A stretch of DNA of 64,000 nucleotides from a virus. The DNA is taken from the IMG/VR virus record IMGVR_UViG_3300009376_000011, positions 1-64,000 of that record. One strand, written 5' to 3'. Made by a program: the position numbers and the translations under genes. Below the pieces are notes generated by a model that saw nothing but the letters and a program-made list of their open reading frames with translations, had not been told where the DNA came from and made no database searches. Shown here piece after piece: positions 1-64,000 of this stretch (position 1 is the stretch's first letter; each line of letters opens with the position of its first letter).

Positions 1-538
1 TTCTGCACCAGTCATCCCAGTTCACCTGAAGGGTGAACATCTGCTCATCCCATTGCACGACATTTTCTGGCGCAACTTCGATGGTGTCGAATGATCGCCC
101 AACAATCTCTACTGCGATACCAGATGGGTGGGTTCCAGACTCCTGAACGGACGGCTCCCGCAACCCGAACAGGCACCTGTCGGCCTCATGCACGCCGTCG
201 TCGTCCGTGATTGGCCCCCACGACCAGTCCAATGTCTCCAACTCGAACGCTGGGAAGCGGTACTTGCCGCAACTACAAGGTGCAGCCTGTAACTTTTCGT
301 CTGTTCCACAAGGTGCAGCCTGTACATCCACATCCTGAGATGTACTACCCGCTTCGCTGACATTGCCAATCAGCCACGGGGCCACCCGGTCGAACAGCCG
401 TTTCAAGCCGGGCAGGAACCGTGGCCGGTCAGATTCAACCATTTCCACGAAGTCGTCCCACGCCTCTGGCCCTACGCCAATAGCAGCATCGGGCTCGCAA
501 TAACAAATCTCCCCACAGATGGTGCAACCAACACTCAT
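1..538 (-). CDS. Cys-rich hypothetical protein (C-terminus off the window)
   Basis: An open frame of 179 codons runs off the left edge. The ATG at 538 is preceded by a strong ribosome binding site (GGAGGG, 6-7 nt away). The N-terminus has closely spaced cysteines (MSVGCTICGEICYC) and a further CSCGKY lies near residue 90, which suggests metal binding, but I recognise no family. A 17-bp direct repeat (276-292 and 309-325) encodes the duplicated peptide QAAPC, so the protein carries a small internal duplication. The 110 nt upstream on this strand connect to the 5-nt-periodic tract. The function is unknown; that it is coding is fairly sure from the ribosome binding site and the uninterrupted frame. 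Confidence 0.7.
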   Translation of the reverse strand, partial: MSVGCTICGEICYCEPDAAIGVGPEAWDDFVEMVESDRPRFLPGLKRLFDRVAPWLIGNVSEAGSTSQDVDVQAAPCGTDEKLQAAPCSCGKYRFPAFELETLDWSWGPITDDDGVHEADRCLFGLREPSVQESGTHPSGIAVEIVGRSFDTIEVAPENVVQWDEQMFTLQVNWDDWCR

Positions 539-649
539 GGTGCCCTCCTATAAAAATGTGGCTTGGCCATCACACTGTATCTTCCCAACAGGATCGTGAC
601 GGCCACCAATGGTCTTTGCCTTGAGGGGTGTCATATAGCAGCCACGCTG

Positions 650-1376
650 CCTAACCACGCCTGCCACGCCTCTCCTCTCCTCGCCCTGCCGTAACATGCC
701 ATGCCTTTCCTGCCACGCCTCACCGATCCCGGCCACGCCTAACCGATCCTACCCTACCGCACCGTTCCTAGCGTCGCCTCGCCTCTCCATGCCTGACCGC
801 GCCGCACCAGACCGCGCCGCACCTAGCCCGACCGTGTCACGCCATGCCTGCCCAACCCCGCCATGCCGTACCGCTCCATGCCGAGCCTTGCCGAACCCTG
901 CCTGCCGTGCCGGACCAAACCCTGCCTCACCAAACGCAACGAGGCCAAACCTAACCGATCCTGCCTTGCCGTGCCTTACGCTTCCGGAACGCGCCAAGCC
1001 CAACCGTGCCTGCCTTACCTCGCCGCTCCCAGCCTCACCGCGCTGCGCCCAGCCTCACCGATCCATGCCTGCGATGCCCAACCATACCTTGACCAGCCTA
1101 ACCAATCCCAACCACACCGAGCCTGCCGTGCCTAACCAGACCCCACCCAACTCTGCCGCGCCGCGCCTAGCCCGCCTGACCGCGCCTGCCGTGCTAAACC
1201 TGACCGCGCCATGCCGAACCGGGCCGCGCCGTGACGAGCCTGTCCTAGCCTGCGCTGCCGAACCCAACCAGACCTTGCCTAAACACGCCGAACCGTGCCT
1301 AGCCTGCCGCGCTATCCGTGCCTTAACATGCCGAACCGGGCCTGTCCTTGCTTGACCCAGACTGCCGTGTCTAACC
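650..1376. repeat. Non-coding tract with CC every 5 nt (NNNCC) n≈145
   Basis: Across about 727 bp the plus strand has a CC dinucleotide at almost every fifth position, while the three intervening bases vary freely. The phase slips by one base at several places (for example near 664, 713, 861, 905, 1258, 1307) and then resumes. The minus strand therefore reads GGNNN, about 145 times. The sequence is not a tandem repeat in the usual sense, because the units differ. A 5-nt period is incompatible with codons; the tract has few stops simply because it is C-rich, which creates spurious ORFs on both strands. It ends over the stop codon of the AP2-like gene (1371-1373). No promoter or gene is visible inside. 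Its function is unknown; see findings. Confidence 0.9.
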
Positions 1377-1763
1377 TATTAGATATCCATCCTTACCGTA
1401 TCGGTCGTGGATATCATTGAAATCTTCTTCTGCGATGGTTCTATCTACACCTTTGCCAAACCAAGTTGCAGCCTTGCTGGCCTGTTCCATTCGCTTAACA
1501 AGATTAGACCTAGCCACAATGATCTCTTTGAGTTGTTCGATCACAGGATCGTAAACACCTTGAGAAATAAAGTGCTTTAACGTTTCAACGCTAGGCAACT
1601 TCCGCTTCGGCGGGGGCTTAGGAGGGTTGAGTTCTTCCCACTTGTCCAAAGCCGCGTGCGCTCCAGCCTTCGCTGCGGTCGCTTGGGCTTGAGTTTGATA
1701 ATAACCCAAGTGAATGTCTTTATTCTTATGTCGGATTTTAGCCCGAACAGCGTTTCTACTCAC
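1371..1763 (-). CDS. AP2-like DNA-binding protein
   Basis: The N-terminal half (RAKIRHKNKDIHLGYY followed by A-rich helix QATAAKAGAHAALD) matches the core of the AP2/ERF-like fold found in phage HNH-associated and stand-alone DNA-binding proteins: a three-strand sheet carrying Arg/Lys/Trp-type contacts and then one helix. No HNH residues follow; the C-terminal half is helical and unrecognised. The frame is open to a TTG at 1781, but the GTG at 1763 has an AGGAG five nt upstream and is the better start (130 aa). It is the last gene of a run 3631-1371 in which neighbours overlap or nearly touch. The DNA target is unknown. Confidence 0.72.
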   Translation of the reverse strand: MSRNAVRAKIRHKNKDIHLGYYQTQAQATAAKAGAHAALDKWEELNPPKPPPKRKLPSVETLKHFISQGVYDPVIEQLKEIIVARSNLVKRMEQASKAATWFGKGVDRTIAEEDFNDIHDRYGKDGYLIG

Positions 1764-1777
1764 TAATACTCCTCTCT

Positions 1778-2506
1778 TCAACCCGCCATGATATCAGATG
1801 CTTCTGCTCTTAGCAATGGTTTCTCAAAGACTAGCAATGACTCATGAGGTATTCGTTGATTGAAGTTCTCTCCATGTGTTAAACCCGTAACAGGAATAAT
1901 GATCGTATCGACCTGCTTGAATCCGACACGGACACAGGTATCGCTATGCCATTTTGTTACATGTTGAATTACTCCACCCCGAACGTGGTCTTTGATGTTG
2001 ATGATCAAAATTCCACCGGGTTTTAGGACACGCTTTGCTTCCGACCATGCTTCTGTGTGGAAATGTTGGTAGTCCTCGCCCCATTGCATGACAGCAGAAC
2101 TTCCATCTGTGAGAGGTCTGCCCAAATAATGCCTGTAGGTGTGTCGTTTGCTGTCGTCTTTAGCGTCGTGGTGGTCGGCCATCCTGTTACCGAAGCAGGG
2201 CGAGGTTATGACTGCGTCGAAACACCCATTTGGGAATTTGGTGTTGAGGGCGCTTCCTACGTCTGTTAGTTGATGCTGGTTTGCCCATTCTGGTTCAAGT
2301 TCGATGCCCCGTGTGGTGAATGGCAGTTCGTGGATTGTGCCTATACCGGCGAAAGGATCCAAAATTGAAACGTCATTACCGGGTCCATAGAGGTCTTCAA
2401 GGATTTCGGTGATTGCGTTCAGATGTCTAGGGGTGAACTTCGCTGGATGGGGAGCGGGCAGCGGATAATCGGCGTCGGTATCTACTGCGTTGGGATCGTA
2501 ACTCAT
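1778..2506 (-). CDS. Site-specific DNA methyltransferase
   Basis: This 242-aa protein has the S-adenosylmethionine-binding motif DPFAGIGT (residues 50-57) and the catalytic motif TSPCF (101-105), a variant of the (T/S)-P-P-(Y/F) motif of amino-methyltransferases that act on the exocyclic amino group of adenine or cytosine. A later stretch, RVLKPGGILIINIKD, fits the strand after motif IV. The order I then IV excludes the beta class. No restriction endonuclease gene is adjacent, so the enzyme is probably an orphan that protects phage DNA from host restriction or marks it for another purpose. Its ATG overlaps the stop of the upstream gene (ATGA), so the two are translationally coupled. The specificity (N6A or N4C) cannot be read from the sequence. 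Confidence 0.88.
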   Translation of the reverse strand: MSYDPNAVDTDADYPLPAPHPAKFTPRHLNAITEILEDLYGPGNDVSILDPFAGIGTIHELPFTTRGIELEPEWANQHQLTDVGSALNTKFPNGCFDAVITSPCFGNRMADHHDAKDDSKRHTYRHYLGRPLTDGSSAVMQWGEDYQHFHTEAWSEAKRVLKPGGILIINIKDHVRGGVIQHVTKWHSDTCVRVGFKQVDTIIIPVTGLTHGENFNQRIPHESLLVFEKPLLRAEASDIMAG

Positions 2507-2697
2507 GACTGGTTCCGGTATTTCTTCTTTAGTTTCATCCGGCGGGCGACTGGCTGACCCTCATGGGGAACCATCTGGCTCGTTCCGGCTTTACCGTCCT
2601 TCAAGCCCGGTGCGTCTTTCTTGAAAACGGTGAGGATTCCAAAGGAAGTCCGATACACGATCTTCGTGTCGTCCTCTTCAAGTATCTTATTAGCCAT
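2503..2697 (-). CDS. Small hypothetical protein (64 aa)
   Basis: The ATG at 2697 has a good ribosome binding site (GGAGGAA, 6 nt). The protein is short, with a beta-like N-terminus (KIVYRTSFGILTVFKK) and a strongly basic C-terminus (RRMKLKKKYR). Its start overlaps the end of the upstream lysin-like gene by 8 nt, and its end overlaps the methyltransferase start by 4 nt, so it belongs to that transcription unit. I do not recognise the family. Confidence 0.7.
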   Translation of the reverse strand: MANKILEEDDTKIVYRTSFGILTVFKKDAPGLKDGKAGTSQMVPHEGQPVARRMKLKKKYRNQS

Positions 2698-3631
2698 GTG
2701 CGGTTCCTCCCCAGCACGCTTTTGACGGGTTCCAGTGGGAATCCCCGCTCCTATAGAACAGCCATGCTGCTACGGCAACATTTGGCTCAGTATCGAATAT
2801 GTCATAGCCGCGCCATCCGGCAGCGGTGCTTCTGTCCAACCAGAATTTGCTTAGATGTTGGAACCATCCTACGGCCAGAGCCGACGAGACAGAGTTTGAA
2901 TAGGAGTCTGAGGGTAGCCCACTGGATTCACAAAAGGCAACCTTGAGTGCCCATTCCCTGTCTTCTGGTAGGAAATAGATGTCAACCAACTCTTGCAACG
3001 TGGGAGGTTCTTCCCAGTTCATCCAGTTGTGCTGCCAATCTATTTCTGGATCGTGGGTTTCTACCCACCAGTTGCTCCGGTTGTAGAAGTATCTCTGGGC
3101 CGCTTCTGTGGAACCGAACCATTCCATGTGGATTTTGCGGGTATCGGGTCCATAGATGCCGTCTACATATCGCATCCCCAGTAGGCGCTGCAATTCTGCG
3201 ATGTGGGAACCCTTCTCGTAGAAGCCGTATTGGTTGTCGATGAGGAAGGGGATCGAATCAAAAGAACCGCCGGGAGGATAGGACTCATACCAAATGTCGC
3301 TTGCTGAACCAGCGGGAGGCAATGAGGCTTCATACGTTTTGTTCGGGTTGGCGAAATTGGTGTTGTTCGGGTTGGCGAAATTGGTGGAGTGGCGTGGTTC
3401 GACCGCTTTGTGAACAATCGTCGTAGTAGTCGTACTGGTCGTAGTCGTCGTCGTGGTAGTCGTACTGGTCGTCGTCGTACTTATGGCAAATAGTAGTTCT
3501 GGATTAACGTTTGTTGTCGCTGCACGCGCCATGGGATGATCAGACGGTGATGCATTGTTGATGTGGGCCTGAGAAACCAAAGCAGCACAAATGAAAGCGA
3601 TCCCGATTTTGAGTATTCTGGGTAGCGGCAT
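2690..3631 (-). CDS. Secreted peptidoglycan-binding lytic transglycosylase-like protein
   Basis: The 313-aa protein begins with a signal-peptide-like segment (residues 1-22: basic start, hydrophobic core, ending near SQA). A Thr/Ser tract follows (about residues 51-71), then a duplicated NFANPN peptide. A peptidoglycan-binding domain (about 140-180, with LQRLLG and DGIYGPDT) precedes a C-terminal lysozyme-like/SLT domain (about 225-313). That domain contains FCESSG, where the Glu fits the catalytic residue, and then VGWFQ. The protein should be exported and cleave cell-wall glycan. Thr-rich linkers of this sort are typical of secreted proteins of Acidimicrobiia. Start: ATG with GAGGAGG upstream. 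It is the first gene of a minus-strand run. It could act as a lysin or as a secreted virion or superinfection factor. Confidence 0.8.
   Translation of the reverse strand: MPLPRILKIGIAFICAALVSQAHINNASPSDHPMARAATTNVNPELLFAISTTTTSTTTTTTTTTSTTTTTIVHKAVEPRHSTNFANPNNTNFANPNKTYEASLPPAGSASDIWYESYPPGGSFDSIPFLIDNQYGFYEKGSHIAELQRLLGMRYVDGIYGPDTRKIHMEWFGSTEAAQRYFYNRSNWWVETHDPEIDWQHNWMNWEEPPTLQELVDIYFLPEDREWALKVAFCESSGLPSDSYSNSVSSALAVGWFQHLSKFWLDRSTAAGWRGYDIFDTEPNVAVAAWLFYRSGDSHWNPSKACWGGTAHG
3418..3482. repeat. ACN-triplet microsatellite encoding the Thr linker
   Basis: About 65 bp of near-uninterrupted Thr codons (plus-strand GTN triplets: cgt, agt, ggt mixtures) with two Ser codons lie inside the lysin-like gene. 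Just upstream in the gene is a 21-bp tandem duplication (about 3340-3385) encoding NFANPN twice. Such tracts can change length by slippage; a gain or loss in multiples of three only alters linker length. Confidence 0.8.
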
Positions 3632-3673
3632 TCCAAATCCCTCCTCTGACAGTTGCAGTCGCTGTTAGTAATG

Positions 3674-3702
3674 TTGCACGACCGGCACCGATGTCGTACA
3701 GT
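3674..3702 (+). promoter_or_regulatory. Sigma70-type promoter TTGCAC-N17-TACAGT
   Basis: TTGCAC (3674-3679) and TACAGT (3697-3702) are separated by exactly 17 nt, in the divergent gap between the minus-strand lysin-like gene and the plus-strand early genes. Transcription would start near 3709, upstream of the ATG at 3766, which argues against the ATG at 3691 as a start codon. The TTGC -35 is shared with other promoters in this window. Confidence 0.65.
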
Positions 3703-3765
3703 GTAACATCTAAAGGGGTCAGTCCGCAAGAATTTCATAACAGTTATTACAAAGGGTTTCAAAAC

Positions 3766-4116
3766 ATGTCAGAAACAACCTTTTCAATTCCAGAAGATTT
3801 AGTTCAAGCCATTGAGATCTCTTCGTTTGAACGCCAGTTGCCCAAACAGGGAGATTCCTGTGTCCATCGTTACCTGATGACACCTGATGACAAGGAACTT
3901 CAGCAAAAGGTAGAAGACTGGATTGAGATTCAAAAGGGCTTGTGGCCTAAAGTGGATGAAGTAATCATCAAGTTGCATGAAACCGTTGACATCCACTCCG
4001 AAGAGTTTCCATGGATTTATACCGACTGGTGGATGTCACTCTGTATGCCTTGGTCCTCTAACCTTGAAGTAGCAATCCAATCTGCCCACCAATGGTGCGA
4101 TGCCCAGTCCGCGTAA
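3766..4116 (+). CDS. Hypothetical early protein (116 aa)
   Basis: I chose the ATG at 3766 (MSETTFSIPEDL) rather than the one at 3691, because the latter lies within the predicted promoter; AAAGGG stands about 10 nt upstream of 3766. The protein is acidic, Trp-rich in its second half (WIYTDWWMSLCMPW) and has no recognisable domain. It is the first gene of the plus-strand early unit and its end overlaps the next gene by 17 nt. Confidence 0.65.
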   Translation: MSETTFSIPEDLVQAIEISSFERQLPKQGDSCVHRYLMTPDDKELQQKVEDWIEIQKGLWPKVDEVIIKLHETVDIHSEEFPWIYTDWWMSLCMPWSSNLEVAIQSAHQWCDAQSA

Positions 4117-4501
4117 TGCCCCTCGTCGGGAAATGGTCAGTGTTACCAAATTGGGCAAATATGGTCATGTCCAATGGGTTCATCAGTTGGTGTGCGGGCA
4201 TAGCGTGGTTAGAAAACGCAAGTCTCCGACTGGTGTCCTTGGATGCATCAAATGCATCGACGCTGAAAGGTTTGAAGATATGAGTCAGTCTCTTGCCATC
4301 CCTGTGGAGAGTCCTTACGACGACGATCTGTCCGGCGCTGAGTTGGAAGCGTCAAAGATGAGAGCGCTTCTGGCTGGTCGGTTCAAGGTTCCTCCCGAGC
4401 AGGTTGATGTAGTGATCCGACCTGATCAGTGGGGACGAATGGTCGTAGATTCCGCAACGATCTCTTTAACGAGAAGGCAGATACGAGACACCACCCCATA
4501 G
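4100..4501 (+). CDS. Hypothetical protein with a possible zinc knuckle
   Basis: This 133-aa frame contains CGH followed 15 residues later by CIKC (about residues 32-51), a spacing compatible with a small zinc-binding knuckle in a basic N-terminal half. The C-terminal half is unrelated to any family I know. The start at 4100 overlaps the upstream gene; an alternative ATG lies at 4133 (MVSVTK). Neither has a convincing ribosome binding site. The gene ends two bases before the tRNA. Confidence 0.55.
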   Translation: MPSPRNAPRREMVSVTKLGKYGHVQWVHQLVCGHSVVRKRKSPTGVLGCIKCIDAERFEDMSQSLAIPVESPYDDDLSGAELEASKMRALLAGRFKVPPEQVDVVIRPDQWGRMVVDSATISLTRRQIRDTTP

Positions 4502-4503
4502 GC

Positions 4504-4575
4504 GGGAGTGTAGCCAAGCGGTAAGGCAGCGGACTTTTAATCCGAAGAGCGCGGGTTCGATCCCCGCCACTCCCA
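4504..4575 (+). tRNA. tRNA-Lys (anticodon TTT)
   Basis: A complete cloverleaf folds by eye. The acceptor stem is GGGAGTG/CACTCCC (4504-4510 with 4568-4574). The D stem is GCC/GGC, the anticodon loop CTTTTAA (4534-4540) gives anticodon TTT, and the T arm GCGGG/CCCGC has loop TTCGATC. The discriminator is A and CCA is not encoded. One anticodon-stem pair (G4529-A4545) is mismatched. It decodes AAA/AAG; phage lysine codons here include many AAA, which a high-GC host could supply poorly. Confidence 0.93.
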
Positions 4576-4639
4576 CCCCATTTGCGGAACCTGAATCCAT
4601 GATCTATGATGGACGGACAGGACGGAAGGAAGGGTACCC

Positions 4640-4987
4640 ATGTCCGAACCATCGCCAGAAGAAGTCTTTGAGGTATTCCAAGAATGGGTGCTTCTCTGCC
4701 GAACCTCTCCCAAAGGACGTAAACCGGTTCTTGGGGAAAAGCGTCGCAGGAAAATCAAGCAGGCTATCAGAATGTATGGCATTCAAGACTGCAAGGACGC
4801 TATCCGTGGATGCACCAACTCTCCATGGCATATGGGGCATAACCCGCAGGGAAAAAAGTACGACGATATCGAATTGATCTTAAGAGACGAGCAGCACATT
4901 GAAATGTTTTTGGAACTTTGCGACAAGGCGGAAGATGGCTTTGAAGTCTTAGAAGCCTTCGCCAACGGTGAAGACACAATGTTCTAA
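4640..4987 (+). CDS. DnaD/replication-initiator-like protein
   Basis: The 115-aa protein resembles the conserved C-terminal domain of phage replication-initiation (replisome organiser) proteins. It has a basic helix after a GRKP turn (LGEKRRRKIKQAIRMYG), a DCKDAIRGC helix, the SPWHMGHN segment and the signature KYDDIELILRDEQHIEMFL. In longer relatives this domain follows a winged helix; here it stands alone. The ATG at 4640 has GGAAGGAAGG upstream. It is followed by genes resembling a helicase loader and a primase-helicase, so a role in recruiting the replisome to the origin is likely. The family assignment is by pattern, not by search. Confidence 0.65.
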   Translation: MSEPSPEEVFEVFQEWVLLCRTSPKGRKPVLGEKRRRKIKQAIRMYGIQDCKDAIRGCTNSPWHMGHNPQGKKYDDIELILRDEQHIEMFLELCDKAEDGFEVLEAFANGEDTMF

Positions 4988-5450
4988 TCTGACAGTGGAA
5001 AAGTCAGATCTCGTCCCTATCTTAAAAAAGGTGTGCATCAACTGGGATGCTGCCACGGGCGGTCCTCCGTTCAAGGAACGGTGTTCATTATGGTGGAAGT
5101 TCCTTGAAGACTTGTCAGCCGATTCAGTGAATGAAGCAGTTGACCAAATAATAGTTTTGGATCAGCAGCGCCTGCCGCGGGTGGGACAGGTCAGGCGATT
5201 GGCTATTGACCTTGCGTTGGGAGATGAAATCCCGGCTGCGCCTCAGGCTTGGTCACAGTTTCGTGCTGCCATAGATGCGGCTGAATCTGGAACCAGTTTC
5301 AACAAGCCCCACGATTTGGTGGGAGAAACTATGCGTTCATTTCCCAAGAATGGTGCAGGTCTAAGAACGAATTCTGATAGAGAACTATTTCTAAAGGCTT
5401 ATGAAGCGATAGTTCTAAAGGCAGAAAGAAGCAGGTATCTAGGTGGCTGA
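4968..5450 (+). CDS. Possible replicative helicase loader (G39P-like)
   Basis: The 160-aa protein has the layout of phage helicase-loader/inhibitor proteins. An N-terminal helical domain (ILKKVCINWD, then ERCSLWWKFLEDLSADSVNEAVDQII) is followed by the short LPRVGQVRRLA motif and a segment beginning PAAPQAWSQF. Relatives bind the replicative helicase. The start is uncertain: GTG at 4968 overlaps the upstream gene, and GTG at 4995 is an alternative; neither has a strong ribosome binding site. Its end overlaps the primase-helicase start by 8 nt, consistent with a shared function. Confidence 0.5.
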   Translation: MKTQCSNLTVEKSDLVPILKKVCINWDAATGGPPFKERCSLWWKFLEDLSADSVNEAVDQIIVLDQQRLPRVGQVRRLAIDLALGDEIPAAPQAWSQFRAAIDAAESGTSFNKPHDLVGETMRSFPKNGAGLRTNSDRELFLKAYEAIVLKAERSRYLGG

Positions 5451-7128
5451 TAGAACACCTGAAATAGATCTCGTTCTTTCTCGTTTGAACAAGGTAACAA
5501 GTTCTGGAACCGGCTGGAACGCTGCTTGTCCCTGCCGGGGAGATGATCAAAATCCTTCCCTTACTGTTGGGTTGGGCCGTGAAGGACAGGTTCTGCTCAA
5601 TTGCCATCGTGGCGACGGCTGTGATTTTGGTCAAATTTGTGAATCCATGGGACTCAAGCCAAACGAGTTGTTTCCGGATTCAGGGGAAAAGAAGTCTAAA
5701 GGTAAAATGAAACTAGAAGATACCTACGTCTACAAGAACGCTGCCGGAGATCCGGTGATGCAAGTGCTTCGTTTCCGTGAAGACGATGGCGGGAAAACTT
5801 TCCGTCAGCAACGTTACGAAAATGGTGAATGGGTTTGGGGGACTCAGGGAATAGAAAAACCCCTGTACCGATTGCCTGAGATTATTGAGCAGATCAAAAA
5901 CGATAGGATCGTTTACGTCGTAGAGGGTGAAAAGGATGTTGCCACTCTGGAGCGACTAGGGAAGGTTGCTACCTGTAATCCCGGTGGGGCAGGAGCCGAA
6001 GGTCAAGAGAAGTGGTTGCCAAACCATACAAAGGCGTTGGCTGGAGCAAAGGTTGTCATTATTGCCGATAATGACAGACCCGGCGAGATTCACGCAAGCA
6101 ATGTTGCCGCTCAACTTCGTAAAGCCGGATCGAAGGTAAAGGTATTTAAGCCCACCCGAGGTAAGGATATTTCGGATCACATCGGATCCGGTTTGGAACT
6201 TTCAGATCTTGAGATTGTGGCAGGTGAGATCCGTGACGAGTTCACGAACTTTGTCGAATCGCTCATGGATCTAGACCACAGTCTCCCACTGGCTCAACGG
6301 GTCAACAAGGCTCAACGATTACTGGACGGTTTCAATGTCGATAACTCCTTGGAGGAACCGGGGCGACTGGTTGATTGGGCAACCCTGCTGCAAGAGGAAG
6401 CCAGTGACCAATATGAATGGTTGATCCCTCACCTGTTGGAACGTCAAGAACGGGTCATCGTTGTTGCAGCGGAGGGAGTTGGGAAAACCTTCCTAGCAAG
6501 ACAAGTTGCGTTAATGGCGGCAGCAGGGATTCATCCATTCAAACGAGACAAGATGCCTCCGATAAAGACCTTGTTTATCGACTTGGAAAACCCTGAACGA
6601 ATCATTCGCAGGACAGCCCGTCGCATCTACCATCGGATCGACATGGTAGGGAAGGCGAAAGAGATGGAAGCCAATCTCGTCGTAAAACCCGACGGACTGG
6701 ATCTGCTCAAGGTTGAGGACCGCAACAAACTTATTGGTTGGATTGATGAGACTCAACCAGACCTACTGGTTTTGGGTCCGCTGTACAAAGCGTTCTTGGA
6801 TCCGGGTGGACGTACCTCTGAATCGGTAACTACAGAAGTGGCAAAGTTTTTTGATTACATCCGATATGAATATGATTGCGCTCTCTGGTTGGAACATCAT
6901 GCCCCATTGGGGTCAGGTACCAGCAGGGATTTGAGGCCGTTTGGTTCAGCCGTTTGGAGTCGATGGTCTGAGTTCGGTATTGCTATCAGCCCTGACCCGA
7001 CAGATCCCAACACAATGGAAGTCAATCATTACCGTGGAATGAGAGATCAGCGGGAATGGCCGGTTCGGATGCGTCGTGGCAACGACGATGAGTGGCCGTT
7101 TATTGTTCTTGAATTCACCACTATGTGA
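5443..7128 (+). CDS. Primase-helicase (zinc finger, TOPRIM, RecA-like ATPase)
   Basis: The 561-aa protein has three parts. An N-terminal zinc-binding region has C29, C31, C54, C60 and C66, as in CHC2-type primases. A TOPRIM domain has the catalytic Glu in VVEGEKD (around 161) and the metal-binding DND at 209-211. A RecA-like ATPase domain has GVGKT (around 345) and FIDLEN (around 378) as Walker A and B. It should make RNA primers and carry or couple to 5'-3' unwinding at the fork. The start is GTG at 5443, overlapping the preceding stop. No DNA polymerase gene occurs in this window; it may lie outside, or the host enzyme is used. Confidence 0.88.
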   Translation: MADRTPEIDLVLSRLNKVTSSGTGWNAACPCRGDDQNPSLTVGLGREGQVLLNCHRGDGCDFGQICESMGLKPNELFPDSGEKKSKGKMKLEDTYVYKNAAGDPVMQVLRFREDDGGKTFRQQRYENGEWVWGTQGIEKPLYRLPEIIEQIKNDRIVYVVEGEKDVATLERLGKVATCNPGGAGAEGQEKWLPNHTKALAGAKVVIIADNDRPGEIHASNVAAQLRKAGSKVKVFKPTRGKDISDHIGSGLELSDLEIVAGEIRDEFTNFVESLMDLDHSLPLAQRVNKAQRLLDGFNVDNSLEEPGRLVDWATLLQEEASDQYEWLIPHLLERQERVIVVAAEGVGKTFLARQVALMAAAGIHPFKRDKMPPIKTLFIDLENPERIIRRTARRIYHRIDMVGKAKEMEANLVVKPDGLDLLKVEDRNKLIGWIDETQPDLLVLGPLYKAFLDPGGRTSESVTTEVAKFFDYIRYEYDCALWLEHHAPLGSGTSRDLRPFGSAVWSRWSEFGIAISPDPTDPNTMEVNHYRGMRDQREWPVRMRRGNDDEWPFIVLEFTTM

Positions 7129-7137
7129 GGGGTCGCT

Positions 7138-7434
7138 ATGGAAAATGTTAGCGGTATTGACGATTGGATGAAGGGTGCGGCGTGTCGGGATCAGGACACT
7201 GCCGACTTTTTCATCCTTCGTGGTGACCCGCAGCAGCGGGTAAAAAGAATTCGGGCGTATGCAATTTGTAGAGGTTGTCCGGTGAAGCGAGACTGCCTTG
7301 ACTACGCCATCGTCAACCACGAACTAGGCATATGGGGTGGGACGACCGACAGAGAGCGGAGGATTATCCGCAGAAATTGGACACCACTCAGCGAGAAACG
7401 GGCGAAGGTGAAGGGGTACTCGCAGTTCGCATAG
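7138..7434 (+). CDS. whiB: WhiB-family Fe-S transcription factor
   Basis: The 98-aa protein has the four cysteines of a WhiB [4Fe-4S] cluster (C16, C44, C47, C53, with C44-C47 as CxxC) and the diagnostic turn GIWGG (64-68), followed by a basic C-terminal region (RERRIIRRNW) for DNA binding. WhiB proteins bind the region-4 domain of the principal sigma factor and redirect transcription. Phage copies can act as dominant regulators of host whiB genes. The ATG follows the primase-helicase by 9 nt with GAGGGG upstream. This gene is the strongest single argument for an actinobacterial host. Confidence 0.93.
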   Translation: MENVSGIDDWMKGAACRDQDTADFFILRGDPQQRVKRIRAYAICRGCPVKRDCLDYAIVNHELGIWGGTTDRERRIIRRNWTPLSEKRAKVKGYSQFA

Positions 7435-7567
7435 CAAATATTCTGCCTTGTCGCCACAGGTAATGTCTGCCGCATTCGCAGACAATCCGGAATGTCCACA
7501 TCCCGGTTGTAGCGCCGCTTTCGGCTTCTTCGCTTAAATCGTTAGAACATTTGGGACAGTGAATCAT
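7388..7567 (-). CDS. Small zinc-ribbon protein (59 aa)
   Basis: A short minus-strand frame starts at ATG 7567 with an excellent ribosome binding site (GGGAGGTT, 7 nt). It encodes MIHCPKCSNDL early on and, about 25 residues later, VCECGRHY. The CxxC plus CxC pair fits a zinc ribbon. The C-terminus (about 47 nt) overlaps the end of whiB tail-to-tail. The protein is just short of 60 residues and is easily missed. A role in binding nucleic acid or RNA polymerase is possible, but no family is recognised. Confidence 0.68.
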   Translation of the reverse strand: MIHCPKCSNDLSEEAESGATTGMWTFRIVCECGRHYLWRQGRIFAMRTASTPSPSPVSR

Positions 7568-7622
7568 GATTAACCTCCCACAACCAAGGTACCACTACTA
7601 CTAATAGTAGGTTGTAAGTCCA

Positions 7623-8219
7623 CTAAAATAGTTCCGGGCCGACCAAATCCTTGAGATAACGATTCATTTGGTAATGATAAACGTTCCACTGGTCTTTGTG
7701 TGACCTGAACTGATTGTTGTTTGATGGACGAGGATCCACTTCACCCTTTTTCAAAGGGGTGGCACGGTCGTAGAAGTCCTTCTTCGATAACCATCCTATG
7801 AACCAGCCGACGTTCCCCGGCACCTTCACTCCGTCAACCATTGCTTCTTCGTGGTAGCCGATACGCATAAAGGCGAAAGCATCTACGTCTTGGTTGTCTT
7901 CACGACCCATGGCAACGCTGCCCTCCCAAAGTTTGTCGGGCATGGTTTTGGCCCATTTGGTTTTTACGTCGATCTTGATCTGGTTGACATCTAGATCGTA
8001 ATGGGGGTTGGGCTTGTGTTCGATCTCTAACGGGAACTGGTACTGGTGTGTTGTCAGAACTTCCTTGAAGGCGAGTTCTCCAAGACAACCCAAGAGGTCG
8101 CCCCCACCTTCCAGAATAGAACCACGACGACCTGTCCCGTCGCCCATGGCGTCAGCCATCTGTTGGGCCTCCGCTTTCATCTCTTCGGTCAGAACGACCT
8201 TGTTTGGAGGTAACCACAT
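7623..8219 (-). CDS. PD-(D/E)XK nuclease-like protein
   Basis: The 198-aa protein shows the spacing of a PD-(D/E)XK nuclease core. A helix contains Glu (GCLGELAFKEVL), then comes YDLDV, then a strand IKIDVKTKWAK in which D-V-K supplies the (D/E)xK pair. Phages carry such proteins as single-gene nucleases for host DNA breakdown, recombination or restriction of other phages. The gene lies 3 nt downstream of its neighbour at 8224-8553 and both are in the unit that starts at the 9594 promoter. There is no strong ribosome binding site (TTTGGAGGT stands within the coding start). The substrate is unknown. Confidence 0.6.
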   Translation of the reverse strand: MWLPPNKVVLTEEMKAEAQQMADAMGDGTGRRGSILEGGGDLLGCLGELAFKEVLTTHQYQFPLEIEHKPNPHYDLDVNQIKIDVKTKWAKTMPDKLWEGSVAMGREDNQDVDAFAFMRIGYHEEAMVDGVKVPGNVGWFIGWLSKKDFYDRATPLKKGEVDPRPSNNNQFRSHKDQWNVYHYQMNRYLKDLVGPELF

Positions 8220-8223
8220 AATT

Positions 8224-8553
8224 TTACCAATCGTGAATTGTTTTAAGAATAATTGGGGTTCCCTCGCCCAACCACGCGTTGAACGTGTTGTGACTTAGGA
8301 AGTCCCAAGCATCCTCAAAGTCCCAGCCCTCTGTCCAGACGAGATGTTCTACCATCTTTTGTTCGTCATAGACGAGGACTGGGTCTTTTGAGTATTGGCA
8401 ACCGATGCCGATAATGGCTTCGTCAAAAGTTGGATCAACAAAACGCAATGCTTTGGGATTCGATTCTTGGAGTTCATCTAGCATGAAATCCAGTTGCGTT
8501 TGTTTTGGTTCCTCTTGATCCATAGGGATAACCCTGAACTTTGGCCTTGGCAT
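8224..8553 (-). CDS. Conserved phage hypothetical protein (109 aa)
   Basis: An acidic, compact protein with the segments VDPTFDEAIIGIG, DPVLVYDEQKMVEHLV and FLSHNTFNAWLGEGTPI. I have the impression of a family common in tailed phages and always unannotated; this is recollection, not a search. It lies between the DUF932 gene and the nuclease-like gene, spaced by 11 and 4 nt, so all three are probably co-transcribed. No catalytic motif is visible. Confidence 0.65.
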   Translation of the reverse strand: MPRPKFRVIPMDQEEPKQTQLDFMLDELQESNPKALRFVDPTFDEAIIGIGCQYSKDPVLVYDEQKMVEHLVWTEGWDFEDAWDFLSHNTFNAWLGEGTPIILKTIHDW

Positions 8554-8564
8554 CGGAGACGATT

Positions 8565-9569
8565 CTAAACAGTCTGTAGAATCAAATCTGTTGCTTTGGC
8601 CTTCATCAGATGGGACTTGTTCCCAATCGTCATCGCAGCCATTGCGTTGCGCTTCGGGTCATCGAACCAATGATGGTCGTAGTATTCCCCAACTGCGTTC
8701 AACAGGCTCCAACCGTTGTAGCCATAACCACCTGCGTTCTTCGCATTCCCGTACAGGGAACGAACCATCGAAATGGTTTCGTCGCGGTTGACCTTCTTAC
8801 GGTCGGTATCTGCATCCCTCTCAGGCCACAGACCATTCAGAACGCTGTCAATCTTGTTGCTGGAAGCAGGCATAGGAGCCGCAAGCAGCCTCTCCGCTTT
8901 GGCGCTGAATTCACTCGCCCAATCCCGTGAGATCTGGAGAACCTCGTTGGCCTCTTCCAAAGCCCTGTTGTAATTGGCCGTATGACGAGCAGTCACTACG
9001 GATCGTGCAGACTTCAATCCCATGCGAACCGTGTTTGCACAGACGGCCCGAATGTCGGTATTCGCATAGGTGATCGGCGTGGTGCCATCGTGGCTTGTAT
9101 GAACGACAAGGAACCGCTGGATCCTGTCGGCTACGCCCATGGGATCCAGAACGAGGGTTCCCAAGTCAATGGTCGCGAAGAACTCACGACCGTCCTTGAG
9201 GACGCCTGCTGTATCCATAATGGCATCGCCTGCGGAGGCTCCGACAACATTCAAAGCCTTCTCCAAGACCGTGGAGTTCTGTACGATCCGGTATCGGTCT
9301 TTCACAACCTCAAACGGAACGACGCCACCGTCATCGTTCAGACGGGCCGTGATGTGCCTGTCTTCCATTTCCATCAAGATCCCATTGGGGGTGATGTACT
9401 TTACGGGCAGGAGGGTAACCTCATAGTCGGCCTTCGCTGCCTCTAGGATGGCTGGTGCCGTCTGGTATCCCGACAGGGCTACGCCCAGCCGGTGCCATGG
9501 CGCACCACCTTCTTTACGATAGGCGAAACTGGCTTCGCCGCTTCCTGATACTTCTAATTCGTGACTCAT
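8565..9569 (-). CDS. DUF932 family (phage/plasmid-like) protein
   Basis: The protein of about 334 aa begins MSHELEVSGSGEASFAY and continues with GGAPWHRLGVAL, then EVVKDRYRIVQN, and later VVHTSHDGTTPITYANTDIRAVCANT. This series is characteristic of DUF932/TIGR03299 proteins carried by phages and plasmids, sometimes linked to anti-restriction or DNA protection; their activity is not established. The frame is open to 9689, but the ATG at 9569 has GAGGAGG at the right distance and lies downstream of the TTGACA promoter, which fixes the start. Confidence 0.85.
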   Translation of the reverse strand: MSHELEVSGSGEASFAYRKEGGAPWHRLGVALSGYQTAPAILEAAKADYEVTLLPVKYITPNGILMEMEDRHITARLNDDGGVVPFEVVKDRYRIVQNSTVLEKALNVVGASAGDAIMDTAGVLKDGREFFATIDLGTLVLDPMGVADRIQRFLVVHTSHDGTTPITYANTDIRAVCANTVRMGLKSARSVVTARHTANYNRALEEANEVLQISRDWASEFSAKAERLLAAPMPASSNKIDSVLNGLWPERDADTDRKKVNRDETISMVRSLYGNAKNAGGYGYNGWSLLNAVGEYYDHHWFDDPKRNAMAAMTIGNKSHLMKAKATDLILQTV

Positions 9570-9600
9570 ATTTTCTACCTCCTCAAAGGTCGTTGAGATA

Positions 9601-9629
9601 ATACTATCCCATCCGGAGTCATTTGTCAA
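9601..9629 (-). promoter_or_regulatory. Promoter TTGACA-N17-TAGTAT (minus strand)
   Basis: A consensus TTGACA (9629-9624) is 17 nt from TAGTAT (9606-9601) on the minus strand. Transcription would start near 9594 and lead into the DUF932 gene, whose ATG is at 9569. It is the closest match to the classical consensus in the window. Confidence 0.75.
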
Positions 9630-9651
9630 GCATTTAGATTTGTAGTAGGTT
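9623..9651 (+). promoter_or_regulatory. Weak divergent promoter TTGTCA-N17-TAGGTT (plus strand)
   Basis: TTGTCA (9623-9628) and TAGGTT (9646-9651) with a 17-nt spacer face the helicase gene and overlap the minus-strand promoter almost base for base, so the two would compete for polymerase. The ATG at 9661 is only 9 nt beyond the -10 and has no clear ribosome binding site, which would fit a leaderless or very short-leader transcript. Confidence 0.4.
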
Positions 9652-9660
9652 GGAATCAAC

Positions 9661-11601
9661 ATGACCACCGAAAAGGCGATTCGCCTCAACGATGACCAAA
9701 TAGTTCTGAACAGCCCCTATGAGGCCAATGAAGTGGCTGCTATCAAGGGGGTTCCGGGCGCTAAGTGGGATCGACTGGGCCAAGTGTGGAGAATCCCAGT
9801 TTCCAGTTTGAAGCCCTTGAAGATCTTTGCCGTTCAGTTCGATTATTGGCTTGATCCTGATCTGCGCGTGTTGGATCTGCCTGACCCTCCTTATGAGATG
9901 CAGGGAATAGAACTGGTTGACGAAAGTCTGATCATCAGGTTTGCCTATGATTCCGTGAAGGTCGCTGCTGTTCGTCAAATCGCAGGTTCGTGGTGGAACA
10001 CGAAGAAGAAGGTTTGGGAGGCTCCAAGATCCAGTCTTTCCCAAGCACTTCAGTTCGCACGAAACTTCCGGATGAATGTTCCCGAAGAACTTGAGTCGAT
10101 GGAACTCAAGGTTATTGAGGAGCAAGCACAGAAGATTGCTGCTTCCCGTTCACTGAACGCTGAGATTGAAGTTCCAGACCTTGTTGGTGAATTGCTCCCC
10201 TACCAGAAGGCCGGAGTTCAATACCTCGTAGATCATAAGAAACTGTTCCTAGCAGACGAAATGGGAACCGGAAAATCAGTCATGTCGTTGGCTGCGGTCC
10301 AATGCGAAAATGCGTACCCCTCTCTCATCGTATGTCCACCCAACTTGGCGTTGAATTGGGCCACGGAAATCGACAAGTTCTTTCCAAGTCGAACATGGCG
10401 ACGGGTGATCAACCGAAGCGAGTTTCCAGAGGAAGAAGCAGACTTCACTATCATTGGGTATTCCAACATCGACTATCACCCCGAAGCGTTGAAGGGATAC
10501 CAGTCCTACATATTTGACGAAAGCCACTATCTCAAAAATCCCAAAGCGAAGAGAACAAAGTGTGCCCAGAAACTCGCAAAAACAGTACCGAATACAGGGT
10601 TGGTTTTTTGCCTTACTGGAACGCCTATTACATCTCGTCCGGCTGAGTACGGACCCCAACTGGAAATCATCGGAAGACTTAAGGAATTCGGAGGACTCTG
10701 GGCCTTCTACAAGAGGTACTGCGGAGCCTTCCAAGACCGGTTCAAGCAATGGCACATCGACGGAGCCACCAACCTAGATGAACTCAACGAACGCCTCAGG
10801 GGATCGTGCTATATAAGAAGGACTAAAGATCAAGTCCTCAAGGATCTTCCACCCATCCGGCATTCTGAATGGATGATCGAACCTGATCCCAAATACGCAA
10901 AGGAATACAAACAGGCAGAAGAGGACATCGTTCAGTTCCTTGCTGACCGGGCTGCTGAGTTGGCTGCCGAACTAGGTCAGGATCCAAGGAGCGCTGCGGT
11001 GCGGGCCAGATTCAAAGCAGAAGCACACGAACATTTGGTCAGGCTTTCCGTTCTAAAGAAAATCGCAGCCAAGTCAAAACTCAAAGCAGTGGACGAATGG
11101 GTTCAGATCCGCATCAACGAAGGACGCAAGGTGGTGTTGGCTGCCCATCATCGTGAAATCGTTGATGCCTTAGCGGATGAATATGGCGGGTTGAAAATCC
11201 AAGGCGGGATGAAAGTAGACGATGTAGAGAAGGCCAAGAGCGCATTCATGGAGCAATCGGCGGAAGATGCTCCTGTGATTGTGCTGTCCATTCAGGCTTC
11301 CAAGGCTGGACACACTCTGACGGCTGCACAGGACATGCTTTTTATTGAGCATCCTTGGACACCCGCAGATGTGGATCAGGTGTCTGCGCGAATACACCGC
11401 ATAGGAACCAAGGGAAGCGTACAGATAACTCATGCTTTGGCGGCTGGAACTATTGATGAATCGGTCTATAGCCTCATCAACCACAAGCGTTCCGTAGTGG
11501 ATGCGGCCACTGAAGGTACGGCAGAAGGGTCGGAAGGCGTAACTGCCGCAAGTCTGATGGAAGACTTTCTTTCTGAGGCAGACACTAGAGGTAAGATCTA
11601 G
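9661..11601 (+). CDS. SNF2-family DNA helicase/translocase
   Basis: The 646-aa protein has the SNF2 helicase motifs. These are DEMGTGKS (I, about 199), DESH (II, about 286), LTGTP (III, about 319) and QVSARIHRIG (VI, about 573). Two N-terminal repeats of about 65 residues (GAKWDRLGQVWRIP and GSWWNTKKKVWEAP) resemble the HARP-like substrate-recognition modules of SMARCAL1-type annealing helicases. The likely role is fork remodelling, recombination or stripping proteins from DNA. The gene stands alone on the plus strand between two minus-strand blocks, with its own promoter and a strong terminator. Confidence 0.9.
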   Translation: MTTEKAIRLNDDQIVLNSPYEANEVAAIKGVPGAKWDRLGQVWRIPVSSLKPLKIFAVQFDYWLDPDLRVLDLPDPPYEMQGIELVDESLIIRFAYDSVKVAAVRQIAGSWWNTKKKVWEAPRSSLSQALQFARNFRMNVPEELESMELKVIEEQAQKIAASRSLNAEIEVPDLVGELLPYQKAGVQYLVDHKKLFLADEMGTGKSVMSLAAVQCENAYPSLIVCPPNLALNWATEIDKFFPSRTWRRVINRSEFPEEEADFTIIGYSNIDYHPEALKGYQSYIFDESHYLKNPKAKRTKCAQKLAKTVPNTGLVFCLTGTPITSRPAEYGPQLEIIGRLKEFGGLWAFYKRYCGAFQDRFKQWHIDGATNLDELNERLRGSCYIRRTKDQVLKDLPPIRHSEWMIEPDPKYAKEYKQAEEDIVQFLADRAAELAAELGQDPRSAAVRARFKAEAHEHLVRLSVLKKIAAKSKLKAVDEWVQIRINEGRKVVLAAHHREIVDALADEYGGLKIQGGMKVDDVEKAKSAFMEQSAEDAPVIVLSIQASKAGHTLTAAQDMLFIEHPWTPADVDQVSARIHRIGTKGSVQITHALAAGTIDESVYSLINHKRSVVDAATEGTAEGSEGVTAASLMEDFLSEADTRGKI

Positions 11602-11674
11602 AAGTCACAATGGTTCAGGTTCCCCGGCAGGGAATCTCCGACTTAGGTTAGGAGGTGCGACCGCTACACCGAAA

Positions 11675-11707
11675 GGGGCGGGTCGGACTTCCGGCCCGCC
11701 CCTTTTT
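11675..11707 (+). terminator. Rho-independent terminator after the SNF2 gene
   Basis: A GC-rich hairpin (GGGGCGGG at 11675-11682 pairing with CCCGCCCC at 11695-11702, extended by TCGG/CCGG) is followed by TTTTT. It ends the plus-strand helicase transcript. Because the convergent ParB-like gene stops at 11706, the same hairpin probably also ends that minus-strand transcript, although its U-run on that strand is only three. Confidence 0.85.
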
Positions 11708-12218
11708 ATGCGTCTGGCGTAGGCGGTCGCTCTATACTGAAATCTTCACTGGCCGTGGATTCGATAGGGATCCACGCCTTGCTGTAAGAATGCTCTGAAA
11801 CTTTCCTCTTCTTGACGAGGGATCCATCCAGCAGCACATCCAGTTCATCTATTTTCATATTGAATGAATTCAAGATGACCTGTTCGTCCATGGCTACGCT
11901 CAATAGACGAATCGTTTTACTGAGACGATGTGGGACAATCTCTCCTCTGGCCCTGTTGAGTTGGATGTGAAGCATCATTGCTTCTGTCTTTCCACAATCG
12001 CGCCTTTGAACGGGAATCTTTTTAAGACCCAGCGACTGTGCGGCGACCCAGCGGGCGAAACCGTCGATGATGGTGCCATCTGTCATAGTGAGAATTGGAT
12101 TGATCATTCCGTATTCTTCTATAGACTTCATCAGCCCAATCAGGTTGGGTTTTAGAATATGAGTGGTTCTCCAGTCGGGAACCTTGAGGTTTTCCGTTTT
12201 GAGAAGTTCCAAGTTCAT
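11706..12218 (-). CDS. ParB-like nuclease-domain protein (IbrB-like)
   Basis: The 170-aa protein contains an N-terminal ParB/sulfiredoxin-like fold: a conserved entry loop, helix LMKSIEEYGMINPILTM, then IDGFARW (51-57), where the DG..R motif binds nucleotide in this superfamily. A variable helical C-terminus follows. Its start overlaps the stop of the upstream PAPS-reductase-like gene by 4 nt. The pairing of a PAPS-reductase-like protein with a small ParB-like protein is that of IbrA/IbrB, annotated in E. coli as regulators of immunoglobulin-binding protein expression and widespread in phages. The biochemical role is unsettled. Confidence 0.78.
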   Translation of the reverse strand: MNLELLKTENLKVPDWRTTHILKPNLIGLMKSIEEYGMINPILTMTDGTIIDGFARWVAAQSLGLKKIPVQRRDCGKTEAMMLHIQLNRARGEIVPHRLSKTIRLLSVAMDEQVILNSFNMKIDELDVLLDGSLVKKRKVSEHSYSKAWIPIESTASEDFSIERPPTPDA

Positions 12219-13369
12219 AAAAGATCATCTACCTTATCTAAGTCGTCGGCTTCCTGTAAGGCAGCGACGCGCATCCTGTGGGCTTTCGTTTTCGGACCGA
12301 CCGGTGATGGGGCTGTATGGCGAAATTCATTTAGCAGCAGTATCCGAATCAAGTGATCAATCGGATAGCCATAGGGATCGTTATTACGCTTTTTGCGAAA
12401 TTCTGCTACGAATTTCATAGCGTCTTGGTGTTTTCCCGGTGAAAGCATGTTCTCGTTGATGCAACGACGAACGCCGTCCCAACTTTCCTGAGCGTAAGAA
12501 GCAATCAGGGATTCGATATTGAAATCCTTCCACAGCCGACGCTGGGCATCTATGTGTGGAAATGCCGTCACTAGAGCGTCATAAAACTCTGGCTCCGTTG
12601 TAACTACATCATTGAGCCTGCGAGCAGCAACAGAGTGTAACGGAATTCCCACCCGTGTGTTTGCTCCCGACATTGCTGCGTAGTCGTAATACTCGCAATA
12701 GGGGAAGTTGTTGTCCACGGATACATACTTGAGAACATCGTCTGTAATCCAATCGTAAATAGGTTTGATGAGTCGCAACGGAATGGCCTTGCTCAGCCGG
12801 TATGGACGATTGATGTAGTTCTCATGGAGTTTTTGGACAACGGACCGATATCGAATCATGGATTCGTTTGCCCGAATACCCGTGAGGAAGGCGGTTCGAC
12901 CTTCCTTCCCTTGCATCGTGTAATAATCAACAGGCTGCGGAACCACCACGCTATTATCTAGTCCGAAATCTTGGGCGGTGATAGCCCACGGGGGTATCTC
13001 CCGAACCAAGCGTCCTTCTTCTTGTCGCTGTTTTGACCAGAGCAGAACGTACTCTCTGCGACCAAGCACCCAAATTTCCTGCCCCATCGGCAGGCAGTAC
13101 CACTCCATGTCAACCCACGGAAGATCTTTGACCCATTCCATGTAACGGATAACGGCAGGACTGACCATTTCTTCATCACGGAAGATGGTCTTGACGGGTC
13201 CAAGTCCTCGTTCTTCATGGATTTCTTTCGCAAGAAGTAGGACGGCAGAAGAATCTTTGCCTCCGCTGAACTGGACACAAACCGTGTCGAAAGTATCGTA
13301 AACGTGTCGGAGCCGTTCACGGGCTGCTTCGACTACGTTCATATCTAGGAATAGACGCTTACGCGGCAT
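12215..13369 (-). CDS. PAPS reductase/ATP-pyrophosphatase-like protein (IbrA-like)
   Basis: The 384-aa protein has the PP-loop SGGKDSS (35-41) of the adenine-nucleotide alpha-hydrolase superfamily and the overall length of the IbrA/COG3969 group rather than of assimilatory PAPS reductase. It lacks a recognisable C-terminal ECGLH redox motif, so sulfate reduction is unlikely. Relatives such as DndC act in DNA phosphorothioation, which makes a nucleic-acid or small-molecule modification conceivable. It is the upstream partner of the ParB-like gene. Start: ATG at 13369; a leader of about 95 nt with a GC-rich hairpin precedes it. Confidence 0.82.
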   Translation of the reverse strand: MPRKRLFLDMNVVEAARERLRHVYDTFDTVCVQFSGGKDSSAVLLLAKEIHEERGLGPVKTIFRDEEMVSPAVIRYMEWVKDLPWVDMEWYCLPMGQEIWVLGRREYVLLWSKQRQEEGRLVREIPPWAITAQDFGLDNSVVVPQPVDYYTMQGKEGRTAFLTGIRANESMIRYRSVVQKLHENYINRPYRLSKAIPLRLIKPIYDWITDDVLKYVSVDNNFPYCEYYDYAAMSGANTRVGIPLHSVAARRLNDVVTTEPEFYDALVTAFPHIDAQRRLWKDFNIESLIASYAQESWDGVRRCINENMLSPGKHQDAMKFVAEFRKKRNNDPYGYPIDHLIRILLLNEFRHTAPSPVGPKTKAHRMRVAALQEADDLDKVDDLL

Positions 13370-13447
13370 AGGATTACTCTAGTTGTAACGCGGGACGGGA
13401 GGAGGGATGGTCCTCATGCCAACCTCCGGCCCCGCGCCACAACCGAT

Positions 13448-13477
13448 AAGCATCCCCCGGCAGGGGGGCTTAGCATA
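13448..13477 (-). promoter_or_regulatory. Extended -10 promoter with 5' leader hairpin
   Basis: On the minus strand TGGTATGCT (from about 13480 to 13472) looks like an extended -10 (TGnTATGCT); no good -35 is present. Immediately downstream, at 13471-13448, is a hairpin with GC-rich stem CCCCC/GGGGG and outer pair AAGC/GCTT, which would form at the very 5' end of the transcript of the IbrA-like gene. It could protect or attenuate the transcript. Confidence 0.45.
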
Positions 13478-13514
13478 CCACAACCGCAAATACTGCTTAC
13501 TGCAACTAATAGTG

Positions 13515-14231
13515 TTAGGCGCGTGCGGCTTCAATGGCCTCTATTAGTTCTGCTTTTCGCAAATTCCGATATGCAACACCTGCTTCGGAAGCGATTTCTT
13601 TGAGTTCTGCCACGGTCAGTGAATCCAAATCTTCTGTTGGGGTTTCTACCGCTGCCTCTTCTTCATCTTCGTAGACCCTTGTGTCTTCTCCGCCGACGCC
13701 CAACAGTTTAGGAGTTTTAAAGTCCTGCAAACCTTTGTTCAGGTTTGTCCAGTTGATTTTGCCCGGAGATGTCCGCCCACTCGGCATGGAGGACCAAAGT
13801 AGAATCCCTTCAAAGGTAGTAAAAGTTTGTGTTCCCATTTCCCCACCTTCGTAGGTGATGGCGGGGACGGCCTCTGTGTCACACAGAAGTCTTAAAAGAC
13901 GACCAGCAGATTCTTCTTGCTCCGCTGTCAGGCTCACGTTTTCCTCTTTGACAATGGCGACAAAAATGCAACGAGATGACCATTGTGGTTGAGTGGGATG
14001 AAAATCGCCTATAACCCCATAATCCGTATTGAGGATCTTATGGATCTTCAACTCATCTGGATCAATCACATAGTGGGGGCGATGAGATCTAGAATCTCGC
14101 CCATAGGACCAAAGCGCTTGTTCTCCGGTCGGTGTACCTGTGGCCTCTAGGATCAACTTGGGGTTGATGAAGGGAAGTTCTGGTCCGCGCTTGTACGAAT
14201 CGGACAATATTTCTGTAAGGACTTCTATCAT
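13515..14231 (-). CDS. Hypothetical protein with C-terminal SAP/Rho-N-like domain
   Basis: The last 37 residues of this 238-aa protein (from LDSLTVAELKEIASEAGVAY onward) form a helix-extended loop-helix of the SAP/Rho-N type, which binds nucleic acid, after an acidic linker. The N-terminal 170 residues are not recognised; they contain HPTQPQWSSR and a segment resembling a small beta-barrel. The position directly downstream of ssb suggests a part in replication or recombination, perhaps as an SSB-interacting or single-strand-binding accessory. A possible AGAGG ribosome binding site precedes the ATG. Confidence 0.65.
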   Translation of the reverse strand: MIEVLTEILSDSYKRGPELPFINPKLILEATGTPTGEQALWSYGRDSRSHRPHYVIDPDELKIHKILNTDYGVIGDFHPTQPQWSSRCIFVAIVKEENVSLTAEQEESAGRLLRLLCDTEAVPAITYEGGEMGTQTFTTFEGILLWSSMPSGRTSPGKINWTNLNKGLQDFKTPKLLGVGGEDTRVYEDEEEAAVETPTEDLDSLTVAELKEIASEAGVAYRNLRKAELIEAIEAARA

Positions 14232-14284
14232 GTTGACCTCTGAAACTAGGCGCTAATATTCAGAGTTTACACCAACTATGTGTG

Positions 14285-14737
14285 TCAGAAGTCTAGTTCC
14301 TCATCGAACGGATCCTGCGAAGCGGCAGGCTTGGCCGCAACCGCTGCTGGCTGGGCGGCGTCGTCGCGCTTTTCGCGCTTCACCCGAACGAGGCTTTCGA
14401 TGTCCTCAACGGGAATCGAAATATCGTTGGCAACGACCTGAGTAGCGTAACGCTTCTCGCCTGTATTCTTATCTTCCCAACTGCGCTCTTCTAAGTAACC
14501 AGTAACGATGATCCGCTGGCCCTTCTGAACGATTCCTGCTGCCGCTTCAGCCAAGTCGCCCCAGACCTGAACGTTAAAGAATGAGGTGTTGGTCTTTTCC
14601 CAAGAATCACCCTGCTTGCGCCAGCGTTCGGTCGCCAGTCGCAACTTCAACATGCCGTTGCCGTTGCTGCTGTACTTGAGTTCAACGTCGATGACGTTAT
14701 TACCCTTGACGGTTACTTCTGTTCCTGAACGAGCCAC
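14285..14737 (-). CDS. ssb: Single-stranded DNA-binding protein
   Basis: The 150-aa protein has the OB-fold layout of bacterial SSB. An N-terminal strand pair is followed by RLATERWRKQGD.W, FFNVQVWGDLAEAA, GQRIIVTGYLEERSW and YATQVVAND, with an Ala/Pro-rich linker and an acidic tip DPFDEELDF, the usual docking site for replication partners. The start is GTG at 14737 with TAGGAGAG upstream. Its promoter (TTGCGG-N17-TACACT) is predicted just upstream. Confidence 0.92.
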   Translation of the reverse strand: MARSGTEVTVKGNNVIDVELKYSSNGNGMLKLRLATERWRKQGDSWEKTNTSFFNVQVWGDLAEAAAGIVQKGQRIIVTGYLEERSWEDKNTGEKRYATQVVANDISIPVEDIESLVRVKREKRDDAAQPAAVAAKPAASQDPFDEELDF

Positions 14738-14760
14738 GGTTCTCTCCTAATACAAAATGG

Positions 14761-14808
14761 TTGATTGCCCGAAGCCCGTAGTGTAGCGTGGTGGGCACGC
14801 CACCGCAA
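14761..14808. promoter_or_regulatory. Divergent overlapping promoters
   Basis: Minus strand: TTGCGG (14808-14803), 17 nt, TACACT (14785-14780), leading to ssb. Plus strand: TTGATT (14761-14766), 17 nt, TAGCGT (14784-14789), leading to the small gene at 14822. The two -10 elements overlap, so the promoters should exclude each other. The minus-strand one belongs to the TTGC-type set seen repeatedly in this window. Confidence 0.6.
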
Positions 14809-14821
14809 GGGGAGGAGTACC

Positions 14822-15049
14822 GTGAGTAATTCAGATTCCATTCTGACTATTCGGGAACATCTGATTCAGGTCTGTATGGATTTAGTCGAAATTGGTGAAG
14901 AAGACGAGGCTGAGGTTCAAGAAGATTTTGAACAGATGGTCGATCTGATTCTTGAGTCCTTGGATTTGAAGATCACAGAAACCAAAGAGTCAGAGGACTC
15001 CACGATTTTCAACTGCACTATTCAGTTGATGTCGAACCTTCAGGACTGA
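14822..15049 (+). CDS. Small acidic hypothetical protein (75 aa)
   Basis: The start is GTG at 14822, fixed by GGGGAGGAG four nt upstream; the frame extends upstream to 14765 but that part overlaps the promoter. The product is very acidic and helical (IGEEDEAEVQEDFEQMVDLILESLDL). Small acidic phage proteins often mimic DNA or bind a host enzyme, but nothing here proves that. Its 3' end overlaps the convergent ParB-like gene by 32 nt. It is an isolated plus-strand gene in a minus-strand region. Confidence 0.68.
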   Translation: MSNSDSILTIREHLIQVCMDLVEIGEEDEAEVQEDFEQMVDLILESLDLKITETKESEDSTIFNCTIQLMSNLQD

Positions 15050-15764
15050 TGTGACGATTTAAAAAGGCTGTCACTTGCTCTGAGGTTGTGGCTAAACCTG
15101 CATAGGCTGGGTTTGCCTTCAAATATCTTAGGAACGAATACCACACCGCCTGCTGTTCAGCGTCGTTGAATACCAAAGTGTATTGAACCACTGTTTTGGC
15201 CCCAGCAGAACCGGTGGCTGTAGCGCCTTGGGTCACTAAAGACCTCATCGTCTCTTCGTCTGCTTCCGTTGGAGGCGGAGCGATCAGGGTCGGAGCGGTC
15301 CATCCGTCGTTGGATTCCACGGCAGATTCTGCTCCAGCAGCCGGGGTTGAAATGGTGGCAATCTCAAAATCATCCCAGCCAAGTTCCTCAAAGAAATCCG
15401 GCATGTCTTCCACCACCGAAATCAGCATGTCGTGGAGAAGTTCCTGATTATCTTCTCCCAACTCTGAGGTTCGGTTGTCGGCCAAGGCAAACGCTATGGC
15501 CTTGTCGTGGTCGAACGGAACGTACAGCACCGCCATGTGGGTCCACCCCAATTGCTTGGCTGCCGCCAATTGGTGATTCCCGGCAATGACGGTGCCCGTG
15601 CCGTCCTCGTTATCCACGGCCACGATGGGTTTGACTTGTCCGAACTTTTTATACGAAGCCGCAATAGAAGAAATGTTTCCTTTGCGTGGGTTGTTGGGAA
15701 GCGTTTGTAATTGTTCTATCGGAACAAGAAGATTTTCCAAGTCTGGACTTACGCCATGGTTCAT
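15018..15764 (-). CDS. ParB-like nuclease-domain protein (second copy)
   Basis: The 248-aa protein has a ParB N-terminal domain. It includes NPRKGNISSIAASYKKFGQ, then PIVAV, VIAGNHQLAAAKQLGW with the G-N-H-Q nucleotide-binding turn (62-65), and a conserved ALADNRTSELGEDN helix start. In bacteria and phages this domain is often fused to DNA methyltransferases; here an unrelated C-terminal part with FNDAEQQAVWYSFLRYLK follows. It is not similar to the IbrB-like gene beyond the fold. It ends a chain of minus-strand genes that are joined by ATGA/GTGA overlaps. Confidence 0.78.
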   Translation of the reverse strand: MNHGVSPDLENLLVPIEQLQTLPNNPRKGNISSIAASYKKFGQVKPIVAVDNEDGTGTVIAGNHQLAAAKQLGWTHMAVLYVPFDHDKAIAFALADNRTSELGEDNQELLHDMLISVVEDMPDFFEELGWDDFEIATISTPAAGAESAVESNDGWTAPTLIAPPPTEADEETMRSLVTQGATATGSAGAKTVVQYTLVFNDAEQQAVWYSFLRYLKANPAYAGLATTSEQVTAFLNRHISPEGSTSTE

Positions 15765-16096
15765 GTTTGCGCCCTCACGTTTGCCGCAAGCGTCCTGAGA
15801 GAATCAAGCGCTGTGCGAATAGAGTTTAGTTTCTCCTTCTTGGCTTTGAGGAGAGCATCTGCCACCTTGACTTCATAGTTCTCATCGGAGAGTTTGTAAT
15901 CGGCCCATGACTCACGCTCCTTGATGGAGCCGTTTGCGGCGAGATATTCCTTAGCCCAAGAAGACTTGTAGCGAGCATCTTTTTTGGAGTGATCCACAGC
16001 AAGAACTTCAAAGGCTTCGGTGTGTTCCTCTAAGTCTTCAACCAGCCTGATGATGTTGTCTTCAACGTCGGCTAGGGCTATGGGGGATGTTCTCAC
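15761..16096 (-). CDS. Hypothetical protein, helical (111 aa)
   Basis: The start is GTG at 16096 (VRTSPIALADV), because AAGAAGGA precedes it and it overlaps the upstream stop as GTGA; the open frame continues to 16150 without support. The product is charged and almost entirely helical, with DHSKKDARYKSSWAKEYLAANG and a Lys-rich segment near the end. I do not recognise it. It is coupled to the HNH gene upstream and the ParB-like gene downstream. Confidence 0.65.
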   Translation of the reverse strand: MRTSPIALADVEDNIIRLVEDLEEHTEAFEVLAVDHSKKDARYKSSWAKEYLAANGSIKERESWADYKLSDENYEVKVADALLKAKKEKLNSIRTALDSLRTLAANVRAQT

Positions 16097-16452
16097 AGCA
16101 GTCCTTCTTCTTTCGCTATGGCATTCAAGCGTTTCGCTTCTTCTTCCCAATCAAACTTATCTATTGAGTTTCGTTTGAGAATAAGTTCGTCAAACATGTC
16201 GTCACCGATCTTGTCGATTGTGAAGATCCCAAACTCCACGGGGTTGTCGGTGAAGAACCGATGGCATGAGGCGCACAAACAGAACGCATTATCCAAGTCC
16301 GTTCGGGTCCATGAATATTTTCTAGAGATAATATGAGCGCACTGTAGAACATGCTTAGATCCACACTTCTCACATCTCCCACGGGATCTGACAATCAGGG
16401 CGTGCAGTTTGGTCGCCTTGCCCTTTGCCCCCTTGCCATAGATGTTGCTCAT
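16093..16452 (-). CDS. HNH endonuclease (possible NinG/Rap-type)
   Basis: The 119-aa protein has zinc cysteines C27 and C30 (CEKCG), then AHIISRKY with the catalytic His at 40, N55 in DLDNAFCLC, and a second CxxC with H64 (CASCHRFF). This is a complete HNH core. Size and context, amid recombination genes, recall phage NinG/Rap-like junction nucleases, but generic HNH nucleases look the same at this level. The ATG at 16452 lies one base beyond the stop codon of the upstream glycosyltransferase. Confidence 0.82.
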   Translation of the reverse strand: MSNIYGKGAKGKATKLHALIVRSRGRCEKCGSKHVLQCAHIISRKYSWTRTDLDNAFCLCASCHRFFTDNPVEFGIFTIDKIGDDMFDELILKRNSIDKFDWEEEAKRLNAIAKEEGLL

Positions 16453-17532
16453 TCATCGCACGCTTTCTAAGATCTTCTGCAATCTTAGTGCGCCGTACCT
16501 CGCGTCTAGGGCTTCTAATGCTTTCAGATTCTTTTCAGATTCTTCGTTTCTGATTTCAGGATCAGAAAGGGCTTCAAAGTGTTTGACCCAATCTCTGAAT
16601 CTCTTGGCTGTCCTGCCAACCCCGTATTCTTCTTTGAACCGAATATATTCAGGAGACTTGGACATAACAAAAGGAATGCCAGCCGCAGCGTATTCAAGTG
16701 GTTTGATCCACGATTTAGCATGGTTGAAAGGTATGTCATTGAGGGGAGCAATACCTATATCAAATGGAAGCATCTTGCCGATGATGGTCGGTGACACCAT
16801 GGGATACAAACTGACCCGATCTTGCGTTATTCCAGTCTCTTCCCAAAATGTGGGATGACCTCCGTAGTGTCCCGTATGGTGGAAAGAAAATCGGTCTTCA
16901 GGCAATTGTGGAAAAACTTGTTTAACTTCTTCCAAATCTCCACTTCTGTGTCCTGTGGAGCCGTGCCATCCGATAATAGTTTTTCCATCGTCGTTATGTT
17001 GTCGTGGCTTGAAGGCACTAAAATCAACATGATTTTCTAACATTTGTACGTTCGACACTCTTAGTTTATCTTTTGCTCGTTCATATAGAAATGGTGTAGA
17101 AATAATTACCAAGTCTGATGCTGCAAGAACATTTCCATAAATGGCTGTATTTTGTTCTTTATTGTTTTTAGGGTCAATTTTTGTTTTAGCCTGATGACGT
17201 TCATGAAGACCCCAATACCAGTCATCTAAATCGTTTACAATAGTTTGACCGTTTTGTTGTGCTATCTTAATATTTTCTGGAATGCCTTTTACCATCCAGC
17301 GTTGCATATAAATAACGTTGCAATCAAAATGATGATTGTTGTTCCAATCTGTTACGCCAAAGATTCCCAAATCGTTATTGAATACAAGCACACCAATAAC
17401 GTGGGGCATCGTCAGGTATTTTGTATATTGGCCGAAGCGGATCCAACCCGATCCCCCCATACAGGGAGAGCCGTCTGGTTCGTTGATCGAACCAGACCAG
17501 TCGCCAGAAGCAAACCCGACTTTTAGTTCCAC
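16453..17532 (-). CDS. GT-B fold glycosyltransferase (GT4-like)
   Basis: The protein of about 359 aa shows a two-Rossmann GT-B layout. VNDLDDWYWGL and ASDLVIISTPFL lie in the N-terminal half, IIGWHGSTGHRSGDL begins the donor domain, and FDIGIAPLNDIPFN...KPLEYAAAGIPFVMS is the conserved C-terminal nucleotide-sugar site with the usual E. In a phage it could glycosylate DNA, virion proteins or host surface sugars. The start is unsure: GTG at 17532 gives a 10-nt overlap with the upstream gene, whereas GTG at 17568 is also open. Local base composition is more AT-rich than the neighbours, which hints at separate acquisition. Confidence 0.8.
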   Translation of the reverse strand: MELKVGFASGDWSGSINEPDGSPCMGGSGWIRFGQYTKYLTMPHVIGVLVFNNDLGIFGVTDWNNNHHFDCNVIYMQRWMVKGIPENIKIAQQNGQTIVNDLDDWYWGLHERHQAKTKIDPKNNKEQNTAIYGNVLAASDLVIISTPFLYERAKDKLRVSNVQMLENHVDFSAFKPRQHNDDGKTIIGWHGSTGHRSGDLEEVKQVFPQLPEDRFSFHHTGHYGGHPTFWEETGITQDRVSLYPMVSPTIIGKMLPFDIGIAPLNDIPFNHAKSWIKPLEYAAAGIPFVMSKSPEYIRFKEEYGVGRTAKRFRDWVKHFEALSDPEIRNEESEKNLKALEALDARYGALRLQKILESVR

Positions 17533-18017
17533 TGACTCAACTGTTTTTCTAGGTCCACGAAACTCCACACGCCGTCAATGGAATTCCACAACGCATGATC
17601 TATGGGTGTTGGCTCAAAGTCGTACTGCTGCATAACAGAGCGATGTTCTAGAATGGCGTTTCGATAGAAACTGGCAAGGCGTAGGTCTTCTTCTTGACCG
17701 CTTTCACCCAAGGCGATCATTCTCTCTGCCTCAGAAAGTTTCTGAGTGACATAGAAACGAAATCTACCAATCTTGGTTTTCTTCTCGTCCGTTTCTATTC
17801 TATATGAGGAAACCAAAGAGGTTGGAAGTTTCTCCGTAACCACGGCCTCGTCTTGACCCAGTCCAGAAATCTGTTCGTCAAGGTTTTCCAATAACCTAAG
17901 AAGGGACTTCTTCCATCTTTCTAGATTTTCGTTAAGACGAAGATAGTCTTGCTTCTCAGAGGATAATACGTTTTTGACATCTTCTGAGACGATGCGGTCG
18001 AATTCTTGTTGATCCAT
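17523..18017 (-). CDS. Hypothetical protein (164 aa)
   Basis: ATG at 18017 with AAGGAAT upstream. The protein is charged, mostly helical and probably coiled-coil in the first 60 residues (LNENLERWKKSLLRLLENLDEQI), then RFRFYVTQKLSEAERMIALGES. No catalytic signature is seen. It is coupled to the Cas4/RecB-type nuclease upstream (12-nt gap), so a recombination or replication accessory role is possible. Confidence 0.65.
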   Translation of the reverse strand: MDQQEFDRIVSEDVKNVLSSEKQDYLRLNENLERWKKSLLRLLENLDEQISGLGQDEAVVTEKLPTSLVSSYRIETDEKKTKIGRFRFYVTQKLSEAERMIALGESGQEEDLRLASFYRNAILEHRSVMQQYDFEPTPIDHALWNSIDGVWSFVDLEKQLSQWN

Positions 18018-18029
18018 TAGTTTTATTCC

Positions 18030-18788
18030 TTAGTTCCATGCTGGACAAATATTTTTATAGGCGCACCAATTGCACAGTGGGCCTGTCTGCGTAGAAAAAT
18101 GGCCGCTTTCACATCCGGCCATGACTCCCTCCCAAGTTTGATCAATTAGTTTTAAAACCGTCTTTCGTCGCTTGGGTGTAGGGGCATACCTTTTTCTTTC
18201 TTTGAATTTCACATACATTATTTCAGCGTTATTAACTTCTAAATCATTCAAACGTTCAAGCATCTCTACATAAAGAACAATTTGAAAGATCTTATCACCC
18301 TCGTATTGAGGCTTAGAAACTTTTCCGCTTTTATAGTCCGTAACAGTTAATGATCCGTCCTCTTCCTCAGTCCAACGATCAATGAACCCCAAGAGAGGAA
18401 CATCGTTGATGGAAGCAGAGAACTTGTCCTCTATCCCACGGATCTTGACATCTGGCGGGTTCTCCATGCCGAAAACGTTTTCGACACACCACCATGCCTG
18501 CCAGCGGAAGTCATTTAGGTTCTTGATCCGAACCGTACTGGTTTCTTCTATGAACTTATTTTCCCATAGTTCCCGAGCGATCCGCCTTGCCTCCGAAACT
18601 GTTCGATCTTCTGGATCCAGCGCATAGAACCCTTCCAGAATTTCGTGAACGAACGTTCCCAAAATCATTGCCTCTGAGGTGGGTTCCGGTATTCGATCTA
18701 TGCGAGAAAATCTGAACCGAAGAGGGCATTGCTCGTAGGTTGTAATGCTGGAGGCCGATAAGTGGGTGGGCAGCGGCAATTGTGTCAT
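18030..18788 (-). CDS. Cas4/RecB-type PD-(D/E)XK exonuclease with Fe-S cysteines
   Basis: The 252-aa protein has the RecB-nuclease motifs: H49 in GTFVHEIL, D137 in GFIDRW, D151-x-K153 in TDYKSGK, and Q169-x-x-x-Y in QIVLYVEML. C21 plus C239, C242 and C248 give the four ligands of the [4Fe-4S] cluster of Cas4/AddB-type enzymes. It should resect duplex DNA ends. Together with the Rad52-like annealing protein encoded just upstream it forms a complete two-component single-strand-annealing recombination system. No cas1, cas2 or CRISPR array is present, so a CRISPR role is not supported. Confidence 0.88.
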   Translation of the reverse strand: MTQLPLPTHLSASSITTYEQCPLRFRFSRIDRIPEPTSEAMILGTFVHEILEGFYALDPEDRTVSEARRIARELWENKFIEETSTVRIKNLNDFRWQAWWCVENVFGMENPPDVKIRGIEDKFSASINDVPLLGFIDRWTEEEDGSLTVTDYKSGKVSKPQYEGDKIFQIVLYVEMLERLNDLEVNNAEIMYVKFKERKRYAPTPKRRKTVLKLIDQTWEGVMAGCESGHFSTQTGPLCNWCAYKNICPAWN

Positions 18789-18901
18789 TGCTCACGCTTC
18801 CGTTTCTCCTCCTTTTCTGACAGGTATTTCTCATATTCCTTTTGCCGCTCGTCCATGATCTGCTTGTGCGTAAAGGTGTCAGGTTGATGATCAATGCCCA
18901 T
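18785..18901 (-). CDS. Very small charged protein (38 aa)
   Basis: ATG at 18901 with GAGGAGG nine nt upstream; the start overlaps the stop of the Rad52-like gene by one base and its own stop overlaps the nuclease start by four. The product (MGIDHQPDTFTHKQIMDERQ then a Lys/Glu helix) is a single charged helix. Tight coupling between the annealing protein and the nuclease suggests a bridging or regulatory peptide, but translation has no proof beyond the ribosome binding site. Confidence 0.6.
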   Translation of the reverse strand: MGIDHQPDTFTHKQIMDERQKEYEKYLSEKEEKRKREQ

Positions 18902-19545
18902 CAGTAGGTTTCCTCCTCTTCTACATATTCGGCATCCAACGACAGTCGAATGACCTCTACTTGACATTTGGCGAACAGGTCGGAATCCATGTGTCGGTTG
19001 GGCTTACTCTCACCCGGAACGTTCTCAGCGAACCATGTACGGAATAGGTTTTTCTTGGCGTCGTCCAAAGATCGGAAATTTTCAGCAAAAACCTGCCAAT
19101 GATCTCCCTCTATTGGATAAGACTCTTCCAACTCCAACGTCAAGGCTTCTTCGCTTCGTGCCAGATGCAAGGCAATGCCAAGACCTTGACACGCCTTCTT
19201 GAAGGCATCGCTGGTTGCAATCTTGAAATCGTTTCCAAGATCCATCACCCCGCCGCCCTTGAGCATCTTGATTTTGGTTCCGCCATATGCTTCCTTAACG
19301 GCAGTTACTCCATCGACAGAAGCGACAACCCGAACATGAGAAATCACATGCTCTTTGTATTCGGGCTGGACATGGCACTTAAGAACTTCGTAGTTCCATC
19401 CGCCCGTACCAAGCACCTTGTTCAACCGGGCGATGTATTCCGCCACGGCGACGTAGTCAAAGTTGCGCCCCCCAAGAGAGCGCTGATAAATAAGTGTCTC
19501 GTCAAACGGTTCTGCTAGTTGATCGGCTTGCGACTTCTCAGCCAT
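18901..19545 (-). CDS. Rad52-type single-strand annealing protein
   Basis: From ATG 19545 (MAEKSQADQ) the protein has about 214 aa. The core GGRNFDYVAVAEYIARLNKVLGTGGW, the strand ISHVRVVASVDG, KEAYGGTKIK and NDFKIATSDAFKKACQGLGIALHLAR match the phage Rad52/Sak-like family, which anneals single strands during recombination-dependent replication. AGGAG lies 8 nt before 19545; upstream in-frame ATG codons lack support. It is encoded with its partner nuclease. Confidence 0.87.
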   Translation of the reverse strand: MAEKSQADQLAEPFDETLIYQRSLGGRNFDYVAVAEYIARLNKVLGTGGWNYEVLKCHVQPEYKEHVISHVRVVASVDGVTAVKEAYGGTKIKMLKGGGVMDLGNDFKIATSDAFKKACQGLGIALHLARSEEALTLELEESYPIEGDHWQVFAENFRSLDDAKKNLFRTWFAENVPGESKPNRHMDSDLFAKCQVEVIRLSLDAEYVEEEETY

Positions 19546-20032
19546 TCTCATTACTCCTATAGATAAGGTTCGTATTCGGTTCTCCGACATCGCAATACTC
19601 GTCGGCATCAATTCCTAAATCACGCAAAGCCTGCACCCTCCAATAAGAGACGGCTCCGTATTGCAGCAACTCCTTGATCATCTGTCGGGGAGTTTTGGTT
19701 ATCTCTCCAGTGTCCATGTCGATAGCGGTGTCAGAAATTCGTTGAGCGACCAGTTCCGCCAATTTGTCATGGTCCCACTTTTTGCGCGGCGCACCAGTTT
19801 TGGTTTCCATGTTGAACTGTTGAGCGTGAAACGGGCTTCGATCCCAATCGGAATCCAACAGGATTGTCTTGGCCTCTTCCTGCAAAGAAGCGATAATTTT
19901 TTTTGCCTCAGACAGTATGAACCCCAAATGCATCAAACGGTAAATTCGTTCCGGGTCTTCAGTCGTCTTCTCCAAGTGGACAGAGTCGTCCAACTTGTTT
20001 AGCATTTCCGAAAGTTCCTCTTGGATCCCCAC
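19538..20032 (-). CDS. Hypothetical protein (164 aa), first gene of the recombination unit
   Basis: The start is GTG at 20032, supported by GGAGAGGAA; the open frame runs to 20071 but that part lies in the leader. The protein is helical, with ERIYRLMHLGFILSEAKKIIASLQEE, a short AP-basic turn (TKTGAPRKKWDHDKLAELVAQR) and PRQMIKELLQYGAVSYWRVQALRDLG. Its first position, overlapping the Rad52-like gene by 8 nt, suggests a function in recombination. The family is not recognised. Confidence 0.68.
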   Translation of the reverse strand: MGIQEELSEMLNKLDDSVHLEKTTEDPERIYRLMHLGFILSEAKKIIASLQEEAKTILLDSDWDRSPFHAQQFNMETKTGAPRKKWDHDKLAELVAQRISDTAIDMDTGEITKTPRQMIKELLQYGAVSYWRVQALRDLGIDADEYCDVGEPNTNLIYRSNENG

Positions 20033-20061
20033 GGGTTCCTCTCCTAGTAGTAGTTGAAAAC

Positions 20062-20090
20062 AAGATAGCACAGTGGTGAGACAAGCGCAA
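20062..20090 (-). promoter_or_regulatory. Promoter TTGCGC-N17-TATCTT with extended -10
   Basis: On the minus strand TTGCGC (20090-20085) lies 17 nt from TATCTT (20067-20062), and the -10 is preceded by TGC, giving an extended -10. Transcription would start near 20055 and read the long minus-strand unit from 20032 toward 15 kb. Confidence 0.72.
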
Positions 20091-20100
20091 CCGGCGGGTG

Positions 20101-20489
20101 GGCGAACGATTTTTCGCGTTTTTACTAATGTACCTTTTAAGTAGTAATACTTAACAAGTAAGAGAATCGTTACTCTGGGAGCAGGAGGGCGAGAGTTCTT
20201 GGCCCTCCAAGCGGAGAGCCAAGATTTACTCCGGTCACAGTCGGACTGTCGTAAATGGCACCTTGCGCTTTGAACAGAAGCGGTCGGTCAGCGGGCATCC
20301 GCACTTCATCCGATTTCGTTCTGGTACTGGTGCTGACTGCTGCCGAGTTCCACCATGAAGTGTAGGTCAGTGCGCCCTACCACTGGGCGTGAAAATTCCA
20401 AGCCCCTCTAACGGGCGAACGACGCTGGTCAGGCGACGCCGGGGAACCGGAAGGCAGAACATATCCCCGTCGCTGGAAGATGTCAAGCC
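20101..20489. other. Hairpin-rich non-coding region between the recombination unit and terL
   Basis: No credible gene occurs in these 389 bp. At least four inverted repeats are visible. GCGAA/TTCGC at 20102-20117 is followed by TTTTT on the plus strand. There is a perfect 7-bp stem GGAGGGC/GCCCTCC at 20184-20208. A nested pair ATTTAC/GTAAAT with inner ACAGT/ACTGT lies at 20224-20256. CGCCC/GGGCG lies at about 20367-20383. An AT-rich stretch (20120-20170) precedes them. The terL transcript must end here. A structured RNA, a terminator array or a packaging (cos/pac) signal are all possible; the position beside terL favours the last. Confidence 0.5.
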
Positions 20490-21794
20490 CTAGATAATAA
20501 TTGACACCCGGCCACGCTGGCGATGACCCAGACCGGCCACCTCGTTGAAGCAAGAAGAGGTGGCATCTACCTGATCGTCGTGCCATGCCGCCTCTGGGAA
20601 GGTTGCCACTTCGTCAAGGAAGTCTGAAATGTATGGTCCTCTGACAAGCCTGACGTTTCCGTTGGCAACCGCAGCAGACAGAGGTTTGGCACGGGTAACT
20701 TTGTCGCCCGTGGAACGAATACCGATGAAGTCGATGCCGGGTAGGACGTAGCGGGCGTATTGGTCGATCAGGTTTTTGCCGCTGCTCCCCGGCTCCTGTT
20801 CCATCCGGACGGCGACATGAGGACCGTCCAGTTGGGCAGTCTGTGCGATTAGTTTTTCTATGTCCGCTCCGTTCTTCCTGCACCTCTGGATGTCGATGAT
20901 GTAGAACACCCCTTGGTCGAATGCTCCAAGGACACCGACGGTCCAGTCGGGGTCCGGGTTCACATGGGATGGTTCGGTGGCAGCAAGATCCCAGAAGCGG
21001 CACCACTCAGGGTCCACGAAATCGGGAAGGTCGCTTGGCTCCATGATGACAAAGTTTTCACGGTCGAACAGGCTTCCTGAGGACACCGCCCACCAGTCGC
21101 CGTTTTCCAATCGTTGACGTTCGATGGGGTCGATTTCTTGCAGGGCACGCCGATACGACTCAGGGTCGATGCCGGGGTTGTCGTCTAGGAAACTGGGAAC
21201 AAAGATTCGATCAGGACTTTTTTCTCCCTCTTCGATGAAACGTTGTCTTACCCAGTTAGGCGCAGGGTTGGATGCTGCACGCATTCTTAGTGGTACTTTA
21301 GAGAGTTCGCCAGAGTTCGGTTTACGCAACCGAGAGAAAAGGTAACGATAATCAAATTCACGAATTTCAGTTACTTCGTCCATTCCAATGAACTGGAATT
21401 CTGAAGACTTGTAACGAAGGTAGTCATTTTGATTGTTTAGATAACCGAAAGTGACTCTTGCACCAGATGGAAAGGTGGCTACATAGGTGGAGCCATTCCA
21501 CCTGATCTCGTCGTACTCTTTAACCCACGAAAGAAATCTGTCCATGAGTGCGCCGGGAAGTGCGAGGTCGGCATATGTGCGTCGGAAAAGAATGGCGGAG
21601 TAGTCGGGAACGTCAACGTATTGGAGAGCAGCCATTAAAAGTGCAGAGGATTTTCCGCCACCAGCGGCTCCACCAAAGAGTCCTTCAAGGTGCCCAGCGC
21701 GCAAAAAGGTCTTTTGAGTCAGTGATGGGGTTTCTGGGCAAAAATGTGGTTCCTTCGGTTGAAGGAACTCATAGATGTCGGACCAATCTTTCAT
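20490..21794 (-). CDS. terL: Terminase large subunit
   Basis: The 434-aa protein has the packaging ATPase and nuclease motifs. These are Walker A GGAAGGGKSS (41-50), Walker B FIGMDE (135-140), the coupling motif SNPAP (175-179), and nuclease acidic residues D269 (FWDLAAT) and D406/D407/D410 (HDDQVD). It cuts concatemeric DNA and drives it through the portal. It lies on the minus strand, opposite the adjacent portal gene, which is unusual. There is no ribosome binding site; TATCAT ends 8 nt before the ATG, compatible with a leaderless mRNA. No small-subunit gene is recognised nearby. Confidence 0.93.
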   Translation of the reverse strand: MKDWSDIYEFLQPKEPHFCPETPSLTQKTFLRAGHLEGLFGGAAGGGKSSALLMAALQYVDVPDYSAILFRRTYADLALPGALMDRFLSWVKEYDEIRWNGSTYVATFPSGARVTFGYLNNQNDYLRYKSSEFQFIGMDEVTEIREFDYRYLFSRLRKPNSGELSKVPLRMRAASNPAPNWVRQRFIEEGEKSPDRIFVPSFLDDNPGIDPESYRRALQEIDPIERQRLENGDWWAVSSGSLFDRENFVIMEPSDLPDFVDPEWCRFWDLAATEPSHVNPDPDWTVGVLGAFDQGVFYIIDIQRCRKNGADIEKLIAQTAQLDGPHVAVRMEQEPGSSGKNLIDQYARYVLPGIDFIGIRSTGDKVTRAKPLSAAVANGNVRLVRGPYISDFLDEVATFPEAAWHDDQVDATSSCFNEVAGLGHRQRGRVSIII

Positions 21795-21845
21795 GATGGG
21801 TTATGATACCTTGAAACCTTTGTCTGAACGTGACAGGATATAAAT

Positions 21846-22013
21846 GTGAGAAAGATTATCGCTTCTTTGGGACGTTCTAATATTGCTCATCTGTTCATGG
21901 TGTTGTCTGTAATACTATTGGGTTTAGGACTGGGTCAATTTCACATCGGCTGGGGGATTACGGCATGGGGACTTGGGCTAGGCATATACGGCTATCTGTT
22001 AGGTGCTGAATAA
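21846..22013 (+). CDS. Small two-helix membrane protein (55 aa)
   Basis: GTG at 21846 with AGGA seven nt upstream. A basic N-terminus (RKIIASLGRSN) is followed by a hydrophobic helix (HLFMVLSVILLGLGLG) and a second one rich in Gly and aromatic residues (GWGITAWGLGLGIYGYLL). It ends two bases before the portal gene. Function unknown; a membrane-inserting peptide could serve in lysis (holin-like) or superinfection exclusion, though its place beside the portal is odd for a holin. Confidence 0.6.
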   Translation: MRKIIASLGRSNIAHLFMVLSVILLGLGLGQFHIGWGITAWGLGLGIYGYLLGAE

Positions 22014-22015
22014 AT

Positions 22016-24241
22016 ATGGCTTGGAATAACAATAAGGCAATCCAACCTGACGGTAAAAAGGCTGTTTCTATCGGAGCGCCGGTTGCCTATAACGCCGGTC
22101 TTGTAGGCAAACCTTACACCGACGGTTGGGACATTGAGAGAGCCTATCGCGAAGGAGTAGCGAAAGTCACTTGGGTCTATCGTGCTATTGATGCTATCGC
22201 TAGTAATCAGGCGCGATTGCCTATCATGTTTCTTCGGGACAACTCTCCGTTTGGGGAGCGGGTGGAACGTGAAGATGAAAATGCGAGCGTTACGAAAATT
22301 CTGAACCAGCAATCTAATGATGGCGAGAACTCTTTCGCTTTTCGGTATCGGCTTTCTGCTCAGTTGTTGATGAGTACCCGTGGAGCGTTTATTGAGATCG
22401 TTCGTGGCCGCGGCGGTGACCCGGTGGCGTTACATTTGCTTCCTCCTCAGAACACGGCTCCGATCCCCCACGAAAAGAAGTTTGTATCGGCGTTTGAGGT
22501 TGAGTTGCCGAACGGCAAGAAACAAAATCTGAATCCGAAGAATGTTATTTGGATCCGTCGCCCACATCCATTGGATCCGTATCTGTCTATGACCCCAATG
22601 GAATCATCGGGTATTGCGATAGAAACTGAAACACTAGCAAAGTTGTATAATAGAAACTTTCTTTTGAATGACGGTCGGCCCGGTGGGCTGCTCGTCTTGC
22701 GAGGGCAGATTGATGATGACGACAAACAGGAACTCCAAGCCCGATTCCGAGGAAGCCTCTCAAGAGCAGGTGGTATCGGAGTTATTGCATCTGATGACGG
22801 CGCGGACTTTGTCGATACTGGTGCCTCCCCGCGTGACGCGGCGTATGAGGCTCTTAGACAGATTACGAAGGAAGAAATCCTCGCCTCCTTCGGAGTCCCC
22901 GAATCCGTAATCGGCAACGCGTCCGGTAGGACGTTTGCCAACGCCTCCGAAGAGGGGCGTGTGTTCTGGTCGGAGACAATGGACCCACATCTGGAACTGT
23001 TGTCTAGAGGACTAGATGTTTTGGATGACAACTACTATGTAACGTTTGACACTTCTACGGTGCCCATTTTGACTATGGGTAAGCAGGAACGTGATCGGTT
23101 CTATTTGACGGAGCATCAGCAGGGTTTGATCACCGCTAATGAGTATCGGGATAAAACTGGAAAAGAAAAGGTCGATTCCTATCTGGCGGATTCGATGTTG
23201 GCGAACCCGAACTTGGCTCCGATTGGAAACACCGAAGAGCCGATGACCAAGGAAGAGGCGATGGGCGGAGCGCAAGGTCCGGGCGGACCGATGCCTCCGG
23301 GCGCTGAGGGTATGCCGCCACCTGAAGGTGAGGCTCCTCCGGGCGAGGCTCCTCCGCCGGGTGCCGCTCCCCCGATTCCCGCACCCACGGAGGGTGTTCC
23401 TGAACCGGAACTACCTATTGGCGAGTTCCCGATGCCGAAAGAGGGAACACCGGAAGGAATCGAAGTTAAGCATTTTGAATTGGGTGGCGAGTGGGAAAAC
23501 AAAGCCGCACAGGATGTGGATCGTTGGGAAGCCATTTTCGCCCGGTCGTTGGAACGCTATTTTCAGCGTCAAGAGCGAGTAATCACTGAGAAGATTTCCG
23601 GAGCCAAGGCCAAGCGCTTATTGGGCAGTGGCGATCTCACTGTTGACGCTATATGGGATGCTGATACTTGGAACAAGCAATTGCGGGAAGACATGGCTCC
23701 GGTTATTGAAGGGGCGATGCTGGAAGCAACGGCTACAGCGATGAAGGAATCTGATGAAAAGGTGGATCCTTCAGAGGAAGAGATTCAAAAGTATATTGAA
23801 TCTCAGTTGGTGCGAACCGAAAAAGCAAATGAAACCACAAAGAAGGAACTTGCAGCAGCAATTTTGTTGGCAATGATGCTTTTGGGTGACGATGACGATT
23901 CGGCTCCGATTTCGGCAAAAGTTGCTTTGTTGGCGACTTCTGTGGCGGCAGTATTTGTTGCGTTGCAGACGAAACGCTTGAAGCGGATTGCGGAGGTTGA
24001 GAGTAACGGCGCGTATAATGCTGGTCTGTATTTTGGTGGTCGCCGTGCTGGGGCTGCTACTAAGACTTGGTTGACTCGCAAGGATGACAAAGTTCGTACT
24101 GGTCATGCGGTGATTGAAAGTCAGACCATTCCTATTGGGGATAGTTTTAAAAAGGGTGTGACTTTGAGGTTCCCCGGTGATCCTTTGGCTCCGCCGTCCC
24201 TGACAATCAATTGTCGGTGCTTGTTAAAATTCGGGGATTAA
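22016..24241 (+). CDS. Portal protein fused to MuF-like head morphogenesis domain
   Basis: The 741-aa protein combines two head proteins. Residues from about 35 to 400 are an HK97/SPP1-type portal (AYREGVAKVTWVYRAIDAIA, then IRRPHPLDPYLSMTPMESS and the FGVPESVIG stem region). A Pro/Gly/Glu-rich linker (about 415-480) follows. The C-terminal part ends in DDKVRTGHAVIESQTIPIGDSF...INCRCLLKFG, the signature of MuF/SPP1 gp7-like minor head proteins. Fusions of this type tie the DNA-entry ring to a protein packaged inside the head. A hydrophobic stretch (about 625-660) separates the two. Confidence 0.87.
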   Translation: MAWNNNKAIQPDGKKAVSIGAPVAYNAGLVGKPYTDGWDIERAYREGVAKVTWVYRAIDAIASNQARLPIMFLRDNSPFGERVEREDENASVTKILNQQSNDGENSFAFRYRLSAQLLMSTRGAFIEIVRGRGGDPVALHLLPPQNTAPIPHEKKFVSAFEVELPNGKKQNLNPKNVIWIRRPHPLDPYLSMTPMESSGIAIETETLAKLYNRNFLLNDGRPGGLLVLRGQIDDDDKQELQARFRGSLSRAGGIGVIASDDGADFVDTGASPRDAAYEALRQITKEEILASFGVPESVIGNASGRTFANASEEGRVFWSETMDPHLELLSRGLDVLDDNYYVTFDTSTVPILTMGKQERDRFYLTEHQQGLITANEYRDKTGKEKVDSYLADSMLANPNLAPIGNTEEPMTKEEAMGGAQGPGGPMPPGAEGMPPPEGEAPPGEAPPPGAAPPIPAPTEGVPEPELPIGEFPMPKEGTPEGIEVKHFELGGEWENKAAQDVDRWEAIFARSLERYFQRQERVITEKISGAKAKRLLGSGDLTVDAIWDADTWNKQLREDMAPVIEGAMLEATATAMKESDEKVDPSEEEIQKYIESQLVRTEKANETTKKELAAAILLAMMLLGDDDDSAPISAKVALLATSVAAVFVALQTKRLKRIAEVESNGAYNAGLYFGGRRAGAATKTWLTRKDDKVRTGHAVIESQTIPIGDSFKKGVTLRFPGDPLAPPSLTINCRCLLKFGD

Positions 24242-24244
24242 GGG

Positions 24245-24326
24245 TTTTAGTAAACTACTTTTAGTAAACTTGCCATTTCAGATTATGGTGTGGTTGTATA
24301 CTCCGGACAGTTCATCTATCTGGAGT
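24245..24326 (+). promoter_or_regulatory. Direct repeats and ribosome-site hairpin before the prohead protease
   Basis: Two exact copies of TTTTAGTAAACT lie at 24245-24256 and 24259-24270 (14-bp period). Further on, an 8-bp inverted repeat (ACTCCGGA at 24300-24307 with TCTGGAGT at 24319-24326, one G-U pair) contains in its 3' arm the GGAG ribosome binding site of the ATG at 24331. Folding would hide the ribosome binding site. A TATACT element at 24296-24301 overlaps the 5' arm. Confidence 0.5.
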
Positions 24327-24330
24327 CACC

Positions 24331-25677
24331 ATGCCTACATTGACTGTTATAGAAGATACAGATATTCAGTTTAAAACCCGTGCTGGTCAGGTCAATATTG
24401 ACAAAGCACAGGGCATTGTTGAATGTTTTGTCGCCGCGATTGGGAACAAGGATTCCGTGGGCGACATCATTATTCCGGGGGCGTTCAGTGGCTCATTGAA
24501 ACGTCGCAAGCCGCGTGTGGTTTGGGGACATAACTGGAATGAGCCAATCGGCAAAGTGTTGACGATTGAAGAGGTCAAGCCCAAGGACAGTCGGCTTCCG
24601 AAGAAGATGTTCGATGCTGGAGTAGGTGGCCTGTATGCACGGGTTCAGTTCAATTTGAACTCCCAGCGTGGCAAGGAAGCCTTTGCCAATGTTGCCTTTT
24701 TTGGCGATGAGCAGGAGTGGAGCATCGGCTACAAGACAATTGATGCCGATTATGACTCCACTCATCAGGCAAACGTTCTGAAAGAGGTGGAACTGTACGA
24801 GGTTTCGCCCGTCCTCCATGGAGCAAACCAGTTGACCGGCACGCTGTCCGTGAAGGACAACGAGGCGTCCGAGTGTGGCACAGAGGGGGAGTTGTGTACC
24901 GTCAAGAATTTGGCAGCGGATGAGGTTGAAGAAAAGGTCGATGAAGTCGATGAAGAGGTAACCGTATTTGCGTCATTGCTTGAGACGGCGGTTAAGGGAT
25001 CCTTCGATGACGAAGATGTCAAGTTGTGGGACTTTGACGCGGAGCAGGCTGCCGTCACTAAGGGTGACGAAGCGTGGGTTGTGAGTTACCACTACAACAA
25101 GGACAGTTCCGAGTTTCTGTTCGCTCAGCCCAAGGCTGCGGTTTTGGAAACTTTCGTTCGCGTGCTGGAGGAAACGGCATGTGGCTGCGAAAAGGAGGAA
25201 ACGGCATGTGGCTGCGAAAAGGTAGACGGATCGTGCGGCTGCACCCACGAAGAAAAGTCCTTAGAGGAAGATGTTGAGGTCAAGGCTGGTCGCAAGATTT
25301 CTTCTAGGAACATTCAAAAAATCTCTAACGCTATTGAAATTCTTCAGAGTGTTTGTAACGAGGTAATGCCATCTGAGGGTCCGTTGGAGCGGAAAGAACC
25401 TGTTGAACAAAAGGTTTTGATTCCGGGCACCTATTCAAATTACGAGGAGTCCATTCCGTTTGAGTGCGCTACGGAAGAAGAGATTGCTGATGTCGTAGAG
25501 GCATTGGTGAAAGTTGGGGTTCCAGTTCAATGTCCAACCCCAGAATCTGTTGCCTTGGGTTACAAGACCGTAGAGGTCTTGATGCCTGAAGGCGAAAATG
25601 AAAAAAAGAGCGTTGCCCGAATCATGGGTAAGGCTTTGCTACATATCGACTGGTTAGTTAACGAGCCTTCCCAATAG
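24331..25677 (+). CDS. Prohead protease with Cys-rich C-terminal extension
   Basis: The N-terminal 165 residues match the HK97/U35-type prohead protease. GIVECFVAAIGNKDSVGDIIIPGAF is followed by the catalytic His in WGHNWNEPIG and the catalytic Ser in EWSIGYK, then EVELYEVSPVL. It cleaves scaffold and capsid during maturation. The remaining 280 residues are unusual: an acidic VDE-rich linker and a cysteine cluster with the repeated peptide EETACGCEK (a 27-bp direct repeat around 25170-25223) and CGCTHEE. The extension may act as scaffold, which in many phages is fused to the protease. Confidence 0.85.
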   Translation: MPTLTVIEDTDIQFKTRAGQVNIDKAQGIVECFVAAIGNKDSVGDIIIPGAFSGSLKRRKPRVVWGHNWNEPIGKVLTIEEVKPKDSRLPKKMFDAGVGGLYARVQFNLNSQRGKEAFANVAFFGDEQEWSIGYKTIDADYDSTHQANVLKEVELYEVSPVLHGANQLTGTLSVKDNEASECGTEGELCTVKNLAADEVEEKVDEVDEEVTVFASLLETAVKGSFDDEDVKLWDFDAEQAAVTKGDEAWVVSYHYNKDSSEFLFAQPKAAVLETFVRVLEETACGCEKEETACGCEKVDGSCGCTHEEKSLEEDVEVKAGRKISSRNIQKISNAIEILQSVCNEVMPSEGPLERKEPVEQKVLIPGTYSNYEESIPFECATEEEIADVVEALVKVGVPVQCPTPESVALGYKTVEVLMPEGENEKKSVARIMGKALLHIDWLVNEPSQ

Positions 25678-25686
25678 GAGTCCAAA

Positions 25687-27330
25687 ATGGCTAAAAACGA
25701 TAAAGAAACAGAAGCAGTGGAGCCTGAAGAGAAGACTCTTGAGGACGAACTATCTGCTCTAGAAGAGGTAGCAGCCTCTTTGACGGAAACCAAGTCGGGT
25801 GATCATCCCGAAGAGGACTGTGACGACGAGGATTGTGAAGAGCATGGAACCAAGGCTGCCACCATCACCGGTCATCCTTACGACATGGTCGTGGTCGATG
25901 ACGACGATCAGGAGGATGACGCCGAGGGCTTGTTGAAGCCTCCGGGTGGCGTTGAACAGGCCAAAGAGATGGGTCCGAAAAAGCGGGTTGTCGTTGTTGA
26001 GATGGATCCGGAACAGATCACTGACGACATGAAGGCTTATGTCGTTGAGGTTCCTGACGAAGATGACGAGTATCCCAAGGCGCATGTTCCGGACCACGAA
26101 GAAGAGGGTCCAGAATTGCGCCGTCGTCCGATCTCACCCATGCAGGCTGTACCAACGGAGGCAGTGCCTAACACTTCTCCGATGACGCCTGTTGGTGCTG
26201 GTGCTGTCGGTCCGCCGTTTGTTCCTGAAGAGGATGATGACGATCTCAAGGGCTATGGCAAGCCGGGTAAGGGCCGACTGGCCCGCTTGATGGCATTGGC
26301 TAATGGCGAAGATCCGGACGCTGAGGAAGAGGAGGACGATGACGAAAAGAACATGGTTCCTGCTCTCCCGACGGCTGTTCTGATTGGCAAAGAAGATGAT
26401 GCAAACACCAATGGTATGGAAAAGCGTTTGGAGCGCATGGGCGTCAAATCTCTAGGCAATTTTGACTTCATGTGTGCCATTGAGCGGACCATCCGAAGCG
26501 GTGATGTGTGTAACTTCTGCCGCGGTGGGTGTGCCAGTGAGAAGGGTTTGCCCGGATTGCTGGAGATTGAGGTTTCTGCCGAAGCCGAGTTTGGTGGCGA
26601 GGTTGTTGACTCCGGATATGCGCCTAAGGACGACATGTTCGTTCTGGATTTGAAGACCGCAGACGGTTACAAAGAGGCGTACTACGCAGGCAACGGAACC
26701 CGATTGGGTTGGATCGCCTTGGACGAGGGCTTGAGCGTAAAGAGTCTTGAAGACGAAGGTGCTTCAAACCCGTTGATCGTTTCATTTGAGGAAGCCGAAA
26801 TGACGGCTCTCAAGTATGTCAATGGAAAGTCATACGGAGTGGATGTTGACTTGTTCCACGGCGAAGACGCTTACGTCGTTGAGATTGACGGTGTAGACGG
26901 CAAGTCATATGACGTTTATGTGTCGATTGATGGGAAGGTTCTTGGAACCGACATGATCGAACTTACCGATGATGAGCAGGACGACCTCACCGAACTGCGT
27001 CGGGAAAAGGATGCTTTGGAAGCCGAGTTGGCTCTCAAGTCCAATTATGAAGGCGAGGCGTTGCAGGGTCTTGTAGAGGAAGGCGCTGCGCTAGAAGATG
27101 GATCTTTCCCGATTGTGGATGCCAACGATCTTGAACTTGCAGTCAAGGCTGCCTACAGGCACGTTGAGGCGAAGTCTCATATTGAGCGTCGTGCAGAAGA
27201 ATTGGAACGAACAGACATCATTCCTTCTGAATGGGTCGAAACGAAGCAAGCAGAAACAGATGAGTTCATGGCTTCCTTGATGGAACTTCAGATGTTGGAA
27301 ATTGACTCTGACGAATCGACAACAGAATAG
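25687..27330 (+). CDS. Acidic head protein with PepSY-like segment, possible scaffold
   Basis: The 547-aa protein is extremely acidic for its first 250 residues (runs such as DDDDQEDDAE). A cysteine group (DVCNFCRGGCASEKG) follows, then two PepSY-like repeats (about 360-440, including AYVVEIDGVDGKSYDVYVSIDG). A short coiled coil precedes the C-terminal motif DGSFPIVDANDLELAVKAAY...RTDIIPSEW. The last motif recurs at the end of the gene at 43283. Its place directly after the protease, with a charged helical region, suggests scaffolding, but this is inference. GGAG precedes the ATG. Confidence 0.6.
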   Translation: MAKNDKETEAVEPEEKTLEDELSALEEVAASLTETKSGDHPEEDCDDEDCEEHGTKAATITGHPYDMVVVDDDDQEDDAEGLLKPPGGVEQAKEMGPKKRVVVVEMDPEQITDDMKAYVVEVPDEDDEYPKAHVPDHEEEGPELRRRPISPMQAVPTEAVPNTSPMTPVGAGAVGPPFVPEEDDDDLKGYGKPGKGRLARLMALANGEDPDAEEEEDDDEKNMVPALPTAVLIGKEDDANTNGMEKRLERMGVKSLGNFDFMCAIERTIRSGDVCNFCRGGCASEKGLPGLLEIEVSAEAEFGGEVVDSGYAPKDDMFVLDLKTADGYKEAYYAGNGTRLGWIALDEGLSVKSLEDEGASNPLIVSFEEAEMTALKYVNGKSYGVDVDLFHGEDAYVVEIDGVDGKSYDVYVSIDGKVLGTDMIELTDDEQDDLTELRREKDALEAELALKSNYEGEALQGLVEEGAALEDGSFPIVDANDLELAVKAAYRHVEAKSHIERRAEELERTDIIPSEWVETKQAETDEFMASLMELQMLEIDSDESTTE

Positions 27331-27339
27331 GTAAATGTC

Positions 27340-27558
27340 ATGGACAAGAAAAGTTATTTTGATCCCAACTTGGGACGGGTTGTGCATGTGGGAGAAGAGC
27401 CAGAGGCTCCTGCTCCCGCTCCTGAGGCTGCGGCCACGGGCGAACGGGCGCGGACAGCGAAGGGCCATTTCGTTAAAGATGACGAAAGCACCCCTGATGT
27501 GAATGAAGCGTATAAGGACGGGAAGACCCCCAAGAAAAAGGGCAAATCGAACAAGTAA
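27340..27558 (+). CDS. Small Pro/Ala- and Lys-rich hypothetical protein (72 aa)
   Basis: The N-terminus YFDPNLGRVVHVGEEPE leads into a low-complexity Ala/Pro segment and a basic C-terminus (GKTPKKKGKSNK). The composition suggests an unstructured protein, perhaps packaged. It lies between the acidic protein and the first giant gene with gaps of 9 and 18 nt. Confidence 0.6.
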   Translation: MDKKSYFDPNLGRVVHVGEEPEAPAPAPEAAATGERARTAKGHFVKDDESTPDVNEAYKDGKTPKKKGKSNK

Positions 27559-27576
27559 ATCACCTTAGGGAGTGCT

Positions 27577-30500
27577 ATGAGTGATAAGCCTCTTGAGGTC
27601 AAAGGGCCGCAGGACTTAATCGACGTAATCCCGCAGGAGAGAATTACCGGCGATATTTTGCGTGGTCATGGACCGCGTAGAGGTGGGTTGGAACACCTGC
27701 TCAAATTCTGGCGACCGATTATGCGGAAGCCGGGTGGTTTTCGGCGGTGCATTGTCATTCTTGCGAATCATCCAGAGTTGTATCCGCTCCAACCGTTGTG
27801 CGCGTGGTTGCACCATGAAACAACTGGCAAGTGGCCGAATGAAGGCAACCATCACGGTGGTGGTGGGGCGGCGCGGGCAGCAGGCCGGGTGGCCCGTCGC
27901 GCTATCCCCGGCAAGCGTCGTCGCCGTCGTGGCAAAAGCGAAGACGGGGTGGAGATAGCAAGTTGGAGGGTGTACCGCCGAGTGGCCCGCATGGACGGAG
28001 GTATCACGACTCGTCCTATTGATGGGGATCAAAATGCTGTCGCCTATAAGGCGGCACGGTTTGTGCAGGGTCTGCAATCGGTTCCAATGCCGGGTTCGTT
28101 CGACTGGACTAAACAACCAATTGAGGTAAAGGGCCGTGGTCACGGTCGCCTTGGGCGGACGCTTTCAAGTATCGCTTCTTATTTTACACCGGGCGATATG
28201 AGCAAATATCGCAGTCCGATCCGCTCCGCCCTGTGGGGGGCTTTGTTCCCCGGCGGTGGAGGTATTGGACCGAGTGGTGGCATTGGTGGTGGTGGCGCTA
28301 GGCCGTCTATTGGCGGTGGGGCGCTGCGTTGTCCCACGGGGTACATCAACGGTGGCAGGTTCACTGATCCCAAGTTGAGCAACTGTGGTGGTTTGGTGTT
28401 TGACGTTCCGGCAAAGGGGCCGGGAGCGGTCACATCAGGTGATGTTTCCAAGATGACTCGTCGTTTTGAAAGCATTACGGCAGAGGACGTTCCAGATGTG
28501 GTTCGTGATGTGGTTGTCAAGAAGCCTAAGGGCGATCCTTTCGCCGTTGTACGCGAAGCGGCGATTCGTCCTAATCGTGCAGGTAGCCCTGCCCGCCGCG
28601 AGTCTGTTGTAAATGATGTTGTTGATTTTGTTGGCAAGAATGTTGGAACCACTCGTTTGGTTCGGCGTGACGGTGTGGTGTATGAACCCACGCTGACTCC
28701 AGAAGAACTAGTGAAGATGAAGGATCATGACGCGATCAAGGGTGCCGTGTATGTGACTTCAAAGATCGGGAAGGGTGCAATCGCAGGAGACGAGATACGC
28801 CTATTGAGCAAGGGTGTTGAGGCTATTGAGTATGCGTTCGGTCAGGGTTCTGTCCGGGTGGAACGCAAGACGGACATTCCGGTTGGGGTTGGAGCAAAGA
28901 TGCGTACCCGCTGGGCGTCTATTTCTAGGGATCCCGACATCATCATCAATCCGTTTGCCCATGTTGAAAAGTTCGTTCAAGAATTTCCAGAGTTTGTGGA
29001 AATCAAACCAAAGTTTGACGGTGTCAAAAAGCCGAACGAGCGCGTTGTCGTTACTTCTAGTGATGGTCAGAAGCGTGTGGTTTCAAGATGGATTCATCAC
29101 ATGTTTCTGTCACCTCGCGCTCCTCGTCGTCTGGCGGGCGTCAAGCCTTACAACATTGCAAAAGAATCTGGAACTAAAACTCTGCGTGAGCAACGGTTCA
29201 ACCGTGAGCAGTATGCAGTGTTTTCTGTGGAGAAAAAGAATCTGGCGTTGAGGCCGGATCTTTCCGATCAGTTCGGAAAGCCGAGTTTGGCAGACCTTCG
29301 GATTAGCGACACCGATGGTATGAGCAGAGATTCGCTAGTTGATCTAAAGGCAGCCCGGTTTGTATTAGCCCAACTTGATGAAGATATGGCAGTCAAGGTG
29401 TTTGGTCGCCGTCGGATGCGTGGCGTGCGTCTGTCTCGCTTTGCCCGCCGGATTCCCAAGGTTGTTCCTTACAACCCACGGGCACGGGATGCTGATGGTG
29501 ATGGTCTGGTTCAGGAAGGAACTATCTGGGAGCGACCGTCGGGAACTATTTTCCGTGGTTTGAAGGCTGGCGCTAGGAAACTGGCTGGTTCTGTTCAACT
29601 TGTTGATGGAAATGGCAAGAATGTTGATTACAAGCCGGGTGAAAACCAGCGTTCTCCGCTTCGGACTTCCCGCTTTGATCCTCTGAAGCGTCGTTTGGCG
29701 GGAGCGTCTGAACGTTTTGGTGGACGACGCGAACAGGGCATTCGTCGCAGGGATCAGGAGTTGGATGCTACAGCCGACTTCACTGAGGTCGAATTGCGGC
29801 GTCAGGCACGAAAGGCACGCAGGCAGCGGGCACTTGCAAGGATTAGACAGAGGGGGGCTGGTGTCCGTGAGCGTCGGACAGCGCGAATGGAGCGTGGCGC
29901 TGAGCGAGATGAGGCTGCCGCAGGGAGACATACTGAACGGGCTAGGGAACTGACTAGTCAACGACGCGACCGTGACGAGTTCGATAGGTCACGGCGGGAT
30001 ATGCGCGGTAGGCAGCGTGCTGAACGAGAAGAACTTGATCGGCGTTCTCCGCGTCGTGAACGCAGGACGCAGCGTCGTGATGAACGCCGTCGGAGGATGC
30101 AGGAGAGACTTACTGAATTTGGGGAGCGGAACGAGGAGGCCATCCGTCGTCGTGACCGTGAGGAGGGGGCGAGGGTTGACTTCGGGAGGCGTCGTCCAAG
30201 TATTGCGGAGCGTGCTGCTGCCGCGGCTGAACGCTTCCGTGAACGCAGAGAAGAAGGTATCCGTGCCGAAGATCGTCGTCGTGGCGCTAGGGCAGATTTT
30301 GGGAAGTTGGATCGGGAACGTGAGAGTCGTCGCAGGGATCGTCGCGGCCCAACGAGGAGGAGCGAGAGGACTCCGGGGGAGCAGCGCGGTCGGGCGGCTG
30401 GCGCAGCAGACAGGCTCAGGGAGCGTAACGAGGAAGCGATTCGTCGTCGGGATCGTGAACAAGGTGCGCGAGCCGACTTTGGCATTTTGGAACGCGAGCG

Positions 30501-33500
30501 TGAAGCCAGACGACAGCGACGCGCTGAGCGTGGCGCGCAGCGTGGCCGTGGTTTGGCAGAGGCAACTGAAAGGTTTAGGGAGCGGAACGAGGAAGCAATT
30601 CGTCGTAGGGACCGGCGAGAAGGAGCGCGAGCCGACTTCCAGATTTTGGAACGTGAACGTAAAGCCCGTGCGGATGCCCGTGTTAAGCGAGAATTGGATC
30701 GACAAGCGGTTCGTGATCAGCGTCGGGAACGGATTCGTCGCCGGGTTGAAACGTTCGGAGAGCGCCAAGAAGCAGCGATCAGGCTGAGGGATCGGGAGGA
30801 AGGAGCGCGAGCCGATTTCACTGAGATCGAATTGCGGCGCGAGATGCGGCGTCAACGGGTCCGTGATTTTGCCCGTCGGGTCAGAGAAATCAATGCTGAT
30901 AGGACTCCTGAAACCCGCGAGGTGGGCAGGAAAGCGGCAAGGGCTAGGAACGACCGGTCGGCAGGGGTGTCTAGAAGGTTCGATGAAATCCGTGTTAGGC
31001 AGGAATCGTTGCGTGGGATGCCGAGTTCCGATAGATACTACGAACCGGATGATGATCCAGAGTTCCAGCGTGACTTTGAGCGCACTTTGGAACGCTTCTA
31101 TGTAGATATGCAAGATTACACGCTTGTAGATCTTGGCGACGCGCTTTCAAATGCTGGTAACCGTCAATTGGAGGAGGCTTTCGACTGGGAAGACCCGGAA
31201 GTTGACGCACGACTTGAGACGCCGATCAGGGACTTTCCTGAAGATTGGAAAGCAACAATTAGGGGTATTGTCGAAAACTCCTTCTATGACGACCCCGAAG
31301 CGCTTATGGGTCAACGTCGGTCACGAAGAAATATGTTTGGGCAAACGCTCCAGAGTCTGGGGAGCGACAAGGAGCCTGTTATTAGTTGGACAGCGAGGAT
31401 TGAGGAGATCGACGCTCTTATTACAGAGTTGAACGATGTGTTCTTCGACAAGTATTGGGATTTGGATGCGGACGGGTACAACATTACGTCTGGCGTTTAT
31501 ATGGATAGCCGATTCGGGGATCGGATATCTCAGGGTGGCGGGAATGCAGTCGGGCGCAAATATGACGAATTGATTGCTGAACGTGAAGCACTTTTCGATA
31601 AGCGTTGGATGTTGACCGATGAGGAGGAAGCGAGGATTTATGAAATTAGTGGTGAAATCGAAGCGTTATATGCAGAGACAGACTGGATGGGCGTATCAGA
31701 TGTACATCGTGAACGGTTTGAGGCGATACGAGCGAGGCTTGATGAACTAGATCGACCGATAGTGTTGGATAGAGGGATGATTCAGGGGATGCCCTCTGTC
31801 AATGAGATGGTTCGATCTGAAGAGATTTTTGAGAGGGCGAAGGAGCGGCGTGAACGTTTGAGGGACATTCGGAGACGAGTCAAAGCGGGCGAAGAAGTAG
31901 ATCCAGCAGAAATATTTAATGAACCGGTTCGGGGTGTTCCCGTTGTCAACGAATGGCAGGAATCACTAGAGGACAGGATAAGTGGAATTTCTGCACAGGA
32001 GCGCGTGAAGGCTAGGCGTGAACGTTTGGAGGCCATTCGGGAACGTCGCATTGCGGAGGCAAAAGCCAGAGATGCAGACTTCGATCCAGATGATATTGAT
32101 CCAGACGAATGGCATGACGAAGGCTCTCCGGCGGGTGGCATATTTGATTTGGATCAGCAGATTCGGGGGATGCCTTCTGTCGAAGAGATGGTTCGGGCTG
32201 AAGAGATGCATGAGAGGGCAATGGCGCGGCGTGAACGTTTGAGGGACATTCGGAAACGAAAGGAAGCGGAGGCTAGAGAAGTTAGGGATGCTGGTGTATC
32301 GCCTGCGCTTGTCGGTCAGCCGATACAGAACTTGGTGCCGACGCCAAACGATTCGGATCTTCCCGGTGAAGATGTTCTGATTCGGTATCGGCAGGGCGAT
32401 GAGGTCAAGATTGGAAACCGCTGGGGCACGGTGGTTCGCAGCGATCCGGGTGGCGGTGGTCGCGGACCCTTCTATGTAGTCCAATTTGAAGATGGACATA
32501 GCGAATCTTTCCCCATGTATCGGGTGACGGGGGATTCGGACTTGAGGCGCAAGCGTCGTGCTGAAGGAGTTGAACGACACTTTTACCCAGATGGGGCGAT
32601 ACCAGTTGAAGATTTCACTTCACAGGGACTAATTGACGAAATGGCGATGATTAAGGAAAGGTGGGATGGCGCAGATGTCATCCCAGTCGAAGACATGATT
32701 CGTTTCGACAACCTGCAAATTGCGTGGCATGAGAAGAATCCCGGCAAGGATTTAGGATCGGTTCGCAATAGTCGGGGTTATCCCGTTGATGTTGAGTCTG
32801 TTGAATATGGTGATGGAACGAGGGCTGATTTCGGTAGCAGCGGTGTAGGTGGCGACCTGAACTCCCAAATGGTTCGGGGGATGCCTTCGGTAGAACGAAT
32901 CTTGAGTGCGCCTCCCGACAGGTTCGATCCAGAGATTGATATTGATCCTGACACATACCACGATGATCCGCTTCGTCCGGGTCGGGATGAGCGGATTGTT
33001 AGGAGTTTGTCTGCTGCGGTAGATAAGTGGTTGGGCGAAGATTATTTTGATGCTTTTGAAGATCATGAACTTGAAAAAGCAATGAGTGATGCCATATTGC
33101 TGATTAGGGCAAAGAATGGTGGAGATCTCAAGTTTGCTGACTTCATTGAACCTAGTGCAAATTGGCCGGAAGGCTTCCTACATGCCGAACTTGGGGCAGA
33201 GGAAATGTTCACTAGGGAAGGAATTGAAAAGGGATTGCTGGCTGGCGTGTATGACGGCGACATTCCTGAGGGAGTTTTGCTTGAACTGCAAAATGATCAT
33301 GGTTGGAATCGTGATCCGGTTGAACGAGTTTCGGCCATAGTTGAGGCCATGTTGTTTCATCGTGAAGATATGGACAACCCGGAAGTTTTCCAAGAGAACT
33401 TGACGGCGATGTTGGACAATCTTTCGGTATGGGACGGCATGATGAACCGTTACGAACTAAACAAGTTGAATAATAGGGATCGTGATAGAGAGCCGTGGCA

Positions 33501-36117
33501 TGGTCGTCAACGCAAGATTCTTGTGAAGTTGACTCAACGATTTTTGAGTGATCGGAAGTCGGAAAACGAACGGCGACGCAAGGCTCTTACCGCACCGTTG
33601 GAAGATGCGTCGATGGAAAGAAGGTTTGATCCGGTTCCGGGTGAAGGCGAAGTAGATGTGCCCGAAGATGAACAAACGTTCTTGCAGAAGATTGTTGACA
33701 GGATTTGGAACAAGCGGCTCAAGGTTGTGAAAAAGGAATATGAGCGTCGCGGCAAGCCGCCGGAGACGATGCCTCGTTCCTTTGAAGAGTTGGGTATCAA
33801 TGTAGATGAGATTTTGGCTAGGGGTAGTACGACTCCAGAAGAAGATGAAATTATCAAGAAGTGGGTTATTTCAGCGTTTTCGTTGGGTGATGCCAATCAG
33901 TTTGCTGGAACAGATAGTTTCATGTGGCGGCTGCGAAACCAGTGGGGGAATGATGATGATGACATACCGAATATAACTATTCAGCAGACTGGGGGACAGA
34001 TCACTGCCAGTTTTAATGCTTCTATCGAATTTAAAGCCCCTAGAGACATTGAGGATCGCAATGGTCAAACAGTAAAGGGCGGCGAATGGGTTGCGAGCGG
34101 TAACACTGATCGGGTTATTACGATCAACAGAAGCAGGGGAGGTAATCCGCCAAAGATTCATGTTAAGAATAGTGAAATGTTTGTTGATACATACTCAACA
34201 TACGGTGTTAGAGGAAAAGGTTTCGCAACCTTCTATAACAGCAATACTTGGATACATGTCAACCAGTTGGGTGGACCTGATTCATATATTGGTGTTACTG
34301 CTGCTGATGATGGAAAGGTGGTTTGGGGTATACAGGGATTCAATGACCCTACTGTGGTTAAAACAGCGATGTCTAACATCCTCAAAGAATTGATTGCCTA
34401 TGAGACGGATCGTAAGCCCGGTTTGATTCGCAATGATCAAATGCACGAAGACTTGAAGAGGCTTTACAACATTCATTCCGCCAATGAAAACGACTCTCCT
34501 GTCACTCTTCAAATGATTCATCATGTTTTACGAGGGGGCGGCAAACATCCTTGGGAAGACATTGCACATACTGATGATCGTCCTTCTGGTATTAGCACAG
34601 ATGTGTTGTCTAGAGACAAGGATATTGATGCTATTGAAAAAGATCTATCCAAGAAGATTAACAAAGACGATCCCCTAGAAGCCGGGATGCTTAAAAACGC
34701 TTATGGCAATTGGTGGGCATCGAATGGACTCTTCGGCGGTGGAGATTTAGGTGTCGGGTCGGACGATCCTATCGGCAAGATTATGGCGGAGGCTGCTGAT
34801 GAAATTAGGGGTGGTCCGCCGGATGCTGATGTTGATACGCCGGATTCTCCACGACGACGGGATCGGGCAGCGGAGCGTAGGGCGAGAGGCAGAGGAGAGG
34901 AAGGACCAGCAGAAGTTCCTTTGTATAGGGGATTGAGGAGGGGGCGGTCGAACTTGACGATTGGCACTTCAGACGAACTGGGTCGTTCTGGGTTGGTTTC
35001 AACTTCGATGGAAGATAGCGACATCAAAACGCCCGCAGCCGCTGCTGAACATATTCGTAATGGAGGAAATATCTCTGATGTTCCTCGCGAGTTGATTCTG
35101 GAAGCAGCGTTGAAAAATTCCAGCGGAGACGAAAAAGACGAGTCAAAACTTTTCAGACTGGTGACCGTTGACGAAGATGGCAATCCCGGCGCGAACGTCA
35201 GTGGTGGCACTTTTGGTACATCGTATGTTTTCCTTAAGAGGGATCCAGACGGCAGGTCCGATAGTGAGCCGGGGACGGAACAAGGATTTATTATCAAAAG
35301 CCCGGACTATGCATTTGAAACGCCCGGAAGCGACGGGGGAGGCATTGCAAATGTCAGCCAATACAACGAGATTATTGGACGACAGATAAGTCAATTGCTT
35401 GGAGATCCGACCGGTGGCGTGATGGTAGATGGAGAAGACCCACGGGGTAATCCTTATATCGTTATGGAGTTCAATAATGTAACTGCGGATATCGGACTTG
35501 AAATCCCTCTAGCACATATGAGTTTTGAGGAGCGCAACGAACCGGAAATGTTGAAGTCTCGCCTTAGGGCTTTACTGATCGGTTACAGCATGGGTCTGGG
35601 AGATAGGCACGGCGGCAACTTGTTGGTTGGTCAGAGCGAATACACGGGCGGAACAAACCAGACAGGCGTGACCAATATCGACTTCCAGCGGGCTTGGGGA
35701 GCGACAACAGATCTTCGTGGTTACATAGATGGGCATATGGCTGAAGGCAGCGGTTTCCCCGGATTTGGATTGCTTAGTGAATTGCGACAGGCGGTTAGGG
35801 AGGGCAAGTTGAGCGAATCAGAGTTGGGGGGAGTAGTTCAGGAAGTCCATGATCAGATGAGAAACATCAAAGATGTTCACTTGGAAAGAATCTTTGGGGA
35901 TCTTCCCGAAGTCCACGCTTTGGGTGGGCGAGACATGTCAACTATGGGTGCTGCTCGTCGTGGGCCGGACGATGTGGAGACTCACGCGACGAACGTTAGC
36001 AACCATCTGGAGATGACATTAGCCACCCTTTCCGGTGGAGAAATGCTAGTGATGGAACTTTTGGAAAATGATGAAGATGAAGAACCATGGTATGGGGAAG
36101 GGCAGCGGACGTTCTAA
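27577..36117 (+). CDS. Giant 2846-aa protein with GNAT-like, ART-like and kinase domains
   Basis: ATG with GGGAG upstream; a single uninterrupted frame of 8.5 kb. Layout: basic Gly/Arg-rich N-terminus; a motif with CPTGY...NCGG (about 251-275); a Ca-loop-like DADGDGLVQEGTIWERP (about 638); Arg/Glu repeats with six copies of a unit containing RRRDREEGARADF (about 710-1100); five (R/Q)G(M/V)P-type motifs (1146-1770); an SH3/KOW-like piece (about 1605-1650). The C-terminal third has RGKGFATFYN and WGIQGF (about 2210-2245, GNAT-like), LYRGL plus LVSTS (about 2447-2470, ART-like), and a kinase. The kinase has a Gly-rich loop, FIIK (about 2571), GDRHGGN (about 2675) and IDF (about 2701). A virion-delivered multi-effector is my inference. 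Confidence 0.75.
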   Translation: MSDKPLEVKGPQDLIDVIPQERITGDILRGHGPRRGGLEHLLKFWRPIMRKPGGFRRCIVILANHPELYPLQPLCAWLHHETTGKWPNEGNHHGGGGAARAAGRVARRAIPGKRRRRRGKSEDGVEIASWRVYRRVARMDGGITTRPIDGDQNAVAYKAARFVQGLQSVPMPGSFDWTKQPIEVKGRGHGRLGRTLSSIASYFTPGDMSKYRSPIRSALWGALFPGGGGIGPSGGIGGGGARPSIGGGALRCPTGYINGGRFTDPKLSNCGGLVFDVPAKGPGAVTSGDVSKMTRRFESITAEDVPDVVRDVVVKKPKGDPFAVVREAAIRPNRAGSPARRESVVNDVVDFVGKNVGTTRLVRRDGVVYEPTLTPEELVKMKDHDAIKGAVYVTSKIGKGAIAGDEIRLLSKGVEAIEYAFGQGSVRVERKTDIPVGVGAKMRTRWASISRDPDIIINPFAHVEKFVQEFPEFVEIKPKFDGVKKPNERVVVTSSDGQKRVVSRWIHHMFLSPRAPRRLAGVKPYNIAKESGTKTLREQRFNREQYAVFSVEKKNLALRPDLSDQFGKPSLADLRISDTDGMSRDSLVDLKAARFVLAQLDEDMAVKVFGRRRMRGVRLSRFARRIPKVVPYNPRARDADGDGLVQEGTIWERPSGTIFRGLKAGARKLAGSVQLVDGNGKNVDYKPGENQRSPLRTSRFDPLKRRLAGASERFGGRREQGIRRRDQELDATADFTEVELRRQARKARRQRALARIRQRGAGVRERRTARMERGAERDEAAAGRHTERARELTSQRRDRDEFDRSRRDMRGRQRAEREELDRRSPRRERRTQRRDERRRRMQERLTEFGERNEEAIRRRDREEGARVDFGRRRPSIAERAAAAAERFRERREEGIRAEDRRRGARADFGKLDRERESRRRDRRGPTRRSERTPGEQRGRAAGAADRLRERNEEAIRRRDREQGARADFGILEREREARRQRRAERGAQRGRGLAEATERFRERNEEAIRRRDRREGARADFQILERERKARADARVKRELDRQAVRDQRRERIRRRVETFGERQEAAIRLRDREEGARADFTEIELRREMRRQRVRDFARRVREINADRTPETREVGRKAARARNDRSAGVSRRFDEIRVRQESLRGMPSSDRYYEPDDDPEFQRDFERTLERFYVDMQDYTLVDLGDALSNAGNRQLEEAFDWEDPEVDARLETPIRDFPEDWKATIRGIVENSFYDDPEALMGQRRSRRNMFGQTLQSLGSDKEPVISWTARIEEIDALITELNDVFFDKYWDLDADGYNITSGVYMDSRFGDRISQGGGNAVGRKYDELIAEREALFDKRWMLTDEEEARIYEISGEIEALYAETDWMGVSDVHRERFEAIRARLDELDRPIVLDRGMIQGMPSVNEMVRSEEIFERAKERRERLRDIRRRVKAGEEVDPAEIFNEPVRGVPVVNEWQESLEDRISGISAQERVKARRERLEAIRERRIAEAKARDADFDPDDIDPDEWHDEGSPAGGIFDLDQQIRGMPSVEEMVRAEEMHERAMARRERLRDIRKRKEAEAREVRDAGVSPALVGQPIQNLVPTPNDSDLPGEDVLIRYRQGDEVKIGNRWGTVVRSDPGGGGRGPFYVVQFEDGHSESFPMYRVTGDSDLRRKRRAEGVERHFYPDGAIPVEDFTSQGLIDEMAMIKERWDGADVIPVEDMIRFDNLQIAWHEKNPGKDLGSVRNSRGYPVDVESVEYGDGTRADFGSSGVGGDLNSQMVRGMPSVERILSAPPDRFDPEIDIDPDTYHDDPLRPGRDERIVRSLSAAVDKWLGEDYFDAFEDHELEKAMSDAILLIRAKNGGDLKFADFIEPSANWPEGFLHAELGAEEMFTREGIEKGLLAGVYDGDIPEGVLLELQNDHGWNRDPVERVSAIVEAMLFHREDMDNPEVFQENLTAMLDNLSVWDGMMNRYELNKLNNRDRDREPWHGRQRKILVKLTQRFLSDRKSENERRRKALTAPLEDASMERRFDPVPGEGEVDVPEDEQTFLQKIVDRIWNKRLKVVKKEYERRGKPPETMPRSFEELGINVDEILARGSTTPEEDEIIKKWVISAFSLGDANQFAGTDSFMWRLRNQWGNDDDDIPNITIQQTGGQITASFNASIEFKAPRDIEDRNGQTVKGGEWVASGNTDRVITINRSRGGNPPKIHVKNSEMFVDTYSTYGVRGKGFATFYNSNTWIHVNQLGGPDSYIGVTAADDGKVVWGIQGFNDPTVVKTAMSNILKELIAYETDRKPGLIRNDQMHEDLKRLYNIHSANENDSPVTLQMIHHVLRGGGKHPWEDIAHTDDRPSGISTDVLSRDKDIDAIEKDLSKKINKDDPLEAGMLKNAYGNWWASNGLFGGGDLGVGSDDPIGKIMAEAADEIRGGPPDADVDTPDSPRRRDRAAERRARGRGEEGPAEVPLYRGLRRGRSNLTIGTSDELGRSGLVSTSMEDSDIKTPAAAAEHIRNGGNISDVPRELILEAALKNSSGDEKDESKLFRLVTVDEDGNPGANVSGGTFGTSYVFLKRDPDGRSDSEPGTEQGFIIKSPDYAFETPGSDGGGIANVSQYNEIIGRQISQLLGDPTGGVMVDGEDPRGNPYIVMEFNNVTADIGLEIPLAHMSFEERNEPEMLKSRLRALLIGYSMGLGDRHGGNLLVGQSEYTGGTNQTGVTNIDFQRAWGATTDLRGYIDGHMAEGSGFPGFGLLSELRQAVREGKLSESELGGVVQEVHDQMRNIKDVHLERIFGDLPEVHALGGRDMSTMGAARRGPDDVETHATNVSNHLEMTLATLSGGEMLVMELLENDEDEEPWYGEGQRTF

Positions 36118-36398
36118 TGGCTAAATTTTTAATCACTCCTTACCAACATTCAGTTAAGCCTGCGATTATTGTTGAGAACAACGATAATCATTTTGATATT
36201 GGCGGGAATGAACGAATGGCAGCACAACTAGTTGAAGCCATGGATAGTTATGACGTTGATGAAGAAAAAAGATTGGCTGCTTTGATTCATGGTTCTACGG
36301 GCATCATGAGGTCGCATAAACTAGGAGACACAGATAATCCAGATGATAGAAAGATACTCAACGAGTATAAAAAAAAGTGGATGAATAGCGATGGGTAA
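36117..36398 (+). CDS. Hypothetical protein (93 aa) following the first giant gene
   Basis: ATG at 36117 overlaps the giant gene's stop (TAATG), so translation is coupled. The protein is mixed alpha/beta and acidic (FDIGGNERMAAQLVEAMDSYDVDEEKRLAALIHG). There is no known domain. A small gene coupled to an effector-bearing gene could encode a chaperone or an inhibitor; this is a guess from context. The frame extends upstream to 36087 inside the giant gene without support. Confidence 0.65.
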   Translation: MAKFLITPYQHSVKPAIIVENNDNHFDIGGNERMAAQLVEAMDSYDVDEEKRLAALIHGSTGIMRSHKLGDTDNPDDRKILNEYKKKWMNSDG

Positions 36399-36636
36399 TG
36401 TAAGTGCAGAGACGATTGGCAAGATGCAGAACTACATAGAGGCGCGCAATACGCCGGAGCGGTTGGGCATTGTCGAAATGGTGTCTCAGTATGTTCTATC
36501 CGATCTTCCTCCAGAAGAAGATAAAGAAGAGGCTTTGATTCTGTCGCGCTATCACCTGTCTACGGATAGGGGAACAGAAGATTTGAAAGCGTTGTATCCG
36601 GATGCTGTCAGTTGGATGGAGGAAGGCAATTCATGA
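36391..36636 (+). CDS. Hypothetical helical protein (81 aa)
   Basis: The start overlaps the previous gene by 8 nt and the stop overlaps the ATG of the second giant gene (ATGA at 36633-36636). It is helical, with ERLGIVEMVSQYVLSDLPPEEDKEEALILSRYHLS. Family unknown. With its neighbour it forms a pair of small coupled proteins between the two giant genes. Confidence 0.65.
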   Translation: MGNVSAETIGKMQNYIEARNTPERLGIVEMVSQYVLSDLPPEEDKEEALILSRYHLSTDRGTEDLKALYPDAVSWMEEGNS

Positions 36637-39600
36637 GATATCCGGAATACCGTCTGAACGAGGTCGGTTTTCGCGCTCGTTTATATGATGTAAACCATAT
36701 CCCTCTTGAAAAAGGGATAGGGAGCATAATCAGACGCGTTCCGAAGGTGGTTCCGTATGACAACGATGCCCGTGATGCTGATGGCGATGGTCTAGTTCAA
36801 GAGGGGACAATCTGGGAGCGTCCTGCTGGTACCCGTTGGGTGAGCAAGTTGGGTAGCGCTCTTTCTTCTGGCTTGCGTGCCATTCCGGGTAACTCCAAGA
36901 TTGTGGATAAAGACGGCAACGATGTTGATTACAAGCCCGGAGATAAAGCACAGGGTGGACGGGCGAAACTTCGTGGTCTGTTGGCTCGTCGCCGGTTGCG
37001 TCGGGCAGGTAAACGTCGGCGTCGTGCAGCGGAAAGGCGCGAAGAGGACAGGGAGCGTAAGGCTCCTGAAGAATACGACAAGTTAATTGAAACTTTGGAA
37101 AACGCCGCTAATGCTGCAAGTCAAGAGCGGCTGATCGAAGCAGAGAAGCAGCGCGGCGATGCGCCGATGGACGGACCTTTCCGTTCATTCTGGGACACGT
37201 TCATGGAAGCGTTCACGGGCATGAAGGGGGGGAGGGAGGATCGCAATTCCCGTGACAAGGCGCGTGGTAGGAGCGCTATTCGCAAGGCTCTTCAGATGGA
37301 GGGAAACCGGCGGACGGCTGGCGACGAGAACGGTAATGAGCCTGATCATGACAGGGAAAAGGAGTTCGATGAGGAGGCATTAGACGGTAAGGGTGTGATG
37401 CCTTCTGCGATTGAAGAGCATCACAGGAAACTTAGAGAGGATCCTGAGTATCGCAAGCGGTGGAATCGTGCGTTGCGTGAGGGCAAGGTAGATCAGTTTA
37501 TTGAGAAGGAAGGTTTGAGGCCGATTCCCGATGGCGGGGATCGCGATCCCGACCGACCCCGACCCCGAATTGATCCCAAGCCACCAACGGATGCTCCAGA
37601 GGCCGGGAAGCCGTTGACTGATTTGACCGACGACGAGTTACAGGCTCGGATTGAGGCATTGCAAGACATCAATGATGACATGTCTCTGGATGATTTGTCA
37701 CCGGCACATCAGGCGGAGTTGGATGCGCTGTATGAGGAGCGTAATAACCGTTGGCTGCGGGGCGAGGGTCCGCGACCCCGCCGCCCAGAGCCGGATGATC
37801 CAGAGGCAGATGTTGAACCGGGGTTTGAATTACCCGATGAGGTAATCGAAAGCATTGAACATTACAGGGATACCGTACTGCCAGAATTGAGTGATCAAGA
37901 CTTGGCTCAAGAACTTGCTGAACTGCGAGAAGCGCTGAACGCTGATGATTTGGAGGACAGGTTCCCAAGAAATGATGGGCCTGAACGGTTTGCTTTGGCG
38001 TTGCAGGAGCATCGTCGTCGTCTTGTTCAGCAAAGGGAAGAGCGGAACAGCCCGGAAGCGATGATCGCCCTCGCTGACGCTGTATCTGAAGAGGATTTAG
38101 ACCAAGCGGTTGGGGGCGTACTGCCCCTACATCTTTACCCGCGGGACATGGTGGACAACCCACGTTCGGAAGAGGCGGTGAAGGCTTTCAATGAGAGGAT
38201 TCGTGAGCGTCTTGCGGAAAGGGATGAGGCTAGGGCGGCACGGGGTCTTCGTTGGAGTGACGAACGAATAACAGGTGCGTCCGATGAGGAATTGCAACGT
38301 CGTCGTGCAGAACTGGTTGCTTTGGATCCAGTTGGCAACGATTCGGCAATTAGGACAGAACTTGAACGGCTGGAGAGCGAACGGATTAGGCGTGAAGTAT
38401 TAGCGGGGATGCAGAGAGATCTAGATGAATATGAAGAATCTGACGACGATCTTCCGGGCGATGCGTTCTTCGATAACGAGGGTTGGATTGAAGGCGACTT
38501 CGCTTGGGACGATGATGCTATTGACGCCGCGATCAATGTTGCTCTTGCTACTGACGATACGAGGACTATAGAAGGAATAGAACGCTCGCTTCAAAGGTAT
38601 AAGTACGATATGACTACGAGCGAGTGGCGTGGCGCTAAGGGTCGTCGGCATCGGGAAATTCAAGCGATTTTGGATCGTAGGCGTGAGGAGAGGGAGCGTC
38701 CGACTAGGACGGTGCCGCCAAGGGACGTTGATCCCTATGGAGATGACGAATTCGGGTTTATGAGCGATGAAGATCTTCAACGCCATATAGATGATCTTGA
38801 GAATATTGAGGATCGCTCCCCGGATCAGGAGGCGCGTTTAGAGGCTTTGGGTAATGAGTATGACGAACGGTTTGGAACAGAAGCAGATGTTGAAGACATG
38901 GAGCGCGAGGAGCGGTTGGAATGGTACGAGACTGATCCTGCAAGTCTTTCCGATGAGGAACTTCAAACTGAAATCAATGAACTGAATTCTGAATCGGATT
39001 TGGACGACGATGCAATGGCGTGGTTGACCAAACTTTCTGAGGAGGATGACAGGCGGCAGAAAGCCCGAAATGAACAAGAGGATCAAGAAGCGGCAGAAGC
39101 GGAAGCGGCGGAGGAAGCCCGTCAGGCTGAACTAATTGAAGAGCAGCGAGATCCACGGGATATGACTCCTGAGGAAATGGCTGAAGAAATCAACGCCATT
39201 AACGAGGCTGATGAAGATGAGTTAAATGAGCATTGGGGTTCGTCTGAAGCGGCGATGGATCGTTACAACGTTTTGCAGGATGCGCTTAGTGAGCGCGAAG
39301 AGCAGGATGCTAGAGATCGTGATCAGGAAGAGATTGAGGATCGTATTGCTGAGCAGGATGATCCTACGGAGATGCGGGATGAGGACATCGGTGAAGAGAT
39401 GTCTGAACTGTTTGATATTTCCGAAGATGAAGATTACAACGAGGAAGCGCGGGCACAGGCTAGGCAGCGATGGGAGTTGTTGGCAGCCGAACAGGACAGG
39501 CGTGAACGGGAAAGAGAACAGGATGAACGGGATCTGTCGGATGCGTTAGACGAGCGGCAGGCTGAAGAGGATGCTGAGGAGGATCGCATCCGTGAAGCGG

Positions 39601-42600
39601 AAGAACGAGAAGCCGAAGAGGCAGCCGAAGCCGAAGCAGCCCGAGAAGCGGAGATAGAAGCCGAAGAACGTCAGGTTCGTGTCGATGAACATGAGAACAA
39701 TCCTCCGAGCAGTCTTTCTGAAGAAGATCTTGCTAATGAGATAGCCGAACTTAGTGATTCGGAAATCATGGATGATCTTGATAGGGATCGTTTGAATGAT
39801 CTTGAAGCCGAAGTTGAACGTCGTATGGAAGCGGCGGCTAGGCGTGAAGATTCCAATAGGGGTGAACGTAGTAGAAGCCTGAGGTTCCGCGATGATGAAA
39901 GTCTTCAGGAAGAACTAGACGAGTTGATGGAGGATCCTGACGCCGATGAGGCTCGTATGGATGCGCTTGAAGCCGAATTGGATCGTCGGGAAACGCAACG
40001 GAGTCGGCGCACAAGGGAACGTACCCGTGAACGCACAGACGAGTTGGAAGCGGCGGAACAGCGCGAGTATGAAGGAGAGGGAGAAGATGACGAAGAAATT
40101 CTCCTGCCGGAAGTAGAGCCTGATTATTCCGACGAGGACGAAGAGGATGCTGGAGGCCCAACGGATGGGGATTTGATTGATCCTTACGCGGAGATGGAAA
40201 GGGATATGACGACTCCGCCTCCGGACGAAGAAGATGAAGAAGATGATATTGATGAGTCTGGCGCGAGGCCAATTCCGGAAGAGGACGAGACACCGGACCG
40301 AACCGGTATGCCCGATGAAGGTGGTTCGGGTCCGAATGGCGAGTGGACGGATGCGGATGAGGCGGCAGATCCAGCCGATGATCGTTTCGCTGAGTTGGAA
40401 GACAAACTGGATAGTTTGGATTGGAACATACATGCAGCGATGGCTGCCGGTGATGACGAACAAGTTTTGGGCTACTTGCTCAGACGGGAAGAATTGTTAG
40501 AGGACGACGGCGGTTTGATCGGAACTCACCGTGAAATTATGAGGCATGAGCATGATGCTGAAATCTTGCGGTATCTGACCGAACATGAATATAAGGATGG
40601 AGCGAAGGCGAGGGAAGACGGGGGTCCATCCCATGAGCATTATGAAAATAATCAAAAGTATTTGAATGTGTACGCGGAGGCCCAGAAACGTGGCTTGTTA
40701 GATCCCGATCCTGATCCGGTTGATGATTCGCCGGAGGCGGATCTTCCTGACCCTTTAGAGGGTAAGACCCCGGAGGTCGCTGAGGCAGAGGAAGCCATAA
40801 GGCGGGATTGGGACGGTTATTCTCCAGAAGAGAAAGAGTATTTAGCCCTTCATTTCGTAGATACTGAAGTAGCGAAACTTGAACAAGGATTGATTGACGG
40901 GTACCGCGGCAAGTCTGCTGTAACTGTGCCTCCACTTCCGGATGATGCTACGCCGGAAGAGAGGGAGATCTCTGCCTTGCAGCAGTCGTACCTGAATGCG
41001 AAGGAAGCCACGTTTCAGTTGTTGGCACGAAGGGATATGTCTGGCACGTTGGGGGGTATAGATCATTCCGTTCAAGAGCAACATGCGTTTACCGGCGATA
41101 TTTCGGCTAGACAAATTCTTGCTGCCCATATTTTCGACAAGTTAGATCAAGCCGATTTGAGCAGAGTAATAGACGCACTTAATCCAAACACAAACATGCT
41201 GGGTAATGTTCCTTACGATCCCAATTGGTCAAGGATGGACTTTTATGATGACTTCGACAATCGGGACATTCCTTCGGGAATAGTAGCGTTGGCAGTTAAA
41301 CGTATGCAGGACAAGATGCAAGCAGATGGAACAGTGGTTACTGATGAACAGGTAGCCGAAGCAATGTCAGAACTAGAAGTAAATTTTGCGGCTCCGCTTG
41401 GGGAGGCGATGAGAGCCGAATTGGATCGTCAGATAAAACGAATGGGTAGTGAAGAATTAGGCGGTACGGCTGATCCTTTCCTTCTGAATTTGATACTGCC
41501 GATGGGTGGTCCTCCTACCGGTATTGATGCCATGAATACGCGAAATTCATTCATGGACGATCTCTGGTCGCCGGATGGGTACGGTCGTATGCATAGTGCT
41601 GACTTGTTGCGGATAACTATAGGCGCTCCGAATGTTGGTAAGGGTATGGGCGAAATTGGTCGTCTCATAGTTGAAGATCTTGATGTTGGTTTTGTTCCGC
41701 AGAATATGCTCCATAATCCCGATTTGCTTATTCAGGGTATAATTCAGGCTTACGCTAGGCAACTGAGTAGCGGCGCTATTGACGAAGCGACTTTTGTTAA
41801 TAATCTTAAGAGCCTTCCTGCTGACTTGGCAAAGGGTTACAGGAAGCACGCGACAGCGGGATTAGCAGCATCCCGATCAGGTCCGGGCGCAAGACTCCAT
41901 AGGGATATGGCGACAGCACTTTTTGGGAAGATTGGAGCAGCCGACGAAGCATCCGCTAGAGAAATGTTTGATGCTGGAGTCAAGTTAGCGCTGTTTAAGT
42001 CGGCTGAAGAGGGAGATCTCAGACATTTGGCGTTGGATGGAGTTATTGATGTTCAAATGCCGTTGACTGAGACAGAAGTCGTTGCTGGCTTGATCAGAAA
42101 GTTCCGGGTAATTACAGATGTGCCCGTATCGTTCGGCACCGCAGCGGACGGAGGATCGTTAAAATGGGAGCCTCCTATAACAAGTCGGGGACGAAAGTAT
42201 CAATTGAATCCTTCAGAACAGCAGGCAGCAGCCAATGAGATTGAGGCAGCCGCTGCCCTGTTGTTGCCAGATGATTGGATTGACCTTAGCAATTCATCCG
42301 GCAGAGTTGTTCTGTATAAGCAAGATCTGGACCGTGCTTCGTTTGGTAGTAAGACAACACTTGGCCTTGAGGCTGCCATGCCTGAAGGTGTAGGCACTAG
42401 TGACGGCGCTATAGATATCACTAGAAAGGATTTCACTATTACAGATGGTGGTCATGAAATAGTCCACAGGATTCAGTCCGTAAACGTATTCTTGCTGTTG
42501 CAGGATGATGCGTTTGCACGGCGAAGGCAAACTCCTGCTACTGAGGCAGAAGCAAGATCTCCGAAGTTTAGAAAGCGAACCTTCAATACAATTCTAGGTA

Positions 42601-42878
42601 GGACTGGTATGGGTAGTGAGTCTGCTATTGAAGATCACTTTTCTTTGCCTTACATGGGTAAAGCCTATAAGTCACGGCGTGGTGATCTAAGAATAGAGGT
42701 AAGTTCTACAGGTGTAGAACTTTTGCTTGGAGGGAAGGTTGGTGCCGGACACCGTCCCAAAGATCAGCAGAGAGATGCTAATGGAATACCTCAGGAGTAT
42801 ACGCTAGCGGATGCCTTAGCGGAAGATCGAAGCAGTTCTTGGATCGGTCACGTTTTGGCAATGCTGGTTGGCGTTTAA
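36633..42878 (+). CDS. Giant 2081-aa repeat protein with C-terminal zincin domain
   Basis: ATG at 36633 with GGAGGAAGG nine nt upstream. Residues 30-100 repeat the module of the first giant protein (KVVPYDNDARDADGDGLVQ, then DYKPGD). From about 330 to 1120 there are at least eight copies of a 40-70-residue helical unit of the form (L/M)SDEELxxEIxEL...RLxxLExExDRR within Glu/Asp/Arg-rich sequence. The C-terminus has GGHEIVHRIQ (HExxH at 1941-1945), then DHFSLPYMGKAY and an EVSSTG motif with a possible third ligand E2022. This fits a gluzincin-like metallopeptidase. Internal regions 1250-1900 are unrecognised. It may enter the head with the first giant protein. Confidence 0.75.
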   Translation: MRYPEYRLNEVGFRARLYDVNHIPLEKGIGSIIRRVPKVVPYDNDARDADGDGLVQEGTIWERPAGTRWVSKLGSALSSGLRAIPGNSKIVDKDGNDVDYKPGDKAQGGRAKLRGLLARRRLRRAGKRRRRAAERREEDRERKAPEEYDKLIETLENAANAASQERLIEAEKQRGDAPMDGPFRSFWDTFMEAFTGMKGGREDRNSRDKARGRSAIRKALQMEGNRRTAGDENGNEPDHDREKEFDEEALDGKGVMPSAIEEHHRKLREDPEYRKRWNRALREGKVDQFIEKEGLRPIPDGGDRDPDRPRPRIDPKPPTDAPEAGKPLTDLTDDELQARIEALQDINDDMSLDDLSPAHQAELDALYEERNNRWLRGEGPRPRRPEPDDPEADVEPGFELPDEVIESIEHYRDTVLPELSDQDLAQELAELREALNADDLEDRFPRNDGPERFALALQEHRRRLVQQREERNSPEAMIALADAVSEEDLDQAVGGVLPLHLYPRDMVDNPRSEEAVKAFNERIRERLAERDEARAARGLRWSDERITGASDEELQRRRAELVALDPVGNDSAIRTELERLESERIRREVLAGMQRDLDEYEESDDDLPGDAFFDNEGWIEGDFAWDDDAIDAAINVALATDDTRTIEGIERSLQRYKYDMTTSEWRGAKGRRHREIQAILDRRREERERPTRTVPPRDVDPYGDDEFGFMSDEDLQRHIDDLENIEDRSPDQEARLEALGNEYDERFGTEADVEDMEREERLEWYETDPASLSDEELQTEINELNSESDLDDDAMAWLTKLSEEDDRRQKARNEQEDQEAAEAEAAEEARQAELIEEQRDPRDMTPEEMAEEINAINEADEDELNEHWGSSEAAMDRYNVLQDALSEREEQDARDRDQEEIEDRIAEQDDPTEMRDEDIGEEMSELFDISEDEDYNEEARAQARQRWELLAAEQDRREREREQDERDLSDALDERQAEEDAEEDRIREAEEREAEEAAEAEAAREAEIEAEERQVRVDEHENNPPSSLSEEDLANEIAELSDSEIMDDLDRDRLNDLEAEVERRMEAAARREDSNRGERSRSLRFRDDESLQEELDELMEDPDADEARMDALEAELDRRETQRSRRTRERTRERTDELEAAEQREYEGEGEDDEEILLPEVEPDYSDEDEEDAGGPTDGDLIDPYAEMERDMTTPPPDEEDEEDDIDESGARPIPEEDETPDRTGMPDEGGSGPNGEWTDADEAADPADDRFAELEDKLDSLDWNIHAAMAAGDDEQVLGYLLRREELLEDDGGLIGTHREIMRHEHDAEILRYLTEHEYKDGAKAREDGGPSHEHYENNQKYLNVYAEAQKRGLLDPDPDPVDDSPEADLPDPLEGKTPEVAEAEEAIRRDWDGYSPEEKEYLALHFVDTEVAKLEQGLIDGYRGKSAVTVPPLPDDATPEEREISALQQSYLNAKEATFQLLARRDMSGTLGGIDHSVQEQHAFTGDISARQILAAHIFDKLDQADLSRVIDALNPNTNMLGNVPYDPNWSRMDFYDDFDNRDIPSGIVALAVKRMQDKMQADGTVVTDEQVAEAMSELEVNFAAPLGEAMRAELDRQIKRMGSEELGGTADPFLLNLILPMGGPPTGIDAMNTRNSFMDDLWSPDGYGRMHSADLLRITIGAPNVGKGMGEIGRLIVEDLDVGFVPQNMLHNPDLLIQGIIQAYARQLSSGAIDEATFVNNLKSLPADLAKGYRKHATAGLAASRSGPGARLHRDMATALFGKIGAADEASAREMFDAGVKLALFKSAEEGDLRHLALDGVIDVQMPLTETEVVAGLIRKFRVITDVPVSFGTAADGGSLKWEPPITSRGRKYQLNPSEQQAAANEIEAAAALLLPDDWIDLSNSSGRVVLYKQDLDRASFGSKTTLGLEAAMPEGVGTSDGAIDITRKDFTITDGGHEIVHRIQSVNVFLLLQDDAFARRRQTPATEAEARSPKFRKRTFNTILGRTGMGSESAIEDHFSLPYMGKAYKSRRGDLRIEVSSTGVELLLGGKVGAGHRPKDQQRDANGIPQEYTLADALAEDRSSSWIGHVLAMLVGV

Positions 42879-43219
42879 TGGATAACTTCTTCGCCGGGAC
42901 CGTCGCCTGTTTCGGCGTCATCAAATAAATCTGTATCAATGTTTAGGACTTCGCAGAATTCGCTGAGATAAGCGTCGATGGTACGAAAGATGCGTATCTC
43001 TGGTGGCTCATCGAAAGAGGGCTTATGTCCACTACCGGGTGGGACACCGACATCGCCCCATGTCATGACAACGGAAGAAAGCGCTTCCAACTGTGTTGAT
43101 GCGTGATTGGGATCTTCAGACCAGCCAGTTTCTTCCGTATAGGTGTAGTCAAAAGCGCCCCCTGTAGTGGCTTCTGCCGAATACCAGCCTTCTTTGAATG
43201 TTCCGGTGATGTGGATCAT
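42875..43219 (-). CDS. Isolated minus-strand hypothetical protein (114 aa), moron-like
   Basis: An independent gene opposite to the late genes, converging on the second giant gene with a 4-nt overlap. It has its own promoter (TTGCGT-N17-TAAGAT) ending 6 nt before the ATG and no ribosome binding site, so its mRNA is probably leaderless. The protein starts like a small beta-sandwich (MIHITGTFKEGWYSAEATTGG) and is acidic at the end. Expression separate from the late genes suggests an accessory (moron) function. Confidence 0.7.
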   Translation of the reverse strand: MIHITGTFKEGWYSAEATTGGAFDYTYTEETGWSEDPNHASTQLEALSSVVMTWGDVGVPPGSGHKPSFDEPPEIRIFRTIDAYLSEFCEVLNIDTDLFDDAETGDGPGEEVIH

Positions 43220-43225
43220 GCTCTC

Positions 43226-43254
43226 ATCTTATGTTAGTTGTTGTTTCTACGCAA
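43226..43254 (-). promoter_or_regulatory. Leaderless promoter TTGCGT-N17-TAAGAT
   Basis: On the minus strand TTGCGT (43254-43249) is 17 nt from TAAGAT (43231-43226). Six bases separate the -10 from the ATG at 43219, so transcription would start on or next to the A of the start codon. Confidence 0.7.
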
Positions 43255-43282
43255 CGATTCGATGGATGTTACAGTAGTGCCT

Positions 43283-44035
43283 ATGGCTAAAGATCCTATC
43301 GCAGATACTGTCCTTCCATCGAAGAGGCAAGCACTCAAGGTCGGAAAGATGTTGGGATGTACCGGCGCTCACCGCAAGGGCGACGGTTGGGGCTTGTGCG
43401 AATCAGACGAATTACTGAGGATTCTGATCAAGAAGGGTTCTGCCGCCTACCGCGAGGCACGCGACGGGAAAGAGAAGAAGTCTTGTTGTCGTTCCTGCGA
43501 GATGAAGGCCAACGCTGCGGACGAAAAACTGATCTTTCCAACACGGGAAGAAGCCGAAGCAGCAGCCCTCAACATGGGCTGTTCGGGGGCACACCAGCAT
43601 GGGATCGGTCGATGGATGCCGTGTGAGACAATGGAAGAATTCAGTGCCGCCCGTAACTCTCCGAACAAGACACGCCTTGTCATAGACGCTCCCACGATGA
43701 AACGGCGTAAGCGGATCATTGACTTGCCGAATGTCCGGCAGAGTAATTGGGAACCCTTAGGGGGCAGGGGTATCCGTGGTGTAGAGACATTGGCTGGTGG
43801 GGGGCTAGTCGCGTCTAAGCGCCTCTATACAACTGGCAAGCGTCGCGAGTATGCTAAGCAAGGTATAGCCATGAAGGATGGTTCTTACCCGATTCGTGAT
43901 GTCGGTGATTTGCGAAATGCTATACAAGCCTTCGGTAGAGCAAAAAATAAACCTGCTGCGAAAAAACATATCAAAAAACGCGCTAGGGCATTGGGTAGGA
44001 CTGATCTACTTCCGGACACTTGGAAAGATTCTTGA
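43283..44035 (+). CDS. Late protein with duplicated GCxGAH motif and shared C-terminal module
   Basis: The protein of about 250 aa has two copies of a Cys/His motif, LGCTGAHRKGDGWGLCES and MGCSGAHQHGIGRWMPCET, which I believe recurs in phage head regions. They look like small zinc- or disulfide-bonded units. The C-terminus (DGSYPIRDVGDLRNAIQAFG...RTDLLPDTWK) matches the end of the acidic protein at 25687, so the two may bind the same partner. The start is uncertain (43283, 43262 or 43238): none has a ribosome binding site; TACAGT ends 7 nt before 43283, which would suit a leaderless start. Confidence 0.68.
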   Translation: MAKDPIADTVLPSKRQALKVGKMLGCTGAHRKGDGWGLCESDELLRILIKKGSAAYREARDGKEKKSCCRSCEMKANAADEKLIFPTREEAEAAALNMGCSGAHQHGIGRWMPCETMEEFSAARNSPNKTRLVIDAPTMKRRKRIIDLPNVRQSNWEPLGGRGIRGVETLAGGGLVASKRLYTTGKRREYAKQGIAMKDGSYPIRDVGDLRNAIQAFGRAKNKPAAKKHIKKRARALGRTDLLPDTWKDS

Positions 44036-44052
44036 GCAACTACCTATAGCAG

Positions 44053-44080
44053 TTGCAATGATCTTGTAATAACGTAATCT
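44053..44080 (+). promoter_or_regulatory. Capsid gene promoter TTGCAA-N16-TAATCT
   Basis: TTGCAA (44053-44058) and TAATCT (44075-44080) with a 16-nt spacer stand 90 nt before the capsid ATG, downstream of a small inverted repeat (GCAACT/AGTTGC, 44037-44057) that overlaps the -35. A dedicated promoter fits the high demand for capsid protein. Confidence 0.55.
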
Positions 44081-44169
44081 AAACTAACTACTGTTCAAAT
44101 CGGTTGTGGTGCTTACCTAAGCCGACTGACATCAAAACCATTCAACTATGTCGAACAGGAGTTACGACT

Positions 44170-45483
44170 ATGGCATTTGACGAGAGTCGGCTGACAGAAC
44201 TTCAGGGCGCATTGCGCGAGAAGATGACAGCCAACAACGAGATCGCGGATTCCTTCCGCACGGAGGATGGTACAATTATCATCGACTCCGAGCGCAAGTC
44301 TGCGTTTGATACCAACATGGCAGAGATCAAGGAGATTAAGTCCTTGATTGATTCCATGGAAGACATGCAGCGGGTTTCGGATTGGGGCACAGAGGCTCCG
44401 GCGGAATCGCTTGCTGCGGTTGCTAACGCTGATCAGGCAGGAACGCTGGCTTCGGTCACCATTCCGACTGGCGTGAAGAGCCTTGGCGAAGCATTTGTTG
44501 ACTCTGAGGAGTTCAAGTCAATGATGGTTCGTGGCTCTGGCACGATGGATAGTCCTTACAATGTCAAGAACCTTTACGAAGGTCAGGAAGTCAAGGACAT
44601 GTATTCGGCGCTTCCGACCGGTACGCCGAGCGCGTTTGGCACGATTACCCGTGACCCAATCGTAACTCAGCAGCACCGTCGGACCCGAGTTCGGGATCTC
44701 TTCCCGACCCGGCGCACCAACTCAGCGGTTATTGAGTATTTCCGCATGAGCGGATTCACGAACGCTGCCAGCACCGTTCCTGAGCGTGTTTCTTCGGCCT
44801 TCGGCGCTAAGCCGCAGACGACGATGACGTTCGTGGGCGAGCAGGCTCCGGTTCGGACCATCGCTCACTGGGAAGCAGCCCACCGCAACGTTCTTGCCGA
44901 TGAGCCGCAGTTGCGGTCGATCATCGACAACGAACTCCTTTACGGCCTTAGGCTCCATGAGGATCATCAGATCCTTTCGGGTGCCGGTACCAGCGAAGAC
45001 CTCACGGGTATTCTGAACACCTCCGGTATTCAGACCTACTCATGGTCCGCAGGTGCAACTACACCAGTTGCAGACACCAAGGCTGATGCAATCCGGCGTG
45101 CAGCGACTCTGTCGTTCCTCGCCTACTACGAGCCGTCGGGCGTGATCCTCAACCCGAACGACTGGGAAGACATCGAACTGACCAAGGATTCCAATGGTCA
45201 GTACCTGATGGCAGTTTCCATCGTTCAGGGTGCAGAGGCCCGTGTTTGGCGGATCCCGGTCGTGGACACCCCCGCAATCGCTTCGGGCACAGCCCTTATC
45301 GGTTCGTTCGGTCAGGGTGCCCAGTTGTATGACCGTGAGGAGGCCACAATCCGTGTCTCCGAGCAGCACAGCGACTTCTTCGTGCGTAACGCCATTGTGG
45401 TGTTGGCCGAGCAGCGCCTCGCCCTTGCGGTGAAGCGTCCTGAGTCGTTCGTTAAGGTCACCTTCGACGCCGCTCCTTCCTAA
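44170..45483 (+). CDS. Major capsid protein, HK97 fold
   Basis: From ATG 44170 (AGGAG eight nt upstream; the longer frame to 44104 has no support) the protein has 437 aa. A helical N-terminal delta-like domain (about 1-110) precedes the mature part, which shows the family landmarks. ARTIAHWEAAHRNVLADEPQLRSIIDNELLYGLRLHEDHQIL is the spine-helix region, followed by GVILNPNDWEDIELTKDSNGQY and YDREEATIRVSEQHSDFF near the end. The prohead protease should remove the N-terminal domain. A strong terminator follows. Confidence 0.93.
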   Translation: MAFDESRLTELQGALREKMTANNEIADSFRTEDGTIIIDSERKSAFDTNMAEIKEIKSLIDSMEDMQRVSDWGTEAPAESLAAVANADQAGTLASVTIPTGVKSLGEAFVDSEEFKSMMVRGSGTMDSPYNVKNLYEGQEVKDMYSALPTGTPSAFGTITRDPIVTQQHRRTRVRDLFPTRRTNSAVIEYFRMSGFTNAASTVPERVSSAFGAKPQTTMTFVGEQAPVRTIAHWEAAHRNVLADEPQLRSIIDNELLYGLRLHEDHQILSGAGTSEDLTGILNTSGIQTYSWSAGATTPVADTKADAIRRAATLSFLAYYEPSGVILNPNDWEDIELTKDSNGQYLMAVSIVQGAEARVWRIPVVDTPAIASGTALIGSFGQGAQLYDREEATIRVSEQHSDFFVRNAIVVLAEQRLALAVKRPESFVKVTFDAAPS

Positions 45484-45531
45484 ACCGAATGGAGTGAGTC
45501 CTAGAGACTGACTGAAATACAGGACATAGAG

Positions 45532-45563
45532 AAGCCCCCCGGAGTAATCCGGGGGGCTTTCTC
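45532..45563 (+). terminator. Strong terminator after the capsid gene
   Basis: A perfect 12-bp stem, AAGCCCCCCGGA (45532-45543) with TCCGGGGGGCTT (45548-45559), and a GTAA loop, followed by TTCTC-type sequence. It separates the capsid transcript from the minus-strand block that starts at 45568 and would also stop transcripts coming from the other side. Confidence 0.85.
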
Positions 45564-45567
45564 GTTA

Positions 45568-45966
45568 CTAGATCGAAACTTCGATATGGGAATGTCCATC
45601 ATCTAGAAAGGAAAGGTGGGCTAGAGGGGCTTTCCGAATGATTTCGTCATACCACTTGGCCCACATAGGTCGGGTGACGATAAAGGCGTCATTTAGATAT
45701 GGGTCGTATCTGACCGACATGCCGTGTTTGACTGGAGCGTCAGTGATTGTCCCACGAACAAAGGCGTGAACGTTTTTACGTTTTTCCTCTAGGACACGAT
45801 TCCTGCCAGCGGGCTGAACGACAAACGAGACATCTCGTAGCGTGATTGATTGGACATGATCAATGACGCGACCTTTGTCTTCACCACTCAGGGCACGGAC
45901 GCTGTAACAGTCTTTGTGCAGGTTTCGATAGACCTCTACACGGAGGTTTCTAGGTATGTGTTCCAT
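45568..45966 (-). CDS. Conserved phage hypothetical protein (132 aa)
   Basis: The segment VEVYRNLHKDCYSVRAL...GRVIDHVQSITLRDVSFVVQPAGRNRVLEEKRKNVHAFVRG matches, by recollection, a family frequent in tailed phages of many hosts, always without known function. The start is uncertain: ATG 45966 (MEHIPRNL) or 45996 upstream, both overlapping the preceding gene; neither shows a ribosome binding site. The final HSHIEVSI ends just beyond the terminator. Confidence 0.7.
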   Translation of the reverse strand: MEHIPRNLRVEVYRNLHKDCYSVRALSGEDKGRVIDHVQSITLRDVSFVVQPAGRNRVLEEKRKNVHAFVRGTITDAPVKHGMSVRYDPYLNDAFIVTRPMWAKWYDEIIRKAPLAHLSFLDDGHSHIEVSI

Positions 45967-46175
45967 AGGGAGCGATGTACTAGACATTCCATGCACACGG
46001 CGGCGATTTGGAATTCGTCATGGAACGAAAAAATGTTACGACTCGCCAAATATACATCTCCACAATTATAGCAGTGTCCGCAAATGCCTTCCTCGCGTAA
46101 CCATGCTCCATTGTCGATGGCGGCGTGGAGGGCGGCAGTTACTTCATCAAGAGAGAGTGTATGAAGTGGGTCCAT
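45936..46175 (-). CDS. Zinc-ribbon protein (79 aa)
   Basis: Two Cys pairs, CGHCYNCG and, about 25 residues later, VCMECLVH, form a zinc ribbon between a helical N-terminus (SLDEVTAALHAAIDNG) and a short tail. The ATG at 46175 has no ribosome binding site. A TTGC-type promoter lies 11 nt upstream inside the end of the ribonucleotide reductase gene, so the leader is at most about 5 nt. A role in transcription or nucleic-acid binding is plausible. Confidence 0.7.
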   Translation of the reverse strand: MDPLHTLSLDEVTAALHAAIDNGAWLREEGICGHCYNCGDVYLASRNIFSFHDEFQIAAVCMECLVHRSLWNTYLETSV

Positions 46176-46184
46176 TGAGAAATA

Positions 46185-48089
46185 CTATCTTATGGGACAG
46201 GCTCCGGTAGCGCAATCATCATTAAGTAATTCACTGACTCCTGCTCCTACTAGAACATTCTTGTTATTTATTCCTAGAAGCATTTCTTCGTACTGCTGTT
46301 TAGTGATCTCTTCAAGAGGTGCTTGATCGAATCCGTGTTCGTTGTGCAGCAGGAAAGAGACGGATTTCATCGTTGACCAGTTCTTTTCAAGGAACTCTTG
46401 GACGCTCTCCAATTCTCCGGGTTTGATGTAAACAGTGACGGAAACAGCGTTATCTGCCCATTCTTCTTGAATGCGACATTGAAGTTCCAATTGTTCGATT
46501 GCCGTCATGTCGGCAGCAACGATTGTTTCTTTGGGAAATTCGCAAGGAAATTCAACAACTTTGGTTCGGTTGTCGTTTTCAACCCATTCAATGTGGTAGC
46601 CGCGTTGTTCGCAGTAGTCCAGCAGGGGATCTCCGGATGCCATACGAACTCTGCGGATGTGATGTTCGCTGTAGCCGGGATGAATACCGGGGGTGACCCC
46701 GGCGAGAAGACTTAGGGTTCCGCTGGGTTTGATTGTTGTGAGTCGAACCGAGGTCGGCCACTCTTTGTAGGTTGACCAGTAGCGGTCGAAGTCGCGAAGT
46801 GCTTCATAGGCAGGGGAAAGCCATTCAAGTTTTTCCAAGGATTGGGTTACGCCTGTAATCCCAAGTCCCAGCCGCATGTTCTTGCTGGTGATCTCATCCG
46901 ATTCTCTGTCAAGGGCGGGAAGAGCGGACACTGCTTTTTGAATCTTGTACAACAATTTGGCAATGTCGATCAGTTCTTCTTGACTTTCGATATTGGGCAG
47001 CATGATTTCTGCGAGGTTGCAGGATTCACGATTGGCGAGGCCAATTTCGGCGCAAGGATTAGTTCCTTCGATTGTTTTATCTTCACGGACTTCGTTTCGA
47101 CGCCCATACTTTCTGGAGGCGTCAAGGTTGAATAGTCCGTAAGGTTCTCCATTGCCGTGGTAGCCCTCCCAGAAGACTTCTGGGATACCAGCGATGTTAG
47201 AAGTAACGATGCTGTTGTTGGACATGGCCCGATGGTGTGGGATATCGCCCAAGTCCCATCGCTTGGCACTAAGGAAGTCAATGTCGTATGGGCTTCCCAG
47301 AGCGATCTCTGCGCTGCGACGCACGTTGCCTGCGACAACGACTGATCCGATTATGTTGCAGATGTCCAACACTTCGGTAGAGGACAGGTTTCGTCCGACG
47401 GCATCGTTCAGAACCGCAGTGATTTTTGTGATTCCTTCAACGAGGATTCCCGGTCCGGACGCTGTGCCTCCGAAAGTTCGGATTGGAGCGCCTGCCGGAC
47501 GAATGAGTTGAGTGGAGTAGGAGAATTCTGTCGGATCGTCTTCGGAGCCGAGATAGGTTTTGATTGCACGCAATAGACATTCTGCCCATCCTTCCCGCTT
47601 GTCGGGAACAATGTAGTCGGCGTCGGCTACGTCATGGTTGTCAACCCGGCCCTGCCGAACGACCCCCAAACGCTGTGGATGGAGGATAGAAAAGCCCACT
47701 CCGCCACCGAGCATGAGTCGTTCAAACATCCAAGCAAAGTCGGAAGGATCCTTGATGTCCACGAACCAGCAGTTGCAGAGGCTATCAAGACCTAAACGGA
47801 AATTGTTGGGTGTTCCCAGTTGCCAAAGCATTCGACCACCGGGCATTCCCTTAAGGTTGAACATGTAGTCGAACATGCGTTCGGCTTCGTCATCGGAAAG
47901 TTCAGCGCCAATTTCGTTAGCACCGTCGATAACTCGTTGGCAAGTTTGTGCCCAATCTTCGGTGGCACCAGTGTTTTTGTCAGTTGTACGAGCGTAAGTA
48001 CGCTTATAGACTATGTATCCAAGTCCACTGAAACCCCATGGAGGTGTCTTTTGAGAGTAGGGGTCTAGGAAAGTTTTTGTAAGCGGCAT
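46185..48089 (-). CDS. nrdJ: Class II (B12-dependent) ribonucleotide reductase
   Basis: The 634-aa single-chain enzyme has the N-terminal region of monomeric class II reductases (TYARTTDKNTGATEDWAQTCQRV and MPGGRMLWQLGT), the catalytic NPCAE (344-348) with the thiyl-radical Cys and Glu, and the C-terminal redox pair CATGAC (C626, C631). It reduces ribonucleotides to deoxyribonucleotides with adenosylcobalamin, independently of oxygen, and so feeds phage DNA synthesis. No small subunit is needed. The host must supply or take up B12. It lies, unexpectedly, among late genes but on the opposite strand. AGAGGA precedes the ATG. Confidence 0.92.
   Translation of the reverse strand: MPLTKTFLDPYSQKTPPWGFSGLGYIVYKRTYARTTDKNTGATEDWAQTCQRVIDGANEIGAELSDDEAERMFDYMFNLKGMPGGRMLWQLGTPNNFRLGLDSLCNCWFVDIKDPSDFAWMFERLMLGGGVGFSILHPQRLGVVRQGRVDNHDVADADYIVPDKREGWAECLLRAIKTYLGSEDDPTEFSYSTQLIRPAGAPIRTFGGTASGPGILVEGITKITAVLNDAVGRNLSSTEVLDICNIIGSVVVAGNVRRSAEIALGSPYDIDFLSAKRWDLGDIPHHRAMSNNSIVTSNIAGIPEVFWEGYHGNGEPYGLFNLDASRKYGRRNEVREDKTIEGTNPCAEIGLANRESCNLAEIMLPNIESQEELIDIAKLLYKIQKAVSALPALDRESDEITSKNMRLGLGITGVTQSLEKLEWLSPAYEALRDFDRYWSTYKEWPTSVRLTTIKPSGTLSLLAGVTPGIHPGYSEHHIRRVRMASGDPLLDYCEQRGYHIEWVENDNRTKVVEFPCEFPKETIVAADMTAIEQLELQCRIQEEWADNAVSVTVYIKPGELESVQEFLEKNWSTMKSVSFLLHNEHGFDQAPLEEITKQQYEEMLLGINNKNVLVGAGVSELLNDDCATGACPIR
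46187..46215 (-). promoter_or_regulatory. Promoter TTGCGC-N17-TAAGAT inside the nrdJ 3' end
   Basis: On the minus strand TTGCGC (46215-46210) lies 17 nt from TAAGAT (46192-46187), both within or next to the last codons of the ribonucleotide reductase gene. It would express the zinc-ribbon protein and its downstream neighbour separately from nrdJ, with a leader of about 5 nt. Confidence 0.62.
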
Positions 48090-48163
48090 ATGATCCTCTG
48101 GCTTAATGTGAGGTGTTTAAAGAAGGTGCCATAGTATGTCACAACCCTCAAATACTAAAAGGG

Positions 48164-48442
48164 TTAAAGCAGACCTAATTCTTCTGCTTTTTCTCTGCTG
48201 ATCCTGCTTCCAGCGGGAAGAATCAATACTTTGGCTAGATGTTCAGAAGTGAGCCAACGTTTTTCAATGATGTCCTTCTCAACAGTGAAGATGTTCTCGT
48301 CATCTATGTTTTCTTCAAACATAATCGTGTGATCTTCGGGTGTGCAAGTCATGGAGGAATTCCCGCAGATGATACACGGACCCGGTTCGTAGGCGGCGAA
48401 TTCGATTCCGCTGAAATGGGGTTTGTCCGTTCTTCCTACCAT
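48164..48442 (-). CDS. Hypothetical protein (92 aa) with CxxC
   Basis: Upstream of nrdJ on the same strand. It contains CIICG early and a C-terminal segment ILPAGSRISREKAEELGLL that resembles a KH-like or winged-helix piece often found at the end of small phage proteins. The single CxxC suggests redox or half of a zinc site; association with nrdJ makes a glutaredoxin-like function tempting, but no thioredoxin fold is evident. No ribosome binding site is seen before the ATG. Confidence 0.6.
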   Translation of the reverse strand: MVGRTDKPHFSGIEFAAYEPGPCIICGNSSMTCTPEDHTIMFEENIDDENIFTVEKDIIEKRWLTSEHLAKVLILPAGSRISREKAEELGLL

Positions 48443-48484
48443 AGACAGACCCTACACCAAGAAGCGGGTTCATGGAGGGACGCG

Positions 48485-48508
48485 AAAAGGGAGGACCGAA
48501 GTCCTCCC
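48485..48508 (-). terminator. UUCG-capped terminator (minus strand)
   Basis: On the minus strand an 8-bp stem GGGAGGAC/GTCCTCCC encloses a TTCG loop and is followed by TTTT, a very stable tetraloop hairpin typical of intrinsic terminators. It ends the transcript of the gene at 48586-48831. Confidence 0.85.
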
Positions 48509-48585
48509 TGTTCACTCGTTAGGTTGTGGTGGGACGCATAGTGGGGCTATGTGTTATGTCACCTCAGCCTGTCAGATTTCGTGGG

Positions 48586-48831
48586 TTAGACAGATTCGCT
48601 GTAACGCTCGTCCGAACCCAAAGCCTCAAAGGCTGCGTTGTAAATCCTTACGAACTCTTCAGGGTAAAGAGCCTCCAAGGTCTTGTGGGCCTTGTACGCG
48701 GCGGTCATCTTGCGACGCTGCCGAATCTTACGGGCCTCAGCCTTGGCTTCTTTTTCGATTACATCTTCGTTGCGGTTGGCAGTCATGATCCTGTTTAGGG
48801 CCACCTGCTCCGCGTCGGTGATGTTGTTCAC
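48586..48831 (-). CDS. Small basic helical protein (81 aa)
   Basis: The start is GTG at 48831, because GAGGAGG precedes it; an in-frame ATG at 48846 sits in the ribosome binding site. The protein is helical and strongly basic in the middle (EKEAKAEARKIRQRRKMTAAYKAHKTLEALYPEEFVRIYNAAF). The gene is a complete transcription unit of its own: promoter, palindromic operator and terminator. That suggests tight regulation of a possible DNA-binding or host-directed factor; no family is recognised. Confidence 0.72.
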   Translation of the reverse strand: MNNITDAEQVALNRIMTANRNEDVIEKEAKAEARKIRQRRKMTAAYKAHKTLEALYPEEFVRIYNAAFEALGSDERYSESV

Positions 48832-48866
48832 GGTGTTCCTCCTCATATCTTAGGTATAGGTTATCC

Positions 48867-48907
48867 GTGTGAACACACAGGATAGCAAGTGTCACGATAA
48901 AGCGCAA
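48867..48907 (-). promoter_or_regulatory. Promoter TTGCGC-N17-TATCCT with palindromic operator at the start site
   Basis: On the minus strand TTGCGC (48907-48902) lies 17 nt from TATCCT (48884-48879), preceded by TGC (extended -10). A perfect 12-bp palindrome GTGTGAACACAC (48867-48878) directly follows the -10, so it covers the expected transcription start near 48872. A dimeric repressor bound there would block initiation. Confidence 0.7.
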
Positions 48908-48916
48908 GTATTTGAA

Positions 48917-49216
48917 TTACTTTTCCTTGTTGGCATGTAGGGCCGAGAAGATGAAGTAGATGAGCATCCCGCAGAAGAAGAGTCTAGAGGCGTTGAAGTA
49001 TCCAATTCCGGGGGAGAGTTCAGTGAAATTCGGATAAGCGTTGATGACGATGTGGTTAGCCCACAGAAGTATTAGTCCACCGAAGCAACTAATCAGTGCG
49101 GCAGATCCCACTACGTTGATAAATGTTTTGATAATGCCTCTCCTCTTCTGCTCTGTAACGGTGTCTTGTGATGTAAGATTCTGAATGAGTCGATCAAAGT
49201 CGTTTCTTTCGTCCAT
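48917..49216 (-). CDS. Two-helix membrane protein (99 aa), leaderless
   Basis: After a charged cytoplasmic N-terminus (MDERNDFDRLIQNLTSQ) there are two hydrophobic segments, FINVVGSAALISCFGGLILL and LFFCGMLIYFIFSAL, and a basic end. The topology is N-in/C-in. It has no ribosome binding site; its promoter (TTGCAT-N17-TATGAT) ends 6 nt before the ATG. A membrane protein with its own promoter in a late region could serve as superinfection exclusion or holin. It is the first gene of the minus-strand block. Confidence 0.75.
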   Translation of the reverse strand: MDERNDFDRLIQNLTSQDTVTEQKRRGIIKTFINVVGSAALISCFGGLILLWANHIVINAYPNFTELSPGIGYFNASRLFFCGMLIYFIFSALHANKEK

Positions 49217-49222
49217 GAACAG

Positions 49223-49251
49223 ATCATACTAGCCCTTGCGGAGCGATGCAA
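49223..49251 (-). promoter_or_regulatory. Leaderless promoter TTGCAT-N17-TATGAT
   Basis: On the minus strand TTGCAT (49251-49246), 17 nt, TATGAT (49228-49223), then 6 nt, then the ATG at 49216. The geometry places the transcription start on the start codon, as for the gene at 43219. Confidence 0.75.
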
Positions 49252-49302
49252 TAGGCTAAACTCTTTTTAACTTGTCACAAATGGCTTTAGGAGAAATAGC
49301 CC

Positions 49303-49449
49303 ATGCCCATACCAGACACTGGCAGAGATGTAGAACCTCGCGGACCTCGTCGTCGGCGTCCGGGTTGGCGTGATCGGCTCAACCGCGCTGCGGCCCGTGC
49401 CGCTGCCGCTGCCGCTCGTCGGCTACGTCGTGACCGGAATCGGAGTTAA
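49303..49449 (+). CDS. Small Arg/Ala-rich protein (48 aa)
   Basis: ATG at 49303 with AGGAG eight nt upstream. The sequence starts MPIPDTGRDVEPRGPRRRRP and continues with an Ala/Arg helix, including a run of six alanines encoded by repeated GCY codons. It is strongly basic and would bind nucleic acid or an acidic surface. It lies first in the plus-strand connector/tail unit, 20 nt before the connector gene, and was too short for routine gene calling. Confidence 0.62.
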   Translation: MPIPDTGRDVEPRGPRRRRPGWRDRLNRAAARAAAAAARRLRRDRNRS

Positions 49450-49468
49450 TGGAGGTTAGAAGACCGAC

Positions 49469-50107
49469 ATGGCTCTTGTAACTACTGCCGATCTAAAAAA
49501 GTACATGGATATTACTTTTAGTAATGTTCAAGAAGATGCTGCCCAAATGATAGTTGATGGGTTGGAAGCCGACTTGGAGCATTACATCGGTCGTCCTGTT
49601 TCTGCTGCGTCTTTTTCGGAGTCGCATGTAGCGCCAGCCAATTACTCTGGCTCATCTCAATATAGTTTTTTTTATGACTACAATCTTGACAGGACGAGTA
49701 GCGCTGTATCGGATGTGACGAAGCCGCCGTTTGTTCTTTATACGCGTCGGTCGCCAGTGGTATCTGTTGCTAGTTTGACCGTACAGGGTCAGAGTGATTC
49801 TTCCGCGACGACTCAAACGGTTGGTACTGATTATGTGGTGCGAAGATATGGCGTTGATATGTTCACAGTTCAGGATAATGATATAATTGTTATCAATTAT
49901 ACGGCTGGTTTGGATGCTTCCGCAGACAATACATCAGCATTGAAACTCATTATTCTTAGGGCAGCGTCACGCGAAGTTCAAAACCTTCATGATGATGTGG
50001 TCGGTATGAAAGACTTGACAACGCGCAATGTCGCTCCCGTGGAGACTGGTTTCACAGAAAACGAACTTAACTCAGTTAAACGGTGGCGTCGCGTCAGGGT
50101 GGCCTGA
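49469..50107 (+). CDS. Head-tail connector protein (gp6-like)
   Basis: The 212-aa protein starts MALVTTADLKKYMDITFSNVQEDAAQMIVDGLEADLEHYIGR, the pattern of head-completion adaptors of the HK97 gp6/SPP1 gp15 group: a helical bundle with one inserted beta region. It ends in REVQNLHDDVVGMKDL, typical of the last helix. It should bind below the portal and form the neck. GGAGG precedes the ATG. Confidence 0.78.
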   Translation: MALVTTADLKKYMDITFSNVQEDAAQMIVDGLEADLEHYIGRPVSAASFSESHVAPANYSGSSQYSFFYDYNLDRTSSAVSDVTKPPFVLYTRRSPVVSVASLTVQGQSDSSATTQTVGTDYVVRRYGVDMFTVQDNDIIVINYTAGLDASADNTSALKLIILRAASREVQNLHDDVVGMKDLTTRNVAPVETGFTENELNSVKRWRRVRVA

Positions 50108-50109
50108 CC

Positions 50110-50604
50110 ATGAGCAGAATCGAAGCGCGTGGAGTTTTAAAAACCAGAGCCTATTTTGCGGGCATGGTTAGGCGAGCAACGAATTTCCATTCCCAGTTGA
50201 AATGGGCACGCGACGAAATCAAAAAAGCAAACCGGATGAATTTTGCCACTGATGGTGTGGCATCTGGGAAAAAGTGGAACGCTCTAGATCTAGAATACCA
50301 GTCGTGGAAAATACGACGGTATGGCAATTTGCCTACGATGATTAGAGAAGGCGATTTGTATCGTCAGTTGACCTCCCTGTCTGGTCGGGTCAACCATGTT
50401 GGATTGAAGACAGCCCAGTTCGGAACTGATTTAGAATATGCAGAATTTCATCAGACGGGTACAAGGTTCATGCCAGCCAGAAAGATCGTGTTCGTCCCGA
50501 AAGGGTTCGCCCACGATTTAGGAGTCGAAGTGGCGGAATATTTGGTGTATGGTCAAAAGGGCACTAGGGAATATAAGAAACTAAAAGCATTGGCGTTTGA
50601 CTAA
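50110..50604 (+). CDS. Tail completion/virion morphogenesis protein (Mu gpG-like)
   Basis: The start is ATG at 50110, just beyond the connector's stop (TGACCATG). The 164-aa protein has the pattern of the phage virion morphogenesis family: GKKWNALDLEYQSWKIRRYG, then IREGDLYRQLTS, then LEYAEFHQTGTRFMPARKIVF. Such proteins sit at the head-tail junction and are needed for joining. The order connector, completion protein, terminator, sheath fits a myovirus. Confidence 0.78.
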   Translation: MSRIEARGVLKTRAYFAGMVRRATNFHSQLKWARDEIKKANRMNFATDGVASGKKWNALDLEYQSWKIRRYGNLPTMIREGDLYRQLTSLSGRVNHVGLKTAQFGTDLEYAEFHQTGTRFMPARKIVFVPKGFAHDLGVEVAEYLVYGQKGTREYKKLKALAFD

Positions 50605-51491
50605 TGGTTGCAACAATGGAAGGCCCAGCAGCGGCCAAGAAGTATGTAAATGATTTTCTTGCGGCTGATATGCCGACAAGATTGTTGAACTATCGGAATA
50701 CGTTGAGTTTGTCGGATAGTGAACTTCCGAACCCAGTTAAGTATTTGACGTTTGAACCTTTGACTTTGGATAACTGGCCGACGTTGATTACATTGGTGGA
50801 GTCCACCGGACAGATTGTTAAAGATTCCTACGAACCGGGATTGGATGCTCTTTATCAGGTCATTTATCGGATGCGTACCTATTGTTGGGTTCGGGCCACA
50901 GGGGCTAATGAGGTAACGGTTGCCCGAGACAATATGACAATGGTGGTGCGAGATGCACTACTAGATCGTCCTGCCCTTCGTACCGCTGCACAGGAAGGTA
51001 CAGATTGTGAGATCAAAGTCGATGAGGGAACCCTTACCGAAGACTTTTCTGATCTAACGTTGCTAAAAGGTGAACGTTTCCTTGCGGCTTCATTTTTATC
51101 GTATGAACTGAGTCTGTATGAATCTATCGGTCGTGCGAATGCGGGAGTAATGCTGACTGGTGTGTTGAACGAATCTTTGATGGAAAAGGTTCCTAATAAC
51201 CCAACGATGCTTGGGGGAACAGGTGGAGACACCAATGCGACGCTGAGTTGGAAAGCACCGACCTACGACGGTGGCGGGCCTAATCCGATTACTGGTTACA
51301 CAATTCAAGCCTCCACGAATAAGGGAGTGACTTGGGCAACAGTTGTTGCTAATACTGCAAGTTTGAACCCGACCCATGTTGTGGGGGGGTTATCTAATGC
51401 GACTTCTTACACGTTTAGAGTGGCTGCTTTAAATGCTGATGGAACTGGTGCATATTCATCTGCTTCAGGAAACATCATACCTTCTGCTTGA
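50604..51491 (+). CDS. Neck/tail-terminator-like protein with C-terminal fibronectin type III domain
   Basis: The N-terminal 185 residues occupy the place of the tail terminator in the gene order and contain the segment YEPGLDALYQVIYRMRTYCWVRA seen in such proteins. A clear FN3 domain (about 196-295) follows, with VPNNPTM, ATLSWKAP, ITGYTIQAST, LSNATSYTFRVAALNADGTG. FN3 domains decorate virions and may bind host surface glycans. The start overlaps the previous stop (TAATG). Confidence 0.72.
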   Translation: MVATMEGPAAAKKYVNDFLAADMPTRLLNYRNTLSLSDSELPNPVKYLTFEPLTLDNWPTLITLVESTGQIVKDSYEPGLDALYQVIYRMRTYCWVRATGANEVTVARDNMTMVVRDALLDRPALRTAAQEGTDCEIKVDEGTLTEDFSDLTLLKGERFLAASFLSYELSLYESIGRANAGVMLTGVLNESLMEKVPNNPTMLGGTGGDTNATLSWKAPTYDGGGPNPITGYTIQASTNKGVTWATVVANTASLNPTHVVGGLSNATSYTFRVAALNADGTGAYSSASGNIIPSA

Positions 51492-51514
51492 TAACCCTAT
51501 ATGGGTGCTAATAT
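51488..51514 (+). promoter_or_regulatory. Possible late promoter with palindromic spacer before the sheath gene
   Basis: TTGATA (51488-51493) overlaps the stop codon of the upstream gene. The palindrome ACCC-TATAT-GGGT follows, then TAATAT (51509-51514, 15-nt spacer) or TATAAA (51512-51517, 18-nt spacer). The same arrangement, TTGATA plus a C-run/G-run inverted repeat plus an AT -10, occurs before the tail chaperone gene at 53623. Confidence 0.45.
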
Positions 51515-51609
51515 AAAAAGCGGACAGATACATGCAATGAAAGACCTTCAGAGCCATGTAAGATTTGTCCACAAAGTTCGTCATCGGCCCAACAACGGAG
51601 GCGCGGGGA

Positions 51610-53109
51610 ATGCCCGGAATCGTAATTAACACCGCAACTAGAAGCGGACCATCAGGAACTGGGGAGACGATCTCAGCGCAGGCGTTTATGGTGGGTACCA
51701 CTGAACGTGGTCAGACATCTGAGCCTAAACTGATTCGCAATCTCACTGAGTACACAAAGTTTTTTGGTAAGTATGTTGTAGGAAACTTGCATACTTACGC
51801 TCAGACTTATTTTGAAGAGGGTGGATCGCGCTTGTATGTTCAGCGTGCTGTAGCCGATGATGCTGTAGCGGGTAGCCGTGCTTTTGTTAATTCTGCCGGT
51901 TCGACAGTTGCCACATTTTCTGCCGCAGACGTTGGGGCATGGGCAGCAAATCTAGATGTTCAGATTGTGGCTGGTGATGTTTCCGGTGTTCGTGTCAAGG
52001 TATTTCTTGATGACGAACTCGTATTGCACACTAACGATTTGACCACGCTTGATGCTTTGATCGCCGCTGTTAATGCGGAAGAGCCTACTCGTCATTTGGT
52101 TACAGTTGCTAAAGAGTCGGGGGCCACGACTCTGCCGGTGGCGACATCTGCGGTGGCTATGTCTGCTGGTGCTGATGGAACGCTGGTTACTGATGCCAGT
52201 TCAACCGACAACTATATTGAGGGTTTGGCAAAGATTGGCAAGGATCTTGGTCCGGGTTCAGTTTCGATTCCCGGTATTGCAACTGCTAACTCTTATTGGC
52301 ACGCACTTATTGATCACGCGAAACTAAATGACCGGATTGCTATTTGTGCGTTTACCGAGGCTGCCAGTCATACGACTGCCAAGAGTTCTTTGAGCGGTGC
52401 TTCCCCAACGATTTATGCTGATAACGATGCCCATTATGCGGCCTTCTATTATCCGTGGGTGAAGATCCCCGATCCGGCTAATGCTGGTTTGACGGTTACC
52501 AACGCACCTGACGCTTATGTTCAGGCGAAACGTTCCAAGGCTGCTAACGAGGTTGGAGGCCCGTGGCGTGTTGGCGCTGGCGCTATTTCAGAGGCGAAGT
52601 ATGTCAGTGGCTTGGCCCCACCGTCAGGCACGACGATGGACAAGGCAACTGGTGACGAGTTGGATAACTCTCGCATCAATGCGTTGCGAATCATTAACGG
52701 CGGTGTTCGTGTCTATGGTGCCCGTTCTGCTTCTGTGACTGAATCCGATTGGCGATTCATTACTTCACGGGACACGATCAACCACATTGTTTATCTGACC
52801 GAGTTGGAGTTGGAACGTCACACGTTCTCCACTATCGACAATCGGGGTGGGCTGTTTTCGGCCATCCGGTCTTCGCTGATTGGCATTTTGGAACCGATTA
52901 AAAAGGCTGGTGGCCTGTACTCAGCCCACGATTCATCGGGCGCATTGGTAGATGATGGCTATGTGGTAACTGTCGCTGATAGTAATAATCCTGCTAATCA
53001 GTTGGCAGTTGGTCAAGTCACTGCCGATGTTGCAGTCAGGGTGTCGGCTGTTGGTGATAAGATTACTGTCAACATCACGAAGTCCAACCTTACGGCTGGC
53101 GTACTCTAA
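51610..53109 (+). CDS. Contractile tail sheath protein
   Basis: From ATG 51610 (MPGIVINTATRSGPSG, GGAGG eight nt upstream) the protein has 499 aa. The N-terminal PGIVI strand, VQRAVADDAVAG, the mid-region YYPWVKIPDP, WRVGAGAISEAKYVSG and above all INALRIINGGVRVYGARSAS followed by WRFITSRDTINHIV are hallmarks of phage sheath subunits. This gene defines the phage as a myovirus. An upstream TTG at 51565 is in frame but lacks a ribosome binding site. Confidence 0.92.
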   Translation: MPGIVINTATRSGPSGTGETISAQAFMVGTTERGQTSEPKLIRNLTEYTKFFGKYVVGNLHTYAQTYFEEGGSRLYVQRAVADDAVAGSRAFVNSAGSTVATFSAADVGAWAANLDVQIVAGDVSGVRVKVFLDDELVLHTNDLTTLDALIAAVNAEEPTRHLVTVAKESGATTLPVATSAVAMSAGADGTLVTDASSTDNYIEGLAKIGKDLGPGSVSIPGIATANSYWHALIDHAKLNDRIAICAFTEAASHTTAKSSLSGASPTIYADNDAHYAAFYYPWVKIPDPANAGLTVTNAPDAYVQAKRSKAANEVGGPWRVGAGAISEAKYVSGLAPPSGTTMDKATGDELDNSRINALRIINGGVRVYGARSASVTESDWRFITSRDTINHIVYLTELELERHTFSTIDNRGGLFSAIRSSLIGILEPIKKAGGLYSAHDSSGALVDDGYVVTVADSNNPANQLAVGQVTADVAVRVSAVGDKITVNITKSNLTAGVL

Positions 53110-53124
53110 ACAGGGAGTGAATAG

Positions 53125-53595
53125 ATGAAACTTGCACAGAGGCAGATTATCGGCAGGATTGCGCCTTGTACTACGGTTAATGGTATGCCTGCTCCTCCGG
53201 ACTTCCTTGGGCATTTTGCTCAGGTGTCTGGTGGCGAGATCACGGCTTCGGTGGAGAAGGTGTTTGAGGGTGGAAAGAAGTTCCCTGAGACGCTGTGCGC
53301 TCCTGCCGAGGTCGGTGACGTTACTCTGACCCGCCATTATGATCCGGAACGTGACGGTGAATTGGTTGCTGGTCTGCGGGGACGGGTAGGCAGTGCGTAT
53401 TACAACATCACTATTGAAGAGACGAATTGTGATCTTGTAGTGTCGGGTTCTACAAATAACCGAATTTTTACTGAGGCTCTTGTTGTTGGTTTGACTGAGC
53501 CTGATGGCGATGCTTCTTCTGGAGCGCCTGCGACCTTTAGCATTACTTTGGCTATTGGTGGTTTGAAAGAGGGCGCTGCGAATCCCGCTACCTAA
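53125..53595 (+). CDS. Tail tube protein
   Basis: The 156-aa protein directly follows the sheath gene and has the length and beta-rich pattern of myovirus tubes: DVTLTRHYDPERDGELVAGLRGRVG, then YYNITIEETNCDLVV, then PATFSITLAIGGL. It polymerises inside the sheath to form the DNA channel. GGGAG precedes the ATG. Confidence 0.87.
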   Translation: MKLAQRQIIGRIAPCTTVNGMPAPPDFLGHFAQVSGGEITASVEKVFEGGKKFPETLCAPAEVGDVTLTRHYDPERDGELVAGLRGRVGSAYYNITIEETNCDLVVSGSTNNRIFTEALVVGLTEPDGDASSGAPATFSITLAIGGLKEGAANPAT

Positions 53596-53622
53596 TTTTC
53601 GTTTAGGTTATTAACTTAAAAC

Positions 53623-53651
53623 TTGATACCCCGGTAACGGGGTGTTATTAT
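53623..53651 (+). promoter_or_regulatory. Promoter TTGATA-N17-TATTAT with a palindrome filling the spacer
   Basis: TTGATA (53623-53628) and TATTAT (53646-53651) are near-consensus and exactly 17 nt apart. The spacer is an inverted repeat, ACCCCG-GTAA-CGGGGT (53628-53643), which as RNA would also be a small hairpin ending the tube transcript. The element may be a regulated promoter, a processing site, or both. Confidence 0.6.
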
Positions 53652-53688
53652 CTGGATGTCATAACAACGTCCAATGGAGAAATATATT

Positions 53689-54216
53689 ATGGCTGATGAA
53701 AAGGTAACGAAGACTATTTCTTATGATGTTCCCGAAGATAGCAAGGAACAACTTGTAGAGAAAGAAGCAAAGCCTTCAGTTCTGGAACAGTTGCGTAATG
53801 TTGTTGAACAGAAGGTTGAGCGAGGCGAAATCGAAATCAGTGTTCCTGAGCGGGAAGGTGTTGCGGTTCGATTTTCCCCGAATGTCACTCAGCAGCAGTT
53901 GCGTGCATGGCGACGGAATTCTGGTGAAAACAGCAAGGATGGATTTGATCCTTTGAGGTTTGCCTGTTATGTGGTTGGTTCGACCTGTACCGGAATTTTG
54001 ATCAACGATGAGATTGTGGAAAATCCGACAAATGGGATTGCCATGACGTTTGCCTCTGATTTGATTTTGGAAATGACTGGTGATACTCGTCCGATCCCTG
54101 ATGGGATTCGCAACTTCTACGGGATTGATCCTCATCTGGAAGCCACGGCATTGGCGATTTTGGATGCTGCTGGTTATGGAGATGAGATTGATGAGATAAA
54201 CCCTACGATTCGATAA
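53689..54216 (+). CDS. Tail assembly chaperone, frame 0 product (gpG-like)
   Basis: ATG at 53689 (MADEKVTKT) with GGAG upstream. The 175-aa protein lies between tube and tape measure, the universal place of the tail assembly chaperones, and has the family's mixed helical pattern (VTQQQLRAWRRNSGENSKDGFDPLRFACYVV). It escorts the tape measure protein during tail assembly. A slippery heptamer near its end allows a -1 shift into the following frame. Confidence 0.8.
   Translation: MADEKVTKTISYDVPEDSKEQLVEKEAKPSVLEQLRNVVEQKVERGEIEISVPEREGVAVRFSPNVTQQQLRAWRRNSGENSKDGFDPLRFACYVVGSTCTGILINDEIVENPTNGIAMTFASDLILEMTGDTRPIPDGIRNFYGIDPHLEATALAILDAAGYGDEIDEINPTIR
54198..54204 (+). other. Programmed -1 frameshift site AAACCCT
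   Basis: In frame with the chaperone gene the codons read ATA AAC CCT, so A-AAC-CCT fits the X-XXY-YYZ slippery rule exactly. After a -1 shift translation continues TAC GAT at 54204. The -1 frame is open from just upstream of the heptamer to 54413, while frame 0 stops 10 nt after it (54214-54216). Confidence 0.75.
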
Positions 54217-54413
54217 TAGAAGATTTAGCAGAATCTCCTGTTATCGAAACAGCCGCACGGCTGGGGGAAGTATTTCACACTGATCCGATTCAACTCTTGG
54301 ATTGTTCCGAGGAGGATTGGATGATTCGGATAGCATGTGCAATGGTGATAGCCGCTGATCGTGAGAAGCAAGAGAAAGAGGCGGAAGCGGCGCGTAAGGG
54401 TAGGCGTAGATAA
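54204..54413 (+). CDS. Tail assembly chaperone, -1 frame extension (gpT-like)
   Basis: This 69-codon extension (YDSIIEDLAESPVIETAARLGEVF through a basic end EAARKGRRR) has no good start codon of its own and would be made as a fusion of 241 aa by frameshifting at 54198-54204. A ribosome-slipping pair of this type precedes the tape measure gene in most long-tailed phages. The helical, Lys/Arg-terminated sequence fits gpT-type extensions. The extension ends 17 nt before the tape measure ATG. Confidence 0.75.
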   Translation, partial: YDSIIEDLAESPVIETAARLGEVFHTDPIQLLDCSEEDWMIRIACAMVIAADREKQEKEAEAARKGRRR

Positions 54414-54430
54414 ATAGAAAGTAACGTATC

Positions 54431-57400
54431 ATGGCTGTAGAGCAGAAGGTAGTCATTAGGGTTGAAATAGACCCGGATATGACTAAGGCTGCTGCGGTTA
54501 ACGCGTTTCTAAGTACCCTTGATAAAAGACTAAATAAAACTAATAAGGTTCTCAATAAGACGAATGATCTGTTGAAAGACGGTGTGGCTTTTCACCTTGG
54601 CCGTGCCGCCCGGAGGATGGCCGACTTCGGCAAGGCGATTCTCAAAGTTAACTTCAAGGGTCTAATCGTTGAATTGGGTTTGGTCACGATAGGTCTTGTA
54701 GCCATGAAGGGGGCGTTGGCTGCCGGTAGAGGAATCATGCGCGGGTGGAATAGCACCGTCAATTTCCTCAAGGTAACTACTGCCGGTTTCACCGCGAGCA
54801 TTGTCGCTTTGGTTTCTGCATTGACGGCTGCTAACAGGCAGTTTCAGCAGACTCAGTTGTCTCCATTTATTGGAGGTATGCAAAATGCCCGTGAGGCACT
54901 GGGTGCTTTACGTTCAGAGTCTCTTGCTCCCATGGGGGTGCAGAACGTTTCGGCAACGGCTGCCATGCTTAGCCGTGCTGGGATAGACACCAGAAGGCAA
55001 GCCGCGATTATGAGGGAAATGGCAAATATTTCCAGCGGGGATCCCAAGGCTTTTCAAGCAATGTCACAAGCCGTAGCGGCTGTTCAAAGCAGTGGGTCAA
55101 CGAAAGCAGGGGTTGAGGCTCTTAGAGGTTTGGGTCCGATGTTTGCCGATGTGGCCGGTAAGGCCGGTTCCATGAGCGCTGACGAATTTATGAAAGCGAT
55201 GGGCAGCGGCGCTTTGACGCCTGAAGCATTTCAGGGTCAGATGGGCAGACTCAATGAAACCTTGATGGGTGGATTCAAGGCGACGGTTACCAAGTTTTAT
55301 GTGGCGTTGGCTGACATGGGTATGATCTTTTTGGATCCGTTGCGTAATGCTCTAGCCCAAATCGAACATATTGTTCTTCGGAGTTTGCATCGAACCACTG
55401 CGTCGATTCAGAAGTTTGGTTTGGAAACTTTTGTTCCGAAGTTGGTTAGTGGTGTGGAACGGTTCACTAATTGGTGGGTCAAACTGATTGTTAATGATCT
55501 TCCGAAATTGATGGAAGTGTACGGAAATATTGCTGATTGGTGGAGAAATTTCACTGCTGGAACTAGCGAGTGGTTCGGTAATCTGGGCGCGGGGATGGAC
55601 AAGTTTTCAGAGTCCGGTAAGGCTGCTTGGAAATTTTGGAAGAATATTTTTCGTGAGATTGGCGACTTCATGGGGGGTCGCTTCAATGAGTACGACAAAG
55701 ATATTAATAAAAATAGAGAAGCGTTTGAAATGTTTGGTACGTCAATTGGCAGGTTCGTTGCTGGCGTGTTGGGCGTAGTAACTGCTTTTAAAGATGAGTT
55801 CATGGAGATGTTGCCTGAACTCAATGATTTCTTCTCTTTCTTAACTTTGGAAGTTTTCCCTGTGATGCAGGATTTTGCTGAAGAGTTCGCTAAGGCGTTC
55901 AAGTCTGCGCTTCCTGTTATTCGTAATATCGTTGGGGCAATGCTGCCTTTGTTGAAGCGTCTCAATAGTTTGATCGGCGCTATTGGTGGTTCTAGTGGCA
56001 TGGGTGGTTTGGCTGTTTTGTTTGCTGGCTGGTTGGCTATGACTCAGGGCGGTCGTGGGATGATGCACTGGACGCGGCAGGGCATGATCGGTGGTGCGGC
56101 TCCTACCGGCCCTCAGGGCGCTATTTCTCACAGGATGGGTCAAAGAATTGCCGATAGTCGCGTTGGTCAGGCGGTTGGGGGTTTCTTTGCGACTCGCCGT
56201 GCCGCCAACGCCGCAACCAAGGTTTTGCCAAAGGGTGTGCCCGGCCCTGTTCTGCCGAAGACGACGCCCGTAGCGTTCCGGGGCATGGGTATGGGAACGA
56301 TGATCGCAGGAATGCTGATTGCCCAAACGCTTGGTGGAGTGATAGGTGGCTCACACGGCGCTGATGCCGGTCAGGCTATAGCGACAGCGGGCACCATGAT
56401 GGCTATGGGGTCGATGATGGGACCAGCGGGTGCCTTGGGTCTGGGAGGACTCGCTATGGGTAGGACTGCTTGGAATGCTCGTACCGAACAGGGTGGTAAG
56501 GCTGCTGGTGCTATATCTGGTGGGATGGCCGGAGCCAGCGCAGGCATGATAATTGGCACACCGTTCGGCGGACCTGTTGGTACAGCGGCGGGTCTGATTA
56601 TTGGCGGAATCATTGGCACCATCGCTGGCGGTATTCTTGGTTCATGGCGGGGGCGGGATAACGAAGAGAGGTTGGCGGAGGCAGGCGAAGAATTGGCTCA
56701 GGTGTTTTCTTGGAGCATCGTAGACGCCATGAAACGGGGATCGCGTAAAGATATTCACGACAGAATGACAGAGTTGGATGAACTCCTTGCAGATGACTTC
56801 AAACTGACGGATATGGCGAGGCAGGCGGGTGTTTCAAAGGAATCATTTGTAGATGAGTTGAATTGGCAAAGGATCAAACTGATCTATGAGATAGTTCCAG
56901 ATATGTTGAATAAAATAAGTGAGTCTACTGCGACGCTGGGTGAGATAACTGGTGAAACTGCTTTGGAGATTGAAGACAACGCTAGGCGTTGGGGTATTGC
57001 TCTGCAAGCGGGTGGGCAGGCGATTGACGATTACATCTATCAAAAAAATATTAAGTTCAAGCACACTTCGGCTGCACAGATTGATTCGCTGATAGCCGGA
57101 GCGACATATGACACGCTTTTGGGCAGTCCGATGCATATAGAACATCGCACGAATCTGCTGGCGCTAGAGTCTAAAGCCGCGACGGATGCCCTCTTTACTA
57201 GTATGGAATCTGGCGACATTGATATGGACTTGTTAGATGCATACTTAAAGACGGGGTTGGCTGAAGTCGCAGCATTGGATCTGACTGCGTCCGAGCAGAA
57301 TTTAATGATTGGGCGTGTCATTGCTAATATGGGTACAAATGCTACTAGGTACGGATTCGGGGGGGACATCCAAAGTGCTATAGCACAAATTCAATCCAAT

Positions 57401-57883
57401 TATGGCGTAACTCCGGGTGGCACTGGTCAAGGCTTTGTGGATATGACCTTTGAAAAGTTTAAAGAAACTGACTTTTATGCTCAGAACTTGATTGAAATGT
57501 CAGGTCTTCTTTACGGTAAAGGCGAGGAGATGGATAGGGATGAGTTTGATGCAGACATGAAGGCCATGTTTGAGGCGTCGGATGCTGGAGAACAGATGGC
57601 GATCTTTAATCAGAAACTATGGTCTGTGGAAGCGGAAGCAATTGTCAAACACAAGAACCTTATGGACTTGGACAGTGAAGCATTGGAAACTCATCGTCTA
57701 GCGCTTCTAGCGGGTGCTGCGTTACCGTTGGGTGAGGATACCGTAGAACCTGAAAAGGTGAAGACCGGTGCCGACAACGTTGAACGTTCAGTGATGAGCG
57801 ACCAAGAAAAGATGGATCTCTATGAACAACTTGAAGGATCTGTTACTTACGGCAGCGGCCTCGGCGTAGGTTACATTCTCTGA
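54431..57883 (+). CDS. Tape measure protein
   Basis: The 1150-aa protein sets tail length. The N-terminus is helical, followed by hydrophobic helices (LIVELGLVTIGLVAMKGALAAG and FTASIVALVSALTAA), a long helical region and a Gly/Ala/Met-rich hydrophobic stretch (about 515-740, with repeated GG.. and GMAGASAGMIIG) that resembles membrane-penetrating parts of other tape measures. Its gene order position and length agree. If each residue spans about 0.15 nm, the tail would be near 170 nm, a rule-of-thumb estimate only. Confidence 0.9.
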   Translation: MAVEQKVVIRVEIDPDMTKAAAVNAFLSTLDKRLNKTNKVLNKTNDLLKDGVAFHLGRAARRMADFGKAILKVNFKGLIVELGLVTIGLVAMKGALAAGRGIMRGWNSTVNFLKVTTAGFTASIVALVSALTAANRQFQQTQLSPFIGGMQNAREALGALRSESLAPMGVQNVSATAAMLSRAGIDTRRQAAIMREMANISSGDPKAFQAMSQAVAAVQSSGSTKAGVEALRGLGPMFADVAGKAGSMSADEFMKAMGSGALTPEAFQGQMGRLNETLMGGFKATVTKFYVALADMGMIFLDPLRNALAQIEHIVLRSLHRTTASIQKFGLETFVPKLVSGVERFTNWWVKLIVNDLPKLMEVYGNIADWWRNFTAGTSEWFGNLGAGMDKFSESGKAAWKFWKNIFREIGDFMGGRFNEYDKDINKNREAFEMFGTSIGRFVAGVLGVVTAFKDEFMEMLPELNDFFSFLTLEVFPVMQDFAEEFAKAFKSALPVIRNIVGAMLPLLKRLNSLIGAIGGSSGMGGLAVLFAGWLAMTQGGRGMMHWTRQGMIGGAAPTGPQGAISHRMGQRIADSRVGQAVGGFFATRRAANAATKVLPKGVPGPVLPKTTPVAFRGMGMGTMIAGMLIAQTLGGVIGGSHGADAGQAIATAGTMMAMGSMMGPAGALGLGGLAMGRTAWNARTEQGGKAAGAISGGMAGASAGMIIGTPFGGPVGTAAGLIIGGIIGTIAGGILGSWRGRDNEERLAEAGEELAQVFSWSIVDAMKRGSRKDIHDRMTELDELLADDFKLTDMARQAGVSKESFVDELNWQRIKLIYEIVPDMLNKISESTATLGEITGETALEIEDNARRWGIALQAGGQAIDDYIYQKNIKFKHTSAAQIDSLIAGATYDTLLGSPMHIEHRTNLLALESKAATDALFTSMESGDIDMDLLDAYLKTGLAEVAALDLTASEQNLMIGRVIANMGTNATRYGFGGDIQSAIAQIQSNYGVTPGGTGQGFVDMTFEKFKETDFYAQNLIEMSGLLYGKGEEMDRDEFDADMKAMFEASDAGEQMAIFNQKLWSVEAEAIVKHKNLMDLDSEALETHRLALLAGAALPLGEDTVEPEKVKTGADNVERSVMSDQEKMDLYEQLEGSVTYGSGLGVGYIL

Positions 57884-58791
57884 TGCCTCATAGACCCGGC
57901 AATATAGGACACGACCTTGAGACAGAAGAGAAGATCAGGGAACTGGGGCCGACAAGATACGCCACAATCGTACAATTTTATATAGAGAAGCATAACGGCG
58001 ACTTGGCGATTCAGGAAGTTCAACAGGATCGTGCCGTCAAATTGTCACAGATACCCAATCAGGCGGATGTGGATAGAAAGCACTTTTGGGAGCCTTTCGA
58101 TTACGAAAAGTACAATGTGTTGAGGTTTGAATTTCCGTATGGACCTAAAGATATCAAATATGGAGCAAACGCTCTTGAATATTCTGAGGTTATGCGTCCC
58201 AGTCGTAAGCCGTTGCTTCGATCAAAGTTTCCAAAAAATCGCACGGTTGCTTTCACTGCTGTAATTGCCGACAAGGAGAGTCACGGATTGGTGTCTTGTG
58301 AGGATCAATTGGCGACTCTGTATGCAATGGCAGAACAGGATAAAGACTTGACTTTCTCTCACGGGGGAATAGCGTTGCCGTTCCACGTTAGGATAACTGG
58401 TTTAACTGTTACGGCGCGACAACGCACCAAAACTGGTTTGATAACACAAGCGAAGATTCAAATGAATCTCAAAGAATCTATTTCAATTAATCAAGAAATT
58501 GTTTTCATGACTGCTGTTCCACATGAGCCAAAAATAATAGTTACCGCTGGTACGAACCCCGGTGGAAGACCAGAAGGTGGGAGCTTTGAGGATCAGGGTG
58601 GACTTCCACCCGCTGGCGGCGTTACGACTGCTTCCGGCGGTGTTCCTTTGGAAGCGGGCAGTGTGGATCCTGCTGACCGTCATTTCTTTGGCGATACTTC
58701 TAAACTGTTAAATGCTGATGGAGAGAATGTGGTTCCGGACGATCCGCGTTGGAATGGGGGGCCGCTTGTTTCTAAAGGATATCACGGTTAA
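57883..58791 (+). CDS. Baseplate/tail protein with C-terminal DPADRHFFG segment
   Basis: The 302-aa protein starts as an overlap with the tape measure stop (TGATG). Its N-terminal 200 residues are beta-rich (NVLRFEFPYGPKDIKYG, KNRTVAFTAVIADKESHGL, LTFSHGGIALPFHVRITGLTVTARQRTKTG) and lie where baseplate hub or peptidoglycan-contact proteins are encoded. The last 90 residues are Gly/Pro-rich and include VDPADRHFFG, shared with the next gene through a 30-bp identical DNA segment. Precise role unknown. Confidence 0.65.
   Translation: MPHRPGNIGHDLETEEKIRELGPTRYATIVQFYIEKHNGDLAIQEVQQDRAVKLSQIPNQADVDRKHFWEPFDYEKYNVLRFEFPYGPKDIKYGANALEYSEVMRPSRKPLLRSKFPKNRTVAFTAVIADKESHGLVSCEDQLATLYAMAEQDKDLTFSHGGIALPFHVRITGLTVTARQRTKTGLITQAKIQMNLKESISINQEIVFMTAVPHEPKIIVTAGTNPGGRPEGGSFEDQGGLPPAGGVTTASGGVPLEAGSVDPADRHFFGDTSKLLNADGENVVPDDPRWNGGPLVSKGYHG
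58662..58691 (+). repeat. 30-bp direct repeat, copy 1 (copy 2 at 59873-59902)
   Basis: Thirty bases are identical between the ends of two consecutive baseplate genes and are read in the same codon phase as VDPADRHFFG. Flanking DNA diverges at once on both sides. Identity at synonymous positions implies recent duplication or gene conversion rather than protein-level selection. Confidence 0.9.
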
Positions 58792-58796
58792 ATCTC

Positions 58797-60221
58797 ATGG
58801 AGATTGTTGATAATTTTCTTATTTCTCATACTGATTCTAATCGTCAAACAGAGATCAATGAGTCGATCATCCGTATGTCTTGTGATTTGACGATGGATAT
58901 GACAACGCAGTTGTCACTTGATGTTTATGATCCGAATTTCAAGATGTTTAAGAACAACTATTTTCAGATTCGTCGTCCTTGTTCGTATGCCGGTTATGCA
59001 TATGAGATTGCTGCTGTTGAAATGGTTCGTAATCCCAGTCAACAGGACACTGTGAATGTTACTTGTCGTTCACAAGCGGTTCAGAAATTGAAGCGGGAAA
59101 AAGGACAAAAAACTTGGACAGGTATTTCGGCGTCAACATTTGCTAAGCAGGTTGCAGATGAACATGATCTGCAATATTTTATTCAGACGAGTGATAATAA
59201 AGATTCGATCACTCGTCAACAGTCGGAAGACATTGATGAGAATACTTGGCAAGTATTGATGCGATTGGCTGGTGAATTGGAATATGTGGTTTTTGAGTCT
59301 TACGGTATGTTGTTTTTTACGTCAATGGAATTTTTGTTAGACCGCCAGCCGGGAATCGAATGCGATCTTGAATCAACCGCAGAAGATGATCCGTGGTTTT
59401 TGCACAGTGTTTCTTTCCGGGCTAGTGATGATTCTTTTGCGGGATCGACATGTAGTTTTCAGGTGGGTAGAAAAAATGGGCAGACTCTTCGTCCGGGTTT
59501 CAATGTCAAATTCAAAAATGCTGGAATATTTGGCGAGAGAAAGTATCTGATTTCTTCTGTGACATGGGCAGTGGGTAACAATCAGCCGGTGGCAGTTCAG
59601 GCGAGAACTTTAGTTGAGACAGAAGATACAGTCGCTGATGGTTATGGTGAGGGTAGTAATTCAGGTACATCTCTTGGATTGGGAGTGGTTCCTTGGGGTT
59701 CGCGAGATCTGAAAAGGGGAATGAGAGGAACGGATGTTAAAAGGTTGCAACTTGAAGTCGGTGTGCCAAGTTATGACCATGATGGAATATTCGGTCCGCA
59801 AACAGAAGGCTATGTTAAAAACTGGCAGTCTGTGAATGAATTAGGAACAAGGACAGTTACCAATGTTTCTGATGTGGATCCTGCTGACCGTCATTTCTTT
59901 GGTGCTACTACTGAAATTGTTACTTGGGTTGGGGACGGGATCATTGATGCAAATGATTGGAACTTCCTAAATAACGTACCAGTGACTTATAGGAATTTAA
60001 TGCCGGTAGTGGAAGGTGTAGCCCAAAGTGTTGTGATGTTGACTGGTGGATATAGTTCTGCGACTAATAGCGAAGAAGAGGCTGATTTTGTTATAGATAC
60101 CACAACTCGTAGTTTTCAAGAACATCCAAATGGTTCTGTTAAAGAAGTAGCGCCACGCGTGAAAAAGTCAGATGAGCCAGTGGATACTTTTTCTCCTGAA
60201 GCCAGAAGGTTTTACTGGTAA
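58797..60221 (+). CDS. Baseplate hub protein with peptidoglycan-binding domain
   Basis: The 474-aa protein begins like hub proteins of the gpD/gp27 group (INESIIRMSCDLTMDMTTQLSLDVYDPNFKMF; later ISASTFAKQVADEHDLQYF and GFNVKFKNAGIFGERKYLISSVTWAVG). At about 302-345 it has a peptidoglycan-binding domain (GMRGTDVKRLQLEVGVPSYDHDGIFGPQT). The DPADRHFFG segment follows, with a DGIIDANDWNFL stretch that looks like a calcium-binding loop. The wall-binding module would anchor the hub to the host wall during penetration. Confidence 0.8.
   Translation: MEIVDNFLISHTDSNRQTEINESIIRMSCDLTMDMTTQLSLDVYDPNFKMFKNNYFQIRRPCSYAGYAYEIAAVEMVRNPSQQDTVNVTCRSQAVQKLKREKGQKTWTGISASTFAKQVADEHDLQYFIQTSDNKDSITRQQSEDIDENTWQVLMRLAGELEYVVFESYGMLFFTSMEFLLDRQPGIECDLESTAEDDPWFLHSVSFRASDDSFAGSTCSFQVGRKNGQTLRPGFNVKFKNAGIFGERKYLISSVTWAVGNNQPVAVQARTLVETEDTVADGYGEGSNSGTSLGLGVVPWGSRDLKRGMRGTDVKRLQLEVGVPSYDHDGIFGPQTEGYVKNWQSVNELGTRTVTNVSDVDPADRHFFGATTEIVTWVGDGIIDANDWNFLNNVPVTYRNLMPVVEGVAQSVVMLTGGYSSATNSEEEADFVIDTTTRSFQEHPNGSVKEVAPRVKKSDEPVDTFSPEARRFYW
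59873..59902 (+). repeat. 30-bp direct repeat, copy 2
   Basis: Second copy of the segment at 58662-58691, 1211 bp downstream, in the hub gene and in the same reading phase. Confidence 0.9.
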
Positions 60222-61357
60222 TGGTAGGACGACCGATCACACCGCAGAAAAGTCGTGCCAAACCGGGTACGAATAAAGGATTCTGGCAGGCAGAGGTAAT
60301 GAAGGTAACTACTGCCGTCAATGACCCTTATCAGGTGTTTATCAAAATTGAACGTTTAGGGGTTGGGATCAACGATCCTGTTCCCGCAGATTATGTTGGT
60401 TCTCCCCCAAGAGTCGGTGATGTCCTGTGGTGTACATTCGTTGAAAACCGTCACGACGATTACCTGATCTTCAACACCCAGCATCAAGCCAAAGATGACA
60501 TGAGTGCAGGGGTTGTTCGTTTTGGTGGACAGACCGAACAGTTCGGGGTAACGATGAAAATCGACCCCACGGAGTATGTCGGATCCAACCGTGCATCTAT
60601 CCAGATGCACGAAACAATAATGGGAGCAGGCTCTACCACCACCCACAAGGGGGACTGGTACGTCTATGACAATAGCAACTCTAAGTGGAACCTGCACCAT
60701 ACCGGCCATGACAATGTAGCCGCGGGTGGGCTGACCGTCAGGGCCACAGGCACGCACACGCAGGGCACTGCTGGCACGTTTGAGCGGTACATCCAGTTCA
60801 CTCCGACCTATGACTGGAGTGGGTACGAACGGGGTGGCATCTTTATTAACAACCAGTACACCGACTTCTCGTTCTTCGGAACGGTGTATCAGTACGGTTG
60901 CCATCCTCTCTCAAACAATGCGTACAGCCTTGGTTACGCCAGCAGCCGATGGAGCGAGGTGTTCGCTGTTAATGGGACAATAAACACATCCGATGAGAAC
61001 CAGAAAACAGACATCGCTGACTCCGATCTGGGGCTGGATTTCATCAATGCGCTACGGCCTGTGAAGTTCAAGTGGATCGAAACTGAGGGAAGAGCAGGTG
61101 TCAGGACGCACTACGGCCTACTGGGACAGGAGGTCGAAACAGTGTTAGGGGGCGCTGCTTCCGACACGGCTATTTGGATTAATGCACTGATTGAAGCACA
61201 TCCTGAGATGGAGGCTGACCCTGAACGCAATGTCCCCCACGTTGCTGCCGTGGAAGAGCACTATGAGCAGGGATTGCGGTACACAGAATTGATTTCACCT
61301 ATGATCAAAGCAGTACAAGAGTTAACTGCCCGCGTTGCCGCTTTGGAAGCCGGTTAG
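60221..61357 (+). CDS. Baseplate spike-like protein with S74 intramolecular chaperone
   Basis: The 378-aa protein has an N-terminal OB-like region (GFWQAEVMKVTTAVNDPYQVFIKIERLG...PPRVGDVLWCTFVENRHDDYLIF) as in gpV/gp5-type spikes. A fibre-like middle part with Gly/Thr-rich strands follows. The C-terminal peptidase-S74 domain has INTSDENQKTDIADSDLGLDFINALRPVKFKW, then HYGLLGQEVE, and ends in a helix (LISPMIKAVQELTARVAALE). S74 domains trimerise fibres and spikes and then cut themselves off before the Ser of the SDENQK motif. Confidence 0.85.
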   Translation: MVGRPITPQKSRAKPGTNKGFWQAEVMKVTTAVNDPYQVFIKIERLGVGINDPVPADYVGSPPRVGDVLWCTFVENRHDDYLIFNTQHQAKDDMSAGVVRFGGQTEQFGVTMKIDPTEYVGSNRASIQMHETIMGAGSTTTHKGDWYVYDNSNSKWNLHHTGHDNVAAGGLTVRATGTHTQGTAGTFERYIQFTPTYDWSGYERGGIFINNQYTDFSFFGTVYQYGCHPLSNNAYSLGYASSRWSEVFAVNGTINTSDENQKTDIADSDLGLDFINALRPVKFKWIETEGRAGVRTHYGLLGQEVETVLGGAASDTAIWINALIEAHPEMEADPERNVPHVAAVEEHYEQGLRYTELISPMIKAVQELTARVAALEAG

Positions 61358-61404
61358 AAAGTATACTAATTCAGAAAACAACTATACCTAGTGAGGTGTT
61401 TAAA

Positions 61405-62154
61405 GTGTCATTGCCAGCAAAGAAGAATGTTGATCTTTCGCTGCTTCATCCACGTTTCGTACAACGGTTGGAAGCCTTCTTTAGAGATCCGCGTATTAGC
61501 GGTCGTGTAAGGATTACAAGTGGTTGTCGAACTTATGCAAAGCAGAAATATTTTTATGATGGCTATAAAAATCGTAAGGCTGGATTTAACTTAGCCGCAA
61601 ATCCGGATCGTCGGTTTGGGCCTAAAGCCTTAAATGGTGTCGGCATTTGGCGTGGAAGTTGGCACATGGAACAGGACGACGGATTTTGCTACGCGGTCGA
61701 TTTTGGATTGTGTGGTAGTGGAATTAAAAAGTGGGAAGTGAATAATATTGCGAAAGAGTATGGTTTGCATCCGACGGTTCGTGGTGAATGGTGGCATCAT
61801 CAGCCGCGGGCTTCTACTGAGTGGTTTGATGCTCCCGCATTGGCTCAGGGTGGTGTTAAGGAAGAAGTCAAAGAACCAGTCATGGATTGGGCAGCATTGG
61901 TTAGGTATCACAATGCTCTTACTGCTGAAATCAGGACGAATCCGATTCGGAGGAAAGAGCGTTCGGATCGGGTGAAGGTGTTGCAGCGTCGGTTGGGGGC
62001 TTTGGGTATTGATTGCGGAAAGATCGACGGGATCTTTGGTTGGAGAACTAAAAGGAAGGTCAAGCAGTTTCAGCGAATCAACCGTCTGACGAGGGACGGG
62101 GTTGTTGGGCCGAGAACGTGGGATGAAATGTGGGGGAGTGAGCCTTTGTCGTAG
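61405..62154 (+). CDS. Endolysin: M15 peptidase plus peptidoglycan-binding domain
   Basis: The start is GTG at 61405, with GAGG eight nt upstream. Residues 1-135 form a VanY/M15-type zinc peptidase: SGCRTYAKQ, then WHMEQDDGFCYAVDFG supplying H87 and D99, and EWWHH (128-132) with the catalytic Glu and third ligand. A peptidoglycan-binding domain (about 190-245: VKVLQRRLGALGIDCGKIDGIFGWRTKRKVKQFQ) follows. It should cut the peptide stems of the wall. No holin is adjacent. There is no signal peptide, unlike the lysin-like protein at 2690. Confidence 0.88.
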   Translation: MSLPAKKNVDLSLLHPRFVQRLEAFFRDPRISGRVRITSGCRTYAKQKYFYDGYKNRKAGFNLAANPDRRFGPKALNGVGIWRGSWHMEQDDGFCYAVDFGLCGSGIKKWEVNNIAKEYGLHPTVRGEWWHHQPRASTEWFDAPALAQGGVKEEVKEPVMDWAALVRYHNALTAEIRTNPIRRKERSDRVKVLQRRLGALGIDCGKIDGIFGWRTKRKVKQFQRINRLTRDGVVGPRTWDEMWGSEPLS

Positions 62155-62223
62155 TTTTCTTTCCGTGGTTGTTGGTGAAGGCAGGCTAAAATCTGCATGT
62201 CGTAGATCTTAGAGTAGGCTTAT

Positions 62224-62517
62224 ATGGACGTTTTATCTATACCGTTGTCGATAGATTCAAGTGGCGGATTTAAGCATGTTGATACTGCTAGTGACGAGTA
62301 TAAGGCTGAACAGGTTCAAGTATTTGTTTTAACAAACAAGGGTGAGCGTCAGTCGTGGCCGACGTTCGGTGTGACCGATCCTACCTTCGACAACATGCAA
62401 GAGGAAGACATCTTGGAAGAGTTTTCAACATTCTATGGATCATCCATTATGTTGGATCGTGTCAACATTATTAAGCGTGAGGGCAAGGTCGATAGAATAG
62501 AAGTCAATTTTCTTTAG
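62224..62517 (+). CDS. Baseplate wedge protein (gp25/gpW-like)
   Basis: The 97-aa protein has the gp25-like lysozyme-fold features NKGERQSWPTFGV and an acidic ILEEF segment, and precedes a gpJ-like baseplate gene, the standard order in contractile-tail phages. It helps attach the wedge to the sheath. A weak ribosome binding site (TAGAGTAGG) precedes the ATG. Confidence 0.8.
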   Translation: MDVLSIPLSIDSSGGFKHVDTASDEYKAEQVQVFVLTNKGERQSWPTFGVTDPTFDNMQEEDILEEFSTFYGSSIMLDRVNIIKREGKVDRIEVNFL

Positions 62518-62526
62518 GAGTTTATT

Positions 62527-64000
62527 ATGGCATCTCCAGATTTTAGTGATTATGTAGATTTGACTCCTTTTGATACAACTGTCTCTTCGATTTTGGAGGA
62601 GAGCATCACGCAGGCTCGCGCTTTGATTCCAAGTTGGGAACCTCGCGTCGGGCAAATGGAAACGACTTTGTTGGAAGCGACGGCGTATCAAACGGCGACT
62701 TTGGCGAATGCTGCGAATCGTTTGCCTGCTGCGACTGTGGAAACATTGTTGAAGTTGTATGGGATTAACCGTTCCAATGGTGTGAAGGCGACTGCAACCA
62801 TAACGATCAACTTCACTGATACTGCTGGTTACACGGTTCCTGCTAGCACTCCATTTGCTTATTACGGCAATGCCGGTGAAGTTCTGGTGTACTTGTTGGA
62901 TGCTGCTCAAACTGTGAGTGCGGGTGCATCGCAACTTACTTTGTCTCCTGTTACGGCTCAGGCCGTTGGGTCGGCGTATAACAATCCTGCGAATGGAAGT
63001 GTCTTGCAGGTACTGGCAACGGTTCCTTATATTTCTTCAGTTGTTTTTGATGCTAAGCCTGCTACGGGAACGGACGCTGAATCAGATACGACGTACTTTT
63101 CTAGAGCCGTAACGGTCTTGGCTGGATATTCCGCAGCGTTGGCAACCGAGGCTCAAATTCAAAGTTATGTGTTGTCGAATTATCCGACTACTGGTTTCCG
63201 TGCAAAAACGTACAATAAGCGACGGTACGCGGATAGAAACATGGTGACTGGTGGAGCGGAACATGCTGCTTACATTTTGTTGTCTCTTGCTAGTGAGAAT
63301 GTGAATGGGTATTCCCGTTCGGTCAATGATGCGACTCTCGCTGCTGCGGATTTGGCAACTATTGCTACTGCTCTAAACGAGAAGGTTGCTACTGGGCTTT
63401 CTATCGAAGTTCATAATGCAGAATTGGTTGGCATCGGCGTGACGGTGGAGGTTTACAAAACCACTGTGGCGGCGACTGGAACGGTGAATACAGCCGTTCA
63501 GACAGCGCTGAGAACGTATTTGGATTCCGACACTTGGGATTGGGACCGAGTGGTTCGACAAAATGAAATCATTAGTTTGGTGGATGGGGTCGCAGGTGTT
63601 GATTATGTCAAGTCTGTGTCACTATCTCTGCCGGAGGAAACAGTTGCTTGTGCAACTACGGCAAACTTGGGCGCTACATATGCCAATGGAACTCTTGGGG
63701 TCGGCGCAACATTGACGAACAGCGGCAGTCAGGCTGCGTTCACTGTTGATGGAGTTACCCCGGCTGAAGATTCTCGTATCTTGGTCAAAGATCAAAGCAA
63801 TGCTTTTGAGAACGGTATTTATACCTTGTCAACAGCCGGTACAGGTTCGACCAATTGGGTTTTGACTAGGGCAACAGATGCAGATGTTGTTGGTGAAATG
63901 TGTGTTGACAGGTTTGTTTGGATCACAGCAGGTACGGCCAATGCCAATGAAGGGTGGTCTTGCAGTGTTGCTCCTACGACAATGGGAGCGGGTACTACAA
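62527..64000 (+). CDS. Baseplate J-like protein (continues beyond the window)
   Basis: ATG at 62527 with AGGAG seven nt upstream; 491 codons are present and the frame is open at the edge. The N-terminus (LIPSWEPRVGQMETTLLEATAYQTATLANAANRLPAATVETLL) is typical of gpJ/gp47 wedge proteins, followed by TATITINFTDTAGYTVPASTPF and the core fold ending in RQNEIISLVDGVAGVDYV. From about residue 370 a beta-rich insertion (DGVTPAEDSRILVKDQSNAF, then ENGIYTLS) of the kind common in tail fibre proteins is added. Confidence 0.87.
   Translation, partial: MASPDFSDYVDLTPFDTTVSSILEESITQARALIPSWEPRVGQMETTLLEATAYQTATLANAANRLPAATVETLLKLYGINRSNGVKATATITINFTDTAGYTVPASTPFAYYGNAGEVLVYLLDAAQTVSAGASQLTLSPVTAQAVGSAYNNPANGSVLQVLATVPYISSVVFDAKPATGTDAESDTTYFSRAVTVLAGYSAALATEAQIQSYVLSNYPTTGFRAKTYNKRRYADRNMVTGGAEHAAYILLSLASENVNGYSRSVNDATLAAADLATIATALNEKVATGLSIEVHNAELVGIGVTVEVYKTTVAATGTVNTAVQTALRTYLDSDTWDWDRVVRQNEIISLVDGVAGVDYVKSVSLSLPEETVACATTANLGATYANGTLGVGATLTNSGSQAAFTVDGVTPAEDSRILVKDQSNAFENGIYTLSTAGTGSTNWVLTRATDADVVGEMCVDRFVWITAGTANANEGWSCSVAPTTMGAGTT

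Follow-up and report, generated by a model that had tools for sequence, protein, structure and literature searches.

Intrinsic terminators often follow the order A-rich stretch, GC hairpin and T-rich stretch, whereas the operators of the MerR family place a palindrome between the −35 and −10 elements of promoters in which the spacer is lengthened to 19–20 bp. In phages T7 and LUZ100, an intrinsic terminator is reported to stand directly 3' of the high-copy capsid gene, and separately started genes come next. The locus described here, termed site B, lies between the tail tube and tail assembly chaperone genes of a virus from the IMG/VR collection, and likewise carries a hairpin directly 3' of a high-copy structural gene, ahead of genes that would be separately started; it differs from the T7 and LUZ100 terminators in that the hairpin and the next predicted promoter share bases, and in its weak U-tract. 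With extended −10 promoters of the sigma-70 type, site B shares a TGnTAnnnT-like −10 and a 17/18-nt spacing, but its spacer is at the same time a conserved inverted repeat. It resembles the MerR operators in the palindrome between −35 and −10, and departs from them in its spacer of normal length (17/18 nt in 17 of 17 sequences), its single copy, its wobble-type variation, and the lack of a MerR gene among the matches in the record. The tail operons of cultured phages of the genera Bendigovirus, Klausavirus, Marthavirus, Ayohtrevirus and Cantarevirus have the same gene order and a hairpin at the tube–chaperone junction; this hairpin, however, is longer than that of site B, its loop is complementary to a stretch close to the start of the chaperone gene, and a loose −10 pattern is found in only one of 12 distinct segments. 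As far as seen in the literature, the arrangement of known signals at site B is new: a weak search of titles and abstract beginnings, mostly of open-access papers, returned no phage tail junction described as having a terminator hairpin within the spacer of a promoter, and no report of a tube–chaperone pseudoknot.

The stretch analysed, hereafter the window, comprises 64,000 nucleotides (positions 1 to 64,000) of the 67,432-base record IMGVR_UViG_3300009376_000011. The local gene order is head–tail adaptor, neck, tail gene, sheath, tube, chaperone and tape measure (coordinates in the table), and the phrog matches bear out the names sheath, tube and chaperone used in a preliminary description, which had placed two late promoters before the sheath and chaperone parts of the tail operon. 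By sheath protein, the closest named phages are Gordonia Bendigovirus (~35% identity) together with Arthrobacter and Brevibacterium phages. The chaperone frame is overlapped in the −1 frame by a second open frame at 54150–54418, in keeping with the programmed frameshift given in the annotation of phage GMA6. Two very long open reading frames (27577–36117 and 36612–42878; 2846 and 2088 aa) lie in the interval from the head genes to the capsid gene. Directly 3' of the major capsid gene, a 12-bp GC-rich terminator-like hairpin is located at 45532–45559; it is absent from the terminator scan list, and its position indicates that hairpins behind high-copy genes are within the repertoire of this phage.

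Table. Positions of the features in the window and, in the last row, in the cultured phage records.
Feature	Position	Strand	Evidence or remarks
TTGATA and ACCC/GGGT palindrome, site A	51488..51505	+	not conserved; judged incidental
Extended −10 TGCTAATAT of site A, sheath promoter	51506..51514	+	TGnTAnnnT, 23/23 distinct relatives
Sheath 5' leader element	51529..51567	+	stem TACATG 51529–51534 / CATGTA 51555–51560
Invariant GTAAGATTT			located 3' of the sheath leader stem
Sheath start and upstream GGAGG	ATG 51610; GGAGG 51597–51601	+	read from the sequence
Tail sheath gene	51610..53109	+	phrog_23, E 9.5e-31
Tail tube gene	53125..53595	+	phrog_5102, E 2.1e-23
−35-like TTGATA of site B, chaperone promoter	53623..53628	+	CTTGA/CTTGC in 17/17 distinct aligned relatives
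RNA hairpin occupying the spacer, site B	53624..53647	+	folding; relatives
Perfect arms of the site B hairpin	ACCCCG 53628–53633; CGGGGT 53638–53643		further pairs, including wobbles, give 10 bp
TG-extended −10 of site B	53643..53651	+	TG 53643–53644, TATTAT 53646–53651
Second inverted repeat TGGATGT/ACGTCCA	53653..53673	+	across the predicted start site
Tail assembly chaperone ORF	53674..54216	+	phrog_5088, E 1.9e-14; start more likely 53689
Shine-Dalgarno GGAG and likely chaperone start	GGAG 53676–53679; ATG 53689–53691	+	read from the sequence
Tube–chaperone gaps with loop pairing	L083 3311–3410; L085 3319–3413; L084 3307–3407; L091 4406–4502		also L086–L090, L092–L097

At 53623–53651 the window reads TTGATACCCCGGTAACGGGGTGTTATTAT, letter for letter as first reported. 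The two hexamers give 10 matches out of 12, a TG is present, and the spacer of 17 nt is occupied by a GC-rich RNA hairpin 3' of a gene, as in an intrinsic terminator; this hairpin has 10 bp and −16.4 kcal/mol (z −3.59), and 0 of 200 shuffled sequences were as good. As a U-tract the tail, TGTTATTATC, is poor, and site B is missing from the output of the terminator scan; the U-tract is clearer in the more distant L074–L081, L034 and L138. The palindrome, in the form ACCCC-N4–8-GGGGT, occurs once in the 67,432-base record, no second copy being found in the other promoter-like gaps of the window or in the whole record, and a palindrome common to the late promoters was for this reason rejected. The second inverted repeat straddles the predicted start site, so that its full form would be possible in read-through RNA only; by eye, comparable inverted repeats are present in L015, L022, L030 and L031.

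The sheath protein retrieved 40 loci, and in 30 of them the tube–chaperone junction has the layout CTTG[A/C]-N19/20-TAnnnT, the spacer of which contains an inverted repeat; among the remaining ten, L003, L021, L029 and L036 end before site B, and L034, L035 and L037–L040 are without the layout. After collapsing duplicates, 17 distinct sequences were aligned, in which CTTG is invariant, the −10 follows at a distance of 17 or 18 nt and is kept as TGTAnnAT or TGTTAnnAT, and the letters of the spacer vary yet stay paired. Members of the clade closely preserve the half-site (C)ACCC/GGGTG, with a half-site spacing that varies by 1–2 bp. In the 13 sequences that share one register (the window, L004, L008 and L011 were omitted, their arms being shifted relative to the −10), 63 of 65 cells are paired, both unpaired cells belonging to L030 and possibly reflecting a bulge. 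The innermost pair is C-G in ten sequences, U-A in two and U-G in one, and A-U and G-U alternate; altogether, these 13 sequences contain three GU and two UG wobble cells and no A-C mismatch. The absence of A-C, even though a DNA palindrome loses its symmetry by either transition, suggests pairing in RNA, on the basis of few independent events. Covariation within the clade is modest, since the observed score was reached in 18 of 500 column shufflings and just a single pair shows changes in both partners. The spacer beats its shuffles at p<0.05 in 15 of the 17 sequences, L017 and L030 being the exceptions, and a spacer stem of at least 5 bp was found in only 16 of 290 other promoter-like matches, the sole background row used because the class resembling site B was defined by the motif and is hence circular. 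Site B is kept in relatives down to ~51–61% tube identity. In summary, site B is real: its promoter elements, pairing and location are conserved, and the arrangement is recurrent.

In more distant phages the junction still carries a hairpin, which differs in sequence and position and in many cases takes the form of a U-tailed terminator beside a leaderless chaperone promoter. Inverted repeats around TAGCAC/GTGCTA, with the right arm overlapping the −10, are present in L059–L065, L037 has TCCGCC/GGCGGA after TTGACA, and L119/L123 have ACGGTT/AACCGT before the −10; in L138 a U-tailed terminator follows the tube and is succeeded by a separate promoter, and in L034/L035/L039 the U-tailed terminator after the tube precedes an inserted gene and then the promoter (these assignments being partly by eye). 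The start of the inserted gene resembles, by eye, the endolysin ORF at 61396–62154 of the window. In L074–L081, a strong long hairpin (−20 to −29 kcal/mol) with a T-rich tail leads directly to the −10 and the ATG, while L127, L137 and L139 have no clear hairpin of this kind by eye. When the whole 110-nt junction is folded, no more than 28 of 53 distinct segments reach a z of −2; a hairpin by the definition used, which is weak on its own, is present in 53 of 53. An ATG is located 5–7 nt past the −10 in 27 of 41 distinct metagenomic junctions (32 of 53, minus five window-type rows whose gene starts elsewhere than at this ATG; the 53 include 12 isolates, and the −10 of L067 is uncertain), which implies a leaderless chaperone mRNA; such mRNAs are reportedly common in mycobacteria (PMC4633059).

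For cultured Gordonia, Arthrobacter and Brevibacterium phages, the analysis covered 15 of the 90 records with a matching sheath, providing 12 distinct junction segments. In 14 of the 15 records (11 of the 12 segments) the junction is without a matching −10 motif, indicating that the proposed overlap of terminator and promoter belongs to the metagenomic clades. In 15 of 15, a strong hairpin at the junction has a loop segment that can form 6–9 Watson-Crick pairs with a stretch near the chaperone start; this stretch ends 7–30 nt before the start, with p<0.06 against shuffled controls in 13 of 15. By eye, the paired letters covary in two comparisons, GMA6 against DalanDe and Schomber against UBSmoodge, and two tandem partner sites are present in the Gordonia records and in Cantare. 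These complementarities make a pseudoknot likely in the cultured phages.

The first of the two motifs, site A, is found before the sheath at 51488–51514 as TTGATAACCCTATATGGGTGCTAATAT, again letter for letter. Its TGnTAnnnT stands 16–28 nt ahead of the conserved leader motif in all 23 distinct upstream sequences, whereas TTGA at −35 distance occurs only in the six closest of these 23, with a spacer of 15 nt; in these six it takes in the TGA stop codon of the gene upstream, which in the window lies within TTGATA. A promoter of two hexamers was thus not found at site A, where the −35 is not conserved among the 23 sequences, and the site reads as an ordinary conserved extended −10 promoter. Only the window, L001, L002, L008 and L009 have an intact ACCC/GGGT palindrome, which is altered in L003–L007 and absent from the other relatives; its 4-bp hairpin (−5.8 kcal/mol, z −1.17) was equalled in 24 of 200 shuffles, and since 61 of the 290 other promoter-like matches have a spacer stem of at least 4 bp, a palindrome of this size is expected roughly one time in five. 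Given this background and the lack of conservation, the site A palindrome is incidental and at chance level. Consequently, of the two promoters with both elements proposed in the preliminary description, site B retains its −35 and −10 and site A the extended −10 only; selection on structure is upheld for site B, by conserved pairing and the comparison with shuffles, and not for site A. The notion of a common design, by which differing palindromes would occupy the same position, does not hold, as that of site A is not maintained among relatives. The spacer measures 15 nt at site A and 17 nt at site B. The pattern TTGATA-N15–18-TAWTAT occurs in the window at these two sites only (2 against 0.02 expected), an expectation that is partly circular because the pattern was drawn from both.

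Downstream of site A, the columns of the sheath leader around ACATGC..GAAA..CATGTAAGATTT show full or almost full conservation across 18 sequences. A strict scan of IMG/VR for the motif returned 26 contigs with one match each, all 26 among the 40 sheath-protein loci, so that no copy was seen ahead of another gene. Support for its fold is thin: the RNAalifold consensus (energy −1.48) is limited to an outer stem of 5 bp, in which one compensatory change (L030) and three broken cells are seen; an inner helix seen by eye in several members was unsupported by RNAalifold, and Rfam gave no match for the leader, all hits being far below the gathering scores. As a guess, it may be a translation or stability element.

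Two mechanisms had been put forward for the palindromes, a site for a dimeric protein and an RNA hairpin of the preceding transcript, and at site B the latter fits better and the former worse: wobbles are tolerated, A-C is absent, the loop varies, hairpins of unrelated sequence occupy the junction in distant relatives, and the palindrome is single in the record. A DNA operator, on which a dimeric regulator of phage or host would switch the chaperone promoter on and off, would agree with a palindrome squarely between −35 and −10 and with the well-kept half-sites; nevertheless, the distance between these half-sites varies, the changes are of the wobble type and not symmetrical, the distant relatives retain a hairpin and not the site, only one copy exists, and the spacer falls short of the 19–20 nt of MerR-type promoters, which together make an operator quite improbable. 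A search of the 67,432-base record, itself possibly incomplete, with the MerR profile PF13411 gave 0 matches, and sigma-70 region 4 gave none in the record either; a MerR regulator or phage sigma factor encoded in this record was accordingly rejected, and a host protein might still act as regulator. Chance occurrence of GC-rich letters in both spacers accounts for site A, and is already contradicted at site B by conservation over the range of tube identity given above and by the distance from the shuffles, so that as an explanation of both it is hardly credible. It is also unlikely, if somewhat less so than an operator, that the hairpin and the second repeat act within a long sheath mRNA, lowering chaperone translation or triggering processing with no termination at all: the second repeat lies across the position of the predicted start and would thus form in read-through RNA only, and in the cultured relatives the hairpin loop is complementary to a stretch next to the chaperone start, but many members appear leaderless, with an ATG near +1 that leaves no leader for folding, and several relatives have U-tailed terminators.

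The reading that we consider probable is that a 3'-end hairpin of the sheath–tube mRNA, either terminator or stabiliser, is superimposed on the promoter of the chaperone–tape measure mRNA. The GC hairpin between tube and chaperone would end, or protect, the sheath–tube mRNA, and its base pairs would double as the 17/18-nt spacer of the TG-extended −10 promoter from which the chaperone–tape measure mRNA starts, with an A-rich −35 flank where an ordinary intrinsic terminator has its A-tract, and a T-rich −10 where it has its U-tract. The order of a terminator is also that of a promoter whose GC spacer separates an A-rich −35 region from an A/T −10; both signals are proposed to be merged in the clade of the window. 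From this arrangement we infer a termination event or RNA end at site B, a transcription start there and a purpose in stoichiometry, whereby production of the many-copy sheath and tube would be independent of that of the few-copy chaperone and tape measure. A hairpin serving stability or processing would give a footprint no different from that of a terminator.

More generally, the junction may be a fast-evolving point of RNA control in contractile-tailed actinophage-like viruses, in which structure is kept and sequence is not, with the merger with a leaderless promoter in metagenomic clades and the pseudoknot between hairpin loop and near-start sequence in cultured phages both setting the ratio of tube to chaperone and tape measure; this extension is tentative and, in our opinion, rather doubtful. 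A hairpin at the junction does persist across phages with unrelated sequence there. If the merged arrangement is true, site B would hold two opposite transcription signals in one 29-bp stretch, with selection acting on the spacing of the elements as well as on pairing, and would represent a clean case of phages uncoupling high-copy from low-copy tail proteins.
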